A stretch of 64,000 nt of DNA, taken from Nitrospira sp. (GTDB taxonomy: Bacteria; Nitrospirota; Nitrospiria; Nitrospirales; Nitrospiraceae). Of this stretch, positions 1 to 64,000 are shown in pieces. The notes beneath the pieces are model-generated. The model saw only the letters and a program-made list of their open reading frames with translations. It had not been told where the DNA came from and made no database searches. Positions within the stretch are counted from its first letter, which is position 1. Each line of letters opens with the position of its first letter. The stretch covers positions 124,001 through 188,000 of the forward strand of contig JACOEL010000003.1 in NCBI GenBank assembly GCA_024998625.1. The letters are read 5' to 3'. The translations under genes were made by a program, and so were the position numbers.

Positions 1-938
1 TGCCGCCGGAGGTGCCGCAACACTTTGTGCCGCTACGGGGGAGCCGACCGGATGGGCAAGCACTCGTCTATCAGCCGATGGTCTTGGGGGTGGCACAAGT
101 GCGGGTGGCAGACAACAAGGCCGGGGTCGATGTGACCGAACCCCTCACCTTGCTGGCGCCGCTCACTGAGGGTGCCGTGCCGGTGGAGTGGGATCATGCG
201 ACGATCGTCGATCTGACCGTAGCGGACTTGGAGCGCGATCCCGCAGATGGGGCTCAGTTTGCCACGCTGCCGTCTGCCGCCGGGAAGGCCAAGCAGTATG
301 ATGGTTGGAAGACCGACTTGTCGGGCTGGTTATTCCGGACGCAAAAAGTCGAGTTGTTCCGCAGTCCGAGCACGAAGGCGTTTTCGATGCCCGGAGAGCC
401 GGAGCGTGACTTCCGTGTGCGGCTTCAACAGGCGGGCCGGGAGCAGCGCGATCAGCAGAGCGAAGCCTTGCGGAAGAAGTACTCCCCCAAGATCGCCGCG
501 TTGCAGGATCGTATCCGGCGCGCGGAACAGATGGTAGAACGGCAACAGGCCGAGTCCCGCAGTAGTCAGATCCAGGCGGCCATTTCGGTTGGCGCCACGA
601 TCCTGGGTGCGTTTCTCGGACGGAAAACGATCAGCGCCGGCAATATCGGCAAGGCGACGACGGCGATCCGCGGCGCCGGTCGGGCGATGAAAGAGTCGAA
701 GGACGTGAGTCAGGCGGAAGACAATGTGGCGGCGTTGCAACAACAGCTGGCGGCGCTCGAGGCCGAGTTTAAAGCGGAAGCCGAGGCCCTGGCTGCGGCG
801 ACCGATCCCCTCACGGAAACATTGGAACTCCTGTCGTTAAAACCTACCACATCGAATATCTCGATCAAGCTGGTGGCTCTCGCCTGGGTGCCCCATTGGC
901 GGGATGAAGCGGGGACACAGACCCCTGCCTGGCAATGA
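1..938 (+). CDS. C-terminal part of a probable HerA/DUF87-like ATP-binding protein (5' end outside window)
   Basis: The reading frame is open from the left edge of the window (first full codon at 3), so the GTG at 12 is probably internal and the N-terminus is missing. About 310 residues are visible. There is a beta-rich first third, then a long charged coiled coil (about residues 140-185 from the GTG), a Gly/Ala-rich segment containing GATILGAFLGRK, a second coiled coil (about 235-275) and a short C-terminal strand. From memory this order matches the C-terminus of large DUF87/HerA-like ATPases, but the ATPase motifs would lie upstream and cannot be checked. The gene converges on the patatin gene across a 166-bp gap with no clear terminator. 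The family call is tentative; the coiled-coil architecture is directly visible. Confidence 0.5.
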   Translation, partial: PPEVPQHFVPLRGSRPDGQALVYQPMVLGVAQVRVADNKAGVDVTEPLTLLAPLTEGAVPVEWDHATIVDLTVADLERDPADGAQFATLPSAAGKAKQYDGWKTDLSGWLFRTQKVELFRSPSTKAFSMPGEPERDFRVRLQQAGREQRDQQSEALRKKYSPKIAALQDRIRRAEQMVERQQAESRSSQIQAAISVGATILGAFLGRKTISAGNIGKATTAIRGAGRAMKESKDVSQAEDNVAALQQQLAALEAEFKAEAEALAAATDPLTETLELLSLKPTTSNISIKLVALAWVPHWRDEAGTQTPAWQ

Positions 939-1104
939 GCCGGGTGTAAGTATGCTCGGAGAAGAAAGAGCCTATGGCGTATCGCTTATAGCGTATGATC
1001 CGACATGGAAAGCGGGTGTCTCTGCTACCAACCATGCGCCATGTGCCAAGTGCTCTTGTCCCCATCAAGATACGCGTCACGATTCACGAAGGCCGCACAT
1101 CCAG

Positions 1105-4100
1105 TCAGCTTAGTTGGCAGGACATACGAAACCGGGTCGGATCAGACCGGTCACGCGTAAACCCGAGTTGTTCGTAGAAACGGAGCCAGCCGACGTTGCG
1201 GATGGACGTGCCGGCCCAGGCCGGATTATCCGGCCCCAAATCGACGATCAGATTGTGCCCGGAGTATGCCGCCGTTAATTCCGCAATGGCATGTCTGAAC
1301 AAGCGGTGCCCCAGGCCCAAGCCTCGATAGGCCGGTCGTACCCAGCCATGCAGCGCAAGCCGGTGACCGGCCACCGAAAGACGGGTCGCAGCCACTACGG
1401 CCAGGATTTCCCCAGGGCCGGCCGAGTCGTCCGGTGAGGGCCTTGCTTTCAAACGCATGGACCAGGCCGCCTGTCGAGTGTGGTCGCCGGTCGGTTCCTC
1501 CAAAGGCAGCGGTTTGTGGAGCGCCTGCATGAACGTCTCCGCGTAATCCGGCACGGAATCCCACTCGATCGACAGGTCTCTGAAGAGTGATGAGAGATCG
1601 CTGGTCGGCCCCATCGCTTCCAACACGACCACTTTATCGATACTTACATTCAAGTGTTGCTCGGCGAAGCGGACGAATTGCTGGCTGTACATGCCGCAGA
1701 GCGTTGGCCAGAAGAGACGGAAGGTCTCGGTTGAGGTCCAGCGCCGGAATAAGTTCATCCAGCCTCGATTGAGGGCGTGATTGTGGAACTCTTCGAGGTT
1801 TACGGCCAGGTAGACCTGCTCCATGAGCTGGATCTGCAGGTTGCAGGTATGCAGCGCGGCTCGCGGATTGATCGCGATGGCGCCGGGGTCGATCCCGAAC
1901 ACCGAGCGGAGTTCGGGATAGATTTCCAGGTCGTAGCGAAGCAGATCCGGATCGTCGCGCAGGAGGCGTTCGAGATCCTTCAGGTCATCGGTTTCGCCGA
2001 GGAAGGATTCACGCATGCCCGGTGGGGTGGTCAGCCAGTAGGAGCGGAGTGCATGGCAGAGCGAGGAAAAGTCCTGCTCGCTTCGCTGAATGGCGGGGCG
2101 CAGCACCTGCTGGGCGATATGTTCGCCGAGGCGGCGGTAGGATTCGAACTGGGCCTCGTCGAAGAACTGGTCCGAGGTCGGTTCGTGGGGAAATGAAGGG
2201 TGACGCGCGGCGTAGTCCTGGACGTCTGAGGGCTCGTTCCCGGTCAGCGAGGGTTTGAGGTAGATCAGGGTGCCGGCGGTGGCGGTGGCGTCCACTTTGT
2301 CATAGCGGATCATGCCGATGGCGTGGTGGCGGCCGCTGGTCGTGGCGTCGGCGGCCCGCTTGATCTGGTCGAGGTTCAGTTCGATGTCGATTCCCAGATC
2401 GATGCGGATTTTCCGGATGGCGTTGCCGAGATCTTCAAAGTTGAGCTGCGGGTCACACCCGGCGTCCACCACGAGGATGCAGTGACAGCGGCGCAAGACC
2501 ATTTCATACAGGCCGAGATTTTCGAAGTGCCCCCCGTCGGAGAGGTAGACGTAGGGATGACAGGAGTCCGTCAGGCCGAAGGCTTCGGACAGCAAGGGGC
2601 CGACCGAAACGTTGGGTGACGCTTTGCGATAGGTGTCGGCGCCCGCAGGCCCTGGGTTCCCGAGCCACCAACCCAGGCGGATGTTGAAGAGCGCGAGCAG
2701 AAACGTCACGGCTGAAGATGAGTGATACCCCATGTTGGGGCTCGCGGCGGCGCCGGAGATCGCCAGAGCGGTTCCGAGAGAAAGGGGCTGGGCGAGGTAA
2801 TGGTTGCATCCGTACTCTTCCGAGCGGCGATACCCTAGATTCCAACTGCCGCTGTGGAGCGCGCTGATCGTGAACGATTGAGCTTTCCGTTGTTGCCAGG
2901 CCAGGTTGTCGCCTTTGACCAGATTGAGCGCGATGTTGATGAGATGCAGCGGGCGCGGGGTCTGGTGGTGCAATTGCTTCAGAAAGAGCGCGGTGAACCA
3001 GGTGGCGGCGGCTTGCCCTGCGGCCGTCTCTGGCTGCTGTAGGGCGGCGATTTTGGCGCGGCAGGCCGGTCCGACACGCAGTTCTTCGGCGGCCCTGGTC
3101 AGTGACTTGCTTGCGAGGGCGCCGGACAATTCCTGCATCAGTTGCGCCAGCATGGTTTGGAATTGGTCCGATGTCGGTTCCGGGAGCGGATGGAACGCAT
3201 CAAGCTGCGCGCGGGTCTCCTTTGAAAAGACTTCTCTGGCCATCCAGCGCGCCAGGCGCACGTCGTCGAATCGCACGTCGCTCATGGCCGGGTTATCCAG
3301 ATTGTCGAACCCGGTGAAGGGATTGAAGCTCCGCTCTCGTTCGGCCTGGATGCGGGAGGCTCCGAGATAGGCCCGGATGAGCCGGTTGCGATACATCGCA
3401 TGGAGCGAAAACCGGTTGATGTTGATCAGTCGCGCCATGACGAATCCCAATAGAGCCACCATCAAGGTGAATCCGAACAGCATCCACAGCGGGGTGTTGT
3501 GCAGTACCTGGTTGTGTCCCCATGGATCGGGCGGGATCCGCTCGCCGATCGGCTTGGGATTGATCAAGTCGCTGAGATGGGTGTCGAACCGATGGGCGAA
3601 GACATCGAGTTGCCAACTTGTTCCCAATGTCAGCGCGATGAGCACGCAAAGCATGAAAATCGGCGCGGCCGCCTTGACGGCCAGGTCGGTGATGATCGTC
3701 GTGTTCGACCGCTCTTCCTGCTGCGCGGTCGTGCGTGAGCCGAATCCGAGTACTAGTGTCACCAATCCGGAGACTCCGCCGAGGGCAGCGGCGACCGTGG
3801 GTGTCCAGGCGATGAGTCCAGGACCGAAGGTGACGATGGAGCAGAGCCCTGCCCACATCACCATCACGATCAGCACCCAGGAACCCGTGCGTCCCCACCA
3901 TTCGCGATCCTGTTCTTCGGTGAACCGGCTGGCGAGGCCGATAAAGACCGTCGCGGTCAGCAGGAACATTGCCAGGACGCCCGGGACAGCGAAGGCTGCG
4001 AACCACTCGGCAAACTCCCCCACGACTAGCTGATCGGGGGTTTTGACCAAGACAGCCCGGAGAAACCATCCGCCCAGTGCACCGGTGGCCGCGACGGCCC

Positions 4101-5064
4101 CGGTTTCCCAGAGCAGCCAGGGGGAGAACGCTTTGAATCGCTTGAGCGCGATGGCGGAAAAGAGCCAGCTGCCTGTGTGGAGCAAGGCGCCGCCGAGGAC
4201 GGCGTGGCGGAGGCTGAACTGCTCCAATGCGCCGCCCCCATTCCGAAACCAGGCCCAGGCCGTAGTGAGGCAGAGTACGGACGTGATCAAGGGCCCGAGG
4301 CAGGCGACCAGAAACCAGTGCTGGCTTTCCAGTGCCTGCCACCAGGTGTTGCGGCGATACTCGCGAAGGGTCGGCCGACAGAGGTGCAGATAAATCAGCG
4401 CCATGACCGCAAGCCCGAGACCGGCCATGGGGACGGCCTGGAGTAGCCAGGCGGGTATCGGCGTCTTAGGACTGTTCAACTGGGCCAGGGCGATAACCCA
4501 GCGTGGCACGAGCAGGGGCAACATCAGCAGCGGCAGGAGCACCATCCAATTCAGGTGCAGGTTGCGCAAGTAGATGCCCAGGAGCGTCCAAGAATCGGCC
4601 GAGAGGAAGCCCAGGTGCGGACTCAGGTAATTGCTATAGTTCCGCAGCCATTGGACCGGCGGCGGCGATTCGGTGGCGCCGATTTTCGGCGTGACCCGCA
4701 GATCTTCGATGACGCCGTCCAATCCGCGCGGATGGCGATGGATCCAGGCGGTGAGCCAGCTGCCGATGTAGCCTCCGCCGGAGACGGTCGAAAGGTAGTC
4801 GAACTTGTTCAGGAGTTGGAGGCGCGCGAGAGACTGCAAGACGCCGAGTCCGAAGGTCGCGCTGCGTATTCCTCCGCCGGAGAAGCAGAGTCCCGCACGT
4901 TTCGGGTGGCAGGCGTGAATATGCCGGAAGAGCGCCGCCATGCGCACTGCATCGGGGGCTCCCACCGGATGATCCTTCGGCAAGGGGCCGTGCAGCAGCT
5001 CAGTTTCTTCTTCCAGGATCGTTGCGAGTGTGAGCGGGTCGTCCTGCGGAGCGGGAGTGGTCAT
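1105..5064 (-). CDS. Patatin-like phospholipase with large membrane insert and C-terminal GNAT domain
   Basis: A 1319-residue protein. The N-terminal patatin part has the oxyanion loop FSGGGIRSA (61-69) and a nucleophile-elbow Ser at about 95 in STVSGGGYIG. The catalytic Asp follows only near residue 843, in YLSDGGHFEN. Between them, about 170-560 holds roughly ten hydrophobic helices, so the hydrolase would be anchored in the inner membrane with its catalytic halves on one side. The last 130 residues form a GNAT fold with the acetyl-CoA loop GWVRPAYRGLGLGHRLF and a C-terminal FYEQLGF. Patatins hydrolyse acyl esters of lipids; GNATs transfer acyl groups from CoA. The start is supported by GGAG seven bases upstream of the ATG. 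It stands alone, with 265 bp to the next gene. The patatin call is firm; the role of the GNAT domain is unknown. Confidence 0.85.
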   Translation of the reverse strand: MTTPAPQDDPLTLATILEEETELLHGPLPKDHPVGAPDAVRMAALFRHIHACHPKRAGLCFSGGGIRSATFGLGVLQSLARLQLLNKFDYLSTVSGGGYIGSWLTAWIHRHPRGLDGVIEDLRVTPKIGATESPPPVQWLRNYSNYLSPHLGFLSADSWTLLGIYLRNLHLNWMVLLPLLMLPLLVPRWVIALAQLNSPKTPIPAWLLQAVPMAGLGLAVMALIYLHLCRPTLREYRRNTWWQALESQHWFLVACLGPLITSVLCLTTAWAWFRNGGGALEQFSLRHAVLGGALLHTGSWLFSAIALKRFKAFSPWLLWETGAVAATGALGGWFLRAVLVKTPDQLVVGEFAEWFAAFAVPGVLAMFLLTATVFIGLASRFTEEQDREWWGRTGSWVLIVMVMWAGLCSIVTFGPGLIAWTPTVAAALGGVSGLVTLVLGFGSRTTAQQEERSNTTIITDLAVKAAAPIFMLCVLIALTLGTSWQLDVFAHRFDTHLSDLINPKPIGERIPPDPWGHNQVLHNTPLWMLFGFTLMVALLGFVMARLININRFSLHAMYRNRLIRAYLGASRIQAERERSFNPFTGFDNLDNPAMSDVRFDDVRLARWMAREVFSKETRAQLDAFHPLPEPTSDQFQTMLAQLMQELSGALASKSLTRAAEELRVGPACRAKIAALQQPETAAGQAAATWFTALFLKQLHHQTPRPLHLINIALNLVKGDNLAWQQRKAQSFTISALHSGSWNLGYRRSEEYGCNHYLAQPLSLGTALAISGAAASPNMGYHSSSAVTFLLALFNIRLGWWLGNPGPAGADTYRKASPNVSVGPLLSEAFGLTDSCHPYVYLSDGGHFENLGLYEMVLRRCHCILVVDAGCDPQLNFEDLGNAIRKIRIDLGIDIELNLDQIKRAADATTSGRHHAIGMIRYDKVDATATAGTLIYLKPSLTGNEPSDVQDYAARHPSFPHEPTSDQFFDEAQFESYRRLGEHIAQQVLRPAIQRSEQDFSSLCHALRSYWLTTPPGMRESFLGETDDLKDLERLLRDDPDLLRYDLEIYPELRSVFGIDPGAIAINPRAALHTCNLQIQLMEQVYLAVNLEEFHNHALNRGWMNLFRRWTSTETFRLFWPTLCGMYSQQFVRFAEQHLNVSIDKVVVLEAMGPTSDLSSLFRDLSIEWDSVPDYAETFMQALHKPLPLEEPTGDHTRQAAWSMRLKARPSPDDSAGPGEILAVVAATRLSVAGHRLALHGWVRPAYRGLGLGHRLFRHAIAELTAAYSGHNLIVDLGPDNPAWAGTSIRNVGWLRFYEQLGFTRDRSDPTRFRMSCQLS

Positions 5065-5329
5065 CGTGACTCCAAGAGGAACATGTTGGGGGGACGCTGC
5101 CCCGACGGAACGCGCCCGTGTCGGCGCCTGTCATACCACGATTGGGAAAGGCAAACCACATGCCCCGGGAGGAGGTGGAACAGAAAGCGGCCCGGCAACC
5201 CTGTCGACGCGTCCCGTGCCGTCTGCGGCGCGGAATAGACGCGAACGCGTAGCGCAGGTATGTCCGGGAGATTATCGGATCGGATACAGCTCGTATCTCA
5301 AGTGATACGGCAGCCCCGCGTCGCCACGG

Positions 5330-5887
5330 TCAGTGTCTGCGGTCCCGTTGCATCAGCTTGTCGGTATAGGCCAGCAGGATGGCGGAGCCCAGGAAGGTCA
5401 CGTGAATGAAGATCTTCCACTTGACGTGGTCGGGGTTCTCATTCGCGATGTCCACGAAGGATTTCAGGAGATGAATGCTGGAGATGCCGACCAGCGACGC
5501 GGCCAGTTTGATTTTAATGGTGCCGGGGTCCACATGGGTGAGCCACTCGGGCCGGTCGGGGTGGGTTTCGAGGTCGAGTTTGCTGACGAAGGTGGCATAG
5601 CCGCCGATGATGACCATGGTCAGCAGATTGGCCACCATCGTCACATCGATCAGGCCGAGCACGCCCAGCATGAATTTGGTTTCTTCGAGTTGCTTGAAGT
5701 GTTTCGCCATCTCCCAGAGTTCGAGGATGAACTTGGTGGCATAGAGCAACTCGGCGATGATGAGGCCGCCATAGAGCGGCGCTTGAATCCATCGGCTGCT
5801 GAAGACCAGGAATTCAAAGGCCTGCTCAACGCGGTTGTGCGATGTTGGAGGCAATGCTGCAGGACCGGACGGGGGCGGATGACTCAC
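5330..5887 (-). CDS. UPF0114 (YqhA-like) inner-membrane protein
   Basis: A 185-residue membrane protein with the UPF0114/YqhA pattern: a first helix around WIQAPLYGGLIIAELLYA, a charged loop, a second helix with MVANLLTMVIIGGYATFVS, the conserved WLTHVDPGTIKIKLAASLVGI segment and a last helix near the C-terminus. Length (about 165-185) fits the family, whose function is not established. The start appears to be GTG, with an AGGAG about 13 bases upstream, which is a loose spacing. The gene is monocistronic, between the patatin fusion and the sensor kinases, with no evident functional link to either. Confidence 0.85.
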   Translation of the reverse strand: MSHPPPSGPAALPPTSHNRVEQAFEFLVFSSRWIQAPLYGGLIIAELLYATKFILELWEMAKHFKQLEETKFMLGVLGLIDVTMVANLLTMVIIGGYATFVSKLDLETHPDRPEWLTHVDPGTIKIKLAASLVGISSIHLLKSFVDIANENPDHVKWKIFIHVTFLGSAILLAYTDKLMQRDRRH

Positions 5888-5993
5888 GCGTACGCTCGCT
5901 CTCCTGAGTGAGGTCGTATCCTAGTCGGCGCGTGGAGTTCTGTCAATCGTTGGATGTAGTGAGATAGCCATCGGCAGGCGAAGCCGCGTCCCT

Positions 5994-8861
5994 TCACGCA
6001 GCGGATTCGGTATCGGGTGGTGCGGGGGAAGGGTTCTGATGGCTCGCCGCGACAGTGGCCGGCAACCAGCGGAATAACACCTCCTGCAACCGGCCCGAGA
6101 CGATCGGCTTGCTGATGAAGTCGTCCATGCCGGCCCTGAGGCAGTTCTCACGATCGCCTTCCATGGCATTGGCGGTCATGGCGATGATCGGGAGATGCGT
6201 ACCCGGCTTCTCCTGAGACCGAATCAAGCGGGTGGTTTCCAAGCCATCGAGCTCCGGCATCTGACAATCCATGAAGACCAGCGGATACGGATGCCGGCAG
6301 ACCGCAGCGAGCGCTTCCATGCCGGTGGCGGCCACATCCACGCGGTACCCGAGTTTTTCCAGCATCTTCAACGCGACTTTTTGATTCACCGGATTGTCAT
6401 CGACGACCAGTAGCCTCGGGGTCGCTTGGGCGGCGGCCTCAGACATGGTGTGCCGTGTGATCAACGGGGCGGAACTTTCGCCGGTGTCCGTTCGTCCGAG
6501 GAGCAGCCGGATACAGTCGGCCAGTTGGCGTTCACGAACCGGCTTGGGAAGGTAGGCGCTGGCACCGGCTTCCTTCGCCGCGATGCTGTCTCCTCGTTGC
6601 CCGAATGCCGTCAGCACGATCAGTTGTGTCGAGCGAATCGACGGATCTTCTTTGATCAATCGGCAGAGCTGCAGCCCGCCGATATCGGGCATGTGCATGT
6701 CGATGATGGCCAGGTCGAACGGCGTGCCGTCGGCGGCGGCCTGACGCAAGAGGGCCAGCGCCGAGGGGGCATCGACGGCGCTTTCGTGGTGCATGTTCCA
6801 GGCCGACACATGGTATTGGAGCAGGCTGCGATTCGTCGGATTGTCGTCGACGAGGCAAACGCGGCGGCCGGCGAAATCGTTGGACGTCAGTGGGGCCATC
6901 ACGGGCGGGGCTGCGTCCGGTTGCAGGGCGAAGCGCACGGTAAACCAGATACGGGTCCCGAGCCCCGGCATCGATTGCAGGCCGATTTCACCGCCCATCA
7001 GCTCGACCAGCCGTTTGCAGATCGTCAAGCCGAGACCTGTTCCGCCGTACTTGCGGGCAGTCGAACTGTCGGCCTGGGTAAACGCCTGAAACATTTTCGC
7101 CTGGGCTTCCGGGCTGAGGCCGATGCCGGTATCGATCACCTCGAAACGGAGCATGACGAAGGTCGGATCCTCATCCAGCGGTAGGACTTGGATCAATACT
7201 TCGCCCTGTTCGGTGAATTTGATCGCGTTGCCGAGCAGGTTGGTCAGGACCTGGCGGATCCGCCCTGGATCTCCGATGACGGACCGCGGTGTTTGTGCGT
7301 CGATGAGTCCGACGAGTTCCAAATGCCGGTCCTGAGAGGCGGGCGCCAGCATGTCCAGCGTATCTTCGATGGTCATGCGGAGATCGAACGGGATCTGCTC
7401 GATGGTGAATTTCCCGGCCTCGATTTTCGAAAAGTCCAGAATGTCGTTGATGATCCGCAGCAGGGATTCGCTGGAATGCCGGAGGGTCTGCAAGTAATCA
7501 CGCTGTTCGGTGCTCAGGGCGGTGTCGAGCAGCAAGGTCGTCATGCCGAGCACCCCGTTCATCGGGGTGCGGATTTCATGGCTCATCGTGGCCAGGAAAT
7601 CGGCCTTCGCCTGTCCGGCCTTGACGGCCTGATCTCGGGCTTCCGAGATCTCCCAGTTCTTCCATTCGAGGTCCTGGGCCGCTTTCGAAAGGGCGTTCTC
7701 GGTGCGTTTTCGCATGGTGATGTCGACGATGGAGGCCAGCGCCAGTTTCCCGTTCGGCGTATCGATCGGATTGAGGCCGAGCTCGACGGGGAACTCCTGC
7801 CCGTTCTTGTGCAAGCCGAAGAGTTCCCGACCGGCCCCCATGGCGCGTGACGACGGGGCGGAGAAGTATCCGATGCGATGCGCCGGATGGTTGAGGCGAA
7901 ACCGCTCCGGAATCAGCATTTCGACCGACTGGCCGAGCATCTCCTCGCGGCTGTAGCCGAACATGGCTTCGACCTGTTTGTTGACCAGCGTGATGTTGCC
8001 GAGGGGGTCGATCATCAACATGCCGTTCGGCGCCGATTCCACCACTTGACGAAATTGGGTCTCGGCCTGTTTGCGCGAGGAGATGTCGCGCACGATACCG
8101 GTGAATTTTCTGGCGCCGTCGACGAGCATTTCACTCACGGCCAACTCAATGGGGAATGCCATGCCGTCATGTCGAAGTCCCAGCACTTCACGACCGATGC
8201 CGATGACCTTTTTATGACCCGACTGCAAATAATTGGTCAGGTACCGGTCGTGCTCCGTGTGGTAGGGGTCGGGCATGAGGAGTTTCACGTTCTGCCCCAG
8301 AAGCTGGTCTGTGTTGTAGCCGAACATGCGAGTAACGGCGGGATTGACTGATTCGATGATGCCCTGCTCGTTGATGACGACGATACCGTCCACCGCCGTG
8401 TCGACGATCGCCCTCAACCGGGCCTCGCTCTGATGCATGGCGGCTTCCGCCTGTTTGAGGTCCGACACGTTGATGTGCATGACCACGGCGCCGTAGCTCA
8501 GGTTGCTCTGCATCGGGGTGACGATGACCCGGAACCAGCGTCGGAGTGTGGGGCTTGAGCACTCATACTCGTAGGAGAAGGCGCGGATGGTGCCGTCCAG
8601 AATATGCCGGATTCCTTGGGCCACGTGCAGGGCATCCGGTTGGGTTCCAGCCGTAGCGCAGATGTGCAGATAGTTGAGGCCGACGCCGTAGCCGTCGCCG
8701 GTAAAGCCGTTCGAGGCTGCGAACCGTTCCCAGGACTCGTTGACCGCGAGAATCGTTCCCTGCGCGTCCAGCACGGCGATATTGGCCGGCAGCACGTGGA
8801 TGATGCTGGGGTCGAGGCCATGGTCCTGTCGCCGTCCGGCGTGACGCTGATGGATCGACAT
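5994..8861 (-). CDS. PAS-PAS-PAS hybrid histidine kinase with two receivers, FixL-like PAS
   Basis: A cytoplasmic sensor kinase of 955 residues without membrane helices. Order: PAS1 (about 20-135), PAS2 (145-265), PAS3 (270-385), HisKA with phospho-acceptor His 428 in [10 protein letters not shown], HATPase (G boxes DTGIGLS and GGTGLGL), receiver 1 (phospho-Asp in IIDMHMPD) and receiver 2 ([11 protein letters not shown], terminal Lys in SKPIV). No Hpt domain follows, so the phosphate must pass to a separate protein. PAS2 matches FixL around the haem: His 204 in TEHDRYL and, exactly 20 residues on, Arg 224 in IGIGREV, the spacing of H200/R220 in Bradyrhizobium FixL. I chose the ATG at 8861 because AGAGAGG lies eight bases upstream; an in-frame GTG at 8870 is the alternative. 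Haem binding is inference. Confidence 0.92.
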
Positions 8862-8876
8862 GAAAGCCACCTCTCT

Positions 8877-9057
8877 CTAGCCCGGACTATTCATGAATAC
8901 CTGCTCCGTCGTCCGATCCTCTCGCCCGACGGGGCTGTTCTCGTTCGGCCTCCTCGACGGACCGCAAGTACGTCTGCGGCGGCCTTACTGGCGAGAAGCC
9001 CCGGCGGGCTTCGGTCTCAAACGACTCGCGACGGCATTCATGAATAATCCGGGCTAG
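8877..9057. repeat. REP/MITE-like element with 22-bp terminal inverted repeats
   Basis: Two 22-bp ends match in inverted orientation at 21 of 22 positions. They read CTAGCCCGGA, then C or T, then TATTCATGAAT, and enclose about 137 bp. The right end starts at the TAG stop of the upstream kinase gene (9054-9056); the left end abuts the ribosome-binding site of the downstream kinase. A degenerate relative lies at 22737-22863, also ending on a stop codon. It is a non-coding palindromic element, probably of the REP/MITE class mobilised in trans. Confidence 0.75.
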
Positions 9058-12000
9058 CCGTTGGTGCCGGTCGCATTGCCGGCGTTTCCGAGCCAGATCT
9101 CGAGGACCGTTTGAAGATCTTTGGAACGGACCGGTTTGGCGATGTAGTCGTCCATCCCGGCTTCCAGGCAGCGCTCGCGGTCGCCTTGCATGGCGTTGGC
9201 CGTCATAGCGACGATCGGAGTGTGGGCCGACCGGCCTTCCATTTTGCGAATCAGGGCGGTGGCTTCGAACCCGTCTACTTCCGGCATCTGGCAGTCCATA
9301 AAAATCAGCGGATAACGGGAACGCTCATGGGCGGCCACGGCTTCCTGACCGTTTCCCGCGACATCGACCCGGTAGCCGAGTTTCTCCAGCATCTTACAGG
9401 CCACCTTTTGGTTCACGGGATTATCTTCCGCCAGGAGCAGGCGCGGTTTCGGTTCAGCCTGGGATTCGCTCAGGCTGTGTCGCGTGATCAGCGGCGGGGG
9501 GTCGGCGTTCGCCGGTGCTCCGGCTGTGGCCTGGTGGTCCAGTAAGAGGCTCAGGCATTCGAGCAATTGAGATTGTCGAAGCGGCTTGGTGAGATAGGCG
9601 TCGATGCCGAGGGCTTGCGCAGTCTGGCCGTCGCCTCGCCGACCGACCGTGGTGAGGATGACCAGGCGCATGCCGGCTGTTGAGGGGTCTTGCTTGAGCA
9701 ATTGAGCCGTTTCGAAACCGTCCATCTCCGAGAGGTGTAATTCGATGAGAGCCAGGTCGAAGGGTTGCTGTGAGGCGGCAGCCGCATGTGCTATCTCCAC
9801 GGCCTCCGGGCCGGTCCGGGCGACGGCGCAATTCATTCCATGCGACGTGAGGTTCTGGCGCAGAGCCTGCCGGGCGGTGTCGCATTGGTCTACCAGGAGA
9901 ATTCGTCGGTCACGAAGTCGGTTCCAGGAAAGAGGCGATGCGGGAGAAGCCAGTGCCGTCTCTGGAAAGTTCGCCGTGAACCAGAACGTGCTGCCCTGTC
10001 CCGGACAACTCTTGACGCCGATCTGGCCTTGCATTTGAGCGACGAGGCGTTGGCAAATTGCCAGGCCTAGGCCGGTGCCGCCGAAACGGCGGGTAGTTGA
10101 GCTATCGGCCTGCACGAAGGCCTGAAATAATCGAGTTTGTGCTTCTGCATCAATCCCGATGCCGGTATCGGTGATGGTGAACCGCAGGAAGTCCGTTCCG
10201 CCCTGTGTGTCACGCGTCACATGCAGGAACACTTCGCCCACGGACGTGAATTTGATGGCATTGGCGACCAGGTTGACCAGGATTTGCCGGAGTCGGCCCG
10301 GGTCGCCGATGACGCCGGTCGGCACGGTCGCATCAACCAGTCCGATCAACTCCAGGCCTTTGCTTTGCGCCTGTTCCGCGAGGAGGTCCATCGTATCCTC
10401 CACCGTCATCCGGAGGTCGAACGGGAGTTGTTCAAAATGAAGTTTGCCGGCTTCGATTTTCGAGAAATCGAGAATGTCGTTGACAAGCGTCAACAGGGAG
10501 TCGCTGGAACGGCGGACTGTGTCGGCGAACTCATGCTGCTCTGGAGAGAGAGCCGTATCGAGCAGGAGGCCTGTCATGCCGATGATCGCGTTCATCGGGG
10601 TACGAATTTCGTGACTCATCGTGGCGAGGAAGTCGGTTTTGAGTTGAGCCGCACGAAGGGCTTCATCCCGCGCTTGCGCAAGGGCTTGCTCTGTGGCTTT
10701 TCGACTGGTGATATCCTTTCCAATCGCCAAAAATCCGGTCACGGCGTCGTCACTGTCTCGGAGCGCGGTGATGGTCAATAAGACGGTCAGCCGACTGCCG
10801 TCTTTTCGCTGGTAGGTCCATTCCCGTTCGTCGAATCCGCCCTGCCGAACCTGTTCGAAGATGGCCTCGATTCCTTGAATGGAAGGATGGTGCACATCGG
10901 CCAACTCGCTGGCGCGGCGGTCGATTTCTTCCGGTACGTGGAGCGAGGCCAGTGAGTGCTGTCCGATCATCTCAGCGGCCGAATAGCCCAACAGGTCTTC
11001 CGCGCCGGTATTGAATGTCGTGATTATCCCCTCGGTATTGGTGGCGACGATGGACACATTGGTCGCGCTGGCCAGGATGGTTTCCATCTGCCGGTTGGTT
11101 GCGAGCAGGGCCCGTTCCAGGTCTTTGCGAGCCCGGATATCGGTGGCAATGACCTGGATGGCCGGTTGCCCCTCGAACATAATCGGGGCTGCCGCCACTT
11201 CCACATCGATGATCGAGCCGGAGAGACCGACAAACCGCTCCTCGGTGGACGGGACCGGTTGATTCGTGGCGCGTATTTTCGCGATTCGCTGCCGTACCTT
11301 GGGGTGCGATTCGGGATGAATGATCTCAAGGACCGTTTTTCCGAATAACTGCGACGGGGCGATTGCGCCCAATAACTTCGCGCAGGCCTGATTGGTAAAC
11401 ACGATTCTGTCTTCACAATTCACGAAGATGGCGTGGGGCGACAACTCCACGAGCGCGCGATGCCGTAGCTCACTGGCACGGATCTGCGTCTCCATCTGCT
11501 TGGCCGCAGTGATGTCCACGGCGATGCCCGCAATGCGATAGGCCTCCCCCTGGGCGTTCTTGATCGCGAAGCTGCGATCCCGAATCCAACGGACCTGTCC
11601 GCTTGGCGTGACGATCCGATATTCCTCGTCGTAGGGGAGATGGGCCTGACAGGCAGCGGCGGTGGCGACGCGTTTCCGGTCTTCTGGATGGATGTGATCG
11701 AGCCAGAACGTCGGATTCACATAAAGCAGATCTCGGGGGAATTCCCAGATGGTCTCGAAGGCGGGGCTGACATAGAGAAGCTCACTCTTGTCCGGCGAGG
11801 TGAGCCAGAAGACGGCGTCGATATGCTCAGCCAATTGCCGGAAGCGTTCTTCACTCTCCCGGAGGGTCTCTTCCATGCGCTTCCGCTCGGAAATGTCGCA
11901 GAGCATGCCCGTATACTTTTTCTCTGTTCCGATCTGCATCTCGCTGACCGACACATGCACGTCGATCTGAGTCCCGTCTTTGCGCACAGCCTGAAGGTCG

Positions 12001-13883
12001 CGGCCGCTCCCGATGATCACCCGCTTTCCGGTGACCAGATAGTTCGCCAGGTATTCATCGTGGTGTTCTCGATAGGGAGACGGCATGAATATGGAAATGT
12101 TCTGCCCGATCAGTTCGTGCGCCTGGTACCCCAGTAAATTCAACAGAGCGGTGTTGGCGGTTTCGATCCGGCCGCGTTCGTCGATCACCACAATGCCTTC
12201 ACTCGCGCTCTCGAAGATCGAGCGCGTTCTGGTTTCGCTGTCCCGCCAGGCGAATTCGGCGCGTTTGTAGTCGGTGATGTCCAGCACGGTTCCGGCCATA
12301 CTCACCGGTCGTCCGTCGTGATCGCGATGGACGACGCCGCGGCAATTGATGTGCCGGATTTCGCCGTTTGTGCGGAAAATCCGGCAATCGACGTTGTAGG
12401 GCGAATCATATTTCAGCGCGGCATCGACCGCTTGCTTCACGCGCTCGACGTCGTCCTGATGCAGGGCGGCGAGGAACGTCGCATGGGTGGGGAGAATCCG
12501 GTCCGGATCATGGCCGAAGATCCGGCACTGTTCGTCGGACCATCGTGCTTCACCGGTCGCGATAATCCATTCCCAGGAGCCGAGATGAGCCAGCGTCTGG
12601 GCCTCGTCCAGTGCCTGCTGCTTGGCTTGCAGGTCGCGTTGCGAGAGCGCTTGCGCCGCTTCCAGCTCTTTCCGGTCTGAAATGTCGAGATGAATGCCGG
12701 CGGCTCGTAAGGGGGCGCCCTTGGGGTCACGTTCGACCACGCGTCCGCTGTCGAACACCCAACACCAGGAGCCGGATTTGCTCCGCAGGCGATGTTCGCT
12801 GGAATAGCTCGCCGTTTCTCCACGGAGGTGCGCGGAAACTCCAGCCATCACCCGGGCTTGGTCATCGGGGTGCACCAATCGTTCCCAGGTTCGGAGGTGC
12901 GGTTCGATTTCATCGAGACGGTAGCCGAGCATACTGGCCCATCGTTCATTGAAGGTCACTCGCCCTGTCGGGATCTCCCAGTCCCAAGTACCCATTTGCG
13001 AACCTTGCACAATCAAATCCATCCGGTCGGCCTGCTCGTTCACGGTCCGCTCATGCACGGCGAGGAGTCGTTCCAGTTCAGTGATCCGGGACTGCAGATG
13101 AGCGGCCGGGGTGAGAGTCCTGTCGCCATGGCCGTGATCCGGCATACCTGCGGTGGAGGGGCCGGGCGAAGCGATGGTGTCCACGTGGGGGGAAAGGGCA
13201 ATTTGCGCGCATAACGCGAGAGGTTTGAAGAGCTGCGCGGTGCTTTCCGGAATGAAATCCTTACTGAAGAGAATAATGGAAAATAGCTCCCCGTCCGGAA
13301 GCGTCGCCCCGAATCCCAACACCGAGCGGATGCCATACTGATGCACGAATTCTTCTTGATCCGGGACATATGGACTGCCTTGGGCTTGAGGAATGTAGAA
13401 GACATTAAATGACTGTTCCTGGGATTCGAGCAGCAGGCTACGGTCTGTGGCCGTGAGGTGAGGAAGCGAGAGGCCCAACTGACGGAACAGTTGGCTGAAC
13501 ATCGGCAGTCGTTCGATCGCTTCCAACGTGTCGAGCGGGATGACGCGGAAACGGCTCGAAAGCGTCGCGTCATTCCACCCAGGGACCGTTCCTGCGCTGG
13601 CGAGCAGGGTGAGACAGGTCACGGATGCGGAGGGAACTTTCTCTCCCAGGCCGGTGTCGGCCAAGGCTCGAAGGTCCGGGGACAGCCGGCTATAACGTGT
13701 TGTTTTGAAGAGTCGGACCAGGCTGCAGGCCGGTTCGGACTCGTCCATCGTGAAAGAGGTGTAGAGGTGGCGAACAAGACGGTCGGCGACCTGCTCGAGG
13801 CTCGTCGCGTCCGTACCAAGGCGACGCAAGGCCGCGCCGCAGACGGTCATATCTCGAAGTTGGAACGATCGCAGATGGTGCAT
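9054..13883 (-). CDS. Multi-PAS hybrid histidine kinase, two receivers (first one degenerate)
   Basis: A 1609-residue cytoplasmic kinase. An N-terminal GAF-like sensor region (about 1-235) is followed by a coiled coil and six PAS domains, many closed by a D-I-(S/T) strand such as GIHLDISDRK or GMLCDISERK. Next come HisKA (His 1091 in [10 protein letters not shown]), HATPase (DTGIGID, GGTGLGL), receiver 1 and receiver 2 ([11 protein letters not shown]). PAS3 carries the FixL pair: His 608 in EHHDEYL and Arg 628 in GSGRDLQ. Receiver 1 has Glu 1381 (LIELHLSEMDG) where the phosphorylated Asp belongs, and DQ instead of the acidic pair, so it should not be phosphorylated normally. The C-terminal half is clearly paralogous to the next kinase. 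The start has no strong ribosome-binding site; Met 12 is an alternative. Confidence 0.92.
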   Translation of the reverse strand: MHHLRSFQLRDMTVCGAALRRLGTDATSLEQVADRLVRHLYTSFTMDESEPACSLVRLFKTTRYSRLSPDLRALADTGLGEKVPSASVTCLTLLASAGTVPGWNDATLSSRFRVIPLDTLEAIERLPMFSQLFRQLGLSLPHLTATDRSLLLESQEQSFNVFYIPQAQGSPYVPDQEEFVHQYGIRSVLGFGATLPDGELFSIILFSKDFIPESTAQLFKPLALCAQIALSPHVDTIASPGPSTAGMPDHGHGDRTLTPAAHLQSRITELERLLAVHERTVNEQADRMDLIVQGSQMGTWDWEIPTGRVTFNERWASMLGYRLDEIEPHLRTWERLVHPDDQARVMAGVSAHLRGETASYSSEHRLRSKSGSWCWVFDSGRVVERDPKGAPLRAAGIHLDISDRKELEAAQALSQRDLQAKQQALDEAQTLAHLGSWEWIIATGEARWSDEQCRIFGHDPDRILPTHATFLAALHQDDVERVKQAVDAALKYDSPYNVDCRIFRTNGEIRHINCRGVVHRDHDGRPVSMAGTVLDITDYKRAEFAWRDSETRTRSIFESASEGIVVIDERGRIETANTALLNLLGYQAHELIGQNISIFMPSPYREHHDEYLANYLVTGKRVIIGSGRDLQAVRKDGTQIDVHVSVSEMQIGTEKKYTGMLCDISERKRMEETLRESEERFRQLAEHIDAVFWLTSPDKSELLYVSPAFETIWEFPRDLLYVNPTFWLDHIHPEDRKRVATAAACQAHLPYDEEYRIVTPSGQVRWIRDRSFAIKNAQGEAYRIAGIAVDITAAKQMETQIRASELRHRALVELSPHAIFVNCEDRIVFTNQACAKLLGAIAPSQLFGKTVLEIIHPESHPKVRQRIAKIRATNQPVPSTEERFVGLSGSIIDVEVAAAPIMFEGQPAIQVIATDIRARKDLERALLATNRQMETILASATNVSIVATNTEGIITTFNTGAEDLLGYSAAEMIGQHSLASLHVPEEIDRRASELADVHHPSIQGIEAIFEQVRQGGFDEREWTYQRKDGSRLTVLLTITALRDSDDAVTGFLAIGKDITSRKATEQALAQARDEALRAAQLKTDFLATMSHEIRTPMNAIIGMTGLLLDTALSPEQHEFADTVRRSSDSLLTLVNDILDFSKIEAGKLHFEQLPFDLRMTVEDTMDLLAEQAQSKGLELIGLVDATVPTGVIGDPGRLRQILVNLVANAIKFTSVGEVFLHVTRDTQGGTDFLRFTITDTGIGIDAEAQTRLFQAFVQADSSTTRRFGGTGLGLAICQRLVAQMQGQIGVKSCPGQGSTFWFTANFPETALASPASPLSWNRLRDRRILLVDQCDTARQALRQNLTSHGMNCAVARTGPEAVEIAHAAAASQQPFDLALIELHLSEMDGFETAQLLKQDPSTAGMRLVILTTVGRRGDGQTAQALGIDAYLTKPLRQSQLLECLSLLLDHQATAGAPANADPPPLITRHSLSESQAEPKPRLLLAEDNPVNQKVACKMLEKLGYRVDVAGNGQEAVAAHERSRYPLIFMDCQMPEVDGFEATALIRKMEGRSAHTPIVAMTANAMQGDRERCLEAGMDDYIAKPVRSKDLQTVLEIWLGNAGNATGTNG

Positions 13884-13987
13884 GCTACAGGCGATTTCGC
13901 GAAGGCAGAGCGTAGTCCTCTCTACTCTGTCGGCTCACAGGCGGACGAACTTGAGCGCCGCACTGGCGTGCATCAGGCGATCGGGTG

Positions 13988-14644
13988 TCAGGGAATGGTT
14001 TTCAAGTAAAAGGCGGCGGCTTGTGACCTCCTGCTCAGGTGAAGTTTCGAATAGACGTTGGCCAGATAGTTTTTGACGGTTTTATCGCTCAAGCCGAGTT
14101 CGGCGGCGATTTCCTTGTTCGTTTTGCCTTGGGCAATCAGGGGGAGGAGGCGTCGCTCTTGCGGCGACAGCAGGTGACGGCCCCGCTCAGGCTCCCGATC
14201 GGCGACTTTGCGGAGGTAGGCAAACGTGTGACGGGTGACCCCCGGATCCAGGTAGGATTGACCCTTAGTCAGGCTGCGCATGGCGTGCAGGAGGGTATCC
14301 GCTCCGGCCTCCTGGAGCACATACCCGTGGGCGCCTGTTGCGACGGCGGAGAGCAGGGTGGAGTCGTTGAGCGCATCGGCCAGAAAGAGCACACGCGTCT
14401 CCGGAAGATGCGCGAGGATTTCCTTGGCCGTTTCGATACCCGTGCCGTCCTGCACGCGCAGATCGAGCACAACGATGTCGGGTTTGTGGTGGAGCACCAG
14501 GGGGAGCGCCTCCTCCTTCGACGAGGCCTCACCGATCACCATAAAGTCCGGTACGGAATTCAGCAACGTTCGCATGCCGACTCTGACCAATTCCTGAGGA
14601 TTGATGATGAACACGCACACCGGAGTGTTCTGTAATTCGTTCAT
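13988..14644 (-). CDS. LuxR/NarL-type response regulator with degenerate receiver
   Basis: A 218-residue regulator: receiver (about 8-125) and a C-terminal LuxR-type helix-turn-helix (about 150-215; LLPLIAQGKTNKEIAAELGL, DKTVKNYLANVYSKL). The receiver keeps the Asp at the phosphorylation site (Asp 61 in VVLDLRVQDG). It has lost the acidic pair (Asn 15-Pro 16 in FIINPQELV), the switch Thr/Ser (Ala 89) and the catalytic Lys (Gln 111 in GYVLQEAG). By family knowledge such receivers are usually phosphorylation-independent or respond to a ligand. It lies about 100 bp upstream of the 1609-residue kinase on the same strand and may be its output partner, but the receiver chemistry argues against simple phosphorelay control. 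Confidence 0.88.
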   Translation of the reverse strand: MNELQNTPVCVFIINPQELVRVGMRTLLNSVPDFMVIGEASSKEEALPLVLHHKPDIVVLDLRVQDGTGIETAKEILAHLPETRVLFLADALNDSTLLSAVATGAHGYVLQEAGADTLLHAMRSLTKGQSYLDPGVTRHTFAYLRKVADREPERGRHLLSPQERRLLPLIAQGKTNKEIAAELGLSDKTVKNYLANVYSKLHLSRRSQAAAFYLKTIP

Positions 14645-14794
14645 GTTCGACTCTCAACTAGATGTGGATGGATGACTGATGAACTGTTTCTCTGTCTGTG
14701 CCGAGGCGGCGGGTGCCCTTCGACAAGGGCGCCCCGTCGGATGATGATCGGCGTCCATCCTGCTCGAACCGGAGGGAAGCCGCGATCGAACGGC

Positions 14795-14820
14795 CCTGCG
14801 GCGGGCCGGCCTGCCGCAGG
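14795..14820. other. GC-rich hairpin in the gap after the ketoacyl synthase gene
   Basis: CCTGCGGC and GCCGCAGG pair perfectly around a 10-base loop. The hairpin lies about 70 bp past the stop of the synthase gene and about 150 bp before the response regulator start. No T-run follows on the minus strand, so it is not a classic terminator; it could attenuate or stabilise transcripts. The rest of this 245-bp gap shows nothing recognisable. Confidence 0.45.
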
Positions 14821-14889
14821 CCGACCCGCGCGCAGGGCGGCGCATTCGATGCGCGATGTCTTCCGGCTCAGGTTGCTCATGGTGCGGGC

Positions 14890-16215
14890 CTACGAGACTC
14901 CCACCAGATGGGTCATGCTGTAGCCCGGCGACGCAGCCATCGGGCTGGTGGTGGCGATTCCGGCATTCACCCGCGACAGCGCGAGCACGATGTTCTTGCC
15001 GCCGAATCCAAAGCTGTTGATCAAGGCACGATCGAGATGCGCCGCCCGCCCCTGTCCTGAGACATAGTCCAGATCGCAGGTCGGATCCGGCGTCGTCAGG
15101 TTCAGCGTGGGCGGGATGAACTGGTGCTCCATGGCCTTCGCGGTGCCGATGACTTGGAAGGCCCCGCTGGCGGCGAAGGCGTGGCCGAGTGCCGCTTTGA
15201 ACGAACTGACGGGAACCCGATACGCGTGCTCCCCCAGGACCTGTTTGACCGTGTTCGTTTCGAGCGCATCCGACTCCATGGTGCCGAGCCCGCAGGCGTT
15301 CACGTAGTCCACTTCCTCCGGAAACCAATGGGCCGTCGAGAGGGCCAGCCTGGCCGCCCGTTGCTGTTCGTGGCCCGTGTGGTCCGCCTTCACCATGGAA
15401 TGGGCATCACAGGTAAAGCCCCATCCTTCCAGCTCGGCATACATCTTGGCCCCGCGGGCGCGCGCGTGCTCATAGTCTTCCAAGATGAAGCAGCCGGCGC
15501 CTTCGCCTAACACCATGCCGCATCGGGTTTTGTCGAAGGGACGGGGAAGGTTGCGAATGGCCCCGCGTTCGTCCGGCGCCAGCGCGCGCCCGGCGTTCAT
15601 GGCGGCGTAGACGCTTTGGTGGAGCGGCGCTTCGGTTCCGCCGGCCACGACGAGCGACGATTGGCCCGACTTGATCCACTCGTAAGCGCGGCCGATGGCA
15701 TTGGCCGTCGAGGAGCAGCCGATCGAGTATGTCTCGCAGGGGCCGTGCAGCCCGAGCACAATGGCCACTTCCGACGAAATCGCATTCGGGAAGGTCATTC
15801 CCATGGTGAATGGATTCACTCGCTCATAGGCGTTGAGTTTGGCGGCATCGTGGAACTCGAACGCCTCCTTCATGCCGCCGATGGAGGTACCGATGCTGAT
15901 GCCGATGGACCCGCGATCTTCCTGGTCCAGCTCGACGCCGGAATCGCGGGCCGCCATCATGGCGGAGGCAACGGCGAACTGGGTGGCCCGCCCCATGCGC
16001 CGGGCCTGCTTGCGATGCAGGAAATCTTCGGGGTCGAAGTCCCGCACCTCCGCCGCGAGGCAGGCTTGGAACGGTGAGGTATCGAACGAGCTGACCGGTT
16101 TGACGGCGCTCTCACCTTTGCTCAATAGATGCCAGAACAGATCGACGGTACAACCCAACGGGGAAATCACTCCCATTCCGGTAATGACGACTCGACGAGA
16201 GGTCTGTGGTGTCAT
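14890..16215 (-). CDS. Beta-ketoacyl-ACP synthase (FabF-like) with altered catalytic triad
   Basis: A 441-residue protein of the FabF/KAS II fold: N-terminal VVITGMGVISPLG, nucleophile Cys 167 in YSIGCSST, Lys 340 and His 345 in KAALGHAFAASGA, and glycine-rich SFGFGGKN near the end. The first triad His, normally in NAHGTST, is Cys 308 (VNACGLGTMESD), so the Cys-His-His set is Cys-Cys-His. That His helps decarboxylate malonyl-ACP, so a changed reaction such as acyl transfer or priming is possible. The start is fixed by AGGAGG just upstream of the ATG at 16215; a longer open frame upstream is out of family and overlaps the neighbouring gene. Its close partner upstream is the gene at 16257-17528, 41 bp away. 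Confidence 0.88.
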   Translation of the reverse strand: MTPQTSRRVVITGMGVISPLGCTVDLFWHLLSKGESAVKPVSSFDTSPFQACLAAEVRDFDPEDFLHRKQARRMGRATQFAVASAMMAARDSGVELDQEDRGSIGISIGTSIGGMKEAFEFHDAAKLNAYERVNPFTMGMTFPNAISSEVAIVLGLHGPCETYSIGCSSTANAIGRAYEWIKSGQSSLVVAGGTEAPLHQSVYAAMNAGRALAPDERGAIRNLPRPFDKTRCGMVLGEGAGCFILEDYEHARARGAKMYAELEGWGFTCDAHSMVKADHTGHEQQRAARLALSTAHWFPEEVDYVNACGLGTMESDALETNTVKQVLGEHAYRVPVSSFKAALGHAFAASGAFQVIGTAKAMEHQFIPPTLNLTTPDPTCDLDYVSGQGRAAHLDRALINSFGFGGKNIVLALSRVNAGIATTSPMAASPGYSMTHLVGVS

Positions 16216-16256
16216 GGTGCCCTCCTGTGCTCCGGGGAGCGTGAAAATGTGTGTCG

Positions 16257-17528
16257 TCAGTGGCTGTGCCATACATGCATGTGCTCGCGATGCGCGTCCG
16301 GTAACGTGGAATCGGGATAAAACGTCGCATAGAACTCTTCGTCCAGATGATGCGTCTGACAGGCCACGATGGCCTTGCAGGCATCGGCGTGCGCCGGGAA
16401 CCGTCCGTAGGTGCCGAGCACGTAGTCGGCAAACGCGATGGTCGCTTCGATGGCGCGCTCGGAATGCTGCGGCACCTGCTGCGCTGCTTTGGGATTGGTC
16501 CAAGGCTGTTCGCCGGGCTTTCCATAGGTGCCGTTCGGCCCGAACTTGCTGGCGACCAGGCTGGTCACGGCATCCCTCATCGACGGCACGAACGGCGGGG
16601 TGGGGCCCTCCCACACCCGTGGAATACCGACCGGATTGGCGCGCAGGGGCTTGCCCGGCGGGACGACGAAGTGGAATCCGAGGCCGGGGTAGATGTGCGG
16701 CTCCATACCGAGGAGGTGACGGCCGCTCCCCACACTCTGGATGCCGCCGCCCAGTCCCAGGGCCTGCTGCATCAGCGAGAGATGCTCGCAAATGATCCCT
16801 TGCTCTTGAACGGCGGTTTCGCAAATGCCGGCGTCGAGCTCGCGCAGGCTGAACATTTTGCGCGAGGCGAGATTGTCGTGCAGATGCCCGCCCGCGCTCT
16901 TACGGAAAGCATCGAGGCCGCAGGCGGCGTTGCCGTTGTCCGTATCGACGATGAAGTATCCCGTCTCTTCGCTGAACATCGTCAGCAGGAGATTCAGATA
17001 CAGGAGCGCGATATTGGTGACGGGCATGAATAGTGTGGTGCCGGGGCGGTTCGTATACCACTGATTGAACGGCAGCATGAACGGGGCTTCGCGTGGGATC
17101 TCCAGTCGGGTCGATTGGAGTTGCACAACCTCCAGATCCCAGGGATGGTCGGGGCCGGCCGCGTCAGCGACAAAAAACACCCCATCATCGTTGGTATAAA
17201 AGAGTTGCGTGCTCTGCGCGGAGCAGGGGCTGGGAACCATGCGGCTCTTGAAGTTCATCAGGGCGTGGCCCTGGCCGGCATTCGTGCCCGGTCGTCCGAC
17301 AAACTGCATGTCGCCCAGGTTACGCCCGGATCGGCCGATGGCCGCATAGATCAGATATCGTTCTTCTTCCCGGCTCAGCGGGAGGGGGTCATGTTGACTT
17401 GTGAATTGCAGCGGGCCGCCGGGCAGGGTCATGCCGCGGCCGAAGCGGCGCGTCTTGCGTTGTTGCAGGAGGTCGAGCAGAGTACATGTGGCGTCCATTG
17501 CTGCAGGTTGTGCGGCAAGCTGCTTCAT
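16257..17528 (-). CDS. Protein of unknown function, nitroreductase-like N-terminus
   Basis: 423 residues, start chosen at the ATG preceded by AAGGAG. The N-terminus LLDLLQQRKTRRFGRGM, followed by PLPLSREEERYLIYAA and GRNLGD, resembles the R-x-S/T-x-R FMN-binding start of nitroreductase-fold proteins. The middle has alternating strands and helices, with QALGLGGGIQSVGSG in a place where nitroreductases carry a glycine-rich segment. The C-terminus is distinctive: ADYVLGTYGRFPAH, ACQTHHLDEEFY and a final HMHVWHSH, with many His. No signal peptide or membrane helix. I do not recognise a characterised member. The gene is the first of a two-gene unit with the ketoacyl synthase, suggesting they act on the same acyl substrate. 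Confidence 0.7.
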   Translation of the reverse strand: MKQLAAQPAAMDATCTLLDLLQQRKTRRFGRGMTLPGGPLQFTSQHDPLPLSREEERYLIYAAIGRSGRNLGDMQFVGRPGTNAGQGHALMNFKSRMVPSPCSAQSTQLFYTNDDGVFFVADAAGPDHPWDLEVVQLQSTRLEIPREAPFMLPFNQWYTNRPGTTLFMPVTNIALLYLNLLLTMFSEETGYFIVDTDNGNAACGLDAFRKSAGGHLHDNLASRKMFSLRELDAGICETAVQEQGIICEHLSLMQQALGLGGGIQSVGSGRHLLGMEPHIYPGLGFHFVVPPGKPLRANPVGIPRVWEGPTPPFVPSMRDAVTSLVASKFGPNGTYGKPGEQPWTNPKAAQQVPQHSERAIEATIAFADYVLGTYGRFPAHADACKAIVACQTHHLDEEFYATFYPDSTLPDAHREHMHVWHSH

Positions 17529-17659
17529 AGGGCCTCTCCTTCCCGGCATCCTAGGGCGGGATGGCCCTGGCCGGTTGTGTGAATAGTGGTGATGCCGGTG
17601 CGTCACGCGCGGCATAACGTTGTGTGGGGCGAATGTACGAGAGGCGAGGTCTGGCGTCA

Positions 17660-17677
17660 CCTACCCATCGGGGTAGG
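17660..17677. promoter_or_regulatory. Candidate operator: CCTACCC-N4-GGGTAGG
   Basis: A perfect 7-bp dyad with a 4-bp spacer lies 132 bp upstream of the unknown-function/ketoacyl-synthase unit and between it and the LuxR gene. An extra CCTACCC half-site follows at 17685-17691. Size and symmetry suit a dimeric helix-turn-helix regulator; the adjacent LuxR protein is the obvious candidate. The assignment is inference. Confidence 0.4.
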
Positions 17678-17749
17678 CGGGCGCCCTACCCGGCGTCGGT
17701 CAACTGATGACGGACGAGGCGGAGCGCGAGTCGGCATGCATCGAGCGAT

Positions 17750-18547
17750 TTAGTCGGATGTCTTGGCCACGGAGTGTGGACAGTCGTCACTGGGCGGTGC
17801 GGATGGCACGATGCGATGTTGTTCGCCGGTCTGCCAATAGGCAATGGCGCTCCATCGATTTTCGACCCCGATTTTCTGAAAGACGTTCTTGAGATGAAAC
17901 TTGATGGTGTTCAAACTGACTTTCAGAATGACGGAGATTTCCCAATTGGTCTTGCCTGCCGCAACCCATCGGAGAATTTCTTCTTCCCGTTTGCTCAGTA
18001 CGGTTGGCGGCGGGGCAGGTCGTTCCGGATTCCATGCGGAGTGGCATCGCATGTAACTCAGATGAAAATGCGGGGTCAGAATATCGAGCAGGAGCCGGAG
18101 TTTGTCGGTCTGTTTCGCATCGAAATTACTGAAGGCGAAGTACGAACAGGCCCCATTCGCTCCGCGCACTCCAGCCGAGAGGCAGGTCTTGATGCCGAAG
18201 TCGAGCTTGAGCGAGGTAATGCCCTTGGGCTCGTTGGCGGTCGGTTCATCGGCGCTGGAGGTCACGGTCTGACCAGAGGTGATGAGGCGGTTGACGGCCG
18301 GATCGACCACCAATCCTTGGCCCATATACAGTTGGCAGAATTCCCGCGGGTAGGTGGAATGCCCCAGTAAAGGATCGATCCCGTGCAGGAGATCGACGGC
18401 GCCGCATCCGGAGAATTCGTAAGGAACCACTTTCTGCACGGCCGAGACGAGTTGCCACACCCTGTCGCTGCGATCGACGGAGCGTGCATCATGCATGATT
18501 TCGCCGAGCCGTTGAAATTCCCTGGCGGAAAATGCTGGCTGACTCAT
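17750..18547 (-). CDS. LuxR-family regulator with autoinducer-domain-like N-terminus
   Basis: 265 residues. The N-terminal part (about 1-170) resembles an autoinducer-binding domain: YPREFCQLYMGQGLVVDPAV aligns with the usual Y-P-x-x-W-x-x-x-Y...D-P pattern, but Phe replaces the first ligand-contacting Trp and the second is absent. The C-terminal LuxR HTH is clear (LSKREEEILRWVAAGKTNWE, then SLNTIKFHLKNVFQKIGVENR). No luxI-type synthase gene is in the window, so it would be a LuxR solo, possibly binding something other than an acyl-homoserine lactone. It is oriented with the two metabolic genes, 221 bp upstream of them, and is their likely regulator. Confidence 0.85.
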   Translation of the reverse strand: MSQPAFSAREFQRLGEIMHDARSVDRSDRVWQLVSAVQKVVPYEFSGCGAVDLLHGIDPLLGHSTYPREFCQLYMGQGLVVDPAVNRLITSGQTVTSSADEPTANEPKGITSLKLDFGIKTCLSAGVRGANGACSYFAFSNFDAKQTDKLRLLLDILTPHFHLSYMRCHSAWNPERPAPPPTVLSKREEEILRWVAAGKTNWEISVILKVSLNTIKFHLKNVFQKIGVENRWSAIAYWQTGEQHRIVPSAPPSDDCPHSVAKTSD

Positions 18548-18800
18548 GCCGATTCTTCCCGATCAGCGGGGCCGGGTGCGAGTGAGAGCACCCGAGGCCA
18601 TGAAGATTCAGAAGCGCGGACGTGGTTCATAGTGAGACAGCTGTGCTCTGATCAAACAGGCTGATTGTACTGTCCGCTTGAGCCCGGTATCTAGGGTAAC
18701 CTGCACCTAGTATAGAGTGCTTAAGGTTTGAACCGCAACGGGGAAGAGGAGGGTCTTGAAAATTGACATGGAGTCGGCGGGAGGCCCGAGTGCCGTCGGG

Positions 18801-19796
18801 CTAGCGGTGAATCTTCAGGGTCGGCCCGAGCGTCAGCCACTTCGTGGGGCCGAGGGCGGCCATATGCGGTAGGTGGGCCACATACCAGAACACCACATCC
18901 TGTTCTTGGACGCCCTGGTTGTCCTCGTCATAACCGAGCTGGCCCCGGGCTCCGAAGACCCAGGGGAGGTCTTCGTCCGGATTGGCCCGACGAATGGCCA
19001 CGTCGAGGTCGGCGAACGAATCGCGTTCGCCGTCGTCTTGCAGGGGCGCGTAGCCGTCTCCGGGAAGCACCCAGACCCCATGTCCTGTGAGTTGGTCGCG
19101 AATAAACCAGGACCGGTGAGTGGCCGTATTCTTCACGTCATTGCGTTCATTGGCATATTTTTTCCATCCCGGCCCCCAACCGCTGTCCGGGCCCCCGTCG
19201 TCGCGCACAAAGACCTGATCCATTCCGTTGCCGTTGATGTCGAAATCGAAGCGCCAATAGGGATGGTGGACGTGATCGGTATTGCAGGACAACCCCCGGC
19301 TCTGGACGACCGGCCGTAATTCACCGTCTTCGGACAGATGCCAGGATTGGTAAATGTGATACTCCCCGATTCGCGCATAGATGCCCAGTTCCAGCCATTT
19401 CATGCCGTTCACCGTCGAGCTTTCGACGCAGACCTTCCGGTCGCCGCAGTTCACGATCGGGACCAGATCCTGCCAGCGCAGTCGGTCTTGAAAGGGGCCG
19501 CAGCGTCCGCTGTCGGCGCGGGAGCCGAACCAGGTAAAGGGGTTCCACCAGATGCGTTCCTTCACGTATTTCACGCGCAGGACCGGCATGCTGGCTTTGG
19601 CCAGCACCTGTTCACCTCCGTAAGTGACGTTGCGAAGGGCCAGGGCGGTGTTGTCCCGGACTTCGTAATCGAAACTCCAGGCTCCCCACTCGACATGCTC
19701 CGATGCGGTGTCGGCTGAGCCGGGTAGCGGCAGCCCGAGGGTGCAGAGCAGTAACACAGCACTCACCGCGAGGCGTCTCATTCCGTATCCTTTCAC
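18801..19796 (-). CDS. Secreted copper-amine-oxidase-like protein (catalytic domain only)
   Basis: 331 residues with a signal peptide (about 1-28, ending GSA-D). The body resembles the C-terminal catalytic domain of copper amine oxidases. WGAWSFDYEVRDNTALALRNV and VLAKASMPVLRVKYV match the first strands. IGEYHIYQSWHLSEDGEL corresponds to the T-x-x-N-Y-D-Y-x-W cofactor region, with Tyr 146 in the TPQ-precursor position. DHVHHPYWRFDFDINGNG corresponds to the copper-binding HxH plus R-x-D-x-D strand. The Asn and second Tyr of NYDY are missing and the domain is about half normal length, so oxidase activity is doubtful. It is the last gene of a five-gene unit, 4 bp after a lipoprotein gene. Confidence 0.6.
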   Translation of the reverse strand: MKGYGMRRLAVSAVLLLCTLGLPLPGSADTASEHVEWGAWSFDYEVRDNTALALRNVTYGGEQVLAKASMPVLRVKYVKERIWWNPFTWFGSRADSGRCGPFQDRLRWQDLVPIVNCGDRKVCVESSTVNGMKWLELGIYARIGEYHIYQSWHLSEDGELRPVVQSRGLSCNTDHVHHPYWRFDFDINGNGMDQVFVRDDGGPDSGWGPGWKKYANERNDVKNTATHRSWFIRDQLTGHGVWVLPGDGYAPLQDDGERDSFADLDVAIRRANPDEDLPWVFGARGQLGYDEDNQGVQEQDVVFWYVAHLPHMAALGPTKWLTLGPTLKIHR

Positions 19797-19799
19797 CGC

Positions 19800-20591
19800 C
19801 TAACGGGGCGGTTCATCTCCTGCGTCCAGCACACGGTCTTCCGTGAGATCGACTTGCGCCCAGTATTTGGGGTCGCCGCCCGGACCGGGGGAGAAGGTGA
19901 TCCAAATCACCCGATGCCCATACCCGGGGTCGTTTCTGAAGAATCCGCGATCCGGCTGCATCAACAGCCCATGTCCTTGCATCCCTTGCACTTTGCCGGA
20001 AAGGCGGCGGTCGGCGCGAGCCAGCTCAATGCCCCGTTGGATGTCCCGGGGGCCTTCGGGGGGTAGATACCCTTCCGTTCGCGACGCGTCCAGAACGGTC
20101 GAATCTTTCAGTCGCACATCGACGGCGACGTTATGGCTGTAGCTGAAGTAGGTGAGTTTGGTGAAGCGCGCGGTTGTCCGGCAGCAGCCGAACGACACCT
20201 TTCCCCTCGGTGGTACGCGGTCCACATCAATGAATCCCCATCGCTCACCAAGGAGGGCCGCAACTCGAGGATCCGATTCCGCAACCGTTCGTAGGCCCGC
20301 GATGTCGGCGGCTGAGAGCACCGCCTCTTGATTGGGTGAGCGAGAGATTCCGGCGTCGAGAGCACTCCCGACCATCTTGGGTTTGATATGCTCGGGGGAT
20401 TCATCGGACGAGAATTCCAGGACATGTCTGGTCGGGATCTGTGCGGGGAGCGGCTTCTTCGGCACGACGGTTTCCGGATCTTCCGGCCCGAAGGGGCCGC
20501 GTGAGGCGGCATCGAGACTGCAGCCTGTGGCGAGAAGAAGCAGCATCATCGCGGATGTCCACATGACCGGTCGAGTTCCCATACGCGTCAC
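19800..20591 (-). CDS. Lipoprotein, possible partner of the amine-oxidase-like protein
   Basis: 263 residues with a lipoprotein signal (MLLLLATGC, lipidated Cys 24). After a Pro-rich linker comes a helix LSAADIAGLRTVAESDPRVAALLGE and a sheet region with GKVSFGCCRTTARF and a DVRLKDSTVLDASRTEGYLP segment. The pattern of a beta hairpin plus helix before a catalytic-like protein recalls the N2/N3 domains of copper amine oxidases, which would make this operon a split version; that is tentative. The start overlaps the stop of the preceding gene by 4 bp, a sign of coupling. Confidence 0.7.
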   Translation of the reverse strand: MTRMGTRPVMWTSAMMLLLLATGCSLDAASRGPFGPEDPETVVPKKPLPAQIPTRHVLEFSSDESPEHIKPKMVGSALDAGISRSPNQEAVLSAADIAGLRTVAESDPRVAALLGERWGFIDVDRVPPRGKVSFGCCRTTARFTKLTYFSYSHNVAVDVRLKDSTVLDASRTEGYLPPEGPRDIQRGIELARADRRLSGKVQGMQGHGLLMQPDRGFFRNDPGYGHRVIWITFSPGPGGDPKYWAQVDLTEDRVLDAGDEPPR

Positions 20592-21109
20592 ACCAATGCC
20601 AGTCTGCCGGCCACGCCAAGTGCCAAGCGCGAAATCTGCGCGCCCGCTTTAATGACGGCCGCGCGTTTCTTTCGCGAGGCGGCATCCAGCACGGCCTTCT
20701 GGATCAAGTCTTTGTAGCCGCTGATTTCGTCGGCGTCGAAGGGGACGATTTGGGCCACTGTCTCGTTATTGAAGGTGTTGGCCAGTTGCAGGTACAGATT
20801 GGAGATCTCCGCGGCATAGATGCCTCGTCGCAGCGGGTCGTTCTTGTAGGTCTCAAACTTCTTCCGCAGGGCGGCGACGGCCTCCAGGAGAGCCGCTTGC
20901 CGGACCTTCGTATCGGCCTGACGGCCGACGCTGAACTCCACCGCGCCCAGCTGATCGACCAGCACTTGCGCTTCCTCGCGGGCATTGCCCACGCGGTCGG
21001 CCAGTTGTTCGATTTCATTGGTGGCGCTTTCGGCGGTTTCCATCAGCTGCTTGATCAGATTGTCGTTGTCTTGGAGGAAAGTGACCACCCCCTCGATGCT
21101 GCGGTTCAT
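20588..21109 (-). CDS. Coiled-coil protein of unknown function
   Basis: 173 residues, largely helical. Residues 20-60 form a heptad-rich coiled coil (LIKQLMETAESATNEIEQLA, then EEAQVLVDQL). A second helical region includes ALLEAVAALRKKFETYKNDP. The C-terminus is basic then hydrophobic (SRKKRAAVIKAGAQISRLAL), which could contact the membrane. There is no signal peptide. It sits between two lipoprotein genes, 11 bp after one and overlapping the next by 4 bp. I do not recognise the family. Confidence 0.65.
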   Translation of the reverse strand: MNRSIEGVVTFLQDNDNLIKQLMETAESATNEIEQLADRVGNAREEAQVLVDQLGAVEFSVGRQADTKVRQAALLEAVAALRKKFETYKNDPLRRGIYAAEISNLYLQLANTFNNETVAQIVPFDADEISGYKDLIQKAVLDAASRKKRAAVIKAGAQISRLALGVAGRLALV

Positions 21110-21120
21110 AGCGGCCTCCG

Positions 21121-21831
21121 TTACTGTCCGTCGTCTTTCTTCAATCGATCGAGGAGTTCCACCAGGTCGGCGGTAAATAGTTGGGCACGATCCAGTCCGC
21201 CGATGCGCAGAATTCTCGCACCGACGACTTCTTCCAGGGCATCGTTCACGGTTCGCGAGTGATCCAGGATCTCCATGATCTGGCCGGACCGGTCGGGGGC
21301 CTGGTCAAGGACGGCCGTGACGAACTCGGGATCGACGGATGCGAGGGCCGTTTGTTTGGCGAATCGATGCACCTGGGCATGCAGCGTCGCCGTCCGTTTC
21401 CATGAGTCGTTCAGGGCATTGGCGGTATCGCGCAGACCGCAGAAATCTTCTTCAAATTGATTCCAGACCGCCTTCTCGAGTCCCTGCGCATCGGCCATGT
21501 AGATGAGGCTGGTGAGGTAGGCGGCGGCATAGGCGGCGTCTCCCTTCTTTGTGGTGAGATTCCGGAAAGAGGCCAGGGCGAACCGATGTTTGGTTTCCTG
21601 TATCTGGAGGGATTTGAAACTCTCGTGCAGCGAACTGCGGGCTTGTTCGAGGAACTTGATGCGGGCCTCGGTTTCCTTCTGGAAGAGATCAATGTTGGTC
21701 TGCGCCGCGTCGATCTTGGTGCCTTCCAGTTGAATAAGGTCGCGTACCGACCGACTGTGGATCGAATGGCAACCGGTGGCCATGAGGAACAGTATGGCGA
21801 CGGACAGGAACGTCACGCCTCGTGTGAGCAT
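21121..21831 (-). CDS. Lipoprotein with coiled coil
   Basis: 236 residues from the ATG at 21831, preceded by AAGGAG. An upstream in-frame ATG at 21870 overlaps the previous stop but would put 13 extra residues before the signal. Lipobox LFLMATGC. The mature part is helical, with a coiled coil over about 30-85 (FQKETEARIKFLEQARSSLH) and a C-terminal LVELLDRLKKDDGQ. No known domain recognised. It is the second gene of the five-gene operon; helical lipoproteins of this kind often act as scaffolds or sensors in the periplasm. Confidence 0.7.
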   Translation of the reverse strand: MLTRGVTFLSVAILFLMATGCHSIHSRSVRDLIQLEGTKIDAAQTNIDLFQKETEARIKFLEQARSSLHESFKSLQIQETKHRFALASFRNLTTKKGDAAYAAAYLTSLIYMADAQGLEKAVWNQFEEDFCGLRDTANALNDSWKRTATLHAQVHRFAKQTALASVDPEFVTAVLDQAPDRSGQIMEILDHSRTVNDALEEVVGARILRIGGLDRAQLFTADLVELLDRLKKDDGQ

Positions 21832-21866
21832 GGAGGGCTCCTTCTTCCGGCCGACTATGCGGCGGG

Positions 21867-22499
21867 TCATCGGCGCACCGTGCGGAGCGCGTCGGCAAGC
21901 GACTGGGTGTCGTTCCGGCTGAGGGTGACGTCGATGTCCAGGTACTGCTTGATGATGCCGTTGATCCGGCGTAGTGCTTCGACATTATTCCGGTACTGGT
22001 CGAACGCCGTGAGATCGAGAGCCTGCGGGGCCTTGGAATCGGAGGCCACGCGCTGCTCGATCCGCGAGATCAGTTCGGGAATTTGCTGAATGAGATGACT
22101 CATGTCCCCGGAGCCGGCGAGAAAAACAGGCTGCCCGTTCCCGCCCTTGCGTTCGGGGAGAGATTTGAGGCGCATGGCATTGACCACAGCCAGGACATCG
22201 GGACCCAGCACCTCGGCATCGTCGTTGGCGAGGGTGGCATCCGGGATGTCGGTCAGCCTGGGATTGGTCGTGGCCCATTGCAAGGCCAGATCCAGCTTGA
22301 GGCGGGTCTGGACATAGCGGAACCACTGTACATGGCGGCGGTTGATATTGCCGACCAGTTCCCGATACTGCTGCATGAGCTGTTCATTCTCGGTATAGGC
22401 CTGATCCTTGGCCGCCAGCGCCTGCTTGACCTCCGGCGGGGTGGTGCAAGCGGCGAGCGACGCAAAGACCAACATGCAAGCGATGCGCAACATCCTCAT
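21867..22499 (-). CDS. Lipoprotein, first gene of a five-gene envelope operon
   Basis: 210 residues with lipobox FASLAAC (Cys 18). The mature protein is mostly helical, with VKQALAAKDQAYTENEQLMQ near the N-terminus and a long central amphipathic region. GGGGAGG upstream of the ATG serves as ribosome-binding site. The 360-bp gap upstream holds the operon promoter region and a degenerate REP-like element. No family recognised. Downstream genes are spaced 35 bp, 11 bp, -4 bp and 4 bp, so all five are probably co-transcribed. Confidence 0.7.
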   Translation of the reverse strand: MRMLRIACMLVFASLAACTTPPEVKQALAAKDQAYTENEQLMQQYRELVGNINRRHVQWFRYVQTRLKLDLALQWATTNPRLTDIPDATLANDDAEVLGPDVLAVVNAMRLKSLPERKGGNGQPVFLAGSGDMSHLIQQIPELISRIEQRVASDSKAPQALDLTAFDQYRNNVEALRRINGIIKQYLDIDVTLSRNDTQSLADALRTVRR

Positions 22500-22736
22500 T
22501 GGGATGCCTCCCCATTATCGTCTTAAGTCGGATGCCCGCAGAGAGACGCAAACTACGTACCTGACAAGCATTCGTTTCGCCCCGCACGAGGCCGGTGCAG
22601 AAGCCGCATATTAAAGGAGAAAACGGGCTTGTTCCACTGTGAGGCATCGCCGGGGCGGCGGATCGAGCGTACCTATTCAGATACGGGTGTATCGAACCCA
22701 ATACAGTGTATGCGAAGTCCCCGTCGGTATTGCGCG

Positions 22737-22863
22737 AGCCCGCATCATCCATGACGGTTCGTCGCGAAATCGTCCCGCCACGTCGCGAGCCAGTCGGCCG
22801 AAGGCTTGTCGCAGCAGTGGATCGGCGATTGCAGCAGAAGCGTTCATGAATAATGTAGGTTAG
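22737..22863. repeat. Degenerate copy of the CTAGCCCGGA-type REP-like element
   Basis: The left end AGCCCGCATCATCCATGA and right end TTCATGAATAATGTAGGTTAG pair with about 13 of 18 matches. Both resemble the termini of the element at 8877-9057. The right end contains the TAA stop of uvrC. The remainder of the 22500-22859 gap shows no gene. Confidence 0.55.
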
Positions 22864-24668
22864 GATGGGGTGAGGGCTTTACGTAGGGCGGCGACGGTGG
22901 AGACATCGAGGCCGGCGGACCGGAGTTCGTCGTCGGTGGCGGTGGCGACCCGTTGGAGGCTGCCGAATTGCTTCAGCAGCCGTTTGCGGCGAGTGGCGCC
23001 GATGCCGGCGATCTGGTCCAGTTCGGATGACAGCAAAGCCTTGCCTCGCAAATTCCGGTGATAGGTCAGGGCGAAACGATGGGCTTCGTCGCGAATGCGC
23101 TGGACCAGGTGGGTAGCCGGGGAGGTCGGCCGCAGGACGATGGGGTTTTTCCGGCCGGGGAGAAAAATCCGTTCGTCTTTCTCGCCGCGGGCCTTGGCCA
23201 GACCCATGATGGGAATCTGATCCTGTCCGACCTGTTTTAGCCCTTCGAGTGCGGCGCTCAACTGGCCTAGCCCGCCGTCGATAAGGATCAGGTCCGGACG
23301 GGCGAGATCTTCGGTCGCGCCGTATCGCCGCATCACGGCTTCCTGCATGCTTGCAAAGTCGTTCGCCCCCTCCACTGTCTGAATCCTGAATTTGCGATAG
23401 TCGGATTTCTTGGCTTGACCGTCTTCCCACACGACCAGCGAGGCAACCGATTGATTGCCCAGGATGTTCGAAATGTCGAAGCCTTCAATCCGGCGAGGGA
23501 CCGTGTCGAGGCGAAGCAGACGTTTGAGTTCAGCCGTCGCTTGCCGGTCCAGTGCCTCATTGCGGAGATGATCGGCAACGGCCGCGGCGGCATTTTCTTC
23601 CGCGAGGAGGACTAGTTGATGCTTGGCGCCCCGTTCCGGAGCCAGGAGACGCACGTTGTCGCCGCGTTTCCCGCTCAGCCACTGTTCGATCAGCGGGGCC
23701 TCGTCGAGGGTTGTGGGGACCAGCAGTTCCTTGGGCGGTTGCCCGTCCTTGTTGTAGAACTGCTCGATGGCCGAACGCACGAGTTCCTCGTCGCTCGAGT
23801 CGGCGGATTGAGGCCAGAAGAAATCTTGTCGTCCGATCAACAAGCCTCCGCGCACGAACAGGAGTTGGAGATCCGCAGCAGCGCCTTGACGGGCCAGCCC
23901 GATCACATCCTGGTCGGTTGTGCTGACCTGGGTGATGCGCTGTTTTTCCAGCGTGCGTTCGACGTTAAACAGGCGATCACGCAACCGGGCTGCCTCCTCG
24001 AACTCTTCCCGTTCCGCCGCCCGCTCCATGTCCTCACGCAGGCTGTCCAGTAGTTCCCGGTCCCGCCCTTCGAGAAACTGGCGAACCTGTTTGACGATCT
24101 GGTGGTATTCCTCCCGCGACTGGTTACCGGTGCAGGGAGCCATGCAGCGTTTGATCTCGAACTCGATGCAGGCCCGGTCGGCCCGGCCGTCGATGTCGAT
24201 TTCACAGGTGGCCAACGGAAACGCTTTGCGGATGACCCTCAGTGTTTCACGGAGTGCCCCGGCCGGGGTGTAAGGTCCGTAGTAGAGGGCTCCGTCTTTC
24301 TGCACCCGCCGGACGATGGAGAGGCGCGGAAAGTTCTCTTTGATCGGCAGGCGAAGATAGGGGTACTGCTTGTCGTCACGCAGGACGATATTGAAGCGCG
24401 GTCGATGGCGCTTGATCAGATTGCTTTCGAGGATCAGCGCTTCCAGCTCGGAGCGGGTGACTATGGTTTCGAGGTCGGCAATCTCATTGACGAGCAGGGC
24501 GGTCTTTGGCGTCTGGTCGCTGCCTCTCTGAAAGTAGGAGCGGACCCGGTCCGCCAACACGGCGGCTTTTCCGACGTAGAGGATCTCCCGCTTCGCGTTT
24601 CGAAAGAGGTAGCAGCCCGGTTGCTCCGGCAGGTGATCGAGCTTGGATTGGAGCGTCTCGGTCGTCAT
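22860..24668 (-). CDS. uvrC: Excinuclease ABC subunit C
   Basis: A 602-residue UvrC that makes both incisions in nucleotide excision repair after UvrA/UvrB damage recognition. Visible parts: N-terminal GIY-YIG nuclease (PGCYLFRNAKREILYVGKA), Cys-rich cluster area with CIEFEIKRCMAPCTG, UVR domain that contacts UvrB (EREEFEEAARLRDRLFNVER), RNase H-like 5' nuclease (IEGFDISNILGNQSVASLVV) and C-terminal helix-hairpin-helix (LDQIAGIGATRRKRLLKQFG). Length is normal. The start codon lies inside a heptamer repeat block and has no strong ribosome-binding site. dapF-like and VOC genes lie upstream on the same strand. Confidence 0.97.
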   Translation of the reverse strand: MTTETLQSKLDHLPEQPGCYLFRNAKREILYVGKAAVLADRVRSYFQRGSDQTPKTALLVNEIADLETIVTRSELEALILESNLIKRHRPRFNIVLRDDKQYPYLRLPIKENFPRLSIVRRVQKDGALYYGPYTPAGALRETLRVIRKAFPLATCEIDIDGRADRACIEFEIKRCMAPCTGNQSREEYHQIVKQVRQFLEGRDRELLDSLREDMERAAEREEFEEAARLRDRLFNVERTLEKQRITQVSTTDQDVIGLARQGAAADLQLLFVRGGLLIGRQDFFWPQSADSSDEELVRSAIEQFYNKDGQPPKELLVPTTLDEAPLIEQWLSGKRGDNVRLLAPERGAKHQLVLLAEENAAAAVADHLRNEALDRQATAELKRLLRLDTVPRRIEGFDISNILGNQSVASLVVWEDGQAKKSDYRKFRIQTVEGANDFASMQEAVMRRYGATEDLARPDLILIDGGLGQLSAALEGLKQVGQDQIPIMGLAKARGEKDERIFLPGRKNPIVLRPTSPATHLVQRIRDEAHRFALTYHRNLRGKALLSSELDQIAGIGATRRKRLLKQFGSLQRVATATDDELRSAGLDVSTVAALRKALTPS

Positions 24669-24752
24669 ACGTCAGCCGTCATCCGTCAATCGTAAGAATA
24701 GCAGGAACCGTAGTCCTTTATCTTCCCGTTTGACGAATGACGCGTGACGGCG
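24664..24752. repeat. Heptamer repeat block, inverted halves (uvrC / dapF-like gap)
   Basis: Left half: CGTCATA, CGTCAGC, CGTCATC, CGTCAAT in exact 7-bp steps. Right half, inverted: GACGAAT, GACGCGT, GACGGCG. The halves can pair into a hairpin across about 35 bp. uvrC begins inside the first unit. Confidence 0.7.
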
Positions 24753-24767
24753 AGTTCCTATCCTGCT

Positions 24768-25637
24768 TCAGCGCAACATCCGCACGAACGACGGACTCAG
24801 AGTGCCCCGGGCGACCTCTGCGACCGGGCCTTTCATCGTGAGGCTGAAGTCCTGGGCGACCTCGATGTTGAGCGTGCCGCCTGGCATCTTGACCGTGACC
24901 GGTCCCTTCACCAGACCGAGACGGACGGCGGCGCTGGCGGCCGCGCAAGAAGACGATCCGGAGGCCTGCGTTTCACCGGCGCCGCGCTCCCAGATCAGAA
25001 TAAAGATTTCTTTCGGGCCGGTGGGCACCGCGAGTTGGACGTTGGTTCGTTTCGGAAAGAGGGAATGGTTTTCGAGCGCAGGTCCCAGCGTGAGAAGGTC
25101 CTCCCTCGTCCAGGTTTCGCCAGGCTGTTTAAAAATCACGCAGTGGGGGTTACCGACGCTGACACCGGTGAATTGCAACGACCGCCCGGCGGCTTCGATA
25201 GGTTGCTGGATCAGTTCATCGACCGTGACTGTGCAGGGGAGGGCGCCCGGTTGAAACGTCGCCCGGCCCATTTCGACCGTAGCGGCAGCGGCATCGCCGT
25301 GGCGGTCGAGATGGAGGGCAATGGAGACCAAGCCCCCCTTGGTTTCGACGGTGAAGGCTCGCTTCTTGGTTTTGCCGGTGGCATGCAGGTAGCGGGCGAA
25401 GATGCGCAGGCCATTGCCCGATTTTTCGGCCTCGCTGCCGTCGGGATTGTAGATGCGCAGGCCGAAGTCGGCTTTCTTCGAGGGGACCAGCGCCAGGATT
25501 CCGTCGCTGCCTAGTCCCCAGTGGCGATCGCAGATGCCGCGGATTTTGCCGGGGGTGAGTTTGAACGTCAGTTCAGTGGGATCCATCACCACATAGTCGT
25601 TGCCGAGTCCATGTCCGCGGAAAAACCCGTTCTTCAT
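24768..25637 (-). CDS. DapF-fold protein lacking both catalytic cysteines
   Basis: A 289-residue homologue of diaminopimelate epimerase, with the family landmarks GLGNDYVVMDP, WGLGSDGILAL, NPDGSEA, SVGNPHCVIF and ERGAGETQ all present. The two catalytic cysteines are both serine: Ser 73 in AEKSGNGLRIFARY (E. coli Cys 73) and Ser 226 in GETQASGSSSCAA (E. coli Cys 217). DapF inverts LL- to meso-diaminopimelate by two-base thiol chemistry, so this protein is unlikely to do that reaction efficiently, though the substrate cage looks intact. AAGGAG precedes the ATG. It may be an enzyme with another reaction, or a divergent epimerase; a second copy elsewhere in the genome would settle this. No other dap gene is in the window. 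Confidence 0.85.
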   Translation of the reverse strand: MKNGFFRGHGLGNDYVVMDPTELTFKLTPGKIRGICDRHWGLGSDGILALVPSKKADFGLRIYNPDGSEAEKSGNGLRIFARYLHATGKTKKRAFTVETKGGLVSIALHLDRHGDAAAATVEMGRATFQPGALPCTVTVDELIQQPIEAAGRSLQFTGVSVGNPHCVIFKQPGETWTREDLLTLGPALENHSLFPKRTNVQLAVPTGPKEIFILIWERGAGETQASGSSSCAAASAAVRLGLVKGPVTVKMPGGTLNIEVAQDFSLTMKGPVAEVARGTLSPSFVRMLR

Positions 25638-25659
25638 GCTCTGCTCCTTTGAGGGGGAT

Positions 25660-25788
25660 CGTCATGCGTCGAACGTCAATCGTCATCCGTGATGTGTGAG
25701 GAAGAAGGTACTTCGGCGGGCGTGAGCCCGTCAATACGCTGAGGAGTCCAAGAAGGGGATCTTGCGAATGACGTGTGACGAATGACGG
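25660..25788. repeat. Heptamer repeat block (dapF-like / VOC gap)
   Basis: Left array CGTCATG, CGTCGAA, CGTCAAT, CGTCATC, CGTGATG (25660-25694); right inverted array GACGTGT, GACGAAT, GACGGAG (about 25769-25789). A short GGGC/GCCC hairpin lies between them. Confidence 0.65.
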
Positions 25789-25791
25789 AGG

Positions 25792-26190
25792 CTACGCCGT
25801 TGCCATGCCCGGCGGGCGTTCGATGAGTTCCACTTCGTAGCCGTCCGGCGCGTCGATAAAAATAAAGCGGCTACCGGAAAACGTTTTGGTCGGGCCGTCG
25901 GTGATTTTCACTTGCTTGGCTTCCAGCGCCCGGATCGTGTCGTCCAGGTTCTCGACCTGAAAGGCGAGGTGCACCAGGTCTTCCTGCACGGTCACCGGTC
26001 CGCTGGCGGGAAAGCTGCACAGTTCGATCAGTTCTTCACTGTTAGGAACTTTGAGAAATGCGAGGTGCGACCCCCGCGGCGAGACCTTGCGCTCCAGCAC
26101 CTCCAGGCCCAATACGTGCTGATAGAAGCGGATCGTTTGATCCATGTCGCTGACCCGCATGCGGGTGTGCAATAGCTTTGTGACGCGCAT
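25792..26190 (-). CDS. VOC-family protein (glyoxalase I-like)
   Basis: 132 residues forming the two beta-alpha-beta-beta-beta units of the vicinal oxygen chelate fold. Likely metal ligands are His 8 (LLHTRMRV), a Glu in ELIELCSF, His in DLVHLAFQV and Glu in GYEVELIE, the His-Glu-His-Glu set of lactoylglutathione lyase. Length and the DMDQTIRFYQHVLGLEVL segment fit GloA. The substrate cannot be fixed from sequence; methylglyoxal detoxification is the simplest reading. AGGAG precedes the ATG. The 160-bp gap upstream holds a REP-like palindrome. Confidence 0.88.
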   Translation of the reverse strand: MRVTKLLHTRMRVSDMDQTIRFYQHVLGLEVLERKVSPRGSHLAFLKVPNSEELIELCSFPASGPVTVQEDLVHLAFQVENLDDTIRALEAKQVKITDGPTKTFSGSRFIFIDAPDGYEVELIERPPGMATA

Positions 26191-26208
26191 TCTCGGTGCT
26201 CCTGGTTC

Positions 26209-26329
26209 GGCTGCTGAAAACAGTCCCCAGCGGCGTTCTCAGTCGTTCGAACCCCTCACCGTACCCTGCCCGCGTACGCCTCGGGGTCCGCACTCCTTGC
26301 GGCCTTGCTGGAAACTGTTTTGAGCAGCC
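26209..26329. repeat. Second REP/MITE-like family, GGCTGCTGAAAACAGT termini
   Basis: GGCTGCTGAAAACAGT at the left and its inverted partner ACTGTTTTGAGCAGCC at the right match at 15 of 16 positions and enclose about 89 bp. Sequence and length differ from the CTAGCCCGGA family, so this is a separate family. It lies in the gap between the VOC gene and the 60-residue membrane protein gene. Confidence 0.7.
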
Positions 26330-26351
26330 TGCATTGTATCTGTACTAATAA

Positions 26352-26534
26352 TTAGGAAAAGAACCACCATATCGAAATTCCTAGTAGAGCCCAGAACATC
26401 AATCCGATCACGCTGCAGAGAGTTTCATGACGGTCTGCGTTGGTGCCGGTGAGGGTGATTAGTCCACGTCCTGTTCCATAACAGAGAATCTCCACAAGGA
26501 ACTGATATAGGAATTCAAAAATGATCTGGAGCAT
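26352..26534 (-). CDS. Small membrane protein, 60 residues
   Basis: A short protein with an N-terminal amphipathic/hydrophobic helix (IIFEFLYQFLVEILCYGTGR) and a second membrane helix at the C-terminus (VIGLMFWALLGISIWWFF). The start lies 14 bp downstream of the GNAT stop, on the same strand. Similar small two-helix proteins with a YGTGR motif occur in many proteobacteria as unannotated genes, to my recollection. Function unknown. Confidence 0.55.
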   Translation of the reverse strand: MLQIIFEFLYQFLVEILCYGTGRGLITLTGTNADRHETLCSVIGLMFWALLGISIWWFFS

Positions 26535-26548
26535 TGCAACATCTTGCT

Positions 26549-27040
26549 TCAGGTCGTTCTCGCCGGCCCGGTCGTCTTGCGCAGCAGAATTTCGGCGTAG
26601 CCGGGGATGAGAAAGTTCGGCATGGGGCCGATTTCCTTATAGCCCTGCTTGCGGTAGAAGGCTCGCGCGCCCTCGTTGAAGTCCGACACGCAGGCAAACA
26701 TATTGTTGGCCCGCGCGAAGGTGAGCGATTCGACGTGGGACAGCAATTGGCCGCCGAGCCCCTGGCCGATCGCCGACGGGGCGATCCCGAGCAATTCCAG
26801 ATAATCGCCGAATAGGAATTTTCTGCGCACGATGGCGATCCCCAGGACGTTTCCATCGACCTCCAGGACGAATGCATCTCGCCCGGCGGGCATCGGCGCA
26901 AAGATGCGGTTCCAATCGACGGCGTTGAAACCGAGCCGTTTCCAGGGGTCAGAGCCGGTCAAAATCCCGACCACGGGATCGCGATCCTCCGCTCGCATGT
27001 CGCGAATTATGGTGTGGGAGTGGTCGTCGATTGGTTGCAT
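26549..27040 (-). CDS. GNAT-family N-acetyltransferase
   Basis: 163 residues. Visible: N-terminal strand TIIRDMRAEDRDPVV, central VLEVDGNVLGIAIV, acetyl-CoA loop GIAPSAIGQGLGGQLLSHVE, and DFNEGARAFYRKQGYKEIG, the usual last helix and strand. I placed the start at the ATG at 27040, which overlaps the deacetylase gene by 34 bp, because the first strand begins right after it; a longer upstream frame is only antisense-like sequence of the deacetylase. Acceptor substrate unknown. It probably belongs to the deacetylase transcription unit. Confidence 0.85.
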   Translation of the reverse strand: MQPIDDHSHTIIRDMRAEDRDPVVGILTGSDPWKRLGFNAVDWNRIFAPMPAGRDAFVLEVDGNVLGIAIVRRKFLFGDYLELLGIAPSAIGQGLGGQLLSHVESLTFARANNMFACVSDFNEGARAFYRKQGYKEIGPMPNFLIPGYAEILLRKTTGPARTT

Positions 27041-27729
27041 CGTAAGAGGTCCGATACGGTCATCGGGGTCAGGCCCTTGGCCGGCAAGAGAGTGGCGGCC
27101 AGGGTTTCGGTCACTTCGCGGGTATGTTTGCCCTTGCCGTTGGCATGCATGACGATCACACTGCCCGGTTTCATGCGTTTCTGAACACGAGCCATGATCG
27201 CTTCTGCCGCCAGTGTCGGGTCGGGATCGCCGGATTCGATATTCCACAGGATGAACTTGAGCCCCAGGGTTTTCACGGTTTCAACCGTTTGGTCGTTATA
27301 TTCACCGTACGGAGGCCGGAACAGGGCGGCCGGGTGTCCGTATTTGGTCTTGAGCAGGCGCACCGGCCCCATAATCTCCCGTTGCTGCTCCTCGGCTTCA
27401 TGCATCGGCAAATGGGCATGCACCTCACCGTGGGTGCCGATTTCGAAGAACGGCACGGCGAGCAGCTGCTTGACCTCCGCATCGTGCTTAACCATCCAGC
27501 GGCCGGACATGAAAAATGTCGCCGGCACCTTATGCTCGATGAGGAAGTCGATCAGCTCCCGGTCGAATCCCGACGCCGTGCGTACGGGGCAGAGATCGTA
27601 GGTCAAAGCCACGGCCGGGCAGGATGCCGGCCCCGCCTTGATGACCTGCGCCTCCGCGAGAATGGCCTGAAGGGCGAGTGCCATTCCGCAGAACACCGAT
27701 AGCTTGATCCAGCACTGCTTGCCACGCAT
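27007..27729 (-). CDS. Exported polysaccharide deacetylase-like protein (NodB domain)
   Basis: 240 residues from the ATG at 27729, which gives a proper signal peptide (LSVFCGMALALQAILAEA). The NodB fold is clear: motif 1 VALTYDLCP, motif 2 GTHGEVHAH with the two metal His, motif 3 RPPYGEY, motif 4 ILWNIESGDPDP and motif 5 VIVMHANGKGKH. Motif 1 has Leu where most family-4 esterases have the metal Asp, a pattern I recall as recurrent in a TFDLCP-type subgroup. It likely acts on cell-wall or exported glycans. It is divergent from the M50 protease gene, with 72 bp between the starts. Confidence 0.88.
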   Translation of the reverse strand: MRGKQCWIKLSVFCGMALALQAILAEAQVIKAGPASCPAVALTYDLCPVRTASGFDRELIDFLIEHKVPATFFMSGRWMVKHDAEVKQLLAVPFFEIGTHGEVHAHLPMHEAEEQQREIMGPVRLLKTKYGHPAALFRPPYGEYNDQTVETVKTLGLKFILWNIESGDPDPTLAAEAIMARVQKRMKPGSVIVMHANGKGKHTREVTETLAATLLPAKGLTPMTVSDLLRCNQSTTTPTP

Positions 27730-27765
27730 GGGCGCAGTATACCCGAAGGCACGAAGCGGCGATAG

Positions 27766-27795
27766 TTGACGCTCTGTCCGGGTGGCTGCTACGGT
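27766..27795 (+). promoter_or_regulatory. Probable sigma-70 promoter of the M50 protease gene
   Basis: TTGACG, then a 17-18 bp spacer and CTACGGT. The start codon at 27802 follows so closely that the message may be leaderless. The same TTGACGCTCTGTC start is found in the candidate promoter at 55041. Confidence 0.4.
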
Positions 27796-27801
27796 GAAAC
27801 C

Positions 27802-28974
27802 ATGCAGGGCCCAGACTGGAAAATTGGCCGTATGTTCGGGATTCCGATCCACGTGCACGCCTCGTGGCTCTTTGTCTTTTTCTTTGTGACCTGGTCGTTG
27901 GCGACGGGCTATTTACCCGACGTGCTGCCCGGTCTCACCGGGCCGCGATACTGGGCGATGGGCAGCGTGGCGGCCATCCTATTGTTCGTGTCCGTGTTGC
28001 TGCATGAGCTCGGTCATTCCCTGGTCGCGCTGAGGTATCGGATTCCGATCAGTCAGATTACGCTGTTTATCTTTGGGGGTGTGGCGCAGATGCGAAAGGA
28101 ACCGCCGCACCCTCGGGCTGAGTTTTTGATTGCGATTGCCGGCCCGATCGTGAGCTTTCTTCTCGCCGGCCTGTGCATCGGCCTGGTCGCGCTGTTGGAG
28201 TTCCTTCCGACCGGATCCTCCGTGCACGGGTTGGTGGCATTGGGGACGCTGCTCGGGATGGTCAACACTCAGCTGGGCCTGTTTAATTTGCTTCCGGGTT
28301 TTCCACTGGACGGCGGTCGCGCCTTGCGGGCCGGTTTGTGGGCCTGGAGTAGGGACTTTTACCGCGCGACAAGCCAGGCGGCATTGGTAGGGTTGTTGTT
28401 CGGCGTGAGCTTCGGCCTCTTCGGAGCCTTTCTCCTTGTCGGGGCTCTTTCCGGTACCGTCTCCGGAGCCTTGGCGAGCAGCGGGGGGTGGATCGTGTTG
28501 CTGGGGGCGTTCTTGTTCGCCGCCGCGCGTGGGAGCCGGAAGCAGGCCGCTATCCGCGGGGCACTGGCGTCGGTGCCGGTTCGTGAGTTGATGGTCGGCA
28601 ACGTCGTGGCCTTATCTCCCGACACCACGTTGGAGGAGGCCGTGAACCAGTATTTTCTCCCCTACGGCTACGGAGGGTTCCCCGTGGTGCAGGACGGCCG
28701 GCTGGTCGGTGTCGTGGGGGTGCGCGATGTGCAGACGGTGAGCAATGGGCTCTGGGCCTTCCGCCGGGTGGCCGATATCATGCAGACCTCCAGCGACGAC
28801 ATGGTGGTGTCGCCGGATCTCTCGGCGATGCAGGCGTTGGAGCAGATGTTGGCGCTGGGGGCCGAGCGGCTCGTGGTCGTTCAAGACGGGCAACTGCTGG
28901 GCCTGGTGACGCGCGCATCCATCGGACACTTCATTGAGCAGCGACATCCTTCCGGCACGGGTTCCTCCTCCTAA
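27802..28974 (+). CDS. Site-2-type intramembrane metalloprotease (M50) with CBS pair
   Basis: 390 residues from the ATG at 27802. Several membrane helices surround the zinc site HELGH (68-72), and the third ligand is in LLPGFPLDGGRALRA. Two CBS domains follow in the cytoplasm (about 265-385: VPVRELMVGNVVALSPDTTL, and MQTSSDDMVVSPDLS). M50-CBS proteins (SpoIVFB/Rip3-like) cut transmembrane substrates, and the CBS pair usually senses adenine nucleotides. No partner anti-sigma factor or sigma factor gene is adjacent. It is convergent with the YihY gene. Confidence 0.92.
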   Translation: MQGPDWKIGRMFGIPIHVHASWLFVFFFVTWSLATGYLPDVLPGLTGPRYWAMGSVAAILLFVSVLLHELGHSLVALRYRIPISQITLFIFGGVAQMRKEPPHPRAEFLIAIAGPIVSFLLAGLCIGLVALLEFLPTGSSVHGLVALGTLLGMVNTQLGLFNLLPGFPLDGGRALRAGLWAWSRDFYRATSQAALVGLLFGVSFGLFGAFLLVGALSGTVSGALASSGGWIVLLGAFLFAAARGSRKQAAIRGALASVPVRELMVGNVVALSPDTTLEEAVNQYFLPYGYGGFPVVQDGRLVGVVGVRDVQTVSNGLWAFRRVADIMQTSSDDMVVSPDLSAMQALEQMLALGAERLVVVQDGQLLGLVTRASIGHFIEQRHPSGTGSSS

Positions 28975-29081
28975 CAGATCAGGAGCAGGTCCACATGCGG
29001 TCTTCCTTCTCCGCCCATGCTCCAACGCATCAGACGATTCTCGTCCGATCAGGAGTGGCGCCGTTGCTTCACAAGGGCGGC

Positions 29082-29933
29082 TCAGCGATGCAGCTCGACC
29101 GGAGGCTGAGGCAGGGACGGCCGTCTGCATTGGCATTCGTGGGTCACAACTGCGCCGAGGAGCACCAGCGCCGAGGAATAGTAGACCCAGAGCATGAGGA
29201 GCACCACTTCGAGCAATGACCCGTACAGTTGTGTGTAGACGGCGGCATCTTCCAGATAGGTCACGAACAGGGCTTTGGCAGACACCCATAAGAGACTGAA
29301 TACCACCCCTCCGATCGTCGCCTCCCGCCACGTGGGCCGCTGATGCGGAAGAAATCGATAGAGACAGGTGACGGAGGCGAACGCGAGCAGGAACGGGAGC
29401 GAATAGGCGATCAAAAAATCATGGGCGGCGATGGCGACCAGGTTCATGCCGAGGAAGCGTGGCGCATAGGCCGTCAACAGCTCGATCGCTTGCGTGGCGA
29501 CGAAGGAGATCAGCGTCAAGAAACCCAACATCCAGATCAACGCGACCGCCACCAGCGTGGAAATCAGCGGATGCCGCTTGGCCGCCGTGCCGAACACCGT
29601 GTTCATGGCGTAGTCCAATTCATAGAATACCAGTGCGCTGAACCAGCCGAACGCGAGAAACACCGCCCAGCGGACTTCTTCCTGTTCTGCCACGCGGCGA
29701 ATATCCCTGGCCAGGCGTTCCCCCATGCTGGGAAGAAAGCCTTTCAGGAACCCCAGGAGGAATTGATACCCGATCACATCCTGGCTGACGATGAAACTGA
29801 TGCCGTAGAGCAACAGGAACACCATGGGGAACAGCGACAGCAGGGAGTAGAAGGCCAGGGAGGCGGCCAGGCTGGGACAGCCTCGCCGGCGAAAGGTGTC
29901 GAAGACGTTGGAAAGAAACGACAGATCAGTCAT
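29082..29933 (-). CDS. YihY/BrkB-family inner-membrane protein
   Basis: 283 residues with six or so membrane helices. Conserved N-terminal SLAASLAFYSLLSLFPMVFL and the later LLWVYYSSALVLLGAVVTHE are characteristic of YihY (formerly misannotated RNase BN). The ATG at 29933 gives the correct family length; the open frame upstream adds about 120 residues without homology. Function in bacteria is poorly defined; some members affect serum resistance or envelope stress. It precedes the nuo operon end without sharing it. Confidence 0.9.
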   Translation of the reverse strand: MTDLSFLSNVFDTFRRRGCPSLAASLAFYSLLSLFPMVFLLLYGISFIVSQDVIGYQFLLGFLKGFLPSMGERLARDIRRVAEQEEVRWAVFLAFGWFSALVFYELDYAMNTVFGTAAKRHPLISTLVAVALIWMLGFLTLISFVATQAIELLTAYAPRFLGMNLVAIAAHDFLIAYSLPFLLAFASVTCLYRFLPHQRPTWREATIGGVVFSLLWVSAKALFVTYLEDAAVYTQLYGSLLEVVLLMLWVYYSSALVLLGAVVTHECQCRRPSLPQPPVELHR

Positions 29934-30064
29934 GCAACCCTGGATGGTGTGAACTCGATGTGCTACGACACATGGCCCGGTCCGGTGCGGAGCGCGGTGT
30001 GAGGACGGCGGCGTGACGTCGTCGCAGGAGTGTGGACGCCACCGCATGACGAACGATTCGGGAA

Positions 30065-31540
30065 CTACTTCAAGAGCGGCGCGGCCTGGCTGGCCAACGA
30101 CCAGAGGCCATTGGGGAACAGACCCAGCAGCACGACGCCGGCGAGCGCGCAGGCCAGAACCAATGACAGGGCCGGAGAGGTTTCCAGCCGTGAATGGGTG
30201 GCAATGGCACCCTCGGCCTCGCGCATATACATGACCATTACGACGCGCAGGTAGTAGAAAGCTGAAATTGCGGCGAAAATGACGGCCACGATCGCCAGCC
30301 ATGTCATGCCCCCGTTCACCGCGGCCATAAAAATGTAGAACTTGCCGATGAAGCCTGCGGTCGGGGGAATGCCGGCCAGCGACACCATGAACACCAGCAT
30401 GAAAAACGCGGTGAGCGGTTCGCGTTTGGCCAGCCCGGCATAATCTTCGATCTGGTCGCTTTCCTGTCCCTCTTTACGCAACATGCCGATCAGGGCAAAT
30501 GCTCCCAGCGTCATGAACGAATAGATGGCGATATACAGCAACACGCTTGCGAAACCGGTCGAGGCCCCTTTGCCGCTGTGGCCGCCTGCCACCACGACTC
30601 CGATCAGGGCATACCCGGCATGGGCGATGCTGGAGTAGGCCAGCATGCGTTTGATGTTAGTCTGGACGATCGCCACGAGGTTGCCCAACGCGAGGGTCGC
30701 CAGGCAGATCACGGTAAACAGGACCGACCAATCGGCGCTGGCTGCTCCCAGGCCCTCCACGAACACCCGGAGGAAGGCGCCGAAACTGGCGGCTTTCGAG
30801 GCGACGGCCATAAACGCCGTCACCGCGGTCGGGGCTCCCTGATAGACGTCCGGGGTCCACATGTGAAAAGGCACCACGGCCATTTTGAATCCGAATCCGA
30901 CCGCGAGCAGCACCAGCGCCATGGAGAGGAGCGGATCTCCGGTGCCATGGGTGATGATCGCGGCTGCAATGGCGGACAGGCCTGTGCTGCCGGCCAGGCC
31001 GAACAACAGCGAAATGCCGTACAACAAAATTCCAGAAGAGAAGGCGCCCAGCACGAAATACTTGGCCGACGCCTCCAATGATCGCGCTTCTGTCCGCTTA
31101 AGTCCGGCCATCACATAGAGCGAGAGGGACATCAACTCGGTTCCGAGGTAGATGGTCAACAGATCGGCGCCGGACACCATGACCATCATTCCGGCCAGTG
31201 CGAGCAGGATGAAACCGTAGTACTCCCCGATACTCAGGCGTTCGGCTTTGAGATACGCCAGGGAGAGCAGCACGGTGAGTCCGGTGACGATGTACAGCAA
31301 CAATTTCCAGAATGCCGCATAGGCATCGATCACGACCATGCCGCTGAACGCGGACACACGATCCGTCATCTGAGAGGAGGTCAGGCCGATGCATATGGTC
31401 AGCGCACCTAATGTCAGCCAGACGAGGACGTCTTTTTTGGAGGCTTCAAGGATGGGATCCAGTGCCAAAATGAGACAGGCCGTCCCGATGACGATGAGTT
31501 CCGGAAGGATTGTGAGGAGGTCCTGGAGTGGAAAGGTCAT
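30065..31540 (-). CDS. nuoN: NADH-quinone oxidoreductase subunit N
   Basis: 491 residues with about 14 membrane helices; an antiporter-like proton-pumping subunit of complex I. LGTELMSLSLYVMAGLKR carries the conserved Glu of TM5 and AVVPFHMWTPDVYQGAP the signature loop of NuoN. Its start overlaps the nuoM stop by 4 bp. Last gene of the operon; normal length. Confidence 0.97.
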   Translation of the reverse strand: MTFPLQDLLTILPELIVIGTACLILALDPILEASKKDVLVWLTLGALTICIGLTSSQMTDRVSAFSGMVVIDAYAAFWKLLLYIVTGLTVLLSLAYLKAERLSIGEYYGFILLALAGMMVMVSGADLLTIYLGTELMSLSLYVMAGLKRTEARSLEASAKYFVLGAFSSGILLYGISLLFGLAGSTGLSAIAAAIITHGTGDPLLSMALVLLAVGFGFKMAVVPFHMWTPDVYQGAPTAVTAFMAVASKAASFGAFLRVFVEGLGAASADWSVLFTVICLATLALGNLVAIVQTNIKRMLAYSSIAHAGYALIGVVVAGGHSGKGASTGFASVLLYIAIYSFMTLGAFALIGMLRKEGQESDQIEDYAGLAKREPLTAFFMLVFMVSLAGIPPTAGFIGKFYIFMAAVNGGMTWLAIVAVIFAAISAFYYLRVVMVMYMREAEGAIATHSRLETSPALSLVLACALAGVVLLGLFPNGLWSLASQAAPLLK

Positions 31541-33105
31541 CGTCCCGCCGCCTGTTCAGAGGATGAGGGGGAAAGGATTGCCGCGATCGTGGCCGTCGGC
31601 TTGTCCCCTGTGACCGGACTCAGCTGCTGCTCGGCTGCCACCGCCGGATTCTTCGCACCGCCAAGCAGATGGGTGACGCTGGCATGCATGCGGCTCAATA
31701 ACGGGTTTGGAAAAATTCCCAGCGCGAACACGAGCACGATCAACGGGATCAGTGTTGCCGTCTCGCGGGCATTCAGGTCCAGCAGGTGCGAGCGATGCGC
31801 GGCGGCCGGGGTGCCGAAGACCACTCGCTGCATCAGCCAGAGGATGTAGGCCGCGGCCAGGATCACCCCCAATGCGGCCAGGGCCGTGGCAAATTGACTC
31901 CAGACGAACGTGCCGGCCAGGACGAGAAATTCGCCGACGAAACTGTTCGTGCCCGGAAGCCCCAAGGACGACAGGGCAAAAATCATCAGAAAGAGTGCAT
32001 AACGCGGCATCGGCCCGGCCAGGCCCGTATTGTCCTGAATCTGGCGGCTGTGGGTCCGTTCGTAGATGATTCCGACACACAGGAAGAGGCCTCCGGTGGT
32101 GATGCCGTGATTCACCATTTGCATGATTGCCCCTTCGATGCCTTGAATATTCAGAACAAAGATTCCCAGGGTGACGAAGCCCATGTGGCTGACGCTGGAG
32201 TAGGCGATGAGTTTCTTGATGTCCGTCTGGGCCAGGGCCATGTAGGCGCCGTAAATGATGGCGATGATCGAAAGCGCGATCATCGGCTTGGTGAAGCTCA
32301 CGGTGGCGTCCGGCAACATCGGCAGGGTGAAGCGAAGAAAGCCGTACGTGCCCATTTTCAACAGGACACTCGCGAGAATCACGCTGCCTGCCGTTGGTGC
32401 CTCCACGTGCGCATCAGGCAACCAGGTATGGAAGGGAAACATCGGCACCTTCACCGCGAAAGCGGCGAAGAAGGCGAGGAACAGCCACATCTGAAGCGAG
32501 GCGCTGTAGGTCCCGCGGCTCAACGCCAGGATGTCGAAGGTATGCCCGCCCTGGAAATACAGGGCGAGGATCGCGACCAGGAGCAGCACGCTGCCGGCCA
32601 GGGTGTAGAGGAAAAATTTGATCGCTGCATAGAGGCGGTTGGGACCGCCCCAGACGCCGATGAGCAGATACATCGGGATCAGCATGGCTTCCCAGAACAC
32701 ATAGAACAGCACGAAGTCTAGGGCGACGAACACTCCCAGCATGGCCGTTTCCATGACCAGCAGCATCGACATAAACAGCTGGACGCGTTTGTCGATCGCC
32801 GTCCAGGACACGGTGACGCAAACGGGCATCAGGAATGTCGTCATCAACACCAGTGGAAAGCTGATGCCGTCGAGGCCCAGGCTGTATTGCACCGACGGAG
32901 AACTGATCCAGGCGGCTCGCTCTACGAACTGCATCCCGGCGGTGGAGGAATCGAAGAGCCACCAGAGCGGCAGCGAGAGTGCAACGTCGGCGACGGTCAC
33001 GCCGAGCGCCAGCCAGCGAGCGGACTCTGCCCTCACCAACAGGCACAATAGGGCTCCTGCCGACGGCAGGAAGACGATCAGGCTCAGCCAGGGAAACGAG
33101 GTCAC
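31537..33105 (-). CDS. nuoM: NADH-quinone oxidoreductase subunit M
   Basis: 522 residues, 14 or so membrane helices. FYVFWEAMLIPMYLLIG includes the TM5 Glu and MFPFHTWLPDAHVEAPTAGS the NuoM loop with a conserved Lys just before it. Second antiporter-like pump module of complex I. It follows nuoL by 27 bp. Only one nuoM is present in this operon, so it is the canonical 14-subunit type (CD fused), not the two-NuoM variant also reported from Nitrospira. Confidence 0.97.
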   Translation of the reverse strand: MTSFPWLSLIVFLPSAGALLCLLVRAESARWLALGVTVADVALSLPLWWLFDSSTAGMQFVERAAWISSPSVQYSLGLDGISFPLVLMTTFLMPVCVTVSWTAIDKRVQLFMSMLLVMETAMLGVFVALDFVLFYVFWEAMLIPMYLLIGVWGGPNRLYAAIKFFLYTLAGSVLLLVAILALYFQGGHTFDILALSRGTYSASLQMWLFLAFFAAFAVKVPMFPFHTWLPDAHVEAPTAGSVILASVLLKMGTYGFLRFTLPMLPDATVSFTKPMIALSIIAIIYGAYMALAQTDIKKLIAYSSVSHMGFVTLGIFVLNIQGIEGAIMQMVNHGITTGGLFLCVGIIYERTHSRQIQDNTGLAGPMPRYALFLMIFALSSLGLPGTNSFVGEFLVLAGTFVWSQFATALAALGVILAAAYILWLMQRVVFGTPAAAHRSHLLDLNARETATLIPLIVLVFALGIFPNPLLSRMHASVTHLLGGAKNPAVAAEQQLSPVTGDKPTATIAAILSPSSSEQAAGR

Positions 33106-33132
33106 GAAGGCGTCCTTCTGTTGCGCGTCAAA

Positions 33133-35031
33133 CTAGAACAGCAAATACACCGTCAGAATCACCACGGCGCCCAGCGTCATGCCGAGCGCATAATGTTGCG
33201 TTTGTCCGCTCTGCGTCAGGCGGATGAACCAGCCGCCCCAGGCAATGGCGCGAGCGACTCCGTTGACTGCCCCGTCGATAATCGCGACATCGACATGTTT
33301 CCAAAGCCCCTGCGCCGCCGACAGGGTCGGGCGTACCAGCGAGCGGTCGTACGCTTCATCGACATACCATTTGTGAAGCGATAACTCATAGGCTGCTCGC
33401 CACTGCTGCGCGAGCCGGTCCGGCAACGTCGGATTCAGCACGTACAGGTAGTAGGCCGCTCCGATCCCCGTGAGCCCCATCAACGTGGCGACCGCCATGA
33501 TGCCGTAAGCGGCCGAGCTTTCGTGATGGCCGGCAGCTCCTTCGCCATGGAAGACCGGCTCCAGGAATGCGGGAATGCCAAGATATCCGGCGACGATGCT
33601 CAGGACGGCTAGGACCATCAGCGGAGCGGTCATGGTGGTCGAGGGTTCGTGGACATGGCCCGCGTGATGCGGATCGACGCGGGATTTTCCCCAGAAAGTG
33701 ACGAAGACCAGGCGGAAACTATAGAAGGCGGTCAGTCCTGCCGTCAGCAGTCCGCAGATCGTCAGCACCTGCCCCAAGGGACCGGATGACCAGGAAGAGA
33801 CTAGTAGGTCGTCTTTGCTGAAGAATCCGGCGGTGAGCGGGAATCCTGCCAGCGCAAGTGATCCCACCAGGAATGTCCAATAGGTGACCGGCAGTTTACC
33901 TTTCAAACCGCCCATGTGGCGCATGTCTTGTTCATGGTGCAAGGCGATGATCACCGACCCGCAGCCCAGGAACAGGAGCGCCTTGAAGGCGCCGTGGGTG
34001 AGCAGGTGGTACATGCCGGCGCCGTAGGCGCCCAAGCCGCAGGCCATCACCATATAGCCCAGCTGGCTCATCGTCGAATAGGCCACCACGCGTTTGATGT
34101 CGGTCTGGGTCAGGGCGATGGTGGCGCCCAGCATCATGGTCAGCCCGCCGACCAGCGCCACGACCGTCATGGCCGTGGGAGACAGGTTATACAGCGGCGA
34201 GAGGCGCGCGACCATGAAGACACCGGCGGTGACCATGGTGGCGGCGTGAATCAAGGCCGAGATCGGGGTCGGACCTTCCATCGCGTCGGGGAGCCAGACG
34301 TGCAGCGGGACCTGCGCGGACTTCCCCACCGCTCCGGTAAAGAGCAGGAGGCAGATCATGGTCATGACCGAGACCTCCCAGGTGCCGCCGAAGGGGCCGA
34401 GGAGATTCGTGGTCTTGGAAGCCAGGCCCTGCGCGTGCGCGAACACGGTGGCGTAATCGAGCGAGCCGAAGGAGTACCAGACGAGGAACAGGCCGAGGAT
34501 GAAGCCGAAGTCTCCCACACGATTGACCAGGAAGGCCTTCGTGGCGGCGGCACAGGCGCTCGCCCGTTCATACCAGTGGCCGATCAGCAGGTAGGAGCAG
34601 AGTCCCACCGCTTCCCAGAAGACGAACAACTGGAGCAGATTGTCCGCCATCACCAGCATGAGCATGGAGAAGGTGAACAAAGCGATATAGGCAAAGAAGC
34701 GGGCGTAGCCCGGTTCGCCATGCATGTAGCCGATCGTGTAGATGTGCACCAGCGTGCTGACGGTGGTGACCAGAATCAACATGACGGCGGTGAGGCGATC
34801 GATGGAAATCCCGATGTGAATGTCCAGGGTGCCGGAGGTCAACCAGGTGTAGAGGGGCACGTTGATCGCCTGGCCTGTGGCCACGTCATGCAACGCCAGG
34901 AGCGAGAGCAGGAACGAACCCACCATGGCCGGAACCGCCACCAGGTGCGCACGGTCCTTGATCCACTGTTCGCCGATACCGACGATCAGAAAGGCGAACA
35001 ACGGCAGAAATGGAATCAACGCATAGAGCAT
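33133..35031 (-). CDS. nuoL: NADH-quinone oxidoreductase subunit L
   Basis: 632 residues, the distal pump of complex I. QLFVFWEAVGLCSYLLIGHWY, SAQVPLHVWLPDAMEGPTPI and ALIHAATMVTAGVFMVARL are hallmark NuoL segments. The C-terminus continues beyond the 14-helix core as expected for the lateral helix HL that clamps the pumps together. A loop after the core is His-rich (HHAGHVHEPS). Spacing to nuoK is 16 bp. Confidence 0.97.
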   Translation of the reverse strand: MLYALIPFLPLFAFLIVGIGEQWIKDRAHLVAVPAMVGSFLLSLLALHDVATGQAINVPLYTWLTSGTLDIHIGISIDRLTAVMLILVTTVSTLVHIYTIGYMHGEPGYARFFAYIALFTFSMLMLVMADNLLQLFVFWEAVGLCSYLLIGHWYERASACAAATKAFLVNRVGDFGFILGLFLVWYSFGSLDYATVFAHAQGLASKTTNLLGPFGGTWEVSVMTMICLLLFTGAVGKSAQVPLHVWLPDAMEGPTPISALIHAATMVTAGVFMVARLSPLYNLSPTAMTVVALVGGLTMMLGATIALTQTDIKRVVAYSTMSQLGYMVMACGLGAYGAGMYHLLTHGAFKALLFLGCGSVIIALHHEQDMRHMGGLKGKLPVTYWTFLVGSLALAGFPLTAGFFSKDDLLVSSWSSGPLGQVLTICGLLTAGLTAFYSFRLVFVTFWGKSRVDPHHAGHVHEPSTTMTAPLMVLAVLSIVAGYLGIPAFLEPVFHGEGAAGHHESSAAYGIMAVATLMGLTGIGAAYYLYVLNPTLPDRLAQQWRAAYELSLHKWYVDEAYDRSLVRPTLSAAQGLWKHVDVAIIDGAVNGVARAIAWGGWFIRLTQSGQTQHYALGMTLGAVVILTVYLLF

Positions 35032-35047
35032 GGTCGGCGTAGTCGGT

Positions 35048-35353
35048 CTAACGTTTCAATAGGTTCAGGTCGTCGATATAGATGGATGAATGCGCTCGGT
35101 GAAGGGCGATGATGATGGCCAGGCCCACGGCCACTTCCGCCGCCGCCACGGTCAAGGCGAAAAAGACGAACACCTGCCCCGCCACATTGTGAAAGTATTC
35201 GGAAAAGGCCACGAAATTGATGTTCGTGGCATTCAGCATCAATTCGACCGACAGCAGGATCACGATGATGTTGCGCCGGATCAACACGCCCACCACACCG
35301 GTGAGAAACACGAACCCGCTCAGGATCAAATAGTAGGATAAGGGTACAGCCAT
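35048..35353 (-). CDS. nuoK: NADH-quinone oxidoreductase subunit K
   Basis: 101 residues, three membrane helices. The two buried glutamates that relay protons are visible: in [19 protein letters not shown] and in [15 protein letters not shown]. Standard NuoK length. Between nuoJ and nuoL with gaps of 14 and 16 bp. Confidence 0.97.
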
Positions 35354-35367
35354 GGGACTACCGGTTG

Positions 35368-35880
35368 TTACTGCGCGGGTTCATTGATGCCCTTCTTCGC
35401 CAGGATGATGGCCCCGATCATGGCCACCAGCAGGATCAACGACGCGACCTCGAAGGGGAACAAATAGGTCGAGTACAGGGCTTCCCCGATCATTTCCGTA
35501 TTGCCGGGTCCTGCGACCGGATCTGCCGTAGCCGCTGGGGCTATCGCGCTGGTCTGCGACTTGATGAACAGCAGAATCACTTCGGTACACAGCATCACCC
35601 CAAGCAATCCCGCCAACGGGAGCTGGTTGTGGTAGCGCTCTTCTGACTTAATGCTCAGCAGCATGACCACGAAGAGGTACAGCACCAGGATCGCGCCGGC
35701 ATAGACGACGATCTGCACCGCGGCCAGGAACTCCGCATGCAGGGTGACATAGAGCCCCGCCACGTGAAAAAACATGATCAGCAGGGACAACGCGCTATAG
35801 ACCGGATTTCGCAAAGCGACCACTAGCAGGGAGGTGGCTGCGATCACCGCCGCGAAATAGAAGAAGAAAATGTGGTCCAT
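35368..35880 (-). CDS. nuoJ: NADH-quinone oxidoreductase subunit J
   Basis: 170 residues, five membrane helices. The N-terminal [20 protein letters not shown] and the central [20 protein letters not shown] and [19 protein letters not shown] match NuoJ; the last contains the pi-bulge helix region. A 130-bp gap to nuoI upstream contains no gene. Confidence 0.96.
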
Positions 35881-36010
35881 GCGTCAGTCGTCTCTTCCGA
35901 ATCAGATGAAAGTCCTGCCCCCTGTTGTCCTTGTGCCTTGCCCGGTGGCAGCCTGTTCCGCCTCAGTCGTCTCGGTGTGGGGGGCCAGCACGGAGGACGA
36001 GGCGGGTGGC

Positions 36011-36586
36011 CTAGTTCTCCTTTTGCGGGAGATGCTTGAAGGTGACGTTGAAAAACGCCACGTTCGGATGCTGCAGCTCGAGGCGTTTTTCCCGGACGGG
36101 AAACGAACGGTCGCCGATGGCGAGCAGTTGTTGCTTGTTGAGATGCAGCTGGCGCTTATCGTAGACGGCCCATTCAAACTCGCGAGTCATGCCCAGGGCA
36201 TCCACGGGACAGGCGTCAACGCAGAGGCCGCAGAACAGGCAGCGCGTCATATCCATGTAGTATTCCTTCGAATACCGTTTGGTCGGTTCTCCGGGGACTT
36301 CGCCGCTGACGACCCGGATAACCCGCGAGGGACAGGCTGCTTCGCACAGGTCGCAGCCCACGCATTTTTCCGTCCCGTCGTCATACCGCAGCAGGGCCAG
36401 CATGCCCCGGTAGTTGTCGGGCAGCAGCCGCTTCTCATGCGGGTATTGCAGCGTAATCGGCTTGTAGTTGAGCAGGTGCGTCAGTGTCGCCTTCATGCCC
36501 ACCAGGAGCTCATAGAAGGTCAGCGTCTTCAGCCAGTCGCTGAACGACGGTTTCCGCTTGGGTTGCGTTGTGACGGCGACGTTCAT
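36011..36586 (-). CDS. nuoI: NADH-quinone oxidoreductase subunit I
   Basis: 191 residues with two 4Fe-4S motifs: CVGCDLCEAACP and CLFCGLCVDACP, which hold clusters N6a and N6b of the Q-module wire. The N-terminal segment LTHLLNYKPITLQYPHEKRL is the usual membrane-surface part of NuoI. Starts 9 bp after nuoH. Confidence 0.97.
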   Translation of the reverse strand: MNVAVTTQPKRKPSFSDWLKTLTFYELLVGMKATLTHLLNYKPITLQYPHEKRLLPDNYRGMLALLRYDDGTEKCVGCDLCEAACPSRVIRVVSGEVPGEPTKRYSKEYYMDMTRCLFCGLCVDACPVDALGMTREFEWAVYDKRQLHLNKQQLLAIGDRSFPVREKRLELQHPNVAFFNVTFKHLPQKEN

Positions 36587-36595
36587 TTCGCTCCG

Positions 36596-37663
36596 TTACC
36601 GCGGGAAGAAGTAGGCGGCAATGGCCGTCAGGACGATGTTGCCCAGCGCGATCGGGAGCATCACTTTCCAGCCGAATCGCATCAATTGGTCGTACCGCAG
36701 GCGGGGCAGCGTCGCCCGCAACCAGAAGAACAGGAATAGGAAGAAGTAGACCTTCGCGGCAAACCAGACGACGTTTTCAATCCAGGCCAGGCTGTCCAGC
36801 CCGATGTGTCCCAGGATGGTGCCGGGATAGGGCGCGTTCCATCCGCCGAGGAACAGCGCGGCCGCGACGCAGGACACCAGAATCATGTTGGCGTATTCCG
36901 CGATGAAGAAAAAGGCAAAGCGCATGCCGCTGTATTCGGTAAAGAAACCCGCGACGAGTTCGCTTTCCGCTTCCGGCAGGTCGAACGGCACCCGGTTCGT
37001 TTCAGCGACCGATGAAATGACGTAGACCACGAAGGCAAAAATCTGCGGGAAGGGCATGGCAATGACAAACCAGTTCCAGAACCCGCCGGCCTGCGCTTCC
37101 GTGATTTTTACGAGGCTGAGCGAGCCGGACAGCAGAATGACGCCCACGATCGCCAGGCCGACGTTCAATTCGTAGCTGATCACCTGCGCAGCGGAGCGGA
37201 GTCCGCCGAGGAGGGAATATTTGCTGTTCGAAGACCAGCCGCCCAGGATGATCCCGTAGGCGCCGATCGAGGCAAAGGCCAGGATATAGAGGATGCCGAT
37301 GTTGATGTCGCTGATCACGAACGGCTTGATCTGCATGCCGAACAATTCGATGGTCAGGCTCGGGCCGAAGGGAATGACCGCAAATCCGATCATGGCCGGC
37401 ACCAGGGCTAGAATCGGTGCGAGGGTGAAGAGGAATTTATTGGCTCCCGCCGGGATGATGTCTTCTTTGAAGAACAGCTTGAGCCCGTCGGCGATCGGCT
37501 GCAGCACCCCGTAGGGGCCGACTTCCATCGGGCCCATGCGATCCTGCATCCATCCGAGGACTTTCCGTTCCGCGAGGGTGAGGACCATGACGGTCAGCAT
37601 CACCACCCCCATTACCGCGGCGATTTGAGCCAACGACACCGCCAGTCGTAATCCGATTTCCAT
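36596..37663 (-). CDS. nuoH: NADH-quinone oxidoreductase subunit H
   Basis: 355 residues, eight or nine helices. LAERKVLGWMQDRMGPMEVG, ADGLKLFFKEDIIPAGA, SVAETNRVPFDLPEAESELV and GFFTEYSGMRFAFFF are the quinone-cavity and E-channel segments of NuoH. Joins the peripheral arm to the membrane arm. 24 bp after nuoG. Confidence 0.97.
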   Translation of the reverse strand: MEIGLRLAVSLAQIAAVMGVVMLTVMVLTLAERKVLGWMQDRMGPMEVGPYGVLQPIADGLKLFFKEDIIPAGANKFLFTLAPILALVPAMIGFAVIPFGPSLTIELFGMQIKPFVISDINIGILYILAFASIGAYGIILGGWSSNSKYSLLGGLRSAAQVISYELNVGLAIVGVILLSGSLSLVKITEAQAGGFWNWFVIAMPFPQIFAFVVYVISSVAETNRVPFDLPEAESELVAGFFTEYSGMRFAFFFIAEYANMILVSCVAAALFLGGWNAPYPGTILGHIGLDSLAWIENVVWFAAKVYFFLFLFFWLRATLPRLRYDQLMRFGWKVMLPIALGNIVLTAIAAYFFPR

Positions 37664-37687
37664 AACAGCAATACTCCTCGTCCCGTC

Positions 37688-40357
37688 CTACGAGACCTTC
37701 GCGAGAGACACGTGCGCGAGCTTAAAATAGGGGATTTGAGTCCGGGGATCAATCGTCCATTCAGCGAGCTGTTTGGCCTCGCCGTCGAAATGCTCCGGAA
37801 ACCACAGCAGGCCGGCCGGCACCCGTTCGCGAATCTTGACCGTCGTAGTGATGGTGCCGCGTGAGTTGGAGACCGTGACCTGCCCTCCCTCCACCAGCCC
37901 GAGCTGAGCTGCATCCGCCGGATTGATGGAGAGGAACCCTTCCTGCTGCAATTGGAGAAGCCCCTTGGAGTGGGTGGACAGTTTCCCGGAGTGAAACAGT
38001 GTTTGCACGAACATCAGCGTAAACGGGCCGTCGTTGGTCTGCCGGGGCTGGCTCGCGGCATAGCGCGTGGCCACATCACCTGCAAAGCCCTCAGTCAAAT
38101 AGCGGCTCAGCACGGCCTGATCCACCTTGGGTGGCGTAGGAGTCGGTCCTAACAGGCCATAACCGGGGATGACCGTCCGAATCTCTTTCAGGATCTCCCG
38201 CGCGTCGCCATATTCAAGCGGCGAGCCCATCAGCACGGAGAGCGCCGATAAGATTTCCCAGTCGGGGCGGCTGTCGCCCAGGGGATTGATCGCTTGTCGA
38301 ACCGCTTGGACATGGCCTTCGGAATTCGTGAAGGTGCCGTCCTTCTCCATGTACGAGCAGGCGGGGAGCACCACATGGGCCATCGCCGCCGTTTCAGTGA
38401 GGAACAATTCTTGACAGACCAGCAGATCCAATTTTCCCAGAGCTTCTTTAGCCTGGGCCGCCGCTGGCAGGGTGCCGACCGGGTTTTCTCCGACCACGAA
38501 CATGGCCTTGAGGGTGCCCTTGTTCGCGGCGGCAAGCATCTCGGTCAGCGAGGCACCCGGAGTGCGCGGCAATTCTTCCCGCCACACGGCGGTGATGCGA
38601 TCGCGGGTGGGTTGGTCGTTGAGCGGAGCGGGTCCGGGAAAGAATTCGGCGACCGCGCCCATTTCGACGGCGCCTTGATCGTTGTTTTCTTCGGAAAGCG
38701 GTCCGAGTCCGCAGCCAGGCTTGTCGAGTTTCCCGAGTAGAATCAGCAAATCCAGGAGGTTCGTCACCGTGGTTTCTCCGCCCGGATGGCGCAGGACGCC
38801 GTTGCCGACCAGGATGACGAGGCGGTTGGCTTTCGCCAGTATGTTGGCGGCCTCTGCCCATTGGGTGCGGTTCCGGCCGGTCGCCGTCTCCAAGGCTTCC
38901 CACGAGGTGCCCTGCAGAGCGGAAGTCAGACGCTGCACGAAGGCCGCCGCCTGCTGTGCGATGGCGGCATCGACCAGGTTGCCTTCGATGACGGCCTTGA
39001 TGACGCCTAACACGGCATTGCCGAATTGCACGGGATGTGTCGGGAAGTGCTGCAGCGCCAGATTCGTGATGTTGCTCAGGGTATCGACGGCGGGCTGCAA
39101 GGCTTCAATAGTGACGAGACTGGCCTGCCGTTTCTTGACGGCTTCTTTGACCCTGAGCCCGGTGATCGGGCTGGTCTCGGTGATGTTCGTGCCGACCAGG
39201 AGCAATGCGTTGGCGGCGACGATGTCTTCAAACGCGATGGTCCAGCGATGGGTGCCTTGCACGCGTCGGAGCGCCTGCACCCCGTTGAGGTGGCCATACC
39301 GCGCGCTGCTGTCGATCCGGTTGGTGCCGATCACCTGGCGCATGAATTTTTCGAACACATAGAGGTCTTCGTTCGTGCAACGGGAGCTGATGAGTCCACC
39401 GAACGCATCCGCGCCCTGCGTCAGCTTCAGGCGGAGCGCCTGCTCGGCGGCATATTCCAGCGCGTCTTCCCAGGTGGCCTCGACCAGCGTGCCTTCGCGG
39501 CGGATCAGCGGATGGGTGAGGCGGTCAGCGTGGCTGCTGGCATGGAAGCCGAAGAAGCCCCGGGCGCAGAGGTCGCCGTTGTTCCGTCCGGCTCCGTGTG
39601 CGGAGTTCACCTCGATGAGTTCATTGTCCTTGGTCTGGACGGTGATCCGGCAGCCGTCGCCGCAGAAGGTGCAGATCGTGTCGGCCCGCTTGAGCATCCA
39701 GGGGCGATACTCATACATCGAGAGCCGGCTTGTAATGGCGCCAACGGGGCAGATCTGGATGCATCCGCCACAGAATTCACAATCGAGTTCATGCGGACCG
39801 AAGTGTTTGATCTCGGTCATCGTGCCGCGCCCCACCGGAGCCAGGGCCTTCACGTCCATGATTTCATCGCAATATCGGACGCAGCGCAAACACTGCACAC
39901 AGCGGTTCATCTGCGTTTCAATGAGGGGGCTGAAGTATTCTTTCTGGAAGATGCGTTTGGTTTCCGTAAACCGGCTGGTCGTCGGGGTGTATTGATGTGA
40001 GAAATCCTGGAGGTCGCATTTGCCGCCCTGATCGCAGACCGGGCAATCCAGCGGATGGTTGGCCAGGATGAATTCCAAGACCGACTTGTGGGCGTCGTCC
40101 ACTGTGGTGGTGGCGGTGCGCACGGCCATGCCTTCGGCGACCGGCGTGCTGCAGGCGGTCTGGAGCTTCGGCATCTTCTCGACTTCGACCAAACACATCC
40201 GGCAGTTGGCGTCCGGTTTGAGCTTGGGGTGGTAACAAAAATGCGGAATCATCACCCCGACGCGCCGTGCCGCTTCGATCACCAGGGTTCCCTTGGGAAC
40301 CGCGACCGTCGTGCCGTCGATGGTGAGCCGGACTGTTTCTGGTTTTTGATCAGGCAT
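37688..40357 (-). CDS. nuoG: NADH-quinone oxidoreductase subunit G
   Basis: 889 residues. N-terminal 2Fe-2S ligands (CYHPKLKPDANCRMC and a later Cys), the His-ligated 4Fe-4S region HPLDCPVCDQGGKCDLQ, and CVQCLRCVRYC with CEFCGGCIQICP for the next clusters. Then a molybdopterin-oxidoreductase-like domain that starts with CTFCGDGC and NGDLCARG, four Cys that would bind the off-path N7 cluster. N7 is present in E. coli and Thermus but lost in many lineages. The rest is the catalytically inert oxidoreductase fold. The ATG is separated from nuoF by a heptamer block. Confidence 0.97.
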   Translation of the reverse strand: MPDQKPETVRLTIDGTTVAVPKGTLVIEAARRVGVMIPHFCYHPKLKPDANCRMCLVEVEKMPKLQTACSTPVAEGMAVRTATTTVDDAHKSVLEFILANHPLDCPVCDQGGKCDLQDFSHQYTPTTSRFTETKRIFQKEYFSPLIETQMNRCVQCLRCVRYCDEIMDVKALAPVGRGTMTEIKHFGPHELDCEFCGGCIQICPVGAITSRLSMYEYRPWMLKRADTICTFCGDGCRITVQTKDNELIEVNSAHGAGRNNGDLCARGFFGFHASSHADRLTHPLIRREGTLVEATWEDALEYAAEQALRLKLTQGADAFGGLISSRCTNEDLYVFEKFMRQVIGTNRIDSSARYGHLNGVQALRRVQGTHRWTIAFEDIVAANALLLVGTNITETSPITGLRVKEAVKKRQASLVTIEALQPAVDTLSNITNLALQHFPTHPVQFGNAVLGVIKAVIEGNLVDAAIAQQAAAFVQRLTSALQGTSWEALETATGRNRTQWAEAANILAKANRLVILVGNGVLRHPGGETTVTNLLDLLILLGKLDKPGCGLGPLSEENNDQGAVEMGAVAEFFPGPAPLNDQPTRDRITAVWREELPRTPGASLTEMLAAANKGTLKAMFVVGENPVGTLPAAAQAKEALGKLDLLVCQELFLTETAAMAHVVLPACSYMEKDGTFTNSEGHVQAVRQAINPLGDSRPDWEILSALSVLMGSPLEYGDAREILKEIRTVIPGYGLLGPTPTPPKVDQAVLSRYLTEGFAGDVATRYAASQPRQTNDGPFTLMFVQTLFHSGKLSTHSKGLLQLQQEGFLSINPADAAQLGLVEGGQVTVSNSRGTITTTVKIRERVPAGLLWFPEHFDGEAKQLAEWTIDPRTQIPYFKLAHVSLAKVS

Positions 40358-40363
40358 AATATA

Positions 40364-40456
40364 CGTCGTTCGTCGCTCGTGAAGCGTGCAGTGTTGTGAG
40401 TGATACGCAGTGTCCGCTCTTCTCCGATGACGAGATACGCTTCACGAGATACGTCA
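40364..40456. repeat. Heptamer repeat block (nuoF / nuoG gap)
   Basis: CGTCGTT, CGTCGCT, CGTGAAG, CGTGCAG at the left and an inverted half at the right (GACGAGATACGCTTCACGAG) fill the whole 96-bp gap and reach the nuoF stop codon. Confidence 0.6.
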
Positions 40457-41761
40457 ATGCTTTGTTCCCACTGGTTCCGGCCGTATGAGATTCGCCGCCT
40501 CGGCCGCGTGAATCATGGCGACATACTCATGCCGCCAATGTTTGAGCGTGCTCAGGATCGGCGACACCTCGGCATCGCCGAATGCGCAGACCGTTCGACC
40601 GGCAATGTTTTTACACAGGTCGGTCAGGGTTTCAAGGTCCGACATCCGGCCCCGCTTATTGACGATCCGGCGCATGATCTGCACGAGCCAGGAGCTGCCT
40701 TCCCGGCAGGGACTGCACTTGCCGCAGGATTCGTGATAGAAAAATTCCATCAGGCGCAGGGCTGCCCACACCATATCGGTGCCCTCTTCCATGACGGTCA
40801 CACCGCCCGATCCCAGCATGGACCCGGCCAACGCGACGGATTCGAAATCCAGCTTCACGTCCAGGTGATCGGGCGTCAGGAAGGGCGCGGAGGCGCCTCC
40901 GGGAATGAAAGCCTTCAATTGTTTGTCCGACCGCATACCGCCGGCTTGTTCGTAGATCAGTTCGCGAAAGGTGATGCCCATCGGGACTTCGTAATTCCCG
41001 GGCCTCGCGACATGCCCGCTGACACAGAAGACTCGTGTGCCGGTGCTCTTCGGTGGTGACCCGATCGAAGCGAACCATTCGGCGCCCCGGTTCAGGATGT
41101 GCGGCAGATTGGCCAGGGTTTCGACATTGTTCACCACGGTCGGCTTGTTGTAGAGCCCGTGTGTGGCGGGGAACGGCGGCTTGACGCGCGGAAGGCCGCG
41201 CTTACCTTCGAGCGATTCCAGGAGCGCCGTTTCTTCACCGCAAATATAGGCGCCGGCCCCCCGGTGCACCCAAATGTCGATTGAAGTGTTCGAGCCGAAA
41301 ATATTCTTGCCGACATATCCTGCAGCCCGCGCTTCATTGATGGCCTGTTCGAGAATCTTGGCCCCCAGGACAAACTCCCCGCGAATATAAATGTAGGAGC
41401 TGGCCGCGCCAATGGCGTAGCAGGCGAGCAGCATGCCTTCAAGCAACTGGTGGGGATCACGTTCGATGAGCTGCCGATCTTTAAAGGTGCCCGGTTCGCT
41501 TTCATCGGCGTTACAGCAGAGGTAGCGCGGACCCTGGTAGTCCTTGGGCAGAAACCCCCATTTGACTCCGGTCGGAAACCCGGCGCCGCCGCGGCCGCGC
41601 AGGCCGGACTTCATGACCACCGCGGTCACATCCGCAGGGCTCACTTTGCCCAGCACCTTCCGGATCGCTTGGTAGCCGCCGGCGCGTTCATACTCCGTCA
41701 ACGAACCCGCATAGCCGGGTTGCAGCATGTTTTTCAGCAGAATGGGTTCGTATGCAGGCAT
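40454..41761 (-). CDS. nuoF: NADH-quinone oxidoreductase subunit F
   Basis: 435 residues; binds NADH and FMN. GRGGAGFPTGVKWGF is the glycine-rich FMN/NADH loop, YLCCNADESEPGTFKDR the adjacent site, and ESCGKCSPCREGSSWL plus the later TVCAFGD Cys hold cluster N3. Length normal. Electrons pass to NuoE/NuoG. In a nitrite oxidiser this enzyme could also run in reverse to make NADH; that is inference from lifestyle, not from sequence. Confidence 0.97.
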   Translation of the reverse strand: MPAYEPILLKNMLQPGYAGSLTEYERAGGYQAIRKVLGKVSPADVTAVVMKSGLRGRGGAGFPTGVKWGFLPKDYQGPRYLCCNADESEPGTFKDRQLIERDPHQLLEGMLLACYAIGAASSYIYIRGEFVLGAKILEQAINEARAAGYVGKNIFGSNTSIDIWVHRGAGAYICGEETALLESLEGKRGLPRVKPPFPATHGLYNKPTVVNNVETLANLPHILNRGAEWFASIGSPPKSTGTRVFCVSGHVARPGNYEVPMGITFRELIYEQAGGMRSDKQLKAFIPGGASAPFLTPDHLDVKLDFESVALAGSMLGSGGVTVMEEGTDMVWAALRLMEFFYHESCGKCSPCREGSSWLVQIMRRIVNKRGRMSDLETLTDLCKNIAGRTVCAFGDAEVSPILSTLKHWRHEYVAMIHAAEAANLIRPEPVGTKH

Positions 41762-41771
41762 CTCAAATCCT

Positions 41772-41848
41772 CGTCAACCGTCAACGGTCATTCGTCAAAC
41801 GTGAAAGGCGGATTTTCATCAATTGGTCTCTTTACGAATGACGATTGA
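41772..41848. repeat. Heptamer repeat block (nuoE / nuoF gap)
   Basis: CGTCAAC, CGTCAAC, GGTCATT, CGTCAAA, CGTGAAA in perfect 7-bp register, then an inverted half (ACGAATGACGATTGACC) after about 27 bp. Confidence 0.7.
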
Positions 41849-41852
41849 CCAA

Positions 41853-42404
41853 TTACGCCTTCTGAGGCTCCGGCCACATGAAGGGGCCGGTCTTCAGCGA
41901 ACAGGTGCCGGTCTGCCGCAAGTCGGCCAGAATGCGATCCAGCTTCTCTTCCGTCAGCCGCTCGTAATAGTCGTCGTTGACCTGCATCATCGGGCCGGTT
42001 CCACATGCCGCCAGACATTCCACGATACTCAAGGTAAAGAGCTTGTCCGGCGTCGTTTCGCCCGGCTTGATGCCGAGTTTCGCGCTGATCCAGCCGATGA
42101 GCGTGTCTGAGCCGACGAGCGCGCACATGAGCGACTTACAGACCTGCAGGTGAAATTTTCCCACCGGCTTCAGGTTCAGCATCGTATAAAACGTGGCCGT
42201 CTCGTACACCTGCGGCGGAGTCAGCCTCAAGATCCCGGCAATTTCCTGCATCGCCGCTTCGGTGACGTAGCCCTGTTCCCGCTGCGCCATGTACAGCAGA
42301 GGCAACAATGCCGACCGTTTCACCGGATAACGAGCCAGGATGTCGTCTATTTCGCCCTTGTATTTGTCCTGCAACATATCTCTTCTACCAAAGGAGTGAG
42401 CCAT
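41853..42404 (-). CDS. nuoE: NADH-quinone oxidoreductase subunit E
   Basis: 183 residues from the first ATG; the second in-frame ATG at 42377 (MLQDKYKGEI) has a better purine-rich leader (AGAAGAG) and gives 174. Thioredoxin-like fold with four 2Fe-2S ligands: VCKSLMC and CLAACGTGP, the C-x4-C and C-x3-C pairs of cluster N1a. YETATFYTMLNLKPVGK is the usual NuoE segment. The 81-bp gap to nuoCD contains two GTGCGCGAG/TTGCGCGAG repeats instead of heptamers. Confidence 0.96.
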   Translation of the reverse strand: MAHSFGRRDMLQDKYKGEIDDILARYPVKRSALLPLLYMAQREQGYVTEAAMQEIAGILRLTPPQVYETATFYTMLNLKPVGKFHLQVCKSLMCALVGSDTLIGWISAKLGIKPGETTPDKLFTLSIVECLAACGTGPMMQVNDDYYERLTEEKLDRILADLRQTGTCSLKTGPFMWPEPQKA

Positions 42405-42485
42405 GGTGTTTCAACGTGCGCGAGCCCAACGAGGTCTTCTGAAACGCGCGTTGCGCGAGCACAGCGACCCCCCGGCTCGCGACTC

Positions 42486-44237
42486 TCATCTATCACATTC
42501 TCCCATCACGATGTCGTAGGTTCCGAAGATGGTGATGATGTCCGAGATCAGGTAGCCGCGGGCCATGTGGTCGAATGCGCCCATGTGAATGAAGGAGGGG
42601 GCGCGAATTTTCAATCGGTAAGGCCGGGGGCTTCCGTCGCTGACGATGAAGAATCCGAGCTCTCCTTTGGGCGCTTCCGTACCGCAGTAGGTTTCGCCTT
42701 TCGGCGGTTTGAAGCCCTGCGTGAAAATAATAAAGTGGTGAATCAGGCTCTCCATGTCGCGCATGACCTGCGCCTTGGGCGGAGGAATCACGTGCGGCAC
42801 GTCTGCCATGATCGGTCCCTCCGGCATCTGGTCGAGGCATTGGGCGATGATCCGCGCGCTCTGCCGCATTTCCTCCATGCGCACCCAGTAGCGATCGTAG
42901 GTGTCGCCGCGTTTGCCGACCGGCACTTCCCACTCGACCTTGTCGTACACACCGTAGGGCTCGTATTTGCGCACATCATAATCGACTCCCGATCCTCGGA
43001 GCGTCGGCCCGGTGAGCCCGAAATTGATCGCGTCTTCCGCCGAAATCACGGCGATGTCTTTGGTCCGCCCCACCCAGATCCGGTTGGACATGAGCAGTTG
43101 GTTGTATTCGTTGACCTTCTCGGGGAAGGTCTGCAGGAACGCCTTTAGGCGGACCACGAGATCCGGGGTGAAATCGCTGTCCACCCCGCCGATGCGATAG
43201 TAATTCAACGTCAGCCTCGCGCCGCAGAGCTTTTCGAACATGTCCAAGAGCACTTCGCGTTCGCGAAACGTCCAGAAAAAGACGGTCATGGCTCCGATGT
43301 CGAGAGCCTGGGTGCCGAGCCAGAAGAGGTGGCCGATGATGCGTTGCATCTCGGCGACGATGGTGCGGACGTACTCCGCCCGTTCCGGCACGGTGATGTC
43401 GAGCAGCTTCTCCACCGCGCGGACGTAGGCATAGTTGTTTGTCATCGCGCAGACATAATCGAGGCGGTCGGTATGCGGGATGACCTGCATATAGTGCAGA
43501 CCTTCCGCCAGTTTCTCGACGCCGCGATGCAAATAACCAAGGTCCGGCGTGGCCTTCACGATCCGTTCGCCGTCCAGTTCCAGCACCACTCTGAGCACCC
43601 CGTGGGTACTGGGGTGTTGCGGGCCCATGTTCAGCAACAATTCCTCACGGCGACGCGTGCCGCCCTGGTGTTCGGCCACGAGGTAGGCCTGCTTCTCCTG
43701 TTCCGGCACTTCCCCTTCCGTCTGTTCTTCCGGAGCTTCGTCCAGGCGCGGAATGAATGGGAACGAGCTGCGCCAGCCGCGTCCTTCGGCCGGGAAATCC
43801 TTTCGCAGGGGATGGCCCTCTTCGTAATCCTCCGGCAGGAGAATGCGCCGAAGATCGGGGTGGCCGACGAAGGTGATGCCCATCAAGTCATAGACCTCAC
43901 GCTCCATGAACTCGGCGCCCTTCCAGATGCCGGTCACTGAGGCGATCTGTGGGGCCTCCTCGGTCACGCGGGCTTTTAATCGGATACGCCGGCGATGCGC
44001 GAGAGAGAGGAGTTGATAGACCACCTCAAACCGTTCCGGATCATTGGGGTAGTCCACTGAACAGATGTCGGTGATATGGTCGAACGAGGCCTCCGGCGTG
44101 TCGTGCAGCCACCGCGCGACGTCGACGATTCGAGCAGCGGCGACGCGGGCCGTAATCTCGTTTCGAGCGGTATCCACCTCCACGCCGCGGACGGCGTTGG
44201 GAAAGGTGGTCATGAGTCGTTCAAGCAGCGGTTGCAT
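42486..44237 (-). CDS. nuoCD: NADH-quinone oxidoreductase subunit C/D fusion
   Basis: 583 residues. Residues 1-160 are NuoC ([40 protein letters not shown]-like end). After a charged linker, NuoD starts at about 204 with [20 protein letters not shown] and ends [18 protein letters not shown]. NuoD forms the quinone pocket with NuoB; [9 protein letters not shown] and [11 protein letters not shown] are conserved there. Fusion is also known from enterobacteria. NuoD/NDUFS2 is the target of the methyltransferase family encoded first in this operon; the Arg methylated in mitochondria lies near the N-terminus of that subunit. Confidence 0.97.
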   Translation of the reverse strand: [583 protein letters not shown]

Positions 44238-44248
44238 AATTCGAATAC

Positions 44249-44332
44249 GTCGTCGTCAATAGTCACTCGTCAATCGGAAGCGGCGAGGCTCAGGCTGTTC
44301 GGTCGACGTGTGACGCTTGACCGTTGACGAGT
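44249..44332. repeat. Heptamer repeat block (nuoB / nuoCD gap)
   Basis: Left: GTCGTC, GTCAATA, GTCACTC, GTCAATC. Right, inverted: GACGTGT, GACGCTT, GACCGTT, GACGAGT. About 28 bp lies between. Confidence 0.7.
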
Positions 44333-44812
44333 TCATTTTACGAACACCCTCTCGCGCTGAATCTTTTCCTGCAATTTCAACAACCCGTCCAACAGCGCTT
44401 CAGGACGCGGCGGACAGCCGGCGATATACACATCGACCGGCACGATCTGGTCCACACCCTGCACCACGGCATAACTGTTGTAGTGGTTGCCGGAGGTCGC
44501 GCAGGATCCCATGGAGATCACATACCGGGGTTCGGCCATCTGGTCGTAGATGCGGCGGATAACGGGGGCCATCTTGCGCGACACCGTGCCGGCCACGATC
44601 ATCAAATCCGACTGGCGGGGCGACGCGCGGAACACGCCGGCGCCGAAACGATCGATGTCGTAGCGCGATGAGACGCTGGCGATCATTTCGATGGCGCAAC
44701 AGGCCAACCCGAACGTCATCGGCCACAACGACGATTTCCGCGCCCATCCGACGAAGGCATCGAGATTCGTCGTCAGAATATTCGCATCCAGCTGCCGCTC
44801 TAAGAAGCTCAT
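44333..44812 (-). CDS. nuoB: NADH-quinone oxidoreductase subunit B
   Basis: 159 residues. Cluster N2 ligands are visible: tandem Cys in [11 protein letters not shown], one in [11 protein letters not shown] and one in [13 protein letters not shown]2 passes electrons to quinone at the NuoB-NuoD interface. Length normal. The gaps on both sides (95 and 97 bp) are filled by heptamer blocks. Confidence 0.97.
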
Positions 44813-44822
44813 CTCTGACCTT

Positions 44823-44906
44823 GTGAAACGTAAAAGGTGAAACGTGAAAGGAAAGACGACAGAGCATCGTCCGCACTATGCACGTTTGGCGTCTCTCGTT
44901 TTACGG
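44823..44906. repeat. Heptamer repeat block (nuoA / nuoB gap)
   Basis: TGAAACG, TAAAAGG, TGAAACG, TGAAAGG at the left; CGTTTGG, CGTCTCT, CGTTTTA inverted at the right. Same 7-bp period as the other blocks, with a diverged unit. Confidence 0.65.
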
Positions 44907-44909
44907 CCG

Positions 44910-45281
44910 TTAGTCCCATTCGAGCGCCCCCTTTTTCCAGGCGTACCAGAACCCGACGATCAGGATGCCGATAAACACGACCATCTCGACGAGCCCCACC
45001 AGCCCCAATTTCTTGAACGCCACGGCCCAAGGAAACATGAAGACGATTTCGATATCGAAGATCACAAACAGCATCGCAATGATGTAATACCGGATCGGGA
45101 ACTGCACCCGGGCATCGGAGAAGAGCGGGCTGCCGCTCTCGTAGGGCGCGAGTTTGGCGCGATAGGGACGGCTTGGACGAACGATGCGTCCCAGGAGAAT
45201 CTGGACAGCGCCGAACGCAAACGCGATCACGATAAAAATCAGGATCGGGATATAGTTCAGCGGTGCGGCTTCGCTACCCAT
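44910..45281 (-). CDS. nuoA: NADH-quinone oxidoreductase subunit A
   Basis: 123 residues, three membrane helices. PYESGSPLFSDARVQFPIRYY is the NuoA signature loop near the quinone site (an Asp or Gly usually follows ES/EC), and IIAMLFVIFDIEIVFMFPWA the second helix with its buried acids. The ATG overlaps the end of the methyltransferase gene by 8 bp, so translation of the operon is coupled to that gene. Confidence 0.97.
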   Translation of the reverse strand: MGSEAAPLNYIPILIFIVIAFAFGAVQILLGRIVRPSRPYRAKLAPYESGSPLFSDARVQFPIRYYIIAMLFVIFDIEIVFMFPWAVAFKKLGLVGLVEMVVFIGILIVGFWYAWKKGALEWD

Positions 45282-46557
45282 GACAGACCTGTGAATCGTG
45301 AAGCGTCGTTCGTGAAGCGTCGGTTGACGTCTGACGATTGACGGATGACGGGCTCTTCGTTTGCAAAATCGATCCGAAGAACGGCTGGAATTTCAGTCCG
45401 TCCAATTCGGGCTTGGCCATACCCTTGTGCTGTATCAACACTTTGAATGTGCGACCCATGCCGTCCGGCCGCAGCAGGTGTATCGCCGCGTAAAACTCCG
45501 GCGATTCCGGCTGGAGCGATTCCAGCAATTGTTCAGCGCCAAGGCCGATCAGGAAACTCATCTGATTCGTAAAGCCGGTCACGTCCAATCCGGCCTGTTG
45601 ACCTGCTTGCGCCAAGGCGGTGAAGTCCACGTGCGCGGTCATGTCCTGCTCACCCACCCGGTCGTACGCATCCTCCGAGGTGGTTTGGTGGTAGTAGCAG
45701 AGGAACGTGCCGTTCTTGCGATCCTGGCCATAGAGGTCTTCGGCGGTGTGACCGTAGTCGATCGTCAGCACGGCGCCGCGCGCCATCACCTGTGCTACCT
45801 GCGTCATCCAGTTGACTGCGTCGAGATTGATTTCAGCCCGATAGCCGTCCGGCAGGTTGATTCCGCCCTCTCGCAGGTAGGCGGTGAGTTCAGTGGAGAG
45901 GGGGCGGTAGACCTCGCTGAATCGCTCGTCGCGAGACTCGACATAGACCTCCTGTGGCCGGCCGTCGAGCACTGCTAGCCGGTGAACAGGAAAGGCATCC
46001 ACGAGTTCATTCGAAAAAAAGAGTCCGGTGACGCTGTTCGGCGGCAGATCGTCCAGGCGGTCGAGCCAGGCCACGCGACCGGCCTCTCCCACCCAGGGCG
46101 CCAGATTGTGTTGTTGCTGGGTGCGCATCGCGGCGCTGCGCTCGATCAGGATGTAGCGAAGTCGGTTGCCGAGGTTCTCGGGCGCGTTCCGGCAGGCGGT
46201 CAGGAAATCCCGGGCCAACAGTCCCTTGCCCGCTCCCATCTCCACCACGGTGAAGGGATCCGGATGCCCGAGGAGGGCGTCGAGTTGCTGGGCCTGTCTG
46301 GCTAACGCCTGGCCGAGGATCGGGTGCACGTCGGAGCTCGTATAGAAATCGCCCGACCATCCGATGCGTTCCTGGGTCGGATCGTCGACAGGGCGAACAT
46401 AGTAGCCGTGCTGCGGATGATACAGGGCGAGCTCCATGAAGCGGGCGAACGGAATCGGACCCGTGGCTGCGATTTCAGCCCTGATTTCCGCCAGGAGTTG
46501 TGGATGCCCAATGCTCAAAGTGACACCACCCTTGTCGGTAGCCGCCTCCCGTTTCAT
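45274..46557 (-). CDS. MidA/NDUFAF7-family SAM-dependent methyltransferase, leads the nuo operon
   Basis: 427 residues. IPFARFMELALYHPQHGYYV, GDFYTSSDVHPILGQALARQ, VVEMGAGKGLLARD (SAM loop), LFFSNELVDAFPVHRL and LTIDYGHTAEDLYG are the hallmarks of the COG1565/MidA family. In mitochondria the homologue NDUFAF7 dimethylates an Arg of NDUFS2 and is needed for complex I assembly. Here the gene is transcribed with and overlaps nuoA, which supports a complex I maturation role in this bacterium. The last roughly 24 residues (from SSVNRQTS on) are encoded by a heptamer block and lie outside the family fold. The ATG at 46557 lacks a good ribosome-binding site; a TTG 13 codons on, preceded by GGGTGG, is possible. 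Confidence 0.9.
   Translation of the reverse strand: MKREAATDKGGVTLSIGHPQLLAEIRAEIAATGPIPFARFMELALYHPQHGYYVRPVDDPTQERIGWSGDFYTSSDVHPILGQALARQAQQLDALLGHPDPFTVVEMGAGKGLLARDFLTACRNAPENLGNRLRYILIERSAAMRTQQQHNLAPWVGEAGRVAWLDRLDDLPPNSVTGLFFSNELVDAFPVHRLAVLDGRPQEVYVESRDERFSEVYRPLSTELTAYLREGGINLPDGYRAEINLDAVNWMTQVAQVMARGAVLTIDYGHTAEDLYGQDRKNGTFLCYYHQTTSEDAYDRVGEQDMTAHVDFTALAQAGQQAGLDVTGFTNQMSFLIGLGAEQLLESLQPESPEFYAAIHLLRPDGMGRTFKVLIQHKGMAKPELDGLKFQPFFGSILQTKSPSSVNRQTSTDASRTTLHDSQVCHG
45291..45351. repeat. Heptamer repeat block inside the 3' end of the methyltransferase gene
   Basis: GTGAATC, GTGAAGC, GTCGTTC, GTGAAGC, GTCGGTT and then inverted GACGTCT, GACGATT, GACGGAT, GACGGGC, in continuous 7-bp steps. 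Unlike the others it is translated, giving the tail of the MidA-like protein. Confidence 0.7.
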
Positions 46558-47536
46558 GCGCTATCGCTAGAAACAGCACTTCTACCGGATTCTCTAGGGA
46601 AAAGAGTGGGTTAGATTAGCCGCTGCCTCAGCGGCAAGTCAAGGCGAAAAGACCCAGTTTGGGCATGGTGAAGCGGCGGACGAAGGGATCTCCGTGCTCG
46701 CAGAACGCGCGGCCTTGCAACTCTGGACTGGCAACCTGGTCGAGATTGTTTCTGTGCTCGCAGACCGCGCACGATCAGAATGTGCACGGTCGTGCGCGCA
46801 GCTGGAGGTGCCCCTCACCCACCCGCACAATATGGGATGCGGCCCTGGCCGGCGTGGACGAGGAATTAGGGCGCCGGTTCGCTGCCCCACCCGGTGAATG
46901 TTTTCCATGAGCTTCCGCATTGATCTTATGTGCATGTCAGGAAAGCGGAGGCGTCAAGATGATAACTAACCGTAGCTGAAAAAAACGAAACTCGATCGCT
47001 TGGCTAGGCGAAGGGGTGAGTCCGTGAATATGCCCGATGGTTAGGTCGTGAGGCCCTGCCGACGTTATCAGTGGCCCGGCTCCCGTACGCATCAAAGGCG
47101 CTGCATGGCCGCACATCGGCTGCTCTCCACTTCCGGGGCTCGCCCTGCGGCATCACTTGGAACCTGAGCAGATCGGCTGAAGCCAACCGGCTCTGCCGGC
47201 CAGGCGAACCACGAAGCCCTCGCCGCACGGTATGCTCGGGTGCATTTCTGCCGTTCTCGCCCTCCGTATCGATTTCGATACAACCTGCAGGACGATGAGA
47301 TACGTTCGCCGCGCGAATCCTGAGCACGCGGTCAAACACGTCCATTTCCATGTTCGTGAAATCACAATCGTTGTGTGGCGCGCCCTCGATCGGCATATCG
47401 TTTGCCTTTTGGTCTTGTGTGCGAGAACACCAGTTGCTCCATTGCCTCACACCGTGACGAGGACATTCTCTGAGTAATCGCACAGGGTCTTGTACGGGCA
47501 AGTGATCTCATGACTCACAAACCAAGGAGGGTTTCC
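46558..47536. other. 979-bp gap without a supported gene; direct repeats
   Basis: No frame here has a convincing start or family pattern. A small hairpin (CCGCTG-CCT-CAGCGG, 46620-46634) lies upstream of the methyltransferase gene. Two direct copies of a 20-mer, TCCGTGCTCGCAGAACGCGC (46690-46709) and TCTGTGCTCGCAGACCGCGC (46750-46769), are 60 bp apart and differ at 2 positions. The nuo promoter and the metalloprotease promoter should lie in this gap but no strong -35/-10 pair stood out. Confidence 0.5.
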
Positions 47537-49699
47537 ATGAACGCACCGCGCGCCGATCTCATTCCCAACCCCCAGCTCCCTGTCCCCCCACTTCCTCAGC
47601 CGCTTCCGGAGGTACCCATCCCGCAACCACAGCCCTTTCCTCAGCCGGGTCTCGAGCCGCTTCAACCCTTCCCAGTTCCCTTCCCTTGGCCGCCATTGAA
47701 GTTTCGCAGCGTACGTTGCGGCTGCTACCTGCTCAATTACAAACCCACCGGCAGCCCCTTGGTGACCTATGATGGCACGTTGCGCGTCGAGTGCCACGGC
47801 AGCGGTCGAACGGCGAGCGGCGATCTGTATCAACGTCCCCTCATTTGGCTGCCTTGGAAACCAGAATTTCCGCCGATCTCGACTTCCCCCTTACTCCTCC
47901 CCGGGCCCAACCCGGGCGCCGGCATCCCCATTCTGTCCCGAGGCCGGTATCGGTACTACCTCCGGGTCACTCAGATCCTTGAATATTTCACGATAGGGAC
48001 CAGCTTCACGCTCGGCTTCGAGATGTGGCGCTTCACGAAGAGCGCCGGGGCGTGGAGCACGGGTGGCACCTGGACGAACGAAGGCTCCTTCACGGCCTCG
48101 ATGTCATGGCAGGCGGCTCCGACGGGCTATCCATCCAGCAGCGATTACCTGGCTGGCGACGTCAAGAACAGCAGCAGCACGGTCGTCGGCCGGCTGACTA
48201 TGGGGTGGCTCTCTCCGTACTTGCGAAAAGCGACGGTCGAAATCGACCGTGTGAGTCAGTCCGAATCGCCGCTGAACAGTGGCGCGGGCGTGGATTGGAA
48301 GGCGATCGGCGACGGTATCGGATGGGACATCACCGTCGATCAAAGTGACAGCAACCTGACGGAGCCCAGCGGCGAGTCTTGGTCGGATGCCGAGTGCCAT
48401 GCGGCCATGTTGGCACGGCGGGATGCCTCCAATCTGGACACCGAATGGCGCTATCATGTCCTGTGTGTGCGGCGGTTGGATTCCACCACTCGCGGCATCA
48501 TGTATGATGCCTACGGCGGCGACTCCAACAACGTGCCTCGGGAGGGTTGCGCCATCGCCTCGCATTGGACCATCCCCACCAGCGCGGAATGGGGATTGGT
48601 GAAAGGGCTGCGCTTTGGTATCGCGACCTCCCCGTACTTCCGAACCGCAGTCCATGAAGCGGGCCACGCGATGGGCCTGTACCACAACACGGCCGATAAT
48701 GGGTTTATGAACACGACCAACGTCATTGCCGACAACTCCTTGTCCCCGGGCAGTGCCGCGTTTCCGAACAACGTGCAATGGTCGTATCATGCGGACGACG
48801 CTAAGCGGTTGCGGCACATGCCTGACATCTATGTTCGTCCCGGCGGGACGCCGTTCGGCACGTCCTACGCGACGACGCCGATCAGCCCGACCGACATGGA
48901 AACCTCCCTCGAGGGCCTTTCGCTGACGGTCACCCCGGTGCTCGCCACAGTGCCGCTCGGCGCCCCGATCCGTCTCAACCTCGAACTGACGAATACGATC
49001 GAGGCCCCGCTGCCTGCCCCGGCTACCCTCTCCATGAAAAGCGGCTTTGTCCGAGGCCATGTGACCGATCCGGCGGGTACGGTGCGCACGTTTTCGCCGA
49101 TCGTCCTCTGCGTCGAGGACCATCCGATGGTCCGGCTCAAACCGCGGCAGGGTGTTCGGAATTCGATGACGCTCCTGCGAGGCTCCCAAGGCGCGCTGTG
49201 CCCGATGCCGGGAGTTTATCGCGTGCAGGTGGAGGTCCATTGGGACCAGGGTGGGGTCGAGGTCGTCACGACGGGCTCGGCTGACGTGATGGTGTCGTCG
49301 GCTAGCGACGAGGCGCATGCACAGGCGGCGCTGAAAGTGCTTTCCACACCTGACACGCTCCTGACTCTCGTCGTTGGGGGCGACCACTTGGCCGACGGGA
49401 TCGAGGCCATTCACACGGCCTTGAAGAACCCGGTGCTCAGGCCGCATTATGCCTATATCGAGGCCAAGCGTCTCGGCGAGCGCTTCGGTACGCGCAAGGC
49501 GAACCTGAAGGCCGTGGCCGATTTGCTGGACGAGGACGTCGTGATGAGCCCGGCGGAAATCCGCCGAGCGGCCGAATTGGCGAAACGCGACGCCGGCGAC
49601 GGCGCCGCGAAAAAGGCGATCGCCAAGAAGCTCAAACACAAGGCGGCGGGGTTGAAAGGTGACGAGGATGTCAAAGCGGTGGTGGAGTCGATCCAGTAA
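47537..49699 (+). CDS. Metzincin-type zinc metalloprotease, no signal peptide
   Basis: 720 residues; the ATG at 47537 follows AAGGAGG. Residues 8-55 are a proline-rich arm (repeated PxP with Gln and Leu). A beta-rich region with a lipocalin- or lectin-like look follows, then the zinc site HEAGHAMGLYH (His 373, 377, 383) and a Met-turn NGFMNT (Met 391) as in matrixin-like metzincins. A beta-sandwich domain (about 450-600) and a helical, Lys/Ala-rich C-terminal region (about 640-720) complete it. No signal peptide is seen, so it is cytoplasmic or exported by a non-Sec route. Followed by a hairpin and a small gene. Confidence 0.8.
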   Translation: MNAPRADLIPNPQLPVPPLPQPLPEVPIPQPQPFPQPGLEPLQPFPVPFPWPPLKFRSVRCGCYLLNYKPTGSPLVTYDGTLRVECHGSGRTASGDLYQRPLIWLPWKPEFPPISTSPLLLPGPNPGAGIPILSRGRYRYYLRVTQILEYFTIGTSFTLGFEMWRFTKSAGAWSTGGTWTNEGSFTASMSWQAAPTGYPSSSDYLAGDVKNSSSTVVGRLTMGWLSPYLRKATVEIDRVSQSESPLNSGAGVDWKAIGDGIGWDITVDQSDSNLTEPSGESWSDAECHAAMLARRDASNLDTEWRYHVLCVRRLDSTTRGIMYDAYGGDSNNVPREGCAIASHWTIPTSAEWGLVKGLRFGIATSPYFRTAVHEAGHAMGLYHNTADNGFMNTTNVIADNSLSPGSAAFPNNVQWSYHADDAKRLRHMPDIYVRPGGTPFGTSYATTPISPTDMETSLEGLSLTVTPVLATVPLGAPIRLNLELTNTIEAPLPAPATLSMKSGFVRGHVTDPAGTVRTFSPIVLCVEDHPMVRLKPRQGVRNSMTLLRGSQGALCPMPGVYRVQVEVHWDQGGVEVVTTGSADVMVSSASDEAHAQAALKVLSTPDTLLTLVVGGDHLADGIEAIHTALKNPVLRPHYAYIEAKRLGERFGTRKANLKAVADLLDEDVVMSPAEIRRAAELAKRDAGDGAAKKAIAKKLKHKAAGLKGDEDVKAVVESIQ

Positions 49700-49745
49700 C
49701 GTTCCCCCACCGACCGCCTGGATGGCGGCCACCGTATGGATGTGT

Positions 49746-49780
49746 GTCCCCGGCGTGGCCCTCTCGGTCGCGCCGGGGAC
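49746..49780. other. Intercistronic hairpin with 10-bp stem
   Basis: GTCCCCGGCG pairs perfectly with CGCCGGGGAC across a 15-base loop. It ends 6 bp before the GGAGG of the small downstream gene. No T-run, so it is more likely an mRNA stability or partial attenuation element than a terminator. Confidence 0.5.
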
Positions 49781-49796
49781 GCCTATGGAGGATCGC

Positions 49797-50102
49797 ATGC
49801 CACAATCATTGGCTCCCCACGTGCTCTTTGGGCGATGGGAGAAGCTTCCGCATCCTCCCTGTGCACATCGGTACCCCAACACCCTTGAGTTTCAGGAGCG
49901 CGGTCTGTACGTCGGCCGCTCCGATCCGCCCGGCACATTTACCCTGTGGGACGCAGGAACGTTCGAGCTAGTCGATCCCCGGCACATTCGACTCTCAACG
50001 GCCAATGATGCGCTCGTCACCTATGATGTATCCTGGCAACACGACCGGCTGACCTTCGTCGATGCCGATGGGTGCGTGTTCGCATACCGCAAGATGACCT
50101 GA
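49797..50102 (+). CDS. Small beta-rich protein downstream of the metalloprotease
   Basis: 101 residues; GGAGG sits five bases before the ATG at 49797. Alternating hydrophobic strands with FGRWEKLP at the N-terminus, LYVGRSDPPGTFTLWDAG, IRLSTANDALVTYDVSWQ and RLTFVDADGCVFAYRK suggest a small lipocalin-like or beta-barrel fold. No signal peptide. By position it could be a partner or inhibitor of the metalloprotease, as is seen for some proteases with an adjacent inhibitor gene; there is no sequence proof of this. Confidence 0.65.
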   Translation: MPQSLAPHVLFGRWEKLPHPPCAHRYPNTLEFQERGLYVGRSDPPGTFTLWDAGTFELVDPRHIRLSTANDALVTYDVSWQHDRLTFVDADGCVFAYRKMT

Positions 50103-50201
50103 GCGGCGGCCGCCTGGCAGCCAAGCCGAGGCGTGACCGCCTTTCCCCCCGGCGGGTAGCTTCACCTCTCCCGAGCAGCAGGATCGGCAGCAGCGTGTCC
50201 C

Positions 50202-50488
50202 CCTCCGGCGTCAATTCATGTCTTGAATCGAAGAGTGGGACGCTTGCCCTTGTTCGAAAAGCCGGACGACTATGCGGTGTTTGAGCCGACTCTTTCGGAG
50301 GCGCAGGCCAGGACTCGTATCCGGATCGCCGCCTACTGTGTATGCCCAATCAGTGGCATCTCCTGCTCTGGCCACGGCATGACGGGAAATTGTCGAAGGT
50401 GTTGCGGTGGATCACGGTGACATACCAAATGCTGGCATGCCCATCGGAAGACCGCGGGTGCCGGGCCTTTCTAACAGGGGCGATTTAG
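50202..50488 (+). pseudogene. Frameshifted remnant of a REP-associated tyrosine transposase (RAYT)
   Basis: One frame reads HVLNRRVGRLPLFEKPDDYA, then FEPTLSEA and RIRIAAYCV. One base is missing at about 50341 and the next frame continues MPNQWHLLLWPRHDGKLSKV, then LRWITVTYQM and a stop. Joined, this is the N-terminal half of TnpA_REP/Y1 transposases, whose HUH motif PNHWHL is here PNQWHL. The frameshift, the lost His and the absent C-terminal half show it is dead. The remaining gap to secA shows nothing firm; GGAACCTCTGATTAATTC at 50489 looks like an insertion-sequence end but is unproven. Confidence 0.75.
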
Positions 50489-50790
50489 GAACCTCTGATT
50501 AATTCCCGATTTCCCAGCCAGACGGACGAGCACTTTTTGATCATCGCGCGGTAGGTGGAGCGGAATGCGTTGCGAGCAAAGTTGGTACGTAGGACAAAAG
50601 GCTGGCGGTGGGGGGCTGTAGCGGCGCGGACTCAAGCCAATCCGGGCCTGGCGGCGTGGCTGAGCGGCTGGCCGGTGGAGCGGGCTCGAGACTGGTCAAC
50701 TGGCCAAAACCGATGTCGCAGCTGAGACGAGCGAGGCCTCGTACGGTCGCGCTTCAGCGGCGGGCGACACGGGCCACTCGGCCCCATCCT

Positions 50791-53496
50791 TTACGCTCCG
50801 TGGCACTTCTTGAATTTTTTCCCGCTCCCGCAGGGGCAGGGATCGTTGCGGCCGGTCTTGTCCGCCTGGCTGTGGACCGTTTGCGTGACTGGTTCGTCGC
50901 TGCGATTGAGCACCATACGCGGCGGGGGGGGCGGCTCGGGTGCAGGAGGGGGCGGTTGCTCGCCCCGCACGGCCTGGACGCGGAACATCCGCTCCAGCAC
51001 ATCCGACTTGATCCGTTCCATCATCGACGAGAACATGTCGAACCCTTCGCGCTTGTACTCGATCAGCGGGTCCTTTTGCCCATACCCACGCAGGCCGATG
51101 CCGTCCCGCAAATGGTCCATGCCCAGCAAGTGATCTTTCCAATGGTGGTCGATCACCTGAAGCAGCAGCATCTTTTCCAGATACCGCATCAGCTCAGAGC
51201 CGAGTTCCTGTTCCTTGTGATCATAGGCCCGCCGGACCTGATTCTGAATGTCTTCGATCAGCGCATCCCGGCCGACGTCTTTAAAATGATCTGCGACGCT
51301 GCCGCGACCCTGCGTGACGTCCAGAGCGAACTGGCCCTGCAGGGCTTCGCCGAGGCCGTTGAAATCCCATTCTTCCTGGTATTGATCGGACGGGCAGTAG
51401 GTATCCACGAAGGCATTCACGATGTCCCGCATCATGTCGTGAATATCCTGCTGGATGTGCTCGCCGGCCAGCACGGCGTGGCGGTGCTGGTAAATCACTT
51501 CCCGCTGTTTATTCATTACATCGTCGTATTCGAGGAGCTGTTTGCGGATCTCGAAATTGTGCGCCTCGACCTTTTTCTGCGCATTGGCGATGGCTCTGGT
51601 CACCATGCCGTGTTCGATCGGCACGCCTTCTTCCATGCCCAGCTTGAGCATCAGCTGAGACACGCGCTCGGAGGCGAAAATGCGCATCAAATCATCTTCG
51701 AGCGACAGGTAGAAGCGAGAGGAACCGGGATCGCCCTGGCGGCCGGCGCGGCCACGGAGCTGGTTGTCGATGCGCCGGCTTTCATGCCGCTCGGTGCCGA
51801 GGATGTGTAGCCCTCCCGCGGCAACCACTTCCTGCTTGTTCTTTTCGCAATCGGCCTTGATCTCGGCATAAATTTCCTGCTTCCGCGCCTCAGTCAGGGT
51901 GTCGTCCTGATACAGGATGCGTTTGAACAGGAAGTCGGCGTTGCCGCCCAGGAGAATGTCGGTGCCACGGCCCGCCATGTTGGTGGCGATGGTCACGGCT
52001 CCCTTGCGCCCCGCTTGGGCGATGATCTCCGCTTCTTTCTCATGGAACTTGGCGTTCAAGACATTGTGCTTCACGCCGTTTCGACTGAGGTAGCCGGAGA
52101 GCCGCTCTGATTTTTCAATGGAAACGGTGCCGACCAGAACCGGCTGCCCACGTTCGTTGCAATCCTTGATTTCCTCGACGATCGCCGTGAATTTTTCGTT
52201 TTCCGTCCTGAACACGACGTCGGCGTAATCCTTGCGGACCATGGACCGGTTGGTCGGCACGACGTTGACGTCCAGATTGTAAATCTTGGCGAACTCTCCC
52301 GCTTCCGTGTCGGCCGTACCGGTCATGCCGGCCAGTTTCTTGTACATACGGAAGTAGTTCTGGAAGGTAACGGAGGCCAGGGTCTGGTTCTCGTTGGCGA
52401 TCTTGACGCCTTCTTTCGCTTCGACGGCCTGGTGTAACCCGTCGCTCCACCGTCGGCCCGGCATCAAGCGACCCGTAAATTCATCGACGATGATGACCTC
52501 GCCGTCCTTGACCACATAATCGACATCGCGCTTATAGAGTGAATAGGCCTGGAGCGCTTTCACGACGTGGTGGACCAGATCCATGTGCTGCAGGTCGTAC
52601 AGATTTTCAACGCCCAGCAGCTTCTCCACACGGACATTACCCTCTTCCGTGAGTGAGGCGGTTTTGGTCTTTTCTTCGATCGTATAGTCGTGCTCCGCCT
52701 TGAGCTGCGGGATGATCGAATTGATGCGGTAGTACAGATCGGTGGTTTGATCGGTCGGACCGGAGATGATCAATGGCGTGCGCGCTTCGTCGATCAGAAT
52801 GCTGTCGACTTCGTCCACGATGGCGAAGTTCAGCGGGCGTTGAACGCATTGGCTCAGGTCGCTGACGATCAGGTTGTCGCGGAGGTAATCAAACCCGTAT
52901 TCATTGTTGGTGCCGTAGGTGATCTCGGCGCGATAGGCCTCATGCCTGGTGCAGGGCCGCAAATGTTGCAGGCGCTTGTCCGATGCTTCATACGTTGGAT
53001 CGTACAAAAACGAGGCGTCGTGCTGGATAATGCCGACGGAGAGGCCCAGTGCGTGGTAGAGCTGCGCCATCCATTGGGCGTCCCGTTTGGCCAGATAGTC
53101 GTTGACGGTGACCAGGTGGGCGCCTTTGCCTTCGAGCGCATTTAAATAGAGGGGCAATGTGGCGACCAGGGTCTTGCCCTCACCCGTCTTCATTTCGGCG
53201 ATCCGGCCTTTATTCAGGATCATGCCGCCGATGAGCTGCACGTCGAAATGCCGCATATTCAAGCGGCGGCGGGACATCTCCCGACAGACGGCGAACGCTT
53301 CGGGCAGAATATCTTCCAGCGTTTCTCCGTCTTCGAGCCGTTTCTTGAACTCTTGTGTCTTCTCGGCCAGTGCCTGGTCGGACAAGGGCGTGAGGCTCGA
53401 CTCGAGTCCGTTGATACGCTCGACGATCGGGCGCAACGCCTTGATCTCGCGGTCGTTTTTGCTTCCGAAGATGATGTTCAGGACTTGGGTCAACAT
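50791..53496 (-). CDS. secA: Preprotein translocase ATPase SecA
   Basis: 901 residues; ATPase motor of the Sec pathway. [20 protein letters not shown] is Walker [21 protein letters not shown] the DEAD-type Walker [19 protein letters not shown] and [18 protein letters not shown] the NBD2 motifs. The C-terminus has a Pro-rich linker and the zinc finger [17 protein letters not shown] that binds SecB or membranes. AAAGGTG precedes the ATG. Divergent from the TPR gene. Confidence 0.98.
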
Positions 53497-53751
53497 GCAG
53501 ACGCACCTTTATTCACATGACCCTTCTCACGGGCAAAACTCACCCTCTGAGCATGGGCTCGGCGGCGGAGTATACAGGAATCCATAGGGGAATCCTACCC
53601 AAACAGCGCCGGAGGTCTCAACTGCTTTGCAATGAACGGAACCGACCGGCCTCCTCTCGTTGCTTTCGCATGCGCTGCAATCTATAGTGGGGCTCACCGC
53701 TTCGCCGGTTCTGCAGGCGAAGGTCACCCACGGATTCCACTGCGGATTTCG

Positions 53752-54831
53752 ATGCGGCAAGGGGCCATCTTCTCTCTCAGTCTCGCCACGAGCGTTCCGC
53801 TCTTCTGCCTGATCGTGTTCGTGTCACCCATTGAAGTAGCGGCCGCTTCATCCGCGTCGTCCGACTCAGCACGGCGCAGTTATGAGCGGGGCGTCACATT
53901 GTTTCGCGAAGGCAATGCCGACGGCGCGATCGAGGCATTGAAGAAAGCCTTGGCACAGAATCCCAAGCTGGCCGAGGCCTACCATGTGTTGGGGCTCGTG
54001 TATTTTCAGAGTAAGCGCAATCCCGACGAGGCGATCCAGGCCTACAAGCAGTCGCTCAAATTGGGGCCGGCTTCCGCCGAGATTCTGAACGATCTCGCCG
54101 ATGTGTATCTCGCGCAAGGGCGCGGCAGTGATGCGGAGGGGGTGCTGCGCCAGGCGTTGGACATTGCGCCTGGAAACGAAGAAGCCCATCTGGATCTGGC
54201 GCGCTTGTATGAAGAACGGCATGATCGCGCAAATGCCGTGAAGATGTATCAGTCCCTCCTGCGGGTGCGTCCTGACCATGCCGATGCCCTGTATCATTTG
54301 GCGAGTCTCTACGACAGTCAGGGGGACCTCAAGCTGGCCCGCGAGTATCTGTCCCGTCTTACACAGGCGAATCCCGGGCATGCGGATGCCTGGTATCTCC
54401 TCGGGCGACTGGCCGAGCGCGGCAACGACCTCAACGCCGCCGCTGCTGCATTCAAGGAAGCCATTGCGGTCAAGGCCGACCTGGTCGATGCCCATTACAA
54501 TCTGGGGTTTGTCTATCGGAGTCAGGGGCTGCTTGCAGAAGCCGAACGGGAATTTCTGGAAGTGATCCGGTATCGCCCCGAATATGCGGAAGCGCACTTG
54601 AATCTGGGTATGGTCTACACCAGCCTGAACCGGCTGGAGGAGGCGGAGAAGGAGCACGAACGAGCGGTAGCCCTCAAGCCTCAATCGGCGGAGGCCCACT
54701 ACAACCTCGGGGTCTTTTACGAGCTCCATCGCAAGGACATGGGGCGGGCGCTGGCGCAATACCGGCGCTATCGGGATCTCGGCGGCCGTGACGAGAGGGT
54801 CGAGCGCATCATCGGCACGGGAGGGCCGTAG
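53752..54831 (+). CDS. Exported TPR-repeat protein
   Basis: 359 residues from the ATG at 53752, which gives a signal peptide ending near VAAA. About eight to nine TPR units fill the mature protein, with the typical G-x-x-x-x-x-G-x-x-x-x-A spacing and P at unit ends (ALAQNPKLAEAYHVLGLVYF, LKLGPASAEILNDLADVYLA). It ends AQYRRYRDLGGRDERVERII. TPR proteins scaffold complexes; the partner is unknown. It may belong to the metal/TonB locus that follows, though a 265-bp gap and a new promoter separate them. Confidence 0.88.
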   Translation: MRQGAIFSLSLATSVPLFCLIVFVSPIEVAAASSASSDSARRSYERGVTLFREGNADGAIEALKKALAQNPKLAEAYHVLGLVYFQSKRNPDEAIQAYKQSLKLGPASAEILNDLADVYLAQGRGSDAEGVLRQALDIAPGNEEAHLDLARLYEERHDRANAVKMYQSLLRVRPDHADALYHLASLYDSQGDLKLAREYLSRLTQANPGHADAWYLLGRLAERGNDLNAAAAAFKEAIAVKADLVDAHYNLGFVYRSQGLLAEAEREFLEVIRYRPEYAEAHLNLGMVYTSLNRLEEAEKEHERAVALKPQSAEAHYNLGVFYELHRKDMGRALAQYRRYRDLGGRDERVERIIGTGGP

Positions 54832-55040
54832 TTCGCCCGCTGCACCAACGTATTTGCGATAAATGCGCGATGTGTTGGTGGCATGCTCTTCGCCGCTCGT
54901 GAAGCGCAGGGTCACAAGGAGCGGGTTTGCTGCATTGCCGGCGAGAGCTGTTCGAGGAGGAGCCTGTCGGAGGCGATTTCTCGATGAACCGTTTTGAGGA
55001 ATGCGTGTGAATCCGTAGCACAGGGAGGCCAACAGTGGCG

Positions 55041-55069
55041 TTGACGCTCTGTCGGTCAGTTTGTTAGCA
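55041..55069 (+). promoter_or_regulatory. Probable sigma-70 promoter of the TonB/sialidase-fold locus
   Basis: TTGACG (55041-55046), 17 bp spacer, TTAGCA (55064-55069), 28 bp before the ATG of the first small His/Cys gene. Shares TTGACGCTCTGTC with the promoter before the M50 gene. Confidence 0.5.
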
Positions 55070-55096
55070 TGCGGGCCAGGTTTCGGTCCTTTTCTT

Positions 55097-55402
55097 ATGC
55101 GAAGTTCCCGTTTTAGAAGCATCGTCTGGGTGGTCGCATTTGCCGTCATTGCCTTATTGGCGGTGACGACTGGGAGTGCGGTCGCGCACGAACTCCAACA
55201 TGCCGCGCATCACGATGCCGGGATGCATGGATCAGGCATTTGTGCCTGGATGTGTGCCACGGCCGGGGTGCATGTGGTGACTCCCGTTCACTCGACGCAC
55301 CTGTTCACCGTGGCCGGTGACGTGTCGTTCCGTTCTGACACTGTGCTCTTGCCTCAGTTACTTGCTCCGAGTCGGCCTCGCGCCCCACCCGTTTTCGCCT
55401 AA
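55097..55402 (+). CDS. Small His/Cys membrane-associated protein 1
   Basis: 101 residues. N-terminal hydrophobic segment (IVWVVAFAVIALLAVTTGSA) likely a signal or anchor, then HELQHAAHHDAGMHGSGICA and WMCATAG: a His cluster followed by C-x-x-x-C (CAWMC). A second weaker hydrophobic stretch and an R-x-x-R-A-P-P-x end follow. The gene at 60364-60684 has the same layout (GHHHGG, SSFCVWACQA, SRAPP), so the two are paralogues. The His/Cys cluster suggests metal binding, copper being a natural guess; no family name is known to me. Confidence 0.65.
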   Translation: MRSSRFRSIVWVVAFAVIALLAVTTGSAVAHELQHAAHHDAGMHGSGICAWMCATAGVHVVTPVHSTHLFTVAGDVSFRSDTVLLPQLLAPSRPRAPPVFA

Positions 55403-55533
55403 CCAAGTCTACGTTGTGCCTGTCCCGCTCCGTGACTCATTGTCGCAGAGCCTGAGGAAACAGTTCCGCGAGGTGTCTCGCATGCTGTGGGTGCATTCCT
55501 TCTTTCAGATCGTCGGAATACGAGGACGCTGTG

Positions 55534-56757
55534 ATGGTCCCTGTGCGTGAGATCGGCGTTGCCTTTGCCGAGACTGAATCTCCTGCGATCATGATGCTCG
55601 GGGCGCCGCTTACACTCGCCCAGTCCACCACGGCCATCTCTCCCCTCACGCTTCGGTTTCAGCGCGATGGAAGGCTACACGCGGCCTGGATTGAAAACAA
55701 CGGCATGCAGGGAGAAGTAAAGACGGCAGTTATTCCTGCTGATCACTCGTCGGTCGTCCAGGTTTCCGTCAATCCTCCGGGTGCCGGCCCGGAAGCTGTG
55801 CATCAATCACCGGGTTTCGCCATAGGCGGTGACGGGGAACAGTTCGTGACCTGGTCCTCTGCCAATAAGACCCCCGACGCATTATTTGCGTCGGATCTCC
55901 GCCTCGCACGATTGGACGCGGGGGGCATGCGTGTTCAGCCGCCGGTGCAGGTCAATGACGATGGCTTGGCCATTTCGCATACCTTTGAGCATGTGATTGC
56001 CGGGAAAAATGGCGAGGTCTTTATCGCCTGGCTGGATGGACGGAACAAGGACCGGAGCGGGGCGGGCATCATGTTCGCTTGCTCCCGGGATCATGGCGCC
56101 ACGATCGACAAGAATCTCGTCCTTGACGGGATGGCCTGTCCCTGTTGCCGCCCGATGCTCGGGCAGGCGCCGGATGGGTCGTTGTGGGTCGCTTGGCGCA
56201 AGACCTTCGAGGGGAACGTACGGGACATTGTGGTTGCGCGTTCGACCGACCAGGGCCGGACCTTTGCTCCGCCGATTGTCGTCAGTCGGGACGGATGGGT
56301 ATTTGACGCCTGTCCCCATCGGGGTCCCTCGATCGCATTCGATGCCCGGGGACGCCTCTATATCGGGTGGTACACCGAGGGTAAGGACGAGCAGCCGCGC
56401 CTCTTCATTTCAACATCGGACGATCAGGGTGCGACCTTTTCCACTCCGGTGGCGCTGCACAACGCGACAACCTCTCTGCCGGACAATCTCCACATGGCCG
56501 TCCATCCCGATGGCCGGGTTGTGGCGGTGTGGGAGGAAGTGACGGGGGTGCGGAAGCGTGTGGTCATGCGAGTGTCGGACGATCGCGGGCGGACATTCGG
56601 CCCAATGCAGACCTTGAGCCGCGGCTCCAAGGCCGAGCATCCGACCGTGGCCATCCATGACAGTGGAGCCGTGGCGCTGGGCTGGACCGAACATGCCTTT
56701 CCGCACAACAGAATTATCGTACAACAAGGGCAATTGTCGCGGCTGGTGACACCCTAG
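55534..56757 (+). CDS. Sialidase-fold (BNR-repeat) protein with CxCC and CPHR motifs, copy 1
   Basis: 407 residues (GTG at 55531 is an alternative start). A six-bladed beta-propeller pattern with Asp-box-like segments: SRDHGATIDK, STDQGRTFAP, SDDQGATFST, SDDRGRTFGP. Two features set it apart from glycosidases: Cys 202, 204 and 205 in MACPCCRP, and Cys 260-Pro-His-Arg in DACPHRG, which together could bind a metal or haem. The N-terminus has no recognisable export signal, although its paralogue has one; the true 5' end may be altered. Second gene after the promoter at 55041. Confidence 0.8.
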   Translation: MVPVREIGVAFAETESPAIMMLGAPLTLAQSTTAISPLTLRFQRDGRLHAAWIENNGMQGEVKTAVIPADHSSVVQVSVNPPGAGPEAVHQSPGFAIGGDGEQFVTWSSANKTPDALFASDLRLARLDAGGMRVQPPVQVNDDGLAISHTFEHVIAGKNGEVFIAWLDGRNKDRSGAGIMFACSRDHGATIDKNLVLDGMACPCCRPMLGQAPDGSLWVAWRKTFEGNVRDIVVARSTDQGRTFAPPIVVSRDGWVFDACPHRGPSIAFDARGRLYIGWYTEGKDEQPRLFISTSDDQGATFSTPVALHNATTSLPDNLHMAVHPDGRVVAVWEEVTGVRKRVVMRVSDDRGRTFGPMQTLSRGSKAEHPTVAIHDSGAVALGWTEHAFPHNRIIVQQGQLSRLVTP

Positions 56758-56802
56758 CACGGTTCGGCGATTCCCATTCAAGAAGGAGCAAGAGGAGGAG
56801 TC

Positions 56803-57261
56803 ATGAAGATGCAGGTGGATCAGCAGGTGGGACGGATGGGGCTGTATGGGTTGGTGGGATTGGCGCTCATGCTGTGGGCGCCCGGCCTGTCTGCCGCCGA
56901 CGGAAAAGGAGAGAAGTCGTACACCATTGCCGTGACCGACCAACAAGGGGTCGAAACCGAGCTGAAGAACGGCATCTTCTATTGGGAAGAAAAAATGAGC
57001 GAGACCTCGTTCGTCCCGCATGAGTTGCGGCACCTGCCGTCCAAACGCGGAACGGCGACGGTCAACATCAAGTTCGACCAGATCAAGCAGATTGAGATCA
57101 AGCCCGGTGCCGACAAGACCGCGCCGCTCATGACGGTGACGTTGACGAACGGCAAGAACGGTGAATTTACGCCTGCCGTCAGCGGAAGCTTCAAGGGTGA
57201 GTCGGATTTCGGCCAGGTCGAAGTGCCGATCGGATCCGTATCCAAGGTGATGTTCAGGTAA
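56803..57261 (+). CDS. Periplasmic protein of unknown function
   Basis: 152 residues, signal peptide ending at about LSAAD, start preceded by AGGAGG. The mature part is beta-rich: KSYTIAVTDQQGVETELKNG, FYWEEKMSETSFVPHELRHL, a KRGTATVNIKFDQIKQIEIK strand pair and a C-terminal VPIGSVSKVMFR. Its position between a sialidase-fold protein and TonB suggests a role in the same uptake system. No family recognised. Confidence 0.7.
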   Translation: MKMQVDQQVGRMGLYGLVGLALMLWAPGLSAADGKGEKSYTIAVTDQQGVETELKNGIFYWEEKMSETSFVPHELRHLPSKRGTATVNIKFDQIKQIEIKPGADKTAPLMTVTLTNGKNGEFTPAVSGSFKGESDFGQVEVPIGSVSKVMFR

Positions 57262-57295
57262 GGGCGGAACGAATCGTTTCGAAAGGACGTGTCCC

Positions 57296-58438
57296 ATGGA
57301 GAATGTGCTCGTAGCGCAATCGTGGCAACCCAAGCGATCGATGACAGGGTGGGGAGCCTCGCTCCTGCTGCACGCCTGTCTCGCGCTCGCCGCATTCGGG
57401 CTGATGCCGAAAATGGCCATGATCGCGGAGAAAGAGCCGTTCAAGTGGGATGTGGCGCTGGTCGAGGCTCCGCGCGAAGTGGTGCGCCAGGAAGAGCCGG
57501 CTCCGGTGCCGCAGGTGCAGCCTCCCGCTCCGACGCCTGTGAAGCCGCGATCTGAGCCGGTGCGTGCCGTGCCACCGCCGCCTCAGCCGGTACAACGCCA
57601 GGTCGAAACCCGTGTGGTGCCGCAGGCGATCCAACGTGAGGTGCAGCCGGTCGTCGAAACGGTTCGTCCGCAGGAGCAGATTCAGCCGACCAGGGAGGTG
57701 GTGCAGGTACAGGCCAAGCCCATTGAGCCGCAAGAGATCCAGAAAACGGAACCGTTGATGCAAGCGGCGGTGCCGGCTGAGGTGGTACGGGAAACTGCTG
57801 CGGCCGTCGAGCAGACGGTGGTGGAAGCGGCGCCGGTGACGGCGCAGACCTATCAAGCCCAGGCGGTGGTAAGCGAACCAGCCGTGATAGAAACGAGGTC
57901 TGAACCGGTAGTCACGGCGAGGGCCCCGGTCGTGCAGGCGGCCCCGGCGGCTGAACCGGCTCCACCGAGTCCGGCACCGGCCGTGGAAGCAATCGCCGCC
58001 GTCAGTGAGCCGGCGCCTGCTCCTCCTGCCCCGGCGGAACCGGTCGCTGCCGCCCCTGCGCCGGTGGCCGCAGCGCAGCCGGATCCGGCGACGTTACAAG
58101 AACATCAAGTCGTGGCGCGCGTGGCCACGCCGCGGCCTGCCACCAAAGCCGACTACGGCTGGCTGGCCGAATCGCTGCATCGTCGCATCATCGAACTCCG
58201 GCATTATCCCAGCACTGCGCGCTTGAACGGCTGGGAAGGCAAGGTCGTCTTGAAGGTGTCGATCCGCAACGACGGGCAGCTTAAAGACGTCGAGGTGGTG
58301 AAAAGTTCAGGGCATGAGTCGTTGGATCAGGCGGCGATGGAAGCCGTACGGCGCGCCTGTCCGCTGCATATGAAGCACGAGTTGACGGCACCGATGGTCG
58401 TGTTGCATTTGCCGGTCAGTTACAGTTTGAACCGTTGA
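57296..58438 (+). CDS. tonB: TonB energy-transducing protein
   Basis: 380 residues. One N-terminal membrane anchor (about 20-40: GWGASLLLHACLALAAFG), a long Pro/Val/Glu/Ala-rich periplasmic linker (about 60-265) and a C-terminal TonB domain (about 285-380) with the YP motif in LRHYPSTARLNGWEGKVVLK and NDGQLKDVEVVKSSGHESLD. It transmits the proton-motive force from ExbB/ExbD to the outer-membrane receptor; no exbBD pair is in this window. A dedicated TonB next to a receptor gene suggests a matched pair. Confidence 0.93.
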   Translation: MENVLVAQSWQPKRSMTGWGASLLLHACLALAAFGLMPKMAMIAEKEPFKWDVALVEAPREVVRQEEPAPVPQVQPPAPTPVKPRSEPVRAVPPPPQPVQRQVETRVVPQAIQREVQPVVETVRPQEQIQPTREVVQVQAKPIEPQEIQKTEPLMQAAVPAEVVRETAAAVEQTVVEAAPVTAQTYQAQAVVSEPAVIETRSEPVVTARAPVVQAAPAAEPAPPSPAPAVEAIAAVSEPAPAPPAPAEPVAAAPAPVAAAQPDPATLQEHQVVARVATPRPATKADYGWLAESLHRRIIELRHYPSTARLNGWEGKVVLKVSIRNDGQLKDVEVVKSSGHESLDQAAMEAVRRACPLHMKHELTAPMVVLHLPVSYSLNR

Positions 58439-58531
58439 GAGCGACAAGTCGTTATTCTGCTCAGGCTCAGCGGATCGTGCGGCTTCAGAAGCATAGAGGA
58501 ACCGGAAAATGAATGTGGAAGGAAGGCGCTG

Positions 58532-59809
58532 ATGCGGCAGTCTCAAAAGAACATGGGCGGGCTGTTGGCCCTGTGCCTCGCGGTGGCGATCCCTATTGCG
58601 GCCGCGCAGGCTGAGTCGGCCGTTCCCTTCGAGCTCAGCCAGAAGTTTGTGACCGAACACAAGGTGAAGAGCCTGGTGGGTCCGTCCGTGCAGGTGGATG
58701 AGCAGGGGCAGGTCTCCTTGGCCTGGATGGAAGAAGACAAGGATGTGCGGTCCGTCCTCTATGCTCGTAGCACGGAACCGGGCGGACCGATGGGAGCGCC
58801 GGTGCGCATCAATCGTCCGGAAGACGTGCCCTATTGGCGCCAGGAAGCGCCGGCCCTGGTCGTGCAGGGGGAGGACGTGTTTGTGACGTGGGGACTGACC
58901 CATCCGAAAGCCACGCCGCAACAGCCTTTCGCGACGGAACTGCGATTGAGCCGCTCGACCGATGGCGGCAAGACGTTTCAGCCCTCTGTCGCGGTGAACG
59001 ACGATCCGGGCGTCATTCAGCATACGTTCGATGCGTTGCATCGTGATGCGGATGGACGGTTGCACCTCTCCTGGATCGACGGGCGCGAAGGAAAGAAGGA
59101 GCCCGGCACCTACGTGGCCCGCTCGTTGGATCGGGGCGCGACGATCACCAGGAATCTCAAGGTGGACGAGGGGACCTGTGTCTGCTGCCGCACGGCGGTG
59201 ACGAGCGGTCCGGAGGGAATGGTCTACGTGGCCTGGCGGAAGATTTTCGAAGAGAATGTGCGGGAAACGGTCGTGGCGCGTTCGACGGACCACGGGGAGA
59301 CGTTCGAGGCGCCGGTGATCGTGGGGCATGATCAATGGGTGTTCCCGGCCTGCCCACATCGTCCGGCCTCAATGGGTGTGGACCGTCAGGGTCGTCTCTA
59401 CGTTGTCTGGTACACCGAAGGAACGGACGAAATTCCCGCCGTCTACCTCGCCTATTCGGACGATCGAGGGAAGAGTTTTTCTGAAAAGCGGAAGTTGAAC
59501 GTCTCGAAAAACACCTTTCCCGACCATCCGCAGATTGCGGTCGATCCGGAAGGACGGATCGTGGTGGTGTGGGAGGAGCAGGCTCCGGTCAAGCGGGATG
59601 TGGTGATGAGCGTCTCGATGGATCGTGGGACAACGTTTACGGCGCCGCACAAAGTGAACGAGAGAAAAAGCCAGACGCCGGTCGTGGCCGTGAATAGTCA
59701 AGGTCTGTTTGCCCTGGCCTGGATGGAGCATGGCATGCCCGGTCATAAAATTGTGATGCAGACCGTGACGGTGCCCTCGGTGAAGATGGCGGCTGAACCG
59801 GTGCGATAG
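58532..59809 (+). CDS. Exported sialidase-fold protein with CxCC and CPHR motifs, copy 2
   Basis: 425 residues, signal peptide of about 27 residues (IAAAQA-ES), GGAAGG before the ATG. Same propeller fold and same two motifs as the protein at 55534: Cys 216, 218 and 219 in GTCVCCRT and Cys 274-Pro-His-Arg in PACPHRP. Propeller repeats include STDGGKTFQP, SLDRGATITR, STDHGETFEA and SDDRGKSFSE. The shared Cys/His set and operon context make a metal- or haem-binding role likelier than glycan hydrolysis; that is inference. It lies between TonB and the TlpA-like gene. Confidence 0.85.
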   Translation: MRQSQKNMGGLLALCLAVAIPIAAAQAESAVPFELSQKFVTEHKVKSLVGPSVQVDEQGQVSLAWMEEDKDVRSVLYARSTEPGGPMGAPVRINRPEDVPYWRQEAPALVVQGEDVFVTWGLTHPKATPQQPFATELRLSRSTDGGKTFQPSVAVNDDPGVIQHTFDALHRDADGRLHLSWIDGREGKKEPGTYVARSLDRGATITRNLKVDEGTCVCCRTAVTSGPEGMVYVAWRKIFEENVRETVVARSTDHGETFEAPVIVGHDQWVFPACPHRPASMGVDRQGRLYVVWYTEGTDEIPAVYLAYSDDRGKSFSEKRKLNVSKNTFPDHPQIAVDPEGRIVVVWEEQAPVKRDVVMSVSMDRGTTFTAPHKVNERKSQTPVVAVNSQGLFALAWMEHGMPGHKIVMQTVTVPSVKMAAEPVR

Positions 59810-59833
59810 CCGGGCGGGTTTGTGATTGGAACG

Positions 59834-60367
59834 ATGAAGGTGATGGGATTGTTCAGGGGCCTCATGTTGGCGGTTGTGCTGAGCACGACGGCCGGTCCTG
59901 TATGGGCGGATGATCCCTTCGCCGCGTTGAAAATCGCGCGGGTTGCGCCGGGCACTGCCGCTGCGGCCTTCGAGTTGCCATCACTTGATGGACGCACAGT
60001 GCAACTCGCGGACTTGAAGGGGAAAGTCGTCGTGGTGAATTTCTGGGCCACCTGGTGCGGGCCCTGCAAAGAAGAAATGCCGGCCTTCGAGCGTCTGCGA
60101 CGGCAGCTGGACCCCGACCGCTTCGTGTTGCTGACCATCACGACCGACTTGCAGCGCGCCGGCATCAAACAGTTCCTGGCCAATCTCAACGTGCAACTCC
60201 CCGTGTTGTTCGACGAACAGCAGGATGTCTCGCAAGCCTATCTGGTTCGGGCCTTGCCGACCACGGTGTTCATCGACCGGCAGGGAGCCTTGCTGGGCCG
60301 CGCTGTCGGACCGCGTGAGTGGGATGCGCCCAAGGCGGTGCAGGCGTTGCAGGGGCTGATGCCATGA
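59834..60367 (+). CDS. TlpA/ResA-like thioredoxin-fold protein, exported
   Basis: 177 residues from the ATG at 59834 (an in-frame GTG at 59822 is possible). A signal peptide ends near VWADD. The redox site is VNFWATWCGPCKEEMPAF, with the cis-Pro loop ALPTTVFID. TlpA/ResA proteins reduce periplasmic disulfides, for example before copper or haem insertion; here CxCC and CxxxC partners are encoded next door. Its stop overlaps the following small gene by ATGA, so the two are translated together. Confidence 0.9.
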   Translation: MKVMGLFRGLMLAVVLSTTAGPVWADDPFAALKIARVAPGTAAAAFELPSLDGRTVQLADLKGKVVVVNFWATWCGPCKEEMPAFERLRRQLDPDRFVLLTITTDLQRAGIKQFLANLNVQLPVLFDEQQDVSQAYLVRALPTTVFIDRQGALLGRAVGPREWDAPKAVQALQGLMP

Positions 60368-60684
60368 GTCGTCTCAAGACACCCTCCGTCGGACTCGCGG
60401 CCGCACTTGCGGGAATCTATCTGGTCCTGGCCCTGTTCTCCATGGCCTGCGCCGTCGACCATGCCGACCCGATGCCGGCCGGCCATCATCACGGGGGGAC
60501 GGTGTCCCACTCCAGTTTCTGCGTCTGGGCTTGTCAGGCCAATCCCACGTCGGATGCTGCGGCGTCCGCGCTGGTGCTTCATCCGTTCCTTGTGGTCGCG
60601 TTGTTTGTCGAGCGTGATCATACCGTCATTGCCGGCGGCGCGGGCTTCCACGCCGCCTCTCGCGCGCCGCCCGTTCAATCGTAA
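60364..60684 (+). CDS. Small His/Cys membrane-associated protein 2
   Basis: 106 residues. Hydrophobic N-terminal segment (AAALAGIYLVLALFSMACAV), then HADPMPAGHHHGGTVSHSSF with a His cluster and C-x-x-x-C (CVWAC). A second hydrophobic stretch (ALVLHPFLVVALFVE) and the end SRAPP follow. Same architecture as the protein at 55097-55402. The start overlaps the TlpA-like stop, so it is probably made in step with that redox protein. Likely metal binding; family unnamed to me. Confidence 0.65.
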   Translation: MSRLKTPSVGLAAALAGIYLVLALFSMACAVDHADPMPAGHHHGGTVSHSSFCVWACQANPTSDAAASALVLHPFLVVALFVERDHTVIAGGAGFHAASRAPPVQS

Positions 60685-60792
60685 TCCATTTCAGATCGCT
60701 AGGTGTTCTAGCAGCTGTTCTCGCCCGTTCAGACAGGGGCGGGAAGGGTATGTCTCTGCTGTCGTGTGCACGGTTGTGCCAGGAGGACGTGT

Positions 60793-63120
60793 ATGTGGGC
60801 CAGTCGGTATTCATCTCAAATTCAATTCATTCTGCTTCTTACTCTCGTCGCGGCGCTGCCGTTGAGCGGGCTCCAAGTCTTTGCGCAGGAGGAGTCGGCG
60901 GCCGGAACCGTCGTGGAAAAAAGCGCGCGTGAGCGCGACCTGCGGGATCAGCTACAGAAAATTCTTCATGAGCTGGAGGAACTTCAGCAAGCGCCTGCGG
61001 GAGGCGCGACTGTCGCGCCGGTACAGCCGTCGGTGGTGCAGGAGCCATCATCGGATGACAAGACCGCCGAAGCGATTCCGGAATTTGAGCTGGCCGACGT
61101 CAGCATCGTCAGCAGCCGGGTTCAACGGCGCCCCGAAGGCATCACGCTCTCGGCCACTGAGCAGTCGGAAACCGAGTCGCAGCCGACGAGGACGCTTCGC
61201 GAATCCATGGAGTCTTTGCCCGGTGTGGTCCTGCGACAGGCCAACGGTCCGAGAGATTTCAGCATTTCGATCCGTGGCTCGGGCGTGAAAACCTCGTTTG
61301 CGGTGCGTGAGATCAAAATGTACGAGGACGGATTCATCCAGACGCAGTCGGATGGGTTGTCCCGTCTGGATATCCACGATCCCTGGTTCATGCGGAGTGT
61401 GGAAGTCACGCGAGGCGCGTCATCCTCTCTCTACGACAACTACGCACTCGGCGGTATGGTGCATTTCCGCACGAGGCGCGGCAGCGACATCAACGGGATG
61501 GAAAGTTTCGTCAGCGGCGGGTCCTACGGCTATCAGAAATACGGGTTTGCCCTCGGCCAGCAGTTCGAGAATGTGGACATCTCGCTCTTCGGCAGTCATG
61601 TGGCCGAGGATGGATTCATTCGCCACAGCGACTACAGCACGCAAACGATGAATTTCAATTTTCGCGTGAAGGTCGACGACAAACAGAACCTCTATTTCAA
61701 GGCGATCACGAACTGGCTGGACTCACGGGTGCCGACGCGGCTGACGTTATCGCAGTTCGATGCCGACCACCGGCAGGCCGGCGGCATCAACAATGCGACG
61801 AATGCGGTGCTCCTGGGGCAGCGTCGATTGGATCGGCGCAATATCATCGGTGGAATGTACGAGCGGCAGATCGACGCCAACACCGTGTTGACAATGGAAG
61901 CCGACTACGACGTGAAGGACATCAACCAGACCTTCACGCAGATCTCCGACAACATCAATCCGAATTACAAGCACTATACGGACTTGCGTCACGACGGGCG
62001 GCTGTTCGACATGCCCTTGCGCAGTTACGTCGGCTTTTTTGTGAATCAAATGGAGCAGGAAGGGCAGACCTTCAATAACCTCCAGGACTTCTTCGGTACG
62101 CGCGGCACGTTGGCACAGAACAGCCGCGGGACGATCCGGAACATCGGCGGACGGTTCCGGGAAGAATTGGAATTTATCCCGAAGTGGACCCTGGCCGCAG
62201 GCCTCGGGTTCGAGCAATCGCAGTTGAGCGTGCAGACGATCAACTACACGGCCGGGGCGGTCAGCGGCAGGGCCGGAGCGGAACGCAGCTTCAGCAACTG
62301 GGCGCCGGAACTGTCGGTCAGCTGGAAGCCGGCCGACGGGTATCGCCATTGGGTGCGCGCCTCCACCGGGTATGCCATTCCGGGGTTCGGCAATCTGTTG
62401 ACCAATCCTTTTACGGGTCTCGCAGGAACTAATTTCGATTTGAAGCCGCAGAAAAACCTCAACGTCGAACTCGGCACCGAGTCCCGGTTGCACAAGACCT
62501 TGACGGTGCAGTTGGTCGGCTTCGTCACGTTCGTCAAAGACGAAATCATCACTCAGGTGGTCTCCAATACCGGCGGCCAGGCTGCGATCAACGCGGACTC
62601 GTCGCAATATCGAGGCATCGAGTTCTTCTACGACTGGCGGCCCTTGGACGGGTTGCGGCTCTCCGGCGCCTACACGCACATCGATGCGCGGTACATCAAT
62701 TTCAGCGACCGGTTCCTCGCCGGCGGGATTCCGACGGCCTTCGTGCGGGACGGTAAAGTGGTGCCGAACGTGCCGACCGACACCCTCAATTTCAAGGAGT
62801 CCTACGATCATGCCGCCAGCGGGTGGGGCGGCTGGGTGGAAGTCAACTATATGAACAGTTACTTCTTGAACAACAATAATACGGTGGGCATTCCGTCTTT
62901 CGTGATCGCCAACCTGAATATCCATAAGAATTTCGAGTTCCATAACAACAAGTGGATCCGGTTCGCGAAGTTCTTCGCTGAGATCGATAACATCGCCGAC
63001 AAGAAATATGCGGCTTCCGGCAATGTTGTGGCCGATAGCACGGCCGATGCGAACAAGACGCTGTTCTTTGCCGGTTATGGCCGGTCGTTTTATGCCGGGG
63101 TGACATTGGGATTGTTCTAA
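60793..63120 (+). CDS. TonB-dependent outer-membrane receptor
   Basis: 775 residues; AGGAGG lies before the ATG at 60793. Signal peptide to about 31 (LQVFA). Then a short coiled coil (about 40-65: RERDLRDQLQKILHELEELQ), uncommon for receptors, a plug domain (RESMESLPGVVLRQANGPRD, SIRGSGVKTSFAVREIKMYE, LYDNYALGGMVHFRTRRG) and a 22-strand barrel ending in the aromatic C-terminus SFYAGVTLGLF. Substrate unknown; with the CxCC/CPHR and His/Cys neighbours a metal or metal complex is the best guess. A strong terminator follows directly. Confidence 0.93.
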   Translation: MWASRYSSQIQFILLLTLVAALPLSGLQVFAQEESAAGTVVEKSARERDLRDQLQKILHELEELQQAPAGGATVAPVQPSVVQEPSSDDKTAEAIPEFELADVSIVSSRVQRRPEGITLSATEQSETESQPTRTLRESMESLPGVVLRQANGPRDFSISIRGSGVKTSFAVREIKMYEDGFIQTQSDGLSRLDIHDPWFMRSVEVTRGASSSLYDNYALGGMVHFRTRRGSDINGMESFVSGGSYGYQKYGFALGQQFENVDISLFGSHVAEDGFIRHSDYSTQTMNFNFRVKVDDKQNLYFKAITNWLDSRVPTRLTLSQFDADHRQAGGINNATNAVLLGQRRLDRRNIIGGMYERQIDANTVLTMEADYDVKDINQTFTQISDNINPNYKHYTDLRHDGRLFDMPLRSYVGFFVNQMEQEGQTFNNLQDFFGTRGTLAQNSRGTIRNIGGRFREELEFIPKWTLAAGLGFEQSQLSVQTINYTAGAVSGRAGAERSFSNWAPELSVSWKPADGYRHWVRASTGYAIPGFGNLLTNPFTGLAGTNFDLKPQKNLNVELGTESRLHKTLTVQLVGFVTFVKDEIITQVVSNTGGQAAINADSSQYRGIEFFYDWRPLDGLRLSGAYTHIDARYINFSDRFLAGGIPTAFVRDGKVVPNVPTDTLNFKESYDHAASGWGGWVEVNYMNSYFLNNNNTVGIPSFVIANLNIHKNFEFHNNKWIRFAKFFAEIDNIADKKYAASGNVVADSTADANKTLFFAGYGRSFYAGVTLGLF

Positions 63121-63126
63121 CCATCT

Positions 63127-63163
63127 GGCGCGAGCGGTCCCCGGATGCGGGGCCGCTCGCGCC
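63127..63163 (+). terminator. Strong GC hairpin after the TonB-dependent receptor gene
   Basis: GGCGCGAGCGG pairs with CCGCTCGCGCC, extended by CCCC/GGGG past a one-base bulge, around a 6-base loop. It begins 6 bp after the stop codon. No long T-run follows (CTTAAC), but the stem is strong enough to end the operon transcript. Confidence 0.7.
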
Positions 63164-63181
63164 CTTAACAGGGAGATTGCC

Positions 63182-63376
63182 ATGAACAAGCAACTCTTGC
63201 GGGTCGGTGAGGCGGCGGATGTGTTGGCGGTGAGCCGTTGGACGATTTATCGATGGGTGGAGGAAGGACGGTTGGAGGGCACCAAGATCGGCCGCGGGAG
63301 CCTCAGGGTGTTCCGCACGTCGCTGGACCGGTTGGTGCAAAACAATAAGACGCAGGAAATGAACCTGACCGTCTGA
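63182..63376 (+). CDS. Excisionase-type helix-turn-helix DNA-binding protein
   Basis: 64 residues, start after a GGGAG leader. LLRVGEAADVLAVSRWTIYR and WVEEGRLEGTKIGRGSLRVF are the MerR-like winged HTH of the excisionase/BldC family (helix_turn_helix_17). Such small proteins regulate nearby promoters or assist recombination; no integrase is in the window. It lies between the receptor terminator and the lipoprotein gene and may control the latter. Confidence 0.88.
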   Translation: MNKQLLRVGEAADVLAVSRWTIYRWVEEGRLEGTKIGRGSLRVFRTSLDRLVQNNKTQEMNLTV

Positions 63377-63450
63377 GGTGTGCGTTGCTGAGACTGCGAT
63401 CGGCCGGTGAAAAGGCCGATGCGATCTGTTGTGAGCGGGTAAGAGGGCCT

Positions 63451-64000
63451 ATGAGTCGCATCCTGTTGTGTCTGGTTATTTTGCTGGCCGGCTGTGCGGG
63501 CGGGACGGGTCTGTCCTCATCGTCGAAGGCCTCGCACCCGACCGGGCCGTCCGGGAGCGATTCCTACGCCTTCATCAACGGCCGATGGTTCGACGGCCGG
63601 GGGTTTCAGCCCGCCACCTGGTATTCAGTGCAGGGACGTTTGACGCGCACCCCGCCGCAGGGACGAGTCGAGACGGTGGACTTGTCCGGCCTGTTCGTCG
63701 TGCCGCCGTTCGGGGAGGCGCACAATCACAACGTGGAAGGCCCGTGGAATGTTCAGGCGGTAGCCGCGCGGTATCTCAAGGACGGCGTGTTCTATGTGAA
63801 GAATCCCAACAACGTCCGGGACTTTGCATTGCAAATTCGAAGCGCCGTCAATCAGCCGACGAGCATCGATGCGACCTTCGCCCATGCCGGACTGACGGGG
63901 CGGGGCGGCCATCCCGTGGCGTTGTATGAGGACGTCTTGCGGACGAGCCGATACGAGCCGGTGGTCGGGACCATCGAGCGGGGGTGGTTTGAGAACCGGT
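63451..64000 (+). CDS. Lipoprotein with amidohydrolase-like start (3' end outside window)
   Basis: The frame is open to the window edge, about 183 residues visible. AAGAGG precedes the ATG. Lipobox VILLAGC (Cys 14), a Ser/Pro linker, then a beta region and VDLSGLFVVPPFGEAHNHNV, which matches the V-x-P-G-x-x-D-x-H-x-H metal-binding start of amidohydrolases, with Pro-Phe-Gly-Glu in the middle and His-x-His kept. A second part includes LKDGVFYVKNPNNVRDF. An exported metal-dependent hydrolase is likely; the substrate cannot be judged from the part present. Confidence 0.75.
   Translation, partial: MSRILLCLVILLAGCAGGTGLSSSSKASHPTGPSGSDSYAFINGRWFDGRGFQPATWYSVQGRLTRTPPQGRVETVDLSGLFVVPPFGEAHNHNVEGPWNVQAVAARYLKDGVFYVKNPNNVRDFALQIRSAVNQPTSIDATFAHAGLTGRGGHPVALYEDVLRTSRYEPVVGTIERGWFENR

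Follow-up and report, generated by a model that had tools for sequence, protein, structure and literature searches.

The window analysed here, a 64,000-nucleotide stretch of a Nitrospira sp. contig (JACOEL010000003.1), was found to carry a LuxR-type regulator gene followed on the same strand by the genes of a nitroreductase-fold enzyme (NTR) and a ketosynthase (KS). As the initial annotation had noted, a perfect dyad lies between the regulator and the enzyme genes. The features are:

13988-14644, minus strand: NarL-type response regulator, a syntenic neighbour outside the conserved cassette
14645-14889, no strand: junction of KS and response regulator, occupied by luxR2-luxI-histidine kinase in a sister genus (L115); these genes are absent in this lineage
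14890-16215, minus strand: FabF-like KS, 441 aa, with Cys-Cys-His instead of Cys-His-His
15181-15183, minus strand: KS His345 codon (FabF His340), kept
15292-15294, minus strand: KS Cys308 codon, in place of FabF His303
15715-15717, minus strand: KS Cys167 codon, the nucleophile (FabF Cys163)
16257-17528, minus strand: NTR, a 423-aa enzyme with a predicted FMN nitroreductase-superfamily fold; conserved start ATG at 17528
17632-17637, minus strand: -10-like hexamer TACATT, bases 23-28 downstream of the dyad
17660-17677, minus strand: putative lux-box-like operator, CCTACCC-CGAT-GGGTAGG on the gene strand, 132 bp upstream of the enzyme-gene ATG
17750-18547, minus strand: luxR1, a 265-aa LuxR-type regulator with Autoind_bind and GerE domains and the hexad FYDP(T/S)C

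The Pfam matches of LuxR1 to Autoind_bind (1.6e-8, 34.6 bits) and GerE (1.7e-20, 72.8 bits) both exceeded the cut-off, placing it among the LuxR-family autoinducer-type regulators, in agreement with the autoinducer-like domain claimed for it. Its six pocket residues are nevertheless not the WYDPWG of AHL-responsive LuxR proteins; the hexad reads FYDP(T/S)C in the window and xYDPSC elsewhere in essentially all of 42 sequences, the two Trp residues of the AHL-receptor motif and its Gly being gone while Y, D and P are still kept. LuxI was found in 0/29 genomes of the genus (positive control, 91/172 in the wider family), so the term LuxR solo holds for this genus, and no AHL synthase gene adjoins luxR1 in the window or the genus.

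The long open reading frame of NTR extends over 16257-17660, and the true conserved start was assigned to the ATG at 17528, giving 423 aa. The structure predicted from 39 diverse sequences had a pLDDT of 81.8, an earlier model from 16 sequences only (41.5) having been unusable, and it matched 8cqs with Z 15.3 and an rmsd of 2.3 A over 167 residues; 3hoi and 3hj9 were similar. By this predicted fold NTR belongs to the FMN nitroreductase superfamily, and not to a defined unrelated family. Searches of the PDB with phmmer and with profiles gave no significant match to the NTR sequence; Pfam PF00881 had no match in the window protein and weak matches, none above cut-off, in 18/39 relatives (best 3.5e-4). 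The nitroreductase-like start and distinct His-rich C-terminus described initially were thus borne out as to the fold, but the fold runs throughout the protein rather than merely at its start, and the C-terminal HREHMHVWHSH amounts to no more than a short tail that is poorly conserved. The FMN-fold match does not reveal the reaction of NTR. Azoline oxidation, the activity of BmdC, ThcOx and McbC, was considered; homology searches, with part of the flanking genes classified, found no substrate-making partner genes of NRPS or RiPP type in the cassette. Plasmid records contained only distant NTR relatives (27-34% identity); where their neighbouring genes are annotated, none is a ketosynthase, and a Nonomuraea stretch carries no annotation. 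In rhizobia, distant NTR relatives adjoin a haem peroxidase.

The KS gene was delimited to 14890-16215 rather than to the mechanical TTG start at 16824. Both ketoacyl-synthase domains, PF00109 and PF02801, were detected, and the matching models were of KAS I/II and PKS type with FabF best, not of PpyS or DarB type. The score against the TIGR03150 fabF equivalog (433.2 bits) was below its cut-off of 493.75, and the broader subfamily NF005589 was passed. While Cys, Lys and the second His are kept, the position of the first catalytic His is occupied by Cys (NACGLGT), which confirms the altered ketoacyl synthase of the initial annotation. The resulting Cys/Cys/His is invariant (43/43) and departs from the Cys-His-His triad of FabF (KAS II); the FabF-like protein L102 of the same genome has NAHGTST. 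When codons for NACGLGT were searched in the phylum, 31/395 genomes matched, once each and always at the KS of the triad. The constant loss of this His predicts that KS would perform acyl transfer rather than chain elongation.

The order luxR-NTR-KS was retained throughout the genus and at 18 loci of other genera, with mostly different flanks. NTR and KS were 53-59% and 65-68% identical, respectively, at 17 of these 18 loci, and 81/86% identical in one sister genus. This neighbourhood comparison, in which the pair was indeed conserved together, shows at the level of sequence a conserved unit of Nitrospiraceae whose genes travel together. Outside the lineage of the window a P450 joins the cassette, so that the two-gene cluster first described stands as the lineage-I form, with a larger cassette elsewhere. 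The P450s of relatives are of two unrelated types, with which the LuxR1 ligand domain and NTR co-vary (57% and ~65% identity between types, 76% and ~86% within), whereas KS is up to 100% identical across P450 types with differing LuxR1/NTR. Very few recombination events may underlie this co-variation, luxR1 and NTR being physically close. A contig scan returned close relatives only, sampling beyond Nitrospirota being poor.

On the plus strand the dyad reads CCTACCC-ATCG-GGGTAGG, a perfect instance of CCTACCC-N4-GGGTAGG and the sole such site in the window even when 2 mismatches were allowed. As the chance of a 7-bp dyad in the 221-bp gap is ~0.16 for a single sequence, the site was accepted as real not for its rarity but for its conservation across genomes: 43/44 triad genomes carried it, as against 0/31 others (Fisher p = 3e-20, uncorrected for phylogeny), G207 (L088) being the only triad genome in which no recognisable dyad was found. 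Each genome has one perfect site except G194, with two sites and a second gene copy, and a wider LuxR1 regulon acting through this site is therefore unsupported. The motif TAnnnT was located at a fixed 22-bp distance from the dyad in 38/39 distinct promoters, and the predicted transcription start is near 17625, with the dyad centre near -43. The dyad would then overlap the -35 region, which is the place of a LuxR-type class-II activator site. At 8/8 loci with a divergent P450 a further -10 lies on the opposite side of the dyad, compared with 3/31 elsewhere. Comparison among genomes thus shows a dedicated operator of the cassette, putatively a lux-box-type class-II activator site, which in relatives would work both ways, also towards the P450 gene. 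A role as terminator was dropped, since no T-run follows the dyad and the -10 spacing is fixed.

Some relatives possess a second, canonical regulatory system: in G414, G419, G140 and G355 the locus contains or adjoins luxI and a canonical luxR. Their LuxR2 has the WYDPWG hexad and a box differing from the LuxR1 dyad. The Nitrospira NspR1 box, ACCTGGCGGTTCCGCCAGGT, was demonstrated by reporter and EMSA (PMC8553950), and the LuxR2/luxI box in relatives of this locus equals it almost letter for letter. Loci without luxI, in which luxR2 is truncated and an NspR1-type box survives as a relic, still keep the cassette. The statement that this is not an LuxI system is hence right for the present lineage but cannot be extended to those relatives, where a canonical luxI-luxR2 with its own lux box sits at or beside the locus.

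Taken together, we consider the chances about even that the cassette is a self-contained set of regulator and enzymes which produces, and probably itself detects, a non-AHL acyl-derived metabolite; the minimal acyl-derived signal or secondary metabolite pathway proposed at the outset remains the best reading. The absence of ACP, thioesterase and exporter genes from the cassette was counted against it. From family knowledge, LuxR1 would bind a ligand that is not a normal AHL and dimerise, and the dimer would bind the dyad and recruit RNA polymerase to the NTR and KS genes. KS would load an acyl chain from acyl-ACP onto Cys167 and, without the first His, would pass it to an acceptor or carry out an unusual condensation instead of normal decarboxylative elongation. 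NTR may then catalyse an oxidation or reduction that depends on flavin, and the product may be tailored by one of the two unrelated P450s in relatives. In the least certain step, for which the co-variation of LuxR1 ligand domain, NTR and P450 type gives indirect support, the product itself would be the LuxR1 ligand, closing a positive-feedback loop. More tentatively, we propose an unrecognised non-AHL signalling in nitrite-oxidizing and related Nitrospira, in which the disabled FabF-like KS and NTR would make an acyl-derived signal that the cognate LuxR reads via its own lux box, the interchangeable receptor/tailoring cassettes representing signal dialects.

It appears unlikely that LuxR1 instead receives AHLs through a degenerate pocket, the cassette being an output of AHL quorum sensing through which the luxI-less lineage I hears the AHLs of other cells. 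The presence of luxI and canonical luxR at some loci and the retained Y, D and P would suit this account, as would a 2025 Nitrospirales survey reporting LuxR homologs without LuxI in many lineage-I genomes, their response to AHLs of other organisms being unclear (PMC12342949). However, LuxR1 has lost the two Trp residues and the Gly where the adjoining LuxR2 keeps all six residues, the two genes carry different boxes, and the cassette persists without luxI, both at the relic loci and in the whole genus of the window.

Specialised metabolism typically exchanges its tailoring enzymes, and the joint change of P450 type, NTR and LuxR1 ligand domain therefore counts against an account without any signal, in which LuxR1 senses an unrelated metabolite or acts ligand-free and the enzymes serve to remodel a lipid or cofactor of the cell. 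We regard this account as doubtful, even though the cassette lacks an exporter or signal-release gene and the rhizobial haem peroxidase beside distant NTR relatives points to oxidative metabolism. A last account is an ordinary fatty-acid gene duplicate beside an unrelated regulator, with the dyad arising by chance or as a terminator. In its favour, the relationship of KS to FabF is clear, and 7-bp dyads are not unusual within a single intergenic gap. This very improbable explanation is already contradicted by the comparative sequence data, namely the exclusive co-occurrence of dyad and triad, the fixed -10 spacing without a T-run, the His-to-Cys change without exception, and sequences conserved at 53-59% identity although the flanks have changed.

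As nitrite oxidizers, Nitrospira play a key role both in nature and in wastewater treatment; they are also difficult to manipulate, and a signal acting on them would therefore be of practical and ecological interest. The preferred reading, a non-AHL metabolite cassette, ties a luxI-less lineage-I LuxR to its own enzymes, operator and predicted transcription start, which makes the question of AHL response directly testable in E. coli. Enzymologically, too, a free-standing ketosynthase with its catalytic His changed to Cys in all genomes examined is a curiosity.

No description of the luxR-NTR-KS gene set was found in the openly accessible literature. The LuxR solo D8PAV3 of N. defluvii, whose hexad in a published alignment reads F-Y-D-P-gap-C as in the window, is almost certainly the ortholog of LuxR1; the 2015 survey lists the protein (PMC4338825), and since its text lacks the terms ketoacyl, nitroreductase and P450, the neighbours, operator and enzymes are undescribed there. 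The NspI/NspR1 system (PMC8553950) belongs to the same bacterial group and has the 20-bp lux-box frame (ACCT...AGGT) in common with the window, whereas LuxR1 has the box core ACCTACCC-N4-GGGTAGGT, lacks the AHL hexad and is unaccompanied by luxI in the genus. The closest solved folds to NTR are the FMN oxidases BmdC, ThcOx and McbC and small nitroreductases (Z 11-15), from which NTR differs by its long insertions, by only 9-16% identity and in that no NRPS/RiPP partner was found in the cassette. KS resembles the KS0 domains, which lost the active-site His of HGTGT, kept the acyl-accepting Cys and should, by expectation, transfer acyl chains without elongating them (PMC4661987, PMC7619045); KS0 is, however, a domain of modular PKSs, while the present KS is FabF-like, stands free as a protein of its own and has Cys where the His was. 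In Photorhabdus, PluR/PpyS (photopyrones) and PauR/DarABC (dialkylresorcinols) likewise place a LuxR solo beside, or tie it to, a ketosynthase pathway, and the AHL hexad is altered there (TYDQCS, TYDQYI; PMC4414361) as it is in LuxR1. Unlike these systems, the Nitrospira cassette has a FabF-type KS with Cys-Cys-His, a nitroreductase-fold partner and, in relatives, a P450, and occurs in a different phylum; it is best read as a probable analogue of PluR/PauR with different enzymes.

The genes of the regulator LuxR1, a 423-aa flavin enzyme of nitroreductase fold and a FabF-like ketosynthase were found to lie together in the following arrangement. In the mechanical ORF list these genes appear longer, because TTG and GTG were taken as starts; the conserved starts were used instead.

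18547-17750, minus strand: luxR1, first in transcription order
221-bp gap between luxR1 and the 423-aa enzyme gene, containing the dyad CCTACCC-N4-GGGTAGG
17528-16257, minus strand: 423-aa enzyme gene, conserved start
41-bp gap between the enzyme and ketosynthase genes
16215-14890, minus strand: 441-aa ketosynthase gene, conserved start

The window is from a Nitrospira genome near Candidatus N. defluvii, to whose orthologs the enzymes showed 95-97% identity. The enzyme gene was present in 27 of the 29 genomes of the genus (G010 has only a fragment, at a contig end), and the three genes adjoined in all fetched loci of the genus, with luxR1 cut by the contig end in locus L036. The same triad was recovered in the sister genus (81, 86 and 77% for enzyme, ketosynthase and LuxR1) and in the family search (53-59, 65-68 and 48-54%), where the flanking genes of orthologous loci beyond the genus mostly differed. 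In most loci beyond the genus the two enzymes are probably translationally coupled, because the enzyme stop overlaps the ketosynthase start. Around the triad, the syntenic upstream neighbour throughout the genus encodes a small protein (18801-19796) that gives a partial match to the copper amine oxidase domain, and synteny also extended to a 1609-aa multi-PAS hybrid histidine kinase (9054-13883) directly 3′ of a NarL-type regulator, and to that regulator.

The dyad was observed upstream of the enzyme gene in all loci of lineage I, that of the window. Of 20 more divergent loci, 19 also have it, with a changed spacer and with arms often lengthened to ACCTACCC-N4-GGGTAGGT. In a genome-wide scan, 43 of the 44 genomes with the triad had a perfect dyad, compared with 0 of 31 family or phylum genomes that lack the triad, many of which carry luxI. 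Each genome had one perfect site, except G194, with two sites and a second gene copy; this copy, on contig C53 (2554-3152 and 4-186), is partial and has its own perfect dyad, and the contig also ends in a luxI fragment. A -10-like TAnnnT hexamer started at base 23 from the dyad in 38 of 39 distinct promoters and was shifted by one base in the remaining one; any other offset was seen in less than 15% of the 39. With this offset, the dyad centre would lie about 43 bp ahead of the predicted transcription start, the position of the lux box in class-II LuxR promoters. In eight loci the dyad separates the enzyme gene from a divergent P450 gene, and an opposite-side TAnnnT at base 23 was present in 8/8 of these versus 3/31 other loci, which argues that the dyad is very probably a two-way operator, to which LuxR1 would bind.

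LuxR1 has both autoinducer and GerE domains, and of the AHL-receptor motif WYDPWG it retains only Y, D and P (F/L/H/M-Y-D-P-S/T-C in 42 sequences); for D8PAV3 of N. defluvii, an earlier survey gave the residues F-Y-D-P-gap-C (PMC4338825). luxI was detected in none of the 29 genomes of the genus and in 91 of 172 sampled family genomes. The ligand of LuxR1 is likely not an AHL.

Some relatives carry a separate AHL module. In L115 (sister genus) and L121 (a more distant genome) the ketosynthase gene is immediately followed by a luxR2-luxI-histidine kinase set, which in L082 and L086 is located upstream of luxR1; WYDPWG is intact in LuxR2. The luxI box differs from the dyad, being ACCTGGCG-N4-CGCCAGGT in L115 and L082 with a one-base variant in L121, and is the same box as that demonstrated experimentally for the Nitrospira AHL receptor NspR1 (ACCTGGCGGTTCCGCCAGGT; PMC8553950). 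Four further loci lack luxI and keep only the C-terminal part of luxR2 together with an NspR1-type box, a fossil of the AHL module; these boxes adjoin the truncated luxR2 (L079 8461-8478, L080 3487-3504, L081 11356-11373, L083 11343-11360). At the corresponding junction of lineage-I loci (14645-14889 in the window), neither luxI nor luxR2 was found. Loss of the module in lineage I appears likelier than independent gain elsewhere, since the arrangement is common to two distant relatives. The triad thus persists after the AHL module is lost.

The ketosynthase is a FabF relative (TIGR03150, 433 bits, under the equivalog cut-off of 493.75). Alignment with solved FabF structures revealed that Cys167 is retained as the nucleophile, as are the Lys, the GFGG gate and His345, the second His, but that the first His is replaced by Cys308 in the motif NACGLGT, invariant in 43/43 triad ketosynthases. 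The corresponding codon pattern occurred in 31 of 395 phylum genomes, once in each and always in the triad ketosynthase gene. Since FabF holds the substrate carbonyl with His303 and His340 (PMC7138838) and non-elongating KS0 domains are marked by the missing His of HGTGT (PMC4661987), the enzyme would load and transfer an acyl group without normal elongation.

The 423-aa enzyme gave no match of its own to Pfam or NCBIfam, and weak nitroreductase family matches were obtained for 18 of 39 relatives. Its second structure model (pLDDT 81.8) matched FMN nitroreductases (8cqs, Z 15.3, 2.3 Å, 167 residues) and the azoline oxidases BmdC, ThcOx and McbC. Paralogs of 35-38% identity without a ketosynthase occur in L037-L040 and L093; as read from translations, with no family search, that of L037 lies near cupin and sigma-factor-like genes and that of L038 adjoins a molybdopterin oxidoreductase-like gene. 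Distant relatives are plasmid-borne in Rhizobium, Phyllobacterium, Rhodobacter, Nonomuraea and Haladaptatus, and on two of these plasmids a haem peroxidase adjoins. In L098 (Rhizobium phaseoli plasmid, 1795-8311) and L100 the gene of an animal-type haem peroxidase precedes that of the relative, and L098 has a cytochrome c gene as well; this is possibly an oxidised-lipid pathway.

Two unrelated P450s occupy one role in the cassette. Eight loci have type a, a 545-aa protein whose gene is divergent, and nine have type b, of about 420 aa, encoded downstream of the ketosynthase; the two never share a locus, and neither is present in the lineage-I form. In sequence, the nearest P450s to type b are bacterial, among them enzymes that tailor macrolides and polyketides; type a showed only moderate similarity to a wide range of P450s. 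P450 type was reflected in the grouping of the LuxR1 tree and not in the ketosynthase tree. Within one genus, ketosynthases from loci of different type reached as much as 98-100% identity across most of the protein, while mean identity between versus within types was 57% versus 76% for the LuxR1 ligand domain and about 65% versus about 86% for the flavin enzyme; the DNA-binding domain of LuxR1 differed less (71% versus 79%). Such co-variation, from few independent events, is what would be expected if the receptor must fit the tailored product; linkage of luxR1 and the enzyme gene could have contributed. In L035 and L036, from two genomes of the same genus, a divergent P450-containing cassette (48-65% identity) sits inside the same flanking genes (about 62-81%), as if exchanged in place.

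We consider the operator, the gene set and their long co-inheritance solid. That the cassette product is the ligand of LuxR1 is our best guess, with the chances about evenly balanced, because of the cassette switching and the analogy with PluR (TYDQCS) and PauR (TYDQYI), whose ligands are photopyrones and dialkylresorcinols (PMC4414361). A LuxR solo with a ketosynthase pathway is of a kind already known from PluR and PauR; what is new here is the set of enzymes, the switching between P450s and the occurrence in this phylum.

Follow-up and report, generated by a model that had tools for sequence, protein, structure and literature searches.

A conserved DapF subfamily with serine at both catalytic cysteine positions in Nitrospira and other bacterial phyla

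The window analyzed here is a 64,000-nucleotide stretch of a Nitrospira sp. genome (assembly GCA_024998625.1, contig JACOEL010000003.1, positions 124,001 to 188,000; genome size 4.42 Mb, rated 100% complete). On its minus strand, an open reading frame with an ATG start (24768-25637) encodes a protein of 289 aa that matches Pfam DAP_epimerase (PF01678, 1.7e-53) and, over residues 5-280, the NCBIfam model TIGR00652 DapF (225.9 bits vs a cut-off of 114.65). Based on these matches and on comparison with solved DapFs, the predicted product is a full-length DapF homolog. Its AlphaFold2 model (pLDDT 95.7) has the two-domain DapF fold, with Anabaena DapF (9mro, Z 38.8) as the best structural match and Arabidopsis DapF (3ejx) at Z 37.6, in a second look at Foldseek matches. 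Two conserved neighbors on the same strand flank the gene: a uvrC-like gene downstream (22860-24668; 602 aa, named from the sequence of the ORF itself rather than a family scan, and by synteny) and a VOC/glyoxalase-like gene upstream (25792-26190; family match and synteny).

Neither of the two catalytic cysteines of the canonical thiol DAP epimerase is present in the window protein. Aligned to solved DapFs, Ser73 (codon TCG, 25419-25421, minus strand; contained in NPDGSEAEKSGNGLR) stands opposite catalytic Cys73, and Ser226 (codon TCC, 24960-24962, minus strand; contained in WERGAGETQASGSSSCAA) opposite catalytic Cys217 (H. influenzae numbering). A preliminary description of this DNA had placed serines at both catalytic base positions of a DapF homolog; its coordinates and residue numbers were correct, and the alignment bore out the assignment. 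Because the catalytic-cysteine feature was tested and found absent, we file the protein in a Ser/Ser subfamily and not among the canonical thiol (Cys/Cys) DapFs. The same description had called the surrounding motifs intact, which holds for the conserved core. The stretch N64-P-D-G-S-E-A-E-K-S73-G-N-G-L-R matches, by eye, the PROSITE DapF signature N-x-[DN]-[GS]-x-x(4)-C-[GI]-N-[GA]-x-R (quoted in PMC8225329) save for the catalytic Cys, and the substrate contacts N13, N64, N75, N163, N199, E217, and R218 are 99-100% conserved within the Ser/Ser clade (DAP-binding roles of these Asn, Glu, and Arg residues and of the helix N-termini are described in PMC5296763 and PMC12039745). Yet the clade also diverges in its own way, with P65, K72, I79, S229, and Y15 where Cys/Cys DapFs mostly have A, M, C, G, and F. 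Lys72 (25422-25424, minus strand) lies immediately N-terminal to Ser73 by alignment, in a loop that curves round the substrate (PMC12039745); the position is K in 99% of Ser/Ser proteins and R in two, Met or Phe in Cys/Cys DapFs, and Phe or Leu in those with only the first cysteine replaced (Ser/Cys), K occurring in neither of the latter types. Tyr15 (GNDY by alignment; 25593-25595, minus strand) is likewise Y in 99% of Ser/Ser proteins, whereas every Cys/Cys or Ser/Cys DapF that was read has F, and His165 and Glu217 are invariant across all three types. Two other cysteines were considered as relocated catalytic residues. Cys231 occurs in 149/153 Ser/Ser proteins but is missing in f18 and some Hydrogenothermaceae members, and Cys36 is common in Cys/Cys enzymes as well, so neither qualifies as a replacement thiol.

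The double serine extends to relatives, a matter the preliminary description had raised, and reaches across phyla. Targeted searches of a phylum-level sample (296 genomes) and a named genome collection, which do not amount to a census, yielded 196 distinct DapF proteins that could be read: 153 Ser/Ser, 33 Cys/Cys, 10 Ser/Cys, and no other type. Within the genus, the protein was found in 28/29 genomes; all full-length copies (27/27) are Ser/Ser, and the one remaining copy, a fragment, retains Ser73. Ser/Ser hosts include Nitrospirota, Latescibacterota, Gemmatimonadota, Dadabacteria, Armatimonadota, Rokubacteria, Bacteroidota (Prolixibacteraceae and Flavobacterium), and Aquificota. Hydrogenothermaceae, the family of a Sulfurihydrogenibium genome, read Ser/Ser at 28/28 loci with one DapF gene per genome, dapF being split into two fragments in two of these genomes. 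One locus (L064, G193:C22:829719-832333) holds tandem Ser/Ser dapF copies with a VOC gene between them, 85-86% identical to the window protein.

In a DapF tree built without columns 72, 73, and 226, the Ser/Ser proteins formed a single clade (support 100/100) on a long branch. The Ser/Cys DapFs grouped within a different DapF branch, where they have one or two origins, so serine at the first site has evolved two times or more. Among the Ser/Ser genes counted, 68 use a TCN codon for Ser73 and 15 an AGY codon, which indicates that the amino acid, not one codon, has been kept. Purifying selection on Ser/Ser dapF is strong: median omega was 0.05 among 20 genus- and family-level genes (Nei-Gojobori; many pairs with saturated dS). 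Judged from these sequences, the Ser/Ser pair is no local mutation; it is invariant in one clade.

The host appears to need meso-DAP, the substrate of LysA, given that its genome contains lysA, dapA, dapB, and dapL as well as a MurE in which the DNPR motif, characteristic of MurE enzymes that add DAP, is present. The preliminary description had offered another route to meso-DAP as one way to account for the missing thiols, naming a second dapF with both cysteines, ddh, and dapL. A search by homology for second DapF, Ddh, and DapF2 types gave no support to such a route. No second DapF-family protein, Cys/Cys or otherwise, occurs elsewhere in the 100% complete host genome. Ddh, a true bypass of DAP epimerase, was absent over cut-off from the 29 genus genomes, where weak matches in 10 (about 21 bits over 49 positions, cut-off 30) were rejected, and from 32/33 genomes with Ser/Ser or Ser/Cys DapF (exception G320). 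The gene dapL is indeed present, but its product is LL-DAP, the substrate of DapF, so DapL is no substitute for the epimerase. Each genome has one Ala_racemase_C protein, as needed for D-Ala, and therefore shows no sign of a PLP-type DapF2. A second LL-DAP-aminotransferase-like gene in the host (L032, G000:C14:36733-37875) scored 461 bits, below the DapL cut-off, and several LysA matches in Bacteroidota and Latescibacterota lay just below theirs. The complete genome of Nitrospira moscoviensis, which is cultured in mineral medium on nitrite and CO2 and has lysine in its biomass (PMC8407350), encodes only a Ser/Ser DapF, without Ddh.

Gene context is the strongest evidence that Ser/Ser DapF keeps the DapF job. 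In the host and all Nitrospira-type loci checked, Ser/Ser dapF sits between uvrC and the VOC gene and does not adjoin lysine genes. In related genera and families, Cys/Cys and Ser/Cys dapF lie inside lysA-dapF-dapA-dapB (L120-L139; not visible for L132), DapA/DapB not being visible at the f9 Ser/Cys loci L141 and L143. The host operon reads argH-lysA-dapA-dapB, with a lysA-dapA gap of 24 bases and no dapF between. In the order searched, eight f1 genomes had only Ser/Cys DapF, the remaining f1 and all f2 genomes only Ser/Ser, and the two never occurred together. Mutual exclusion combined with an operon lacking dapF is the signature of one gene displacing another. In Bacteroidota, the Ser/Ser gene adjoins dapL and/or lysA, whose products act just upstream and just downstream of DAP epimerization in the pathway, in one case (L211) lying between both; the neighboring dapL matches the equivalog-level model TIGR03542 at 626 bits (cut-off 365).

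We consider it likely that the window protein is the host DAP epimerase, a member of an old Ser/Ser subfamily that replaced the operon dapF, with the Ser73 and Ser226 hydroxyls most likely serving as acid and base. As a sole copy under strong selection that sits with lysine genes, Ser/Ser DapF is probably a working enzyme, and its context suggests that it most likely epimerizes DAP in the cell; the assignment of the two serines as the acid/base pair itself is less certain. The preliminary description had also proposed either a serine-based variant or a new function, and the former is now the better supported, the latter being disfavored by the operon swap and by the dapL/lysA neighborhoods. 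Mechanistically, the alpha-proton would be taken off LL-DAP and one returned on the other face through the two hydroxyls. In the AlphaFold2 model, Ser73 precedes helix 74-86 and Ser226 precedes helix 227-239, so that each would sit at the N-terminus of one of two helices that face each other, as the cysteines do in ordinary DapF. These N-termini may aid the serines as they do cysteines, the DAP-binding residues being unchanged, and the co-conserved Lys72 and Tyr15 are candidate helpers that might activate the serines. The Ser/Ser gene would have taken the place of the dapF of an ancestral lysA-dapF-dapA-dapB operon. With a pKa of about 16, serine is ill suited to act as the base here and is far weaker than a thiol. 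Single Cys-to-Ser mutants of histidine racemase, a related enzyme, are greatly impaired (PMC11602996), and replacing Cys by Ala in C. glutamicum DapF leaves almost no activity (PMC5296763). The broader proposal, on which our confidence is evenly divided, is that the Ser/Ser pair, helped by Lys72 and Tyr15, performs a thiol-free 1,1-proton transfer at the unactivated alpha-carbon of an amino acid and that Nitrospira, Hydrogenothermaceae, and other lineages obtain meso-DAP from Ser/Ser DapF alone, the first-site serine of Ser/Cys DapFs having arisen separately.

DAP might instead be epimerized with Lys72, Tyr15, His165, or Glu217 transferring the protons and the serines only positioning the substrate. 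We regard this as rather unlikely, though the residues invite it: Lys72 directly adjoins Ser73 in the loop on the substrate side, and every clade member has K or R there, with K never found in the Cys-containing types, Tyr15 replaces Phe clade-wide, and His165 and Glu217 are invariant in all DapF types. No basic residue lies within 4 Å of the cysteines in ordinary DapF (PMC12039745), so a lysine near the catalytic site would be new. Both hydroxyls, however, are invariant despite the codon-family switches at Ser73, which argues that the serines themselves matter, and in the separate Ser/Cys lineage position 72 is Phe or Leu, not Lys.

A more radical reading, which we think quite improbable, is that epimerase activity has been lost, the protein having acquired a new substrate or a dehydratase/isomerase-type or non-enzymatic role while an unknown protein makes meso-DAP. 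Loss of both cysteines is a classical sign of lost activity; fold relatives changed function on losing Cys (the Ser/Thr trans-3-hydroxyproline dehydratase, PMC4113996, and PhzF), and a non-homologous epimerase, DapF2, is predicted in Staphylococcus (PMC9026213). Some genomes also hold Ser/Ser and Cys/Cys DapF together: the Myxococcota-like G312 and G313 have an additional Cys/Cys DapF inside lysA-dapF-dapA-dapB, and in the Bacteroidota MAG G329 a short contig carries an extra copy of Cys/Cys type. Ddh accompanies Ser/Ser DapF in G320, and two MAGs with Ser/Ser dapF, G315 (Dadabacteria) and G327 (Rokubacteria), had no lysA or murE over cut-off, which may mean that the bins are incomplete or that the protein is used differently there. 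In these genomes, the Ser/Ser protein could have another role. As a general account, however, this reading requires that a single unknown epimerase occur in Nitrospirota, Aquificota, Bacteroidota, and others, each time coinciding with a Ser/Ser DapF, although no second alanine-racemase-like protein was seen, the substrate contacts are conserved, and context links the gene to dapL, lysA, and the loss of the operon dapF. Explanations by sequencing error, by pseudogene formation, or by serine codons being read as cysteine are refuted, since both serines occur in all 27 full-length genus homologs and all 153 distinct clade members from independent assemblies, omega of about 0.05 argues against a pseudogene or error, and no single recoded codon could explain a Ser73 written as both TCN and AGY.

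Searches of the open-access literature turned up no Ser/Ser or Cys-less DapF. Canonical DapFs (H. influenzae, E. coli, Anabaena 9mro, Arabidopsis 3ejx; EC 5.1.1.7) share with the Ser/Ser proteins family, fold, substrate contacts, helix N-termini at both catalytic positions, and the association with lysA/dapL; they differ in having both catalytic cysteines and in lacking the combination of Lys72, Tyr15, Pro65, Ile79, and Ser229. The Ser/Cys DapFs (L129, L131, L133-L135, L137-L139, L141, L143), found in several Nitrospiraceae genera and f9, likewise have Ser for the first Cys and are the sole DapF in the genomes searched, but they keep the second Cys, form a separate branch, and have Phe/Leu before the Ser. 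In the f1 genera, they lie in lysA-dapF-dapA-dapB. Engineered H. influenzae DapF C73S and C217S (PDB 2q9h and 2q9j; Z 33.2 and 32.6) carry the same substitutions and keep the fold; these are laboratory single mutants, whereas the Ser/Ser pair is a natural, conserved double replacement with co-conserved changes. The proline racemase superfamily has the same overall fold, and a natural first-site Ser there works as a base, as in 4-hydroxyproline epimerase B9JQV3 (Ser93/Cys236) and trans-3-hydroxyproline dehydratase B9K4G4 (Ser90/Thr256) (PMC4113996). Structural identity to the window protein is only about 14%, however; B9JQV3 keeps one Cys, and B9K4G4 is a one-base dehydratase, not an epimerase. 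The family model PF05544 gave no match to the window protein at 0.001, PF01678 being the only hit. DapF2, a PLP-dependent enzyme predicted in Staphylococcus (PMC9026213), also stands in for canonical DapF in the lysine pathway but belongs to the unrelated alanine-racemase family, whereas the window protein is a DapF homolog.

Textbooks describe cofactor-independent amino-acid racemases as thiol/thiolate enzymes, and there is continuing debate over how a thiolate can deprotonate a carbon with a pKa of about 29. The Ser/Ser DapF subfamily is real, conserved, and unexpected, and most likely works like DapF. If so, a natural hydroxyl-based enzyme would directly test explanations based on helix dipole, desolvation, and domain closure. 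Neither thiol-directed DapF inhibitors nor the disulfide redox switch of C. glutamicum DapF would apply in Ser/Ser phyla, and DapF annotation and metabolic models for nitrifiers and hot-spring autotrophs would, without notice, cover an enzyme with a different mechanism.

The short gaps around dapF in the window also contain runs of a 7-base unit, TGACGNN (24658-24749 and 25660-25792), which recur at three places further on (41772-41855, 44254-44329, and 45318-45350); the run pattern gave 14 matches vs 0.03 in shuffles.

Follow-up and report, generated by a model that had tools for sequence, protein, structure and literature searches.

The midA–nuo locus

The window, the whole 64,000-nucleotide stretch of Nitrospira DNA that we analysed, carries a complex I operon headed by a methyltransferase gene. 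That gene, midA (45274..46557, minus strand), encodes a 427-residue protein placed by its PF02636 match and its nearest structures among the SAM-dependent protein arginine methyltransferases of the NDUFAF7/COG1565 family. Downstream on the same strand lie nuoA (44910..45281; PF00507, 133 bits), nuoB (44333..44812; PF01058), a nuoCD fusion whose product is the predicted MidA substrate (42486..44237; PF00329 and PF00346) and nuoE (41853..42404; PF01257). These are followed by nuoF (40454..41761; TIGR01959), nuoG (37688..40357; TIGR01973), nuoH (36596..37663; NF004741), nuoI (36011..36586; TIGR01971), nuoJ (35368..35880; NF005164), nuoK (35048..35353; NF004320), nuoL (33133..35031; TIGR01974), nuoM (31537..33105; TIGR01972) and nuoN (30065..31540; TIGR01770), all above the respective family cut-offs except nuoJ, which at 149.7 bits falls slightly below its cut-off of 154. 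This is a complete 13-gene nuo operon for canonical complex I, with nuoA to nuoN in order on one strand and a fused NuoCD. Since all of these genes come after midA on the same strand, midA heads the operon, as the original prediction held. The order has been described as carrying two complex I types, this canonical NUO with a NuoCD fusion and a 2M NUO besides, in a recent genome comparison whose main text does not contain the word methyltransferase (PMC12342949).

Family membership of MidA

The midA product scores 219 bits on PF02636 (Methyltransf_28; cut-off 23.3), covering positions 2-249 of the 249-position profile; an NCBIfam search of the same product returned no family name. Three distinct solved sequences were matched by phmmer, all of the same family: Burkholderia 4F3N/4G67, Rhodopseudomonas 1ZKD and Dictyostelium MidA 5ZTZ. 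With an AlphaFold model of the Nitrospira protein (mean pLDDT 84), Foldseek recovered COG1565/MidA structures at E-values of 1e-27 or better, the next fold following at 1e-8, and target-normalised TM scores of 0.75-0.86 against 5ztz, 5zu0, 4f3n, 4g67 and 1zkd identify a MidA-type methyltransferase fold with seven beta strands. In an alignment with the three solved relatives, E106, G108, G110, G112, E184, D187, P190, D267-Y268-G269, D305 and F312 are invariant. The SAM-binding motif E-x-G-x-G-x-G and the motifs NELVDAFPVH, IDYG and DxTAHVDF recur in 4f3n, 1zkd and MidA, either complete or at their key positions. The gene therefore represents the MidA/NDUFAF7 family in Nitrospira, and on this point profile, fold and motifs agree with what had been predicted.

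The nearest solved relatives in both sequence and fold are the COG1565 proteins of Burkholderia thailandensis (4F3N/4G67) and Rhodopseudomonas palustris (1ZKD), which are structures of putative function. NDUFAF7 and Dictyostelium MidA (PDB 5ZTZ, 5ZU0) share with the Nitrospira protein the PF02636 family, the fold (Foldseek E about 1e-27) and the SAM and acidic motifs, and their substrate NDUFS2 has the same HRG arginine as the NuoD-type substrate predicted here. They differ in that identity is only about 22-28%, the Nitrospira protein is encoded in the nuo operon and undergoes no organelle import, the C-terminal tails are unlike, and its activity is predicted from the gene.

We considered whether this genome encodes another MidA and rejected the idea, as the only other PF02636 match is weak and partial (30-32 bits) and belongs to a different protein. 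This is a 494-residue methyltransferase-like protein (G000:C14:79734-81218, equivalent to L344:5735-7219; 30 bits). Elsewhere, distant MidA paralogues of family f3 (L071, L072) have no adjoining nuo genes.

Conservation of the gene order

Comparison by eye of MidA and NuoA match coordinates in 146 genomes of the order, 59 of them confirmed by sequence, identified 139 with an operon-type MidA; in 138 of these, midA immediately precedes nuoA on the same strand. In all 139, midA stands at the head of the nuo genes: in the one deviating genome, G046 (L343, G046:C49), nuoA-G are missing from the locus and midA is kept directly upstream of nuoH-I-J. The seven remaining genomes have neither an operon-type MidA nor an operon-type nuoA. 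Outside the order but within the class, midA lies upstream of nuoA in 7 of 14 sampled loci, in one case about 1 kb away. At three loci from another family of the phylum, it lies about 4 kb upstream on the same strand, with intervening genes. The adjacency is far beyond chance and is by no means a peculiarity of this genome.

The 138 genomes are not independent, because the linked MidA sequences of the order form a single clade in a FastTree phylogeny, and this would suit the view that midA came to lie beside nuo by accident and was inherited there without any function attached to the position. Nevertheless, midA has kept its position in G046 despite the loss of nuoA-G, and cyanobacteria, Aquificota and one further lineage (L183) have distinct complex I arrangements (see below), so that we regard a mere accident as very unlikely. 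The linkage tree, built with FastTree only and with short flanks in many rows, has 25 changes and points to several gains or losses without telling the two apart.

The overlap between midA and nuoA

The last 8 bases of midA are the first 8 of nuoA (45274..45281, minus strand), confirming the overlap originally reported: ATGGGTAG contains the start codon of nuoA together with, one frame away, the TAG that terminates midA. Ribosome reinitiation at short gene overlaps is well established in general, which lends some weight to the proposal that the overlap translationally couples MidA to NuoA as an old, selected feature. Overlaps of 1-11 bp are also present in 13 of the 59 sequence-checked genomes of the order, seven of which overlap by exactly 8 bp; the non-overlapping genomes have gaps of 2-172 bp, besides two loci whose frames are disrupted. 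Of the 17 genomes sampled from the genus, 6 overlap and 11 do not, and one further overlapping genome lies outside those 17. In the non-overlapping members, save one locus with a disrupted frame, midA ends in …SAA and a stop codon 12-84 bp before nuoA. Conservation among relatives, the mark of a coupled pair, is therefore not seen in either the genus or the order.

A junction alignment of relatives indicates the origin of the overlap. In the overlapping strains the original stop after …SAA has been lost, and the midA frame continues through intergenic repeat DNA of the CGTTTCAC type (45282..45343, minus strand, delimited by genome matches and the relatives' alignment), ending at a TAG (or TAA) within ATGGGTAG, the conserved nuoA start. 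Because the nuoA start codons ATGGGTA(G/A) supply a stop for any read-through in that frame, the length of the overlap is fixed at 8 bp. Codons 401-427 (45277..45357, minus strand) encode a non-conserved C-terminal tail that is predicted to be disordered (pLDDT below 50), and MidA homologues finish at about residue 400-407. The core CGTTTCAC pattern, allowing at most one mismatch, has 37 sites in this genome versus 0 for a reversed control pattern, and the 62-base repeat stretch has 24 genome matches counting itself, i.e. 23 further partial ones. These short tandem repeats, with a period of about 7, are scattered through the intergenic regions of the genome and at times read into gene ends; a further one lies at 44823-44851 of the window.

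Given its minority occurrence, the repeat-encoded tail and the low pLDDT of residues 401-427, we take the 8 bp overlap to have arisen recently, as a side effect of stop-codon loss through the intergenic repeat. The comparison of the 59 genomes led us to reject it as an old coupling signal, and the original prediction fails where it took the overlap as evidence of ancient coupling: midA stops short of nuoA in most of the genus, the tail is repeat DNA, and the 8 bp length is set by the nuoA start codons. Coupling as an old and selected feature is accordingly improbable. In the strains that have it, the overlap may allow reinitiation at nuoA, though it is not the conserved feature. More generally, short gene overlaps can arise by repeat-driven stop loss and need not imply coupling.

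Linkage to complex I genes in other phyla

Loci from other phyla were collected by a MidA-alignment scan of genome contigs and by targeted searches of cyanobacteria and Aquificota, and were then searched for nuo and ndh genes. Although cyanobacteria generally possess NDH-1, MidA was matched in no more than 70 of the 146 examined. At four cyanobacterial loci (L156, L161, L165, L168), ndhH, the homologue of nuoD, precedes midA on the same strand at a distance of 12-430 bp, and several more have ndhH within 0.8-1.3 kb, while at L171 the order of the two genes is reversed. Two further loci (L314, L315), taken as belonging to non-photosynthetic cyanobacteria from their missing photosynthetic-type ndh neighbours, have the Nitrospira-like arrangement midA-nuoA-B-CD. 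Aquificota show the order nuoD-nuoI-midA at 15 of 30 loci, and at L183 (Handelsmanbacteria) midA and nuoA are divergent. Linkage to NuoD thus recurs in other phyla, in support of the original prediction. It is far from universal: no nuo or ndh linkage was found in the search of most cyanobacterial midA loci, and MidA and nuo are likewise unlinked in Desulfuromonadota and in half of the sampled class members.

When neighbours were counted with no family singled out beforehand, NuoD/NdhH led in the diverse set (10 of 67 loci). In Aquificota, NuoD and NuoI were among those sharing the top rank (15 of 30), and in cyanobacteria NdhH shared second place (7 of 61). Because these loci have common ancestry and those of the diverse set were picked by similarity, no p-value is given. 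The top cyanobacterial neighbour is a 3-hydroxyisobutyrate-dehydrogenase-like gene, always on the same strand as midA (17 of 61 loci; L223-L252, L283-L313).

In Desulfuromonas/Desulfobacter-type contigs (L129, L131, L133, L137, L145), a small gene for a NifU-domain Fe-S carrier follows midA on the same strand after about 90-150 bp, a neighbour that would fit a MidA role near the Fe-S cluster N2. No earlier report of midA–nuo linkage was found in the literature searched, a body of work with most subscription journals outside its scope.

The predicted target arginine

In eukaryotes, NDUFAF7/MidA dimethylates Arg85 of NDUFS2 (PMC3829151, PMC9006661). By the HRGXE motif given in PMC8042128 and PMC3750175, the equivalent residue in Nitrospira is Arg238 of NuoCD, within an HRG motif (codon CGC, 43524..43526, minus strand), corresponding also to Arg65 of Paracoccus. 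This arginine is kept in all 37 NuoCD sequences of the order, a point in favour of the original prediction, and the second NuoD of this genome has HRG too. Among MidA-bearing genomes of other phyla, 29 of 30 NuoD loci have the arginine; the exception is a genome of the diverse set (L203) with threonine in the one NuoD read. Within Nitrospirota, three genomes of family f18 that lack MidA have only threonine at this site in the NuoD read. However, several MidA-less genomes of families f14 and f17 keep the arginine, so that Arg does not require MidA, and a strict rule equating MidA presence with Arg in NuoD was rejected.

The fused NuoCD of some Nitrospirota (L093, L094, L095, L096, L112) likewise carries threonine (HTG), as in Thermus, for which threonine at the equivalent site is reported (PMC3750175, PMC8042128). 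In E. coli the equivalent arginine is present and unmodified (PMC3750175).

The same source reports that Arg65 of Paracoccus denitrificans NuoD is symmetrically dimethylated (PMC3750175). Paracoccus complex I thus resembles that of Nitrospira in having a bacterial NuoD with the same arginine; it differs in coming from an alphaproteobacterium and in that the modification was seen there and is predicted here from genes. The original prediction therefore overstated how little the bacterial role has been studied. Dimethylation of this arginine in a bacterium is already known, and an earlier paper traced MidA and its part in complex I back to bacteria, and specifically to Proteobacteria (Shahul Hameed et al. 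2018, as cited in PMC9006661). Other mitochondrial modifiers, NDUFAF5 and the METTL20 type, resemble MidA in acting on complex I or electron-transfer proteins, and the protein that METTL20 modifies is the same in mitochondria as in bacteria (PMC4938201, PMC9006661); unlike MidA, they belong to other families and modify other residues.

MidA could also serve complex I by acting on a different subunit, or by binding as a chaperone with no methylation involved. In favour of this, midA in Nitrospira adjoins nuoA and nuoB, not directly nuoCD, and MidA binds NDUFS2 directly (PMC9006661). On the other hand, the residues of the SAM site are invariant, cyanobacteria link MidA specifically to ndhH, and a methyltransferase-dead MidA mutant fails to rescue in Dictyostelium (PMC9006661), making a role of this kind unlikely.

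A competing proposal in the literature concerns DNA. The function of prokaryotic MidA has been said to be inferred in silico only, and Wolbachia MidA expressed in E. coli yielded 166 methylated bases by SMRT sequencing, a result its authors call 'preliminary' and one that revealed no strongly conserved sequence pattern (PMC12455994). We consider it extremely unlikely that bacterial MidA chiefly methylates DNA or acts on some other general target: its repeated association with complex I genes, which such a role leaves unexplained, argues against DNA methylation as its main function, and the model structure matches the protein arginine methyltransferase MidA.

Proposed role and implications

Judged by gene content, gene order and structure prediction, Nitrospira MidA most likely helps to assemble complex I by methylating Arg238 of NuoCD and is made together with its substrate, the overlap with nuoA being a recent consequence of stop loss. 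We infer that, during NuoCD assembly, MidA would use SAM to dimethylate Arg238 in the HRG motif adjoining cluster N2, and that dimethylated NuoCD could then dock with NuoB and hold this cluster. The position of midA as first gene of the operon would allow co-transcription, so that enzyme and substrate are produced together. The adjacency supports an old role of MidA in building complex I. The originally claimed context for an ancient role thus draws support from family, operon position, adjacency, target arginine and NuoD linkage elsewhere, but not from the overlap.

What is new is the gene-neighbourhood evidence from several phyla outside Proteobacteria. We lean, if only slightly, towards the broader view that NuoD-specific methylation by MidA is an old step of complex I assembly that predates Proteobacteria or lies outside them, and that has persisted in Nitrospirota, Cyanobacteriota, Aquificota and other groups, midA having become or stayed linked to the substrate gene or its operon on several occasions. 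If true, this would extend the published view of a proteobacterial origin, and complex I types without the arginine (HTG, as in Thermus) would dispense with MidA. The linkage pattern bears on the age of the modification near cluster N2, and the fixed position of midA at the head of the nuo genes across a large order of nitrifiers, together with the repeated linkage to NuoD, makes a complex I role testable in non-proteobacterial models.

Follow-up and report, generated by a model that had tools for sequence, protein, structure and literature searches.

Nitrous oxide reductase carries its CuZ centre at the channel mouth of a seven-bladed propeller and thus provides a precedent for copper at such a place. 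CuZ is held by seven histidines and a sulfide, not by cysteines. The bacterial copper leader peptides are a second described system to which the present locus can be compared. In Bordetella pertussis, copper perception by the CxxC motif of CruR and arrest at RAPP control the downstream gene of a TonB-dependent receptor (PMC9426467), and CutF of Rhodobacter capsulatus is a copper-sensing leader with a CxxxC motif and a proline-rich end (PMC9973294). CruR-type leaders are listed mainly from Proteobacteria, with few from Planctomycetes, Firmicutes and Deinococcus (PMC9426467). Here we report a gene cluster from a Nitrospira genome closely related to that of N. defluvii, located in a window of 64 kb (the whole stretch of DNA that was analysed), in which two propellers, A and B, are encoded together with two peptides resembling these leaders, D1 and D2. 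A and B are likely to represent exported seven-bladed propellers with a thiolate site at the channel mouth, which would most probably bind Cu(I) in the periplasm, in a copper-handling cluster.

The genes of the cluster form a run on the same (+) strand, consisting of D1 (55097..55402), A (55531..56757, with a start at 55531 or 55534), a putative exported protein of 152 residues without family match that is also present in close relatives (56803..57261), TonB with a TonB_C domain (57296..58438), B (58532..59809), a TlpA/ResA-like thiol-disulfide protein of the AhpC-TSA/Redoxin type with a WCGPC motif (59822..60367), D2 (60364..60684), and a TonB-dependent receptor (60766..63120). The order from B via the TlpA-like protein and D2 to the receptor is kept in nearly all Nitrospira loci of sufficient length, and TonB is usually located upstream of B. 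The nearest named family of the receptor is PqqU/YncD (NF041535), with a score of 199 bits that is far under the curated cut-off of 1200, and there was no match to the TonB-dependent copper receptors OprC/NosA (TIGR01778); the receptor thus resembles PqqU more than it does copper receptors of the OprC type, which is a point against the copper reading. The receptor of another locus (L109) scored 27.6 bits with TIGR01778, also below the curated cut-off (472). Just past the window, about 15 kb from the propeller cluster and near a gene for a DsbA-like protein, a large P-type ATPase with three YHS and two heavy-metal-binding domains is encoded (G000:C25:199553-202501, identical to L128:13554-16502).

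Both D1 and D2 consist of an N-terminal hydrophobic segment (a membrane segment in D1), a His-rich stretch, a CxWxC motif (CAWMC in D1, CVWAC in D2), a spacer of 41 or 42 residues, respectively, and RAPP three residues from the end (RAPP-VFA-stop and RAPP-VQS-stop). They share with the CruR/CutF leaders the cysteine motif (CxxC or CxxxC; here CxxxC), the near-fixed spacing, the terminal RAPP, and an N-terminal export signal, which was judged by eye from the hydrophobic N-terminus; D2 also resembles CruR in being located ahead of a TonB-dependent receptor. They differ from CruR and CutF in their spacing, which is 45 residues in the latter, in their occurrence in Nitrospirota, and in the position of D2 inside the cluster, behind other genes. 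Moreover, D2 (17.2 bits) and D1 are both below the Pfam cut-off of DUF2946 (PF11162; 23.7 bits), which was not exceeded by any protein genome-wide, so that there is a likeness to the family and formal membership failed. The strict leader motif was found in 169 ORFs across the loci analysed, as opposed to 0.13 expected in shuffled ORFs; because the loci overlap, the number of independent events is lower. The window contains two strict-motif ORFs, both inside the propeller cluster. A profile search of the 4.4-Mb genome yielded four leader matches with E values below 1e-4, namely D2, D1 and two others. One of the latter (G000:C25:193685-193987) is located about 9 kb beyond D2 and about 5.5 kb before the gene of the large P-type ATPase described above; the genes downstream of it encode TPR, P460-like and DsbA-like proteins and the P-type ATPase. 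The other, weaker match (G000:C13:16738-17034) lies just upstream of the gene of a TonB-dependent receptor.

The sequence-only reading of this DNA had described A and B as proteins of the sialidase fold. They are indeed BNR propellers, and both passed the cut-off of Pfam BNR_2 (PF13088; 31.4 bits) with 48.2 bits for A and 49.0 bits for B, but the AlphaFold2 models of A (pLDDT 88.4, pTM 0.89) and B (pLDDT 86.4, pTM 0.86) have seven blades by strand count, with an N-terminal strand closing the last one. GH33 sialidases share the BNR repeats with Asp boxes but have six blades and a RIP motif that contributes the first Arg of the triad, whereas A and B lack any (F/Y)RIP motif and combine their seven blades with an invariant set of four cysteines and copper-related neighbourhoods. 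The closest solved structures in VIA-align were the likewise seven-bladed propeller of the C-terminal domain of CylK (Z 35.7 over 351 residues, rmsd 3.2) and the PLL/PHL lectins (Z about 29; PLL2 with Z 29.8 over 312 residues), with GH33 sialidase ranking well below them. Identity to CylK and the lectins is 10–14%, with no sign of the Cys site or of a common function. When solved structures were searched by sequence, the matches were limited to weak ones with BNR proteins (best E value 0.003).

The two propellers have 39% identity over most of their length and share a set of Cys and His residues (MACPCCR and DACPHR in A; GTCVCCR and PACPHR in B). The earlier observation that CxCC is followed by CPHR about 55 residues later holds exactly, since 55 residues separate the last Cys of CxCC from the Cys of CPHR in both proteins. 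In A, the motifs are CPCC (C203, C205, C206; 56137..56148) and CPHR (C261–R264; 56311..56322), and in B they are CVCC (C216, C218, C219; 59177..59188) and CPHR (C274–R277; 59351..59362). A further residue of interest is His164 of B (59021..59023), which corresponds to His150 of A (55978..55980). In 53 Nitrospira sequences, all of these positions (H164, C216, C218, C219, C274, P275, H276 and R277; numbering of B here and below) are invariant. Conservation was also evaluated in a diverse set of 27 members from Nitrospirota, Alphaproteobacteria, Gammaproteobacteria and Bacteroidota, with a mean identity of 28% and a minimum of 12%. The four cysteines and P275 were present in all 27, and H164 in 22, with Glu in its place in Bacteroidota; the expectation of conservation in homologues was borne out for this part of the set. 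It did not extend to H276 (14/27) and R277 (11/27), which are held only in most copies of Nitrospirota. The core is therefore CxCC, CP and usually the upstream His, and CPHR is the form of Nitrospirota. No other column of the alignment had Cys in more than 8 of the 27 sequences. This pattern is far beyond chance, and the His and Arg of CPHR are specific to one branch.

We define the copper-linked CxCC-CP family by a seven-bladed BNR propeller, which was predicted for A and B, that carries CxCC and a CP about 55 residues later; both motifs are found in 27/27 members, and this figure refers to the motif-bearing family only, since a relative without the motif (L104) was left out, and the controls mark the boundary of the family. 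At the corresponding site, the paired cysteines are absent from 13 related propellers without CxCC (L104 and twelve weaker matches), and L104 has lost C216, C218, C219 and C274 jointly with R236, R244 and P275. Eight members on Roseobacter plasmids (L059, L060, L062–L064, L099–L101) have an extra pair of cysteines in the columns equivalent to positions 359 and 367 of B, which may form a disulfide.

That one copy has a signal peptide and the other does not is true for this genome. B has a signal peptide, whereas the N-terminus of A (MVPVREIGVAF-AETES, compared with MVPVREIGVAVCGAAALLALVGFSSGASAHKES in relatives such as L004) lacks one because of a clean in-frame deletion of 51 bases near position 55559 of the window; by comparison with L004 and L005, both closely related, it is the hydrophobic core of the signal peptide that was removed. 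All other A-type copies that were read have a hydrophobic N-terminal stretch. In this strain, copy A is probably not exported and would be cytoplasmic; alternatively, the deletion may be an assembly error.

Of the 148 genomes of the phylum that were sampled, 40 gave a match to a propeller profile. The CxCC members are represented only among the strong matches, nearly all from the window's own family, one from the same order and two from elsewhere in the phylum; the weaker matches that were examined are propellers without CxCC. As the genome search covered this phylum, the distribution outside it is known from plasmids only. All 13 plasmid-borne relatives examined adjoin genes for copper or other metals, including Cus/Czc-type RND pumps, copper P-type ATPases, CopC, CopD, multicopper oxidases and DUF326 proteins, the latter being the sole metal-linked gene in the stretch read of L095. 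The number of independent plasmid contexts is about eight because one ancestral cluster is common to several Roseobacter plasmids, and another to the two Spirosoma plasmids. Plasmid propellers without CxCC, which served as a control for the neighbourhoods, gave few independent matches. In public annotations, the relatives are named 'sialidase family protein'. On a Methylomagnum plasmid (L098), a CxCC propeller and CopC are encoded about 5 kb from genes annotated as amoA and amoB (subunits of a copper monooxygenase). In distant Nitrospirota, proteins with CDYCILSQGISPLETVKGAGIRV and no Pfam match (L102:9474-10451 on the minus strand, L103:2872-3255) are encoded near a receptor and a CxCC propeller; they are possibly another metal protein. 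Two matches to the propeller profile each contain one internal stop codon (TAG in G110:C1:1973369-1974592 and TGA in G135:C2:2214940-2216124).

The location of the conserved residues in the propeller was deduced from the blade register, counted back from a conserved Trp near the end of the second strand of each blade. H164 (blade 3), C218 (blade 4) and H276 (blade 5) share position –17, C216 (blade 4) and C274 (blade 5) share position –19, and C219 and R277 share position –16; the register of A is identical. H164 and the CxCC and CPHR positions are located in the loop leading into the innermost strand. This loop belongs to the face that lies across from the Asp boxes and that usually holds the active site in propellers. 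By virtue of the shared register, they surround the channel mouth at matching points of blades 3, 4 and 5, which are neighbours, and H164, C216/C218/C219 and C274/H276 may converge within ligand distance. The position resembles that of CuZ, but no sequence relation between A or B and nitrous oxide reductase was seen.

A metal site in A and B is thus well supported, if indirectly, by the four invariant cysteines, the nearly invariant His, their predicted equivalent positions on adjacent blades, and the copper-tied clusters in four taxonomic groups. Since the family keeps four cysteines at the propeller mouth and sits in copper-handling clusters, A and B are probably copper-binding and not sugar-cutting. 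The exported propeller would receive Cu(I) at a thiolate site to which three successive blades contribute, usually with a His from the first, and with CxCC from the second and Cys-Pro from the third, and would then pass it on or hold it. The Nitrospira propeller may work with the TonB-dependent receptor, TonB and the TlpA-like reductase in copper acquisition or handling, with the TlpA-like protein keeping the propeller thiols reduced, and the plasmid relatives may do the same job inside copper-resistance clusters. Placed between other cuproproteins and the machinery of the outer membrane or of efflux, the propeller would accept copper or serve as its chaperone, or else as a sink. Since the partners in Nitrospira (receptor and TonB) point to uptake and those on plasmids to detoxification, the best reading is that of a chaperone or sink for copper in the periplasm. 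Conservation, fold, register, gene order and leader motif are computed, and from them we infer metal binding, the identity and oxidation state of the metal, the direction of its flow, and the roles of the partners. In a search with partial journal coverage, we found no paper that links the sialidase or BNR family to copper and no experiment on any member.

The main rival of copper binding is a purely structural role of the cysteines. Located in the periplasm, the four residues could pair into two disulfides and so hold blades 4 and 5 together instead of making a copper site, and the top face would bind something else, for instance a copper chelate or a different small ligand. This would agree with the export of the proteins, with the equivalent positions of the Cys pairs on adjacent blades, which could be close enough, with the invariant R185, R236 and R244 near the same face, and with the TlpA-like thiol protein next door. 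However, three cysteines within four residues accompanied by a His are unusual for simple disulfides, and the recurrent tie of the family is with copper genes and copper leader motifs; we regard this explanation as unlikely, if still one to be reckoned with. Less probable again, and in our view rather doubtful, is an enzyme with the thiolate copper or Cys centre as the catalyst of a redox reaction, such as the oxidation of Cu(I) or thiols or the liberation of chelated copper. The channel mouth is the usual seat of the active site in propeller enzymes. D183, R185, R236 and R244 are invariant among the 27 members and lie near the same face as the cysteines, which leaves room for a bound anion, a chelate or a catalytic role, and multicopper oxidases are frequent neighbours, but neither a substrate nor a cofactor came to light, and no homology with any known redox propeller.

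The sequence-only reading had proposed a metal or haem site grafted on the fold, and of these two the indirect evidence from the invariant cysteines and the copper clusters sustains the metal. Haem, or another metal such as Zn or Hg, is very improbable: Cys and His are suitable ligands, some plasmids encode cytochromes c in the neighbourhood and one plasmid copy adjoins mer genes, but the motifs are CxCC and CP[H/V/M] and CxxCH is absent, conservation of the CPHR His does not extend to the whole family, and it is copper genes or copper-leader motifs that recur, not haem genes or those of other metals. A true GH33-type sialidase or glycosidase with incidental cysteines, as suggested by Pfam BNR_2, the Asp boxes and the public label, can be practically dismissed in view of the seven blades, the lack of a RIP motif, the rank of the cysteines among the best-conserved positions, and neighbourhoods that concern copper and not glycans.

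What is new here is a branch of the BNR propellers that is linked to copper and probably binds it. With somewhat less assurance than for the site itself, we favour the view that this branch is a widespread family of cuproproteins of the periplasm that has no name so far and goes under the annotation of sialidases. Consecutive blades would provide its Cu(I) thiolate centre, and in Nitrospirota the family would be supplied by a TonB-dependent route of copper uptake under copper sensing by nascent peptides. If this is true, many proteins that genome annotations now call 'sialidase' would move to copper biology, and a new metal site would be added to a common fold. Nitrospira species include main nitrite oxidisers and comammox organisms, which depend on copper enzymes. 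The cluster would represent a system for copper uptake or handling in Nitrospira that is not described in the papers found, and would extend the copper-sensing leaders of the CutF/CruR type to Nitrospirota.
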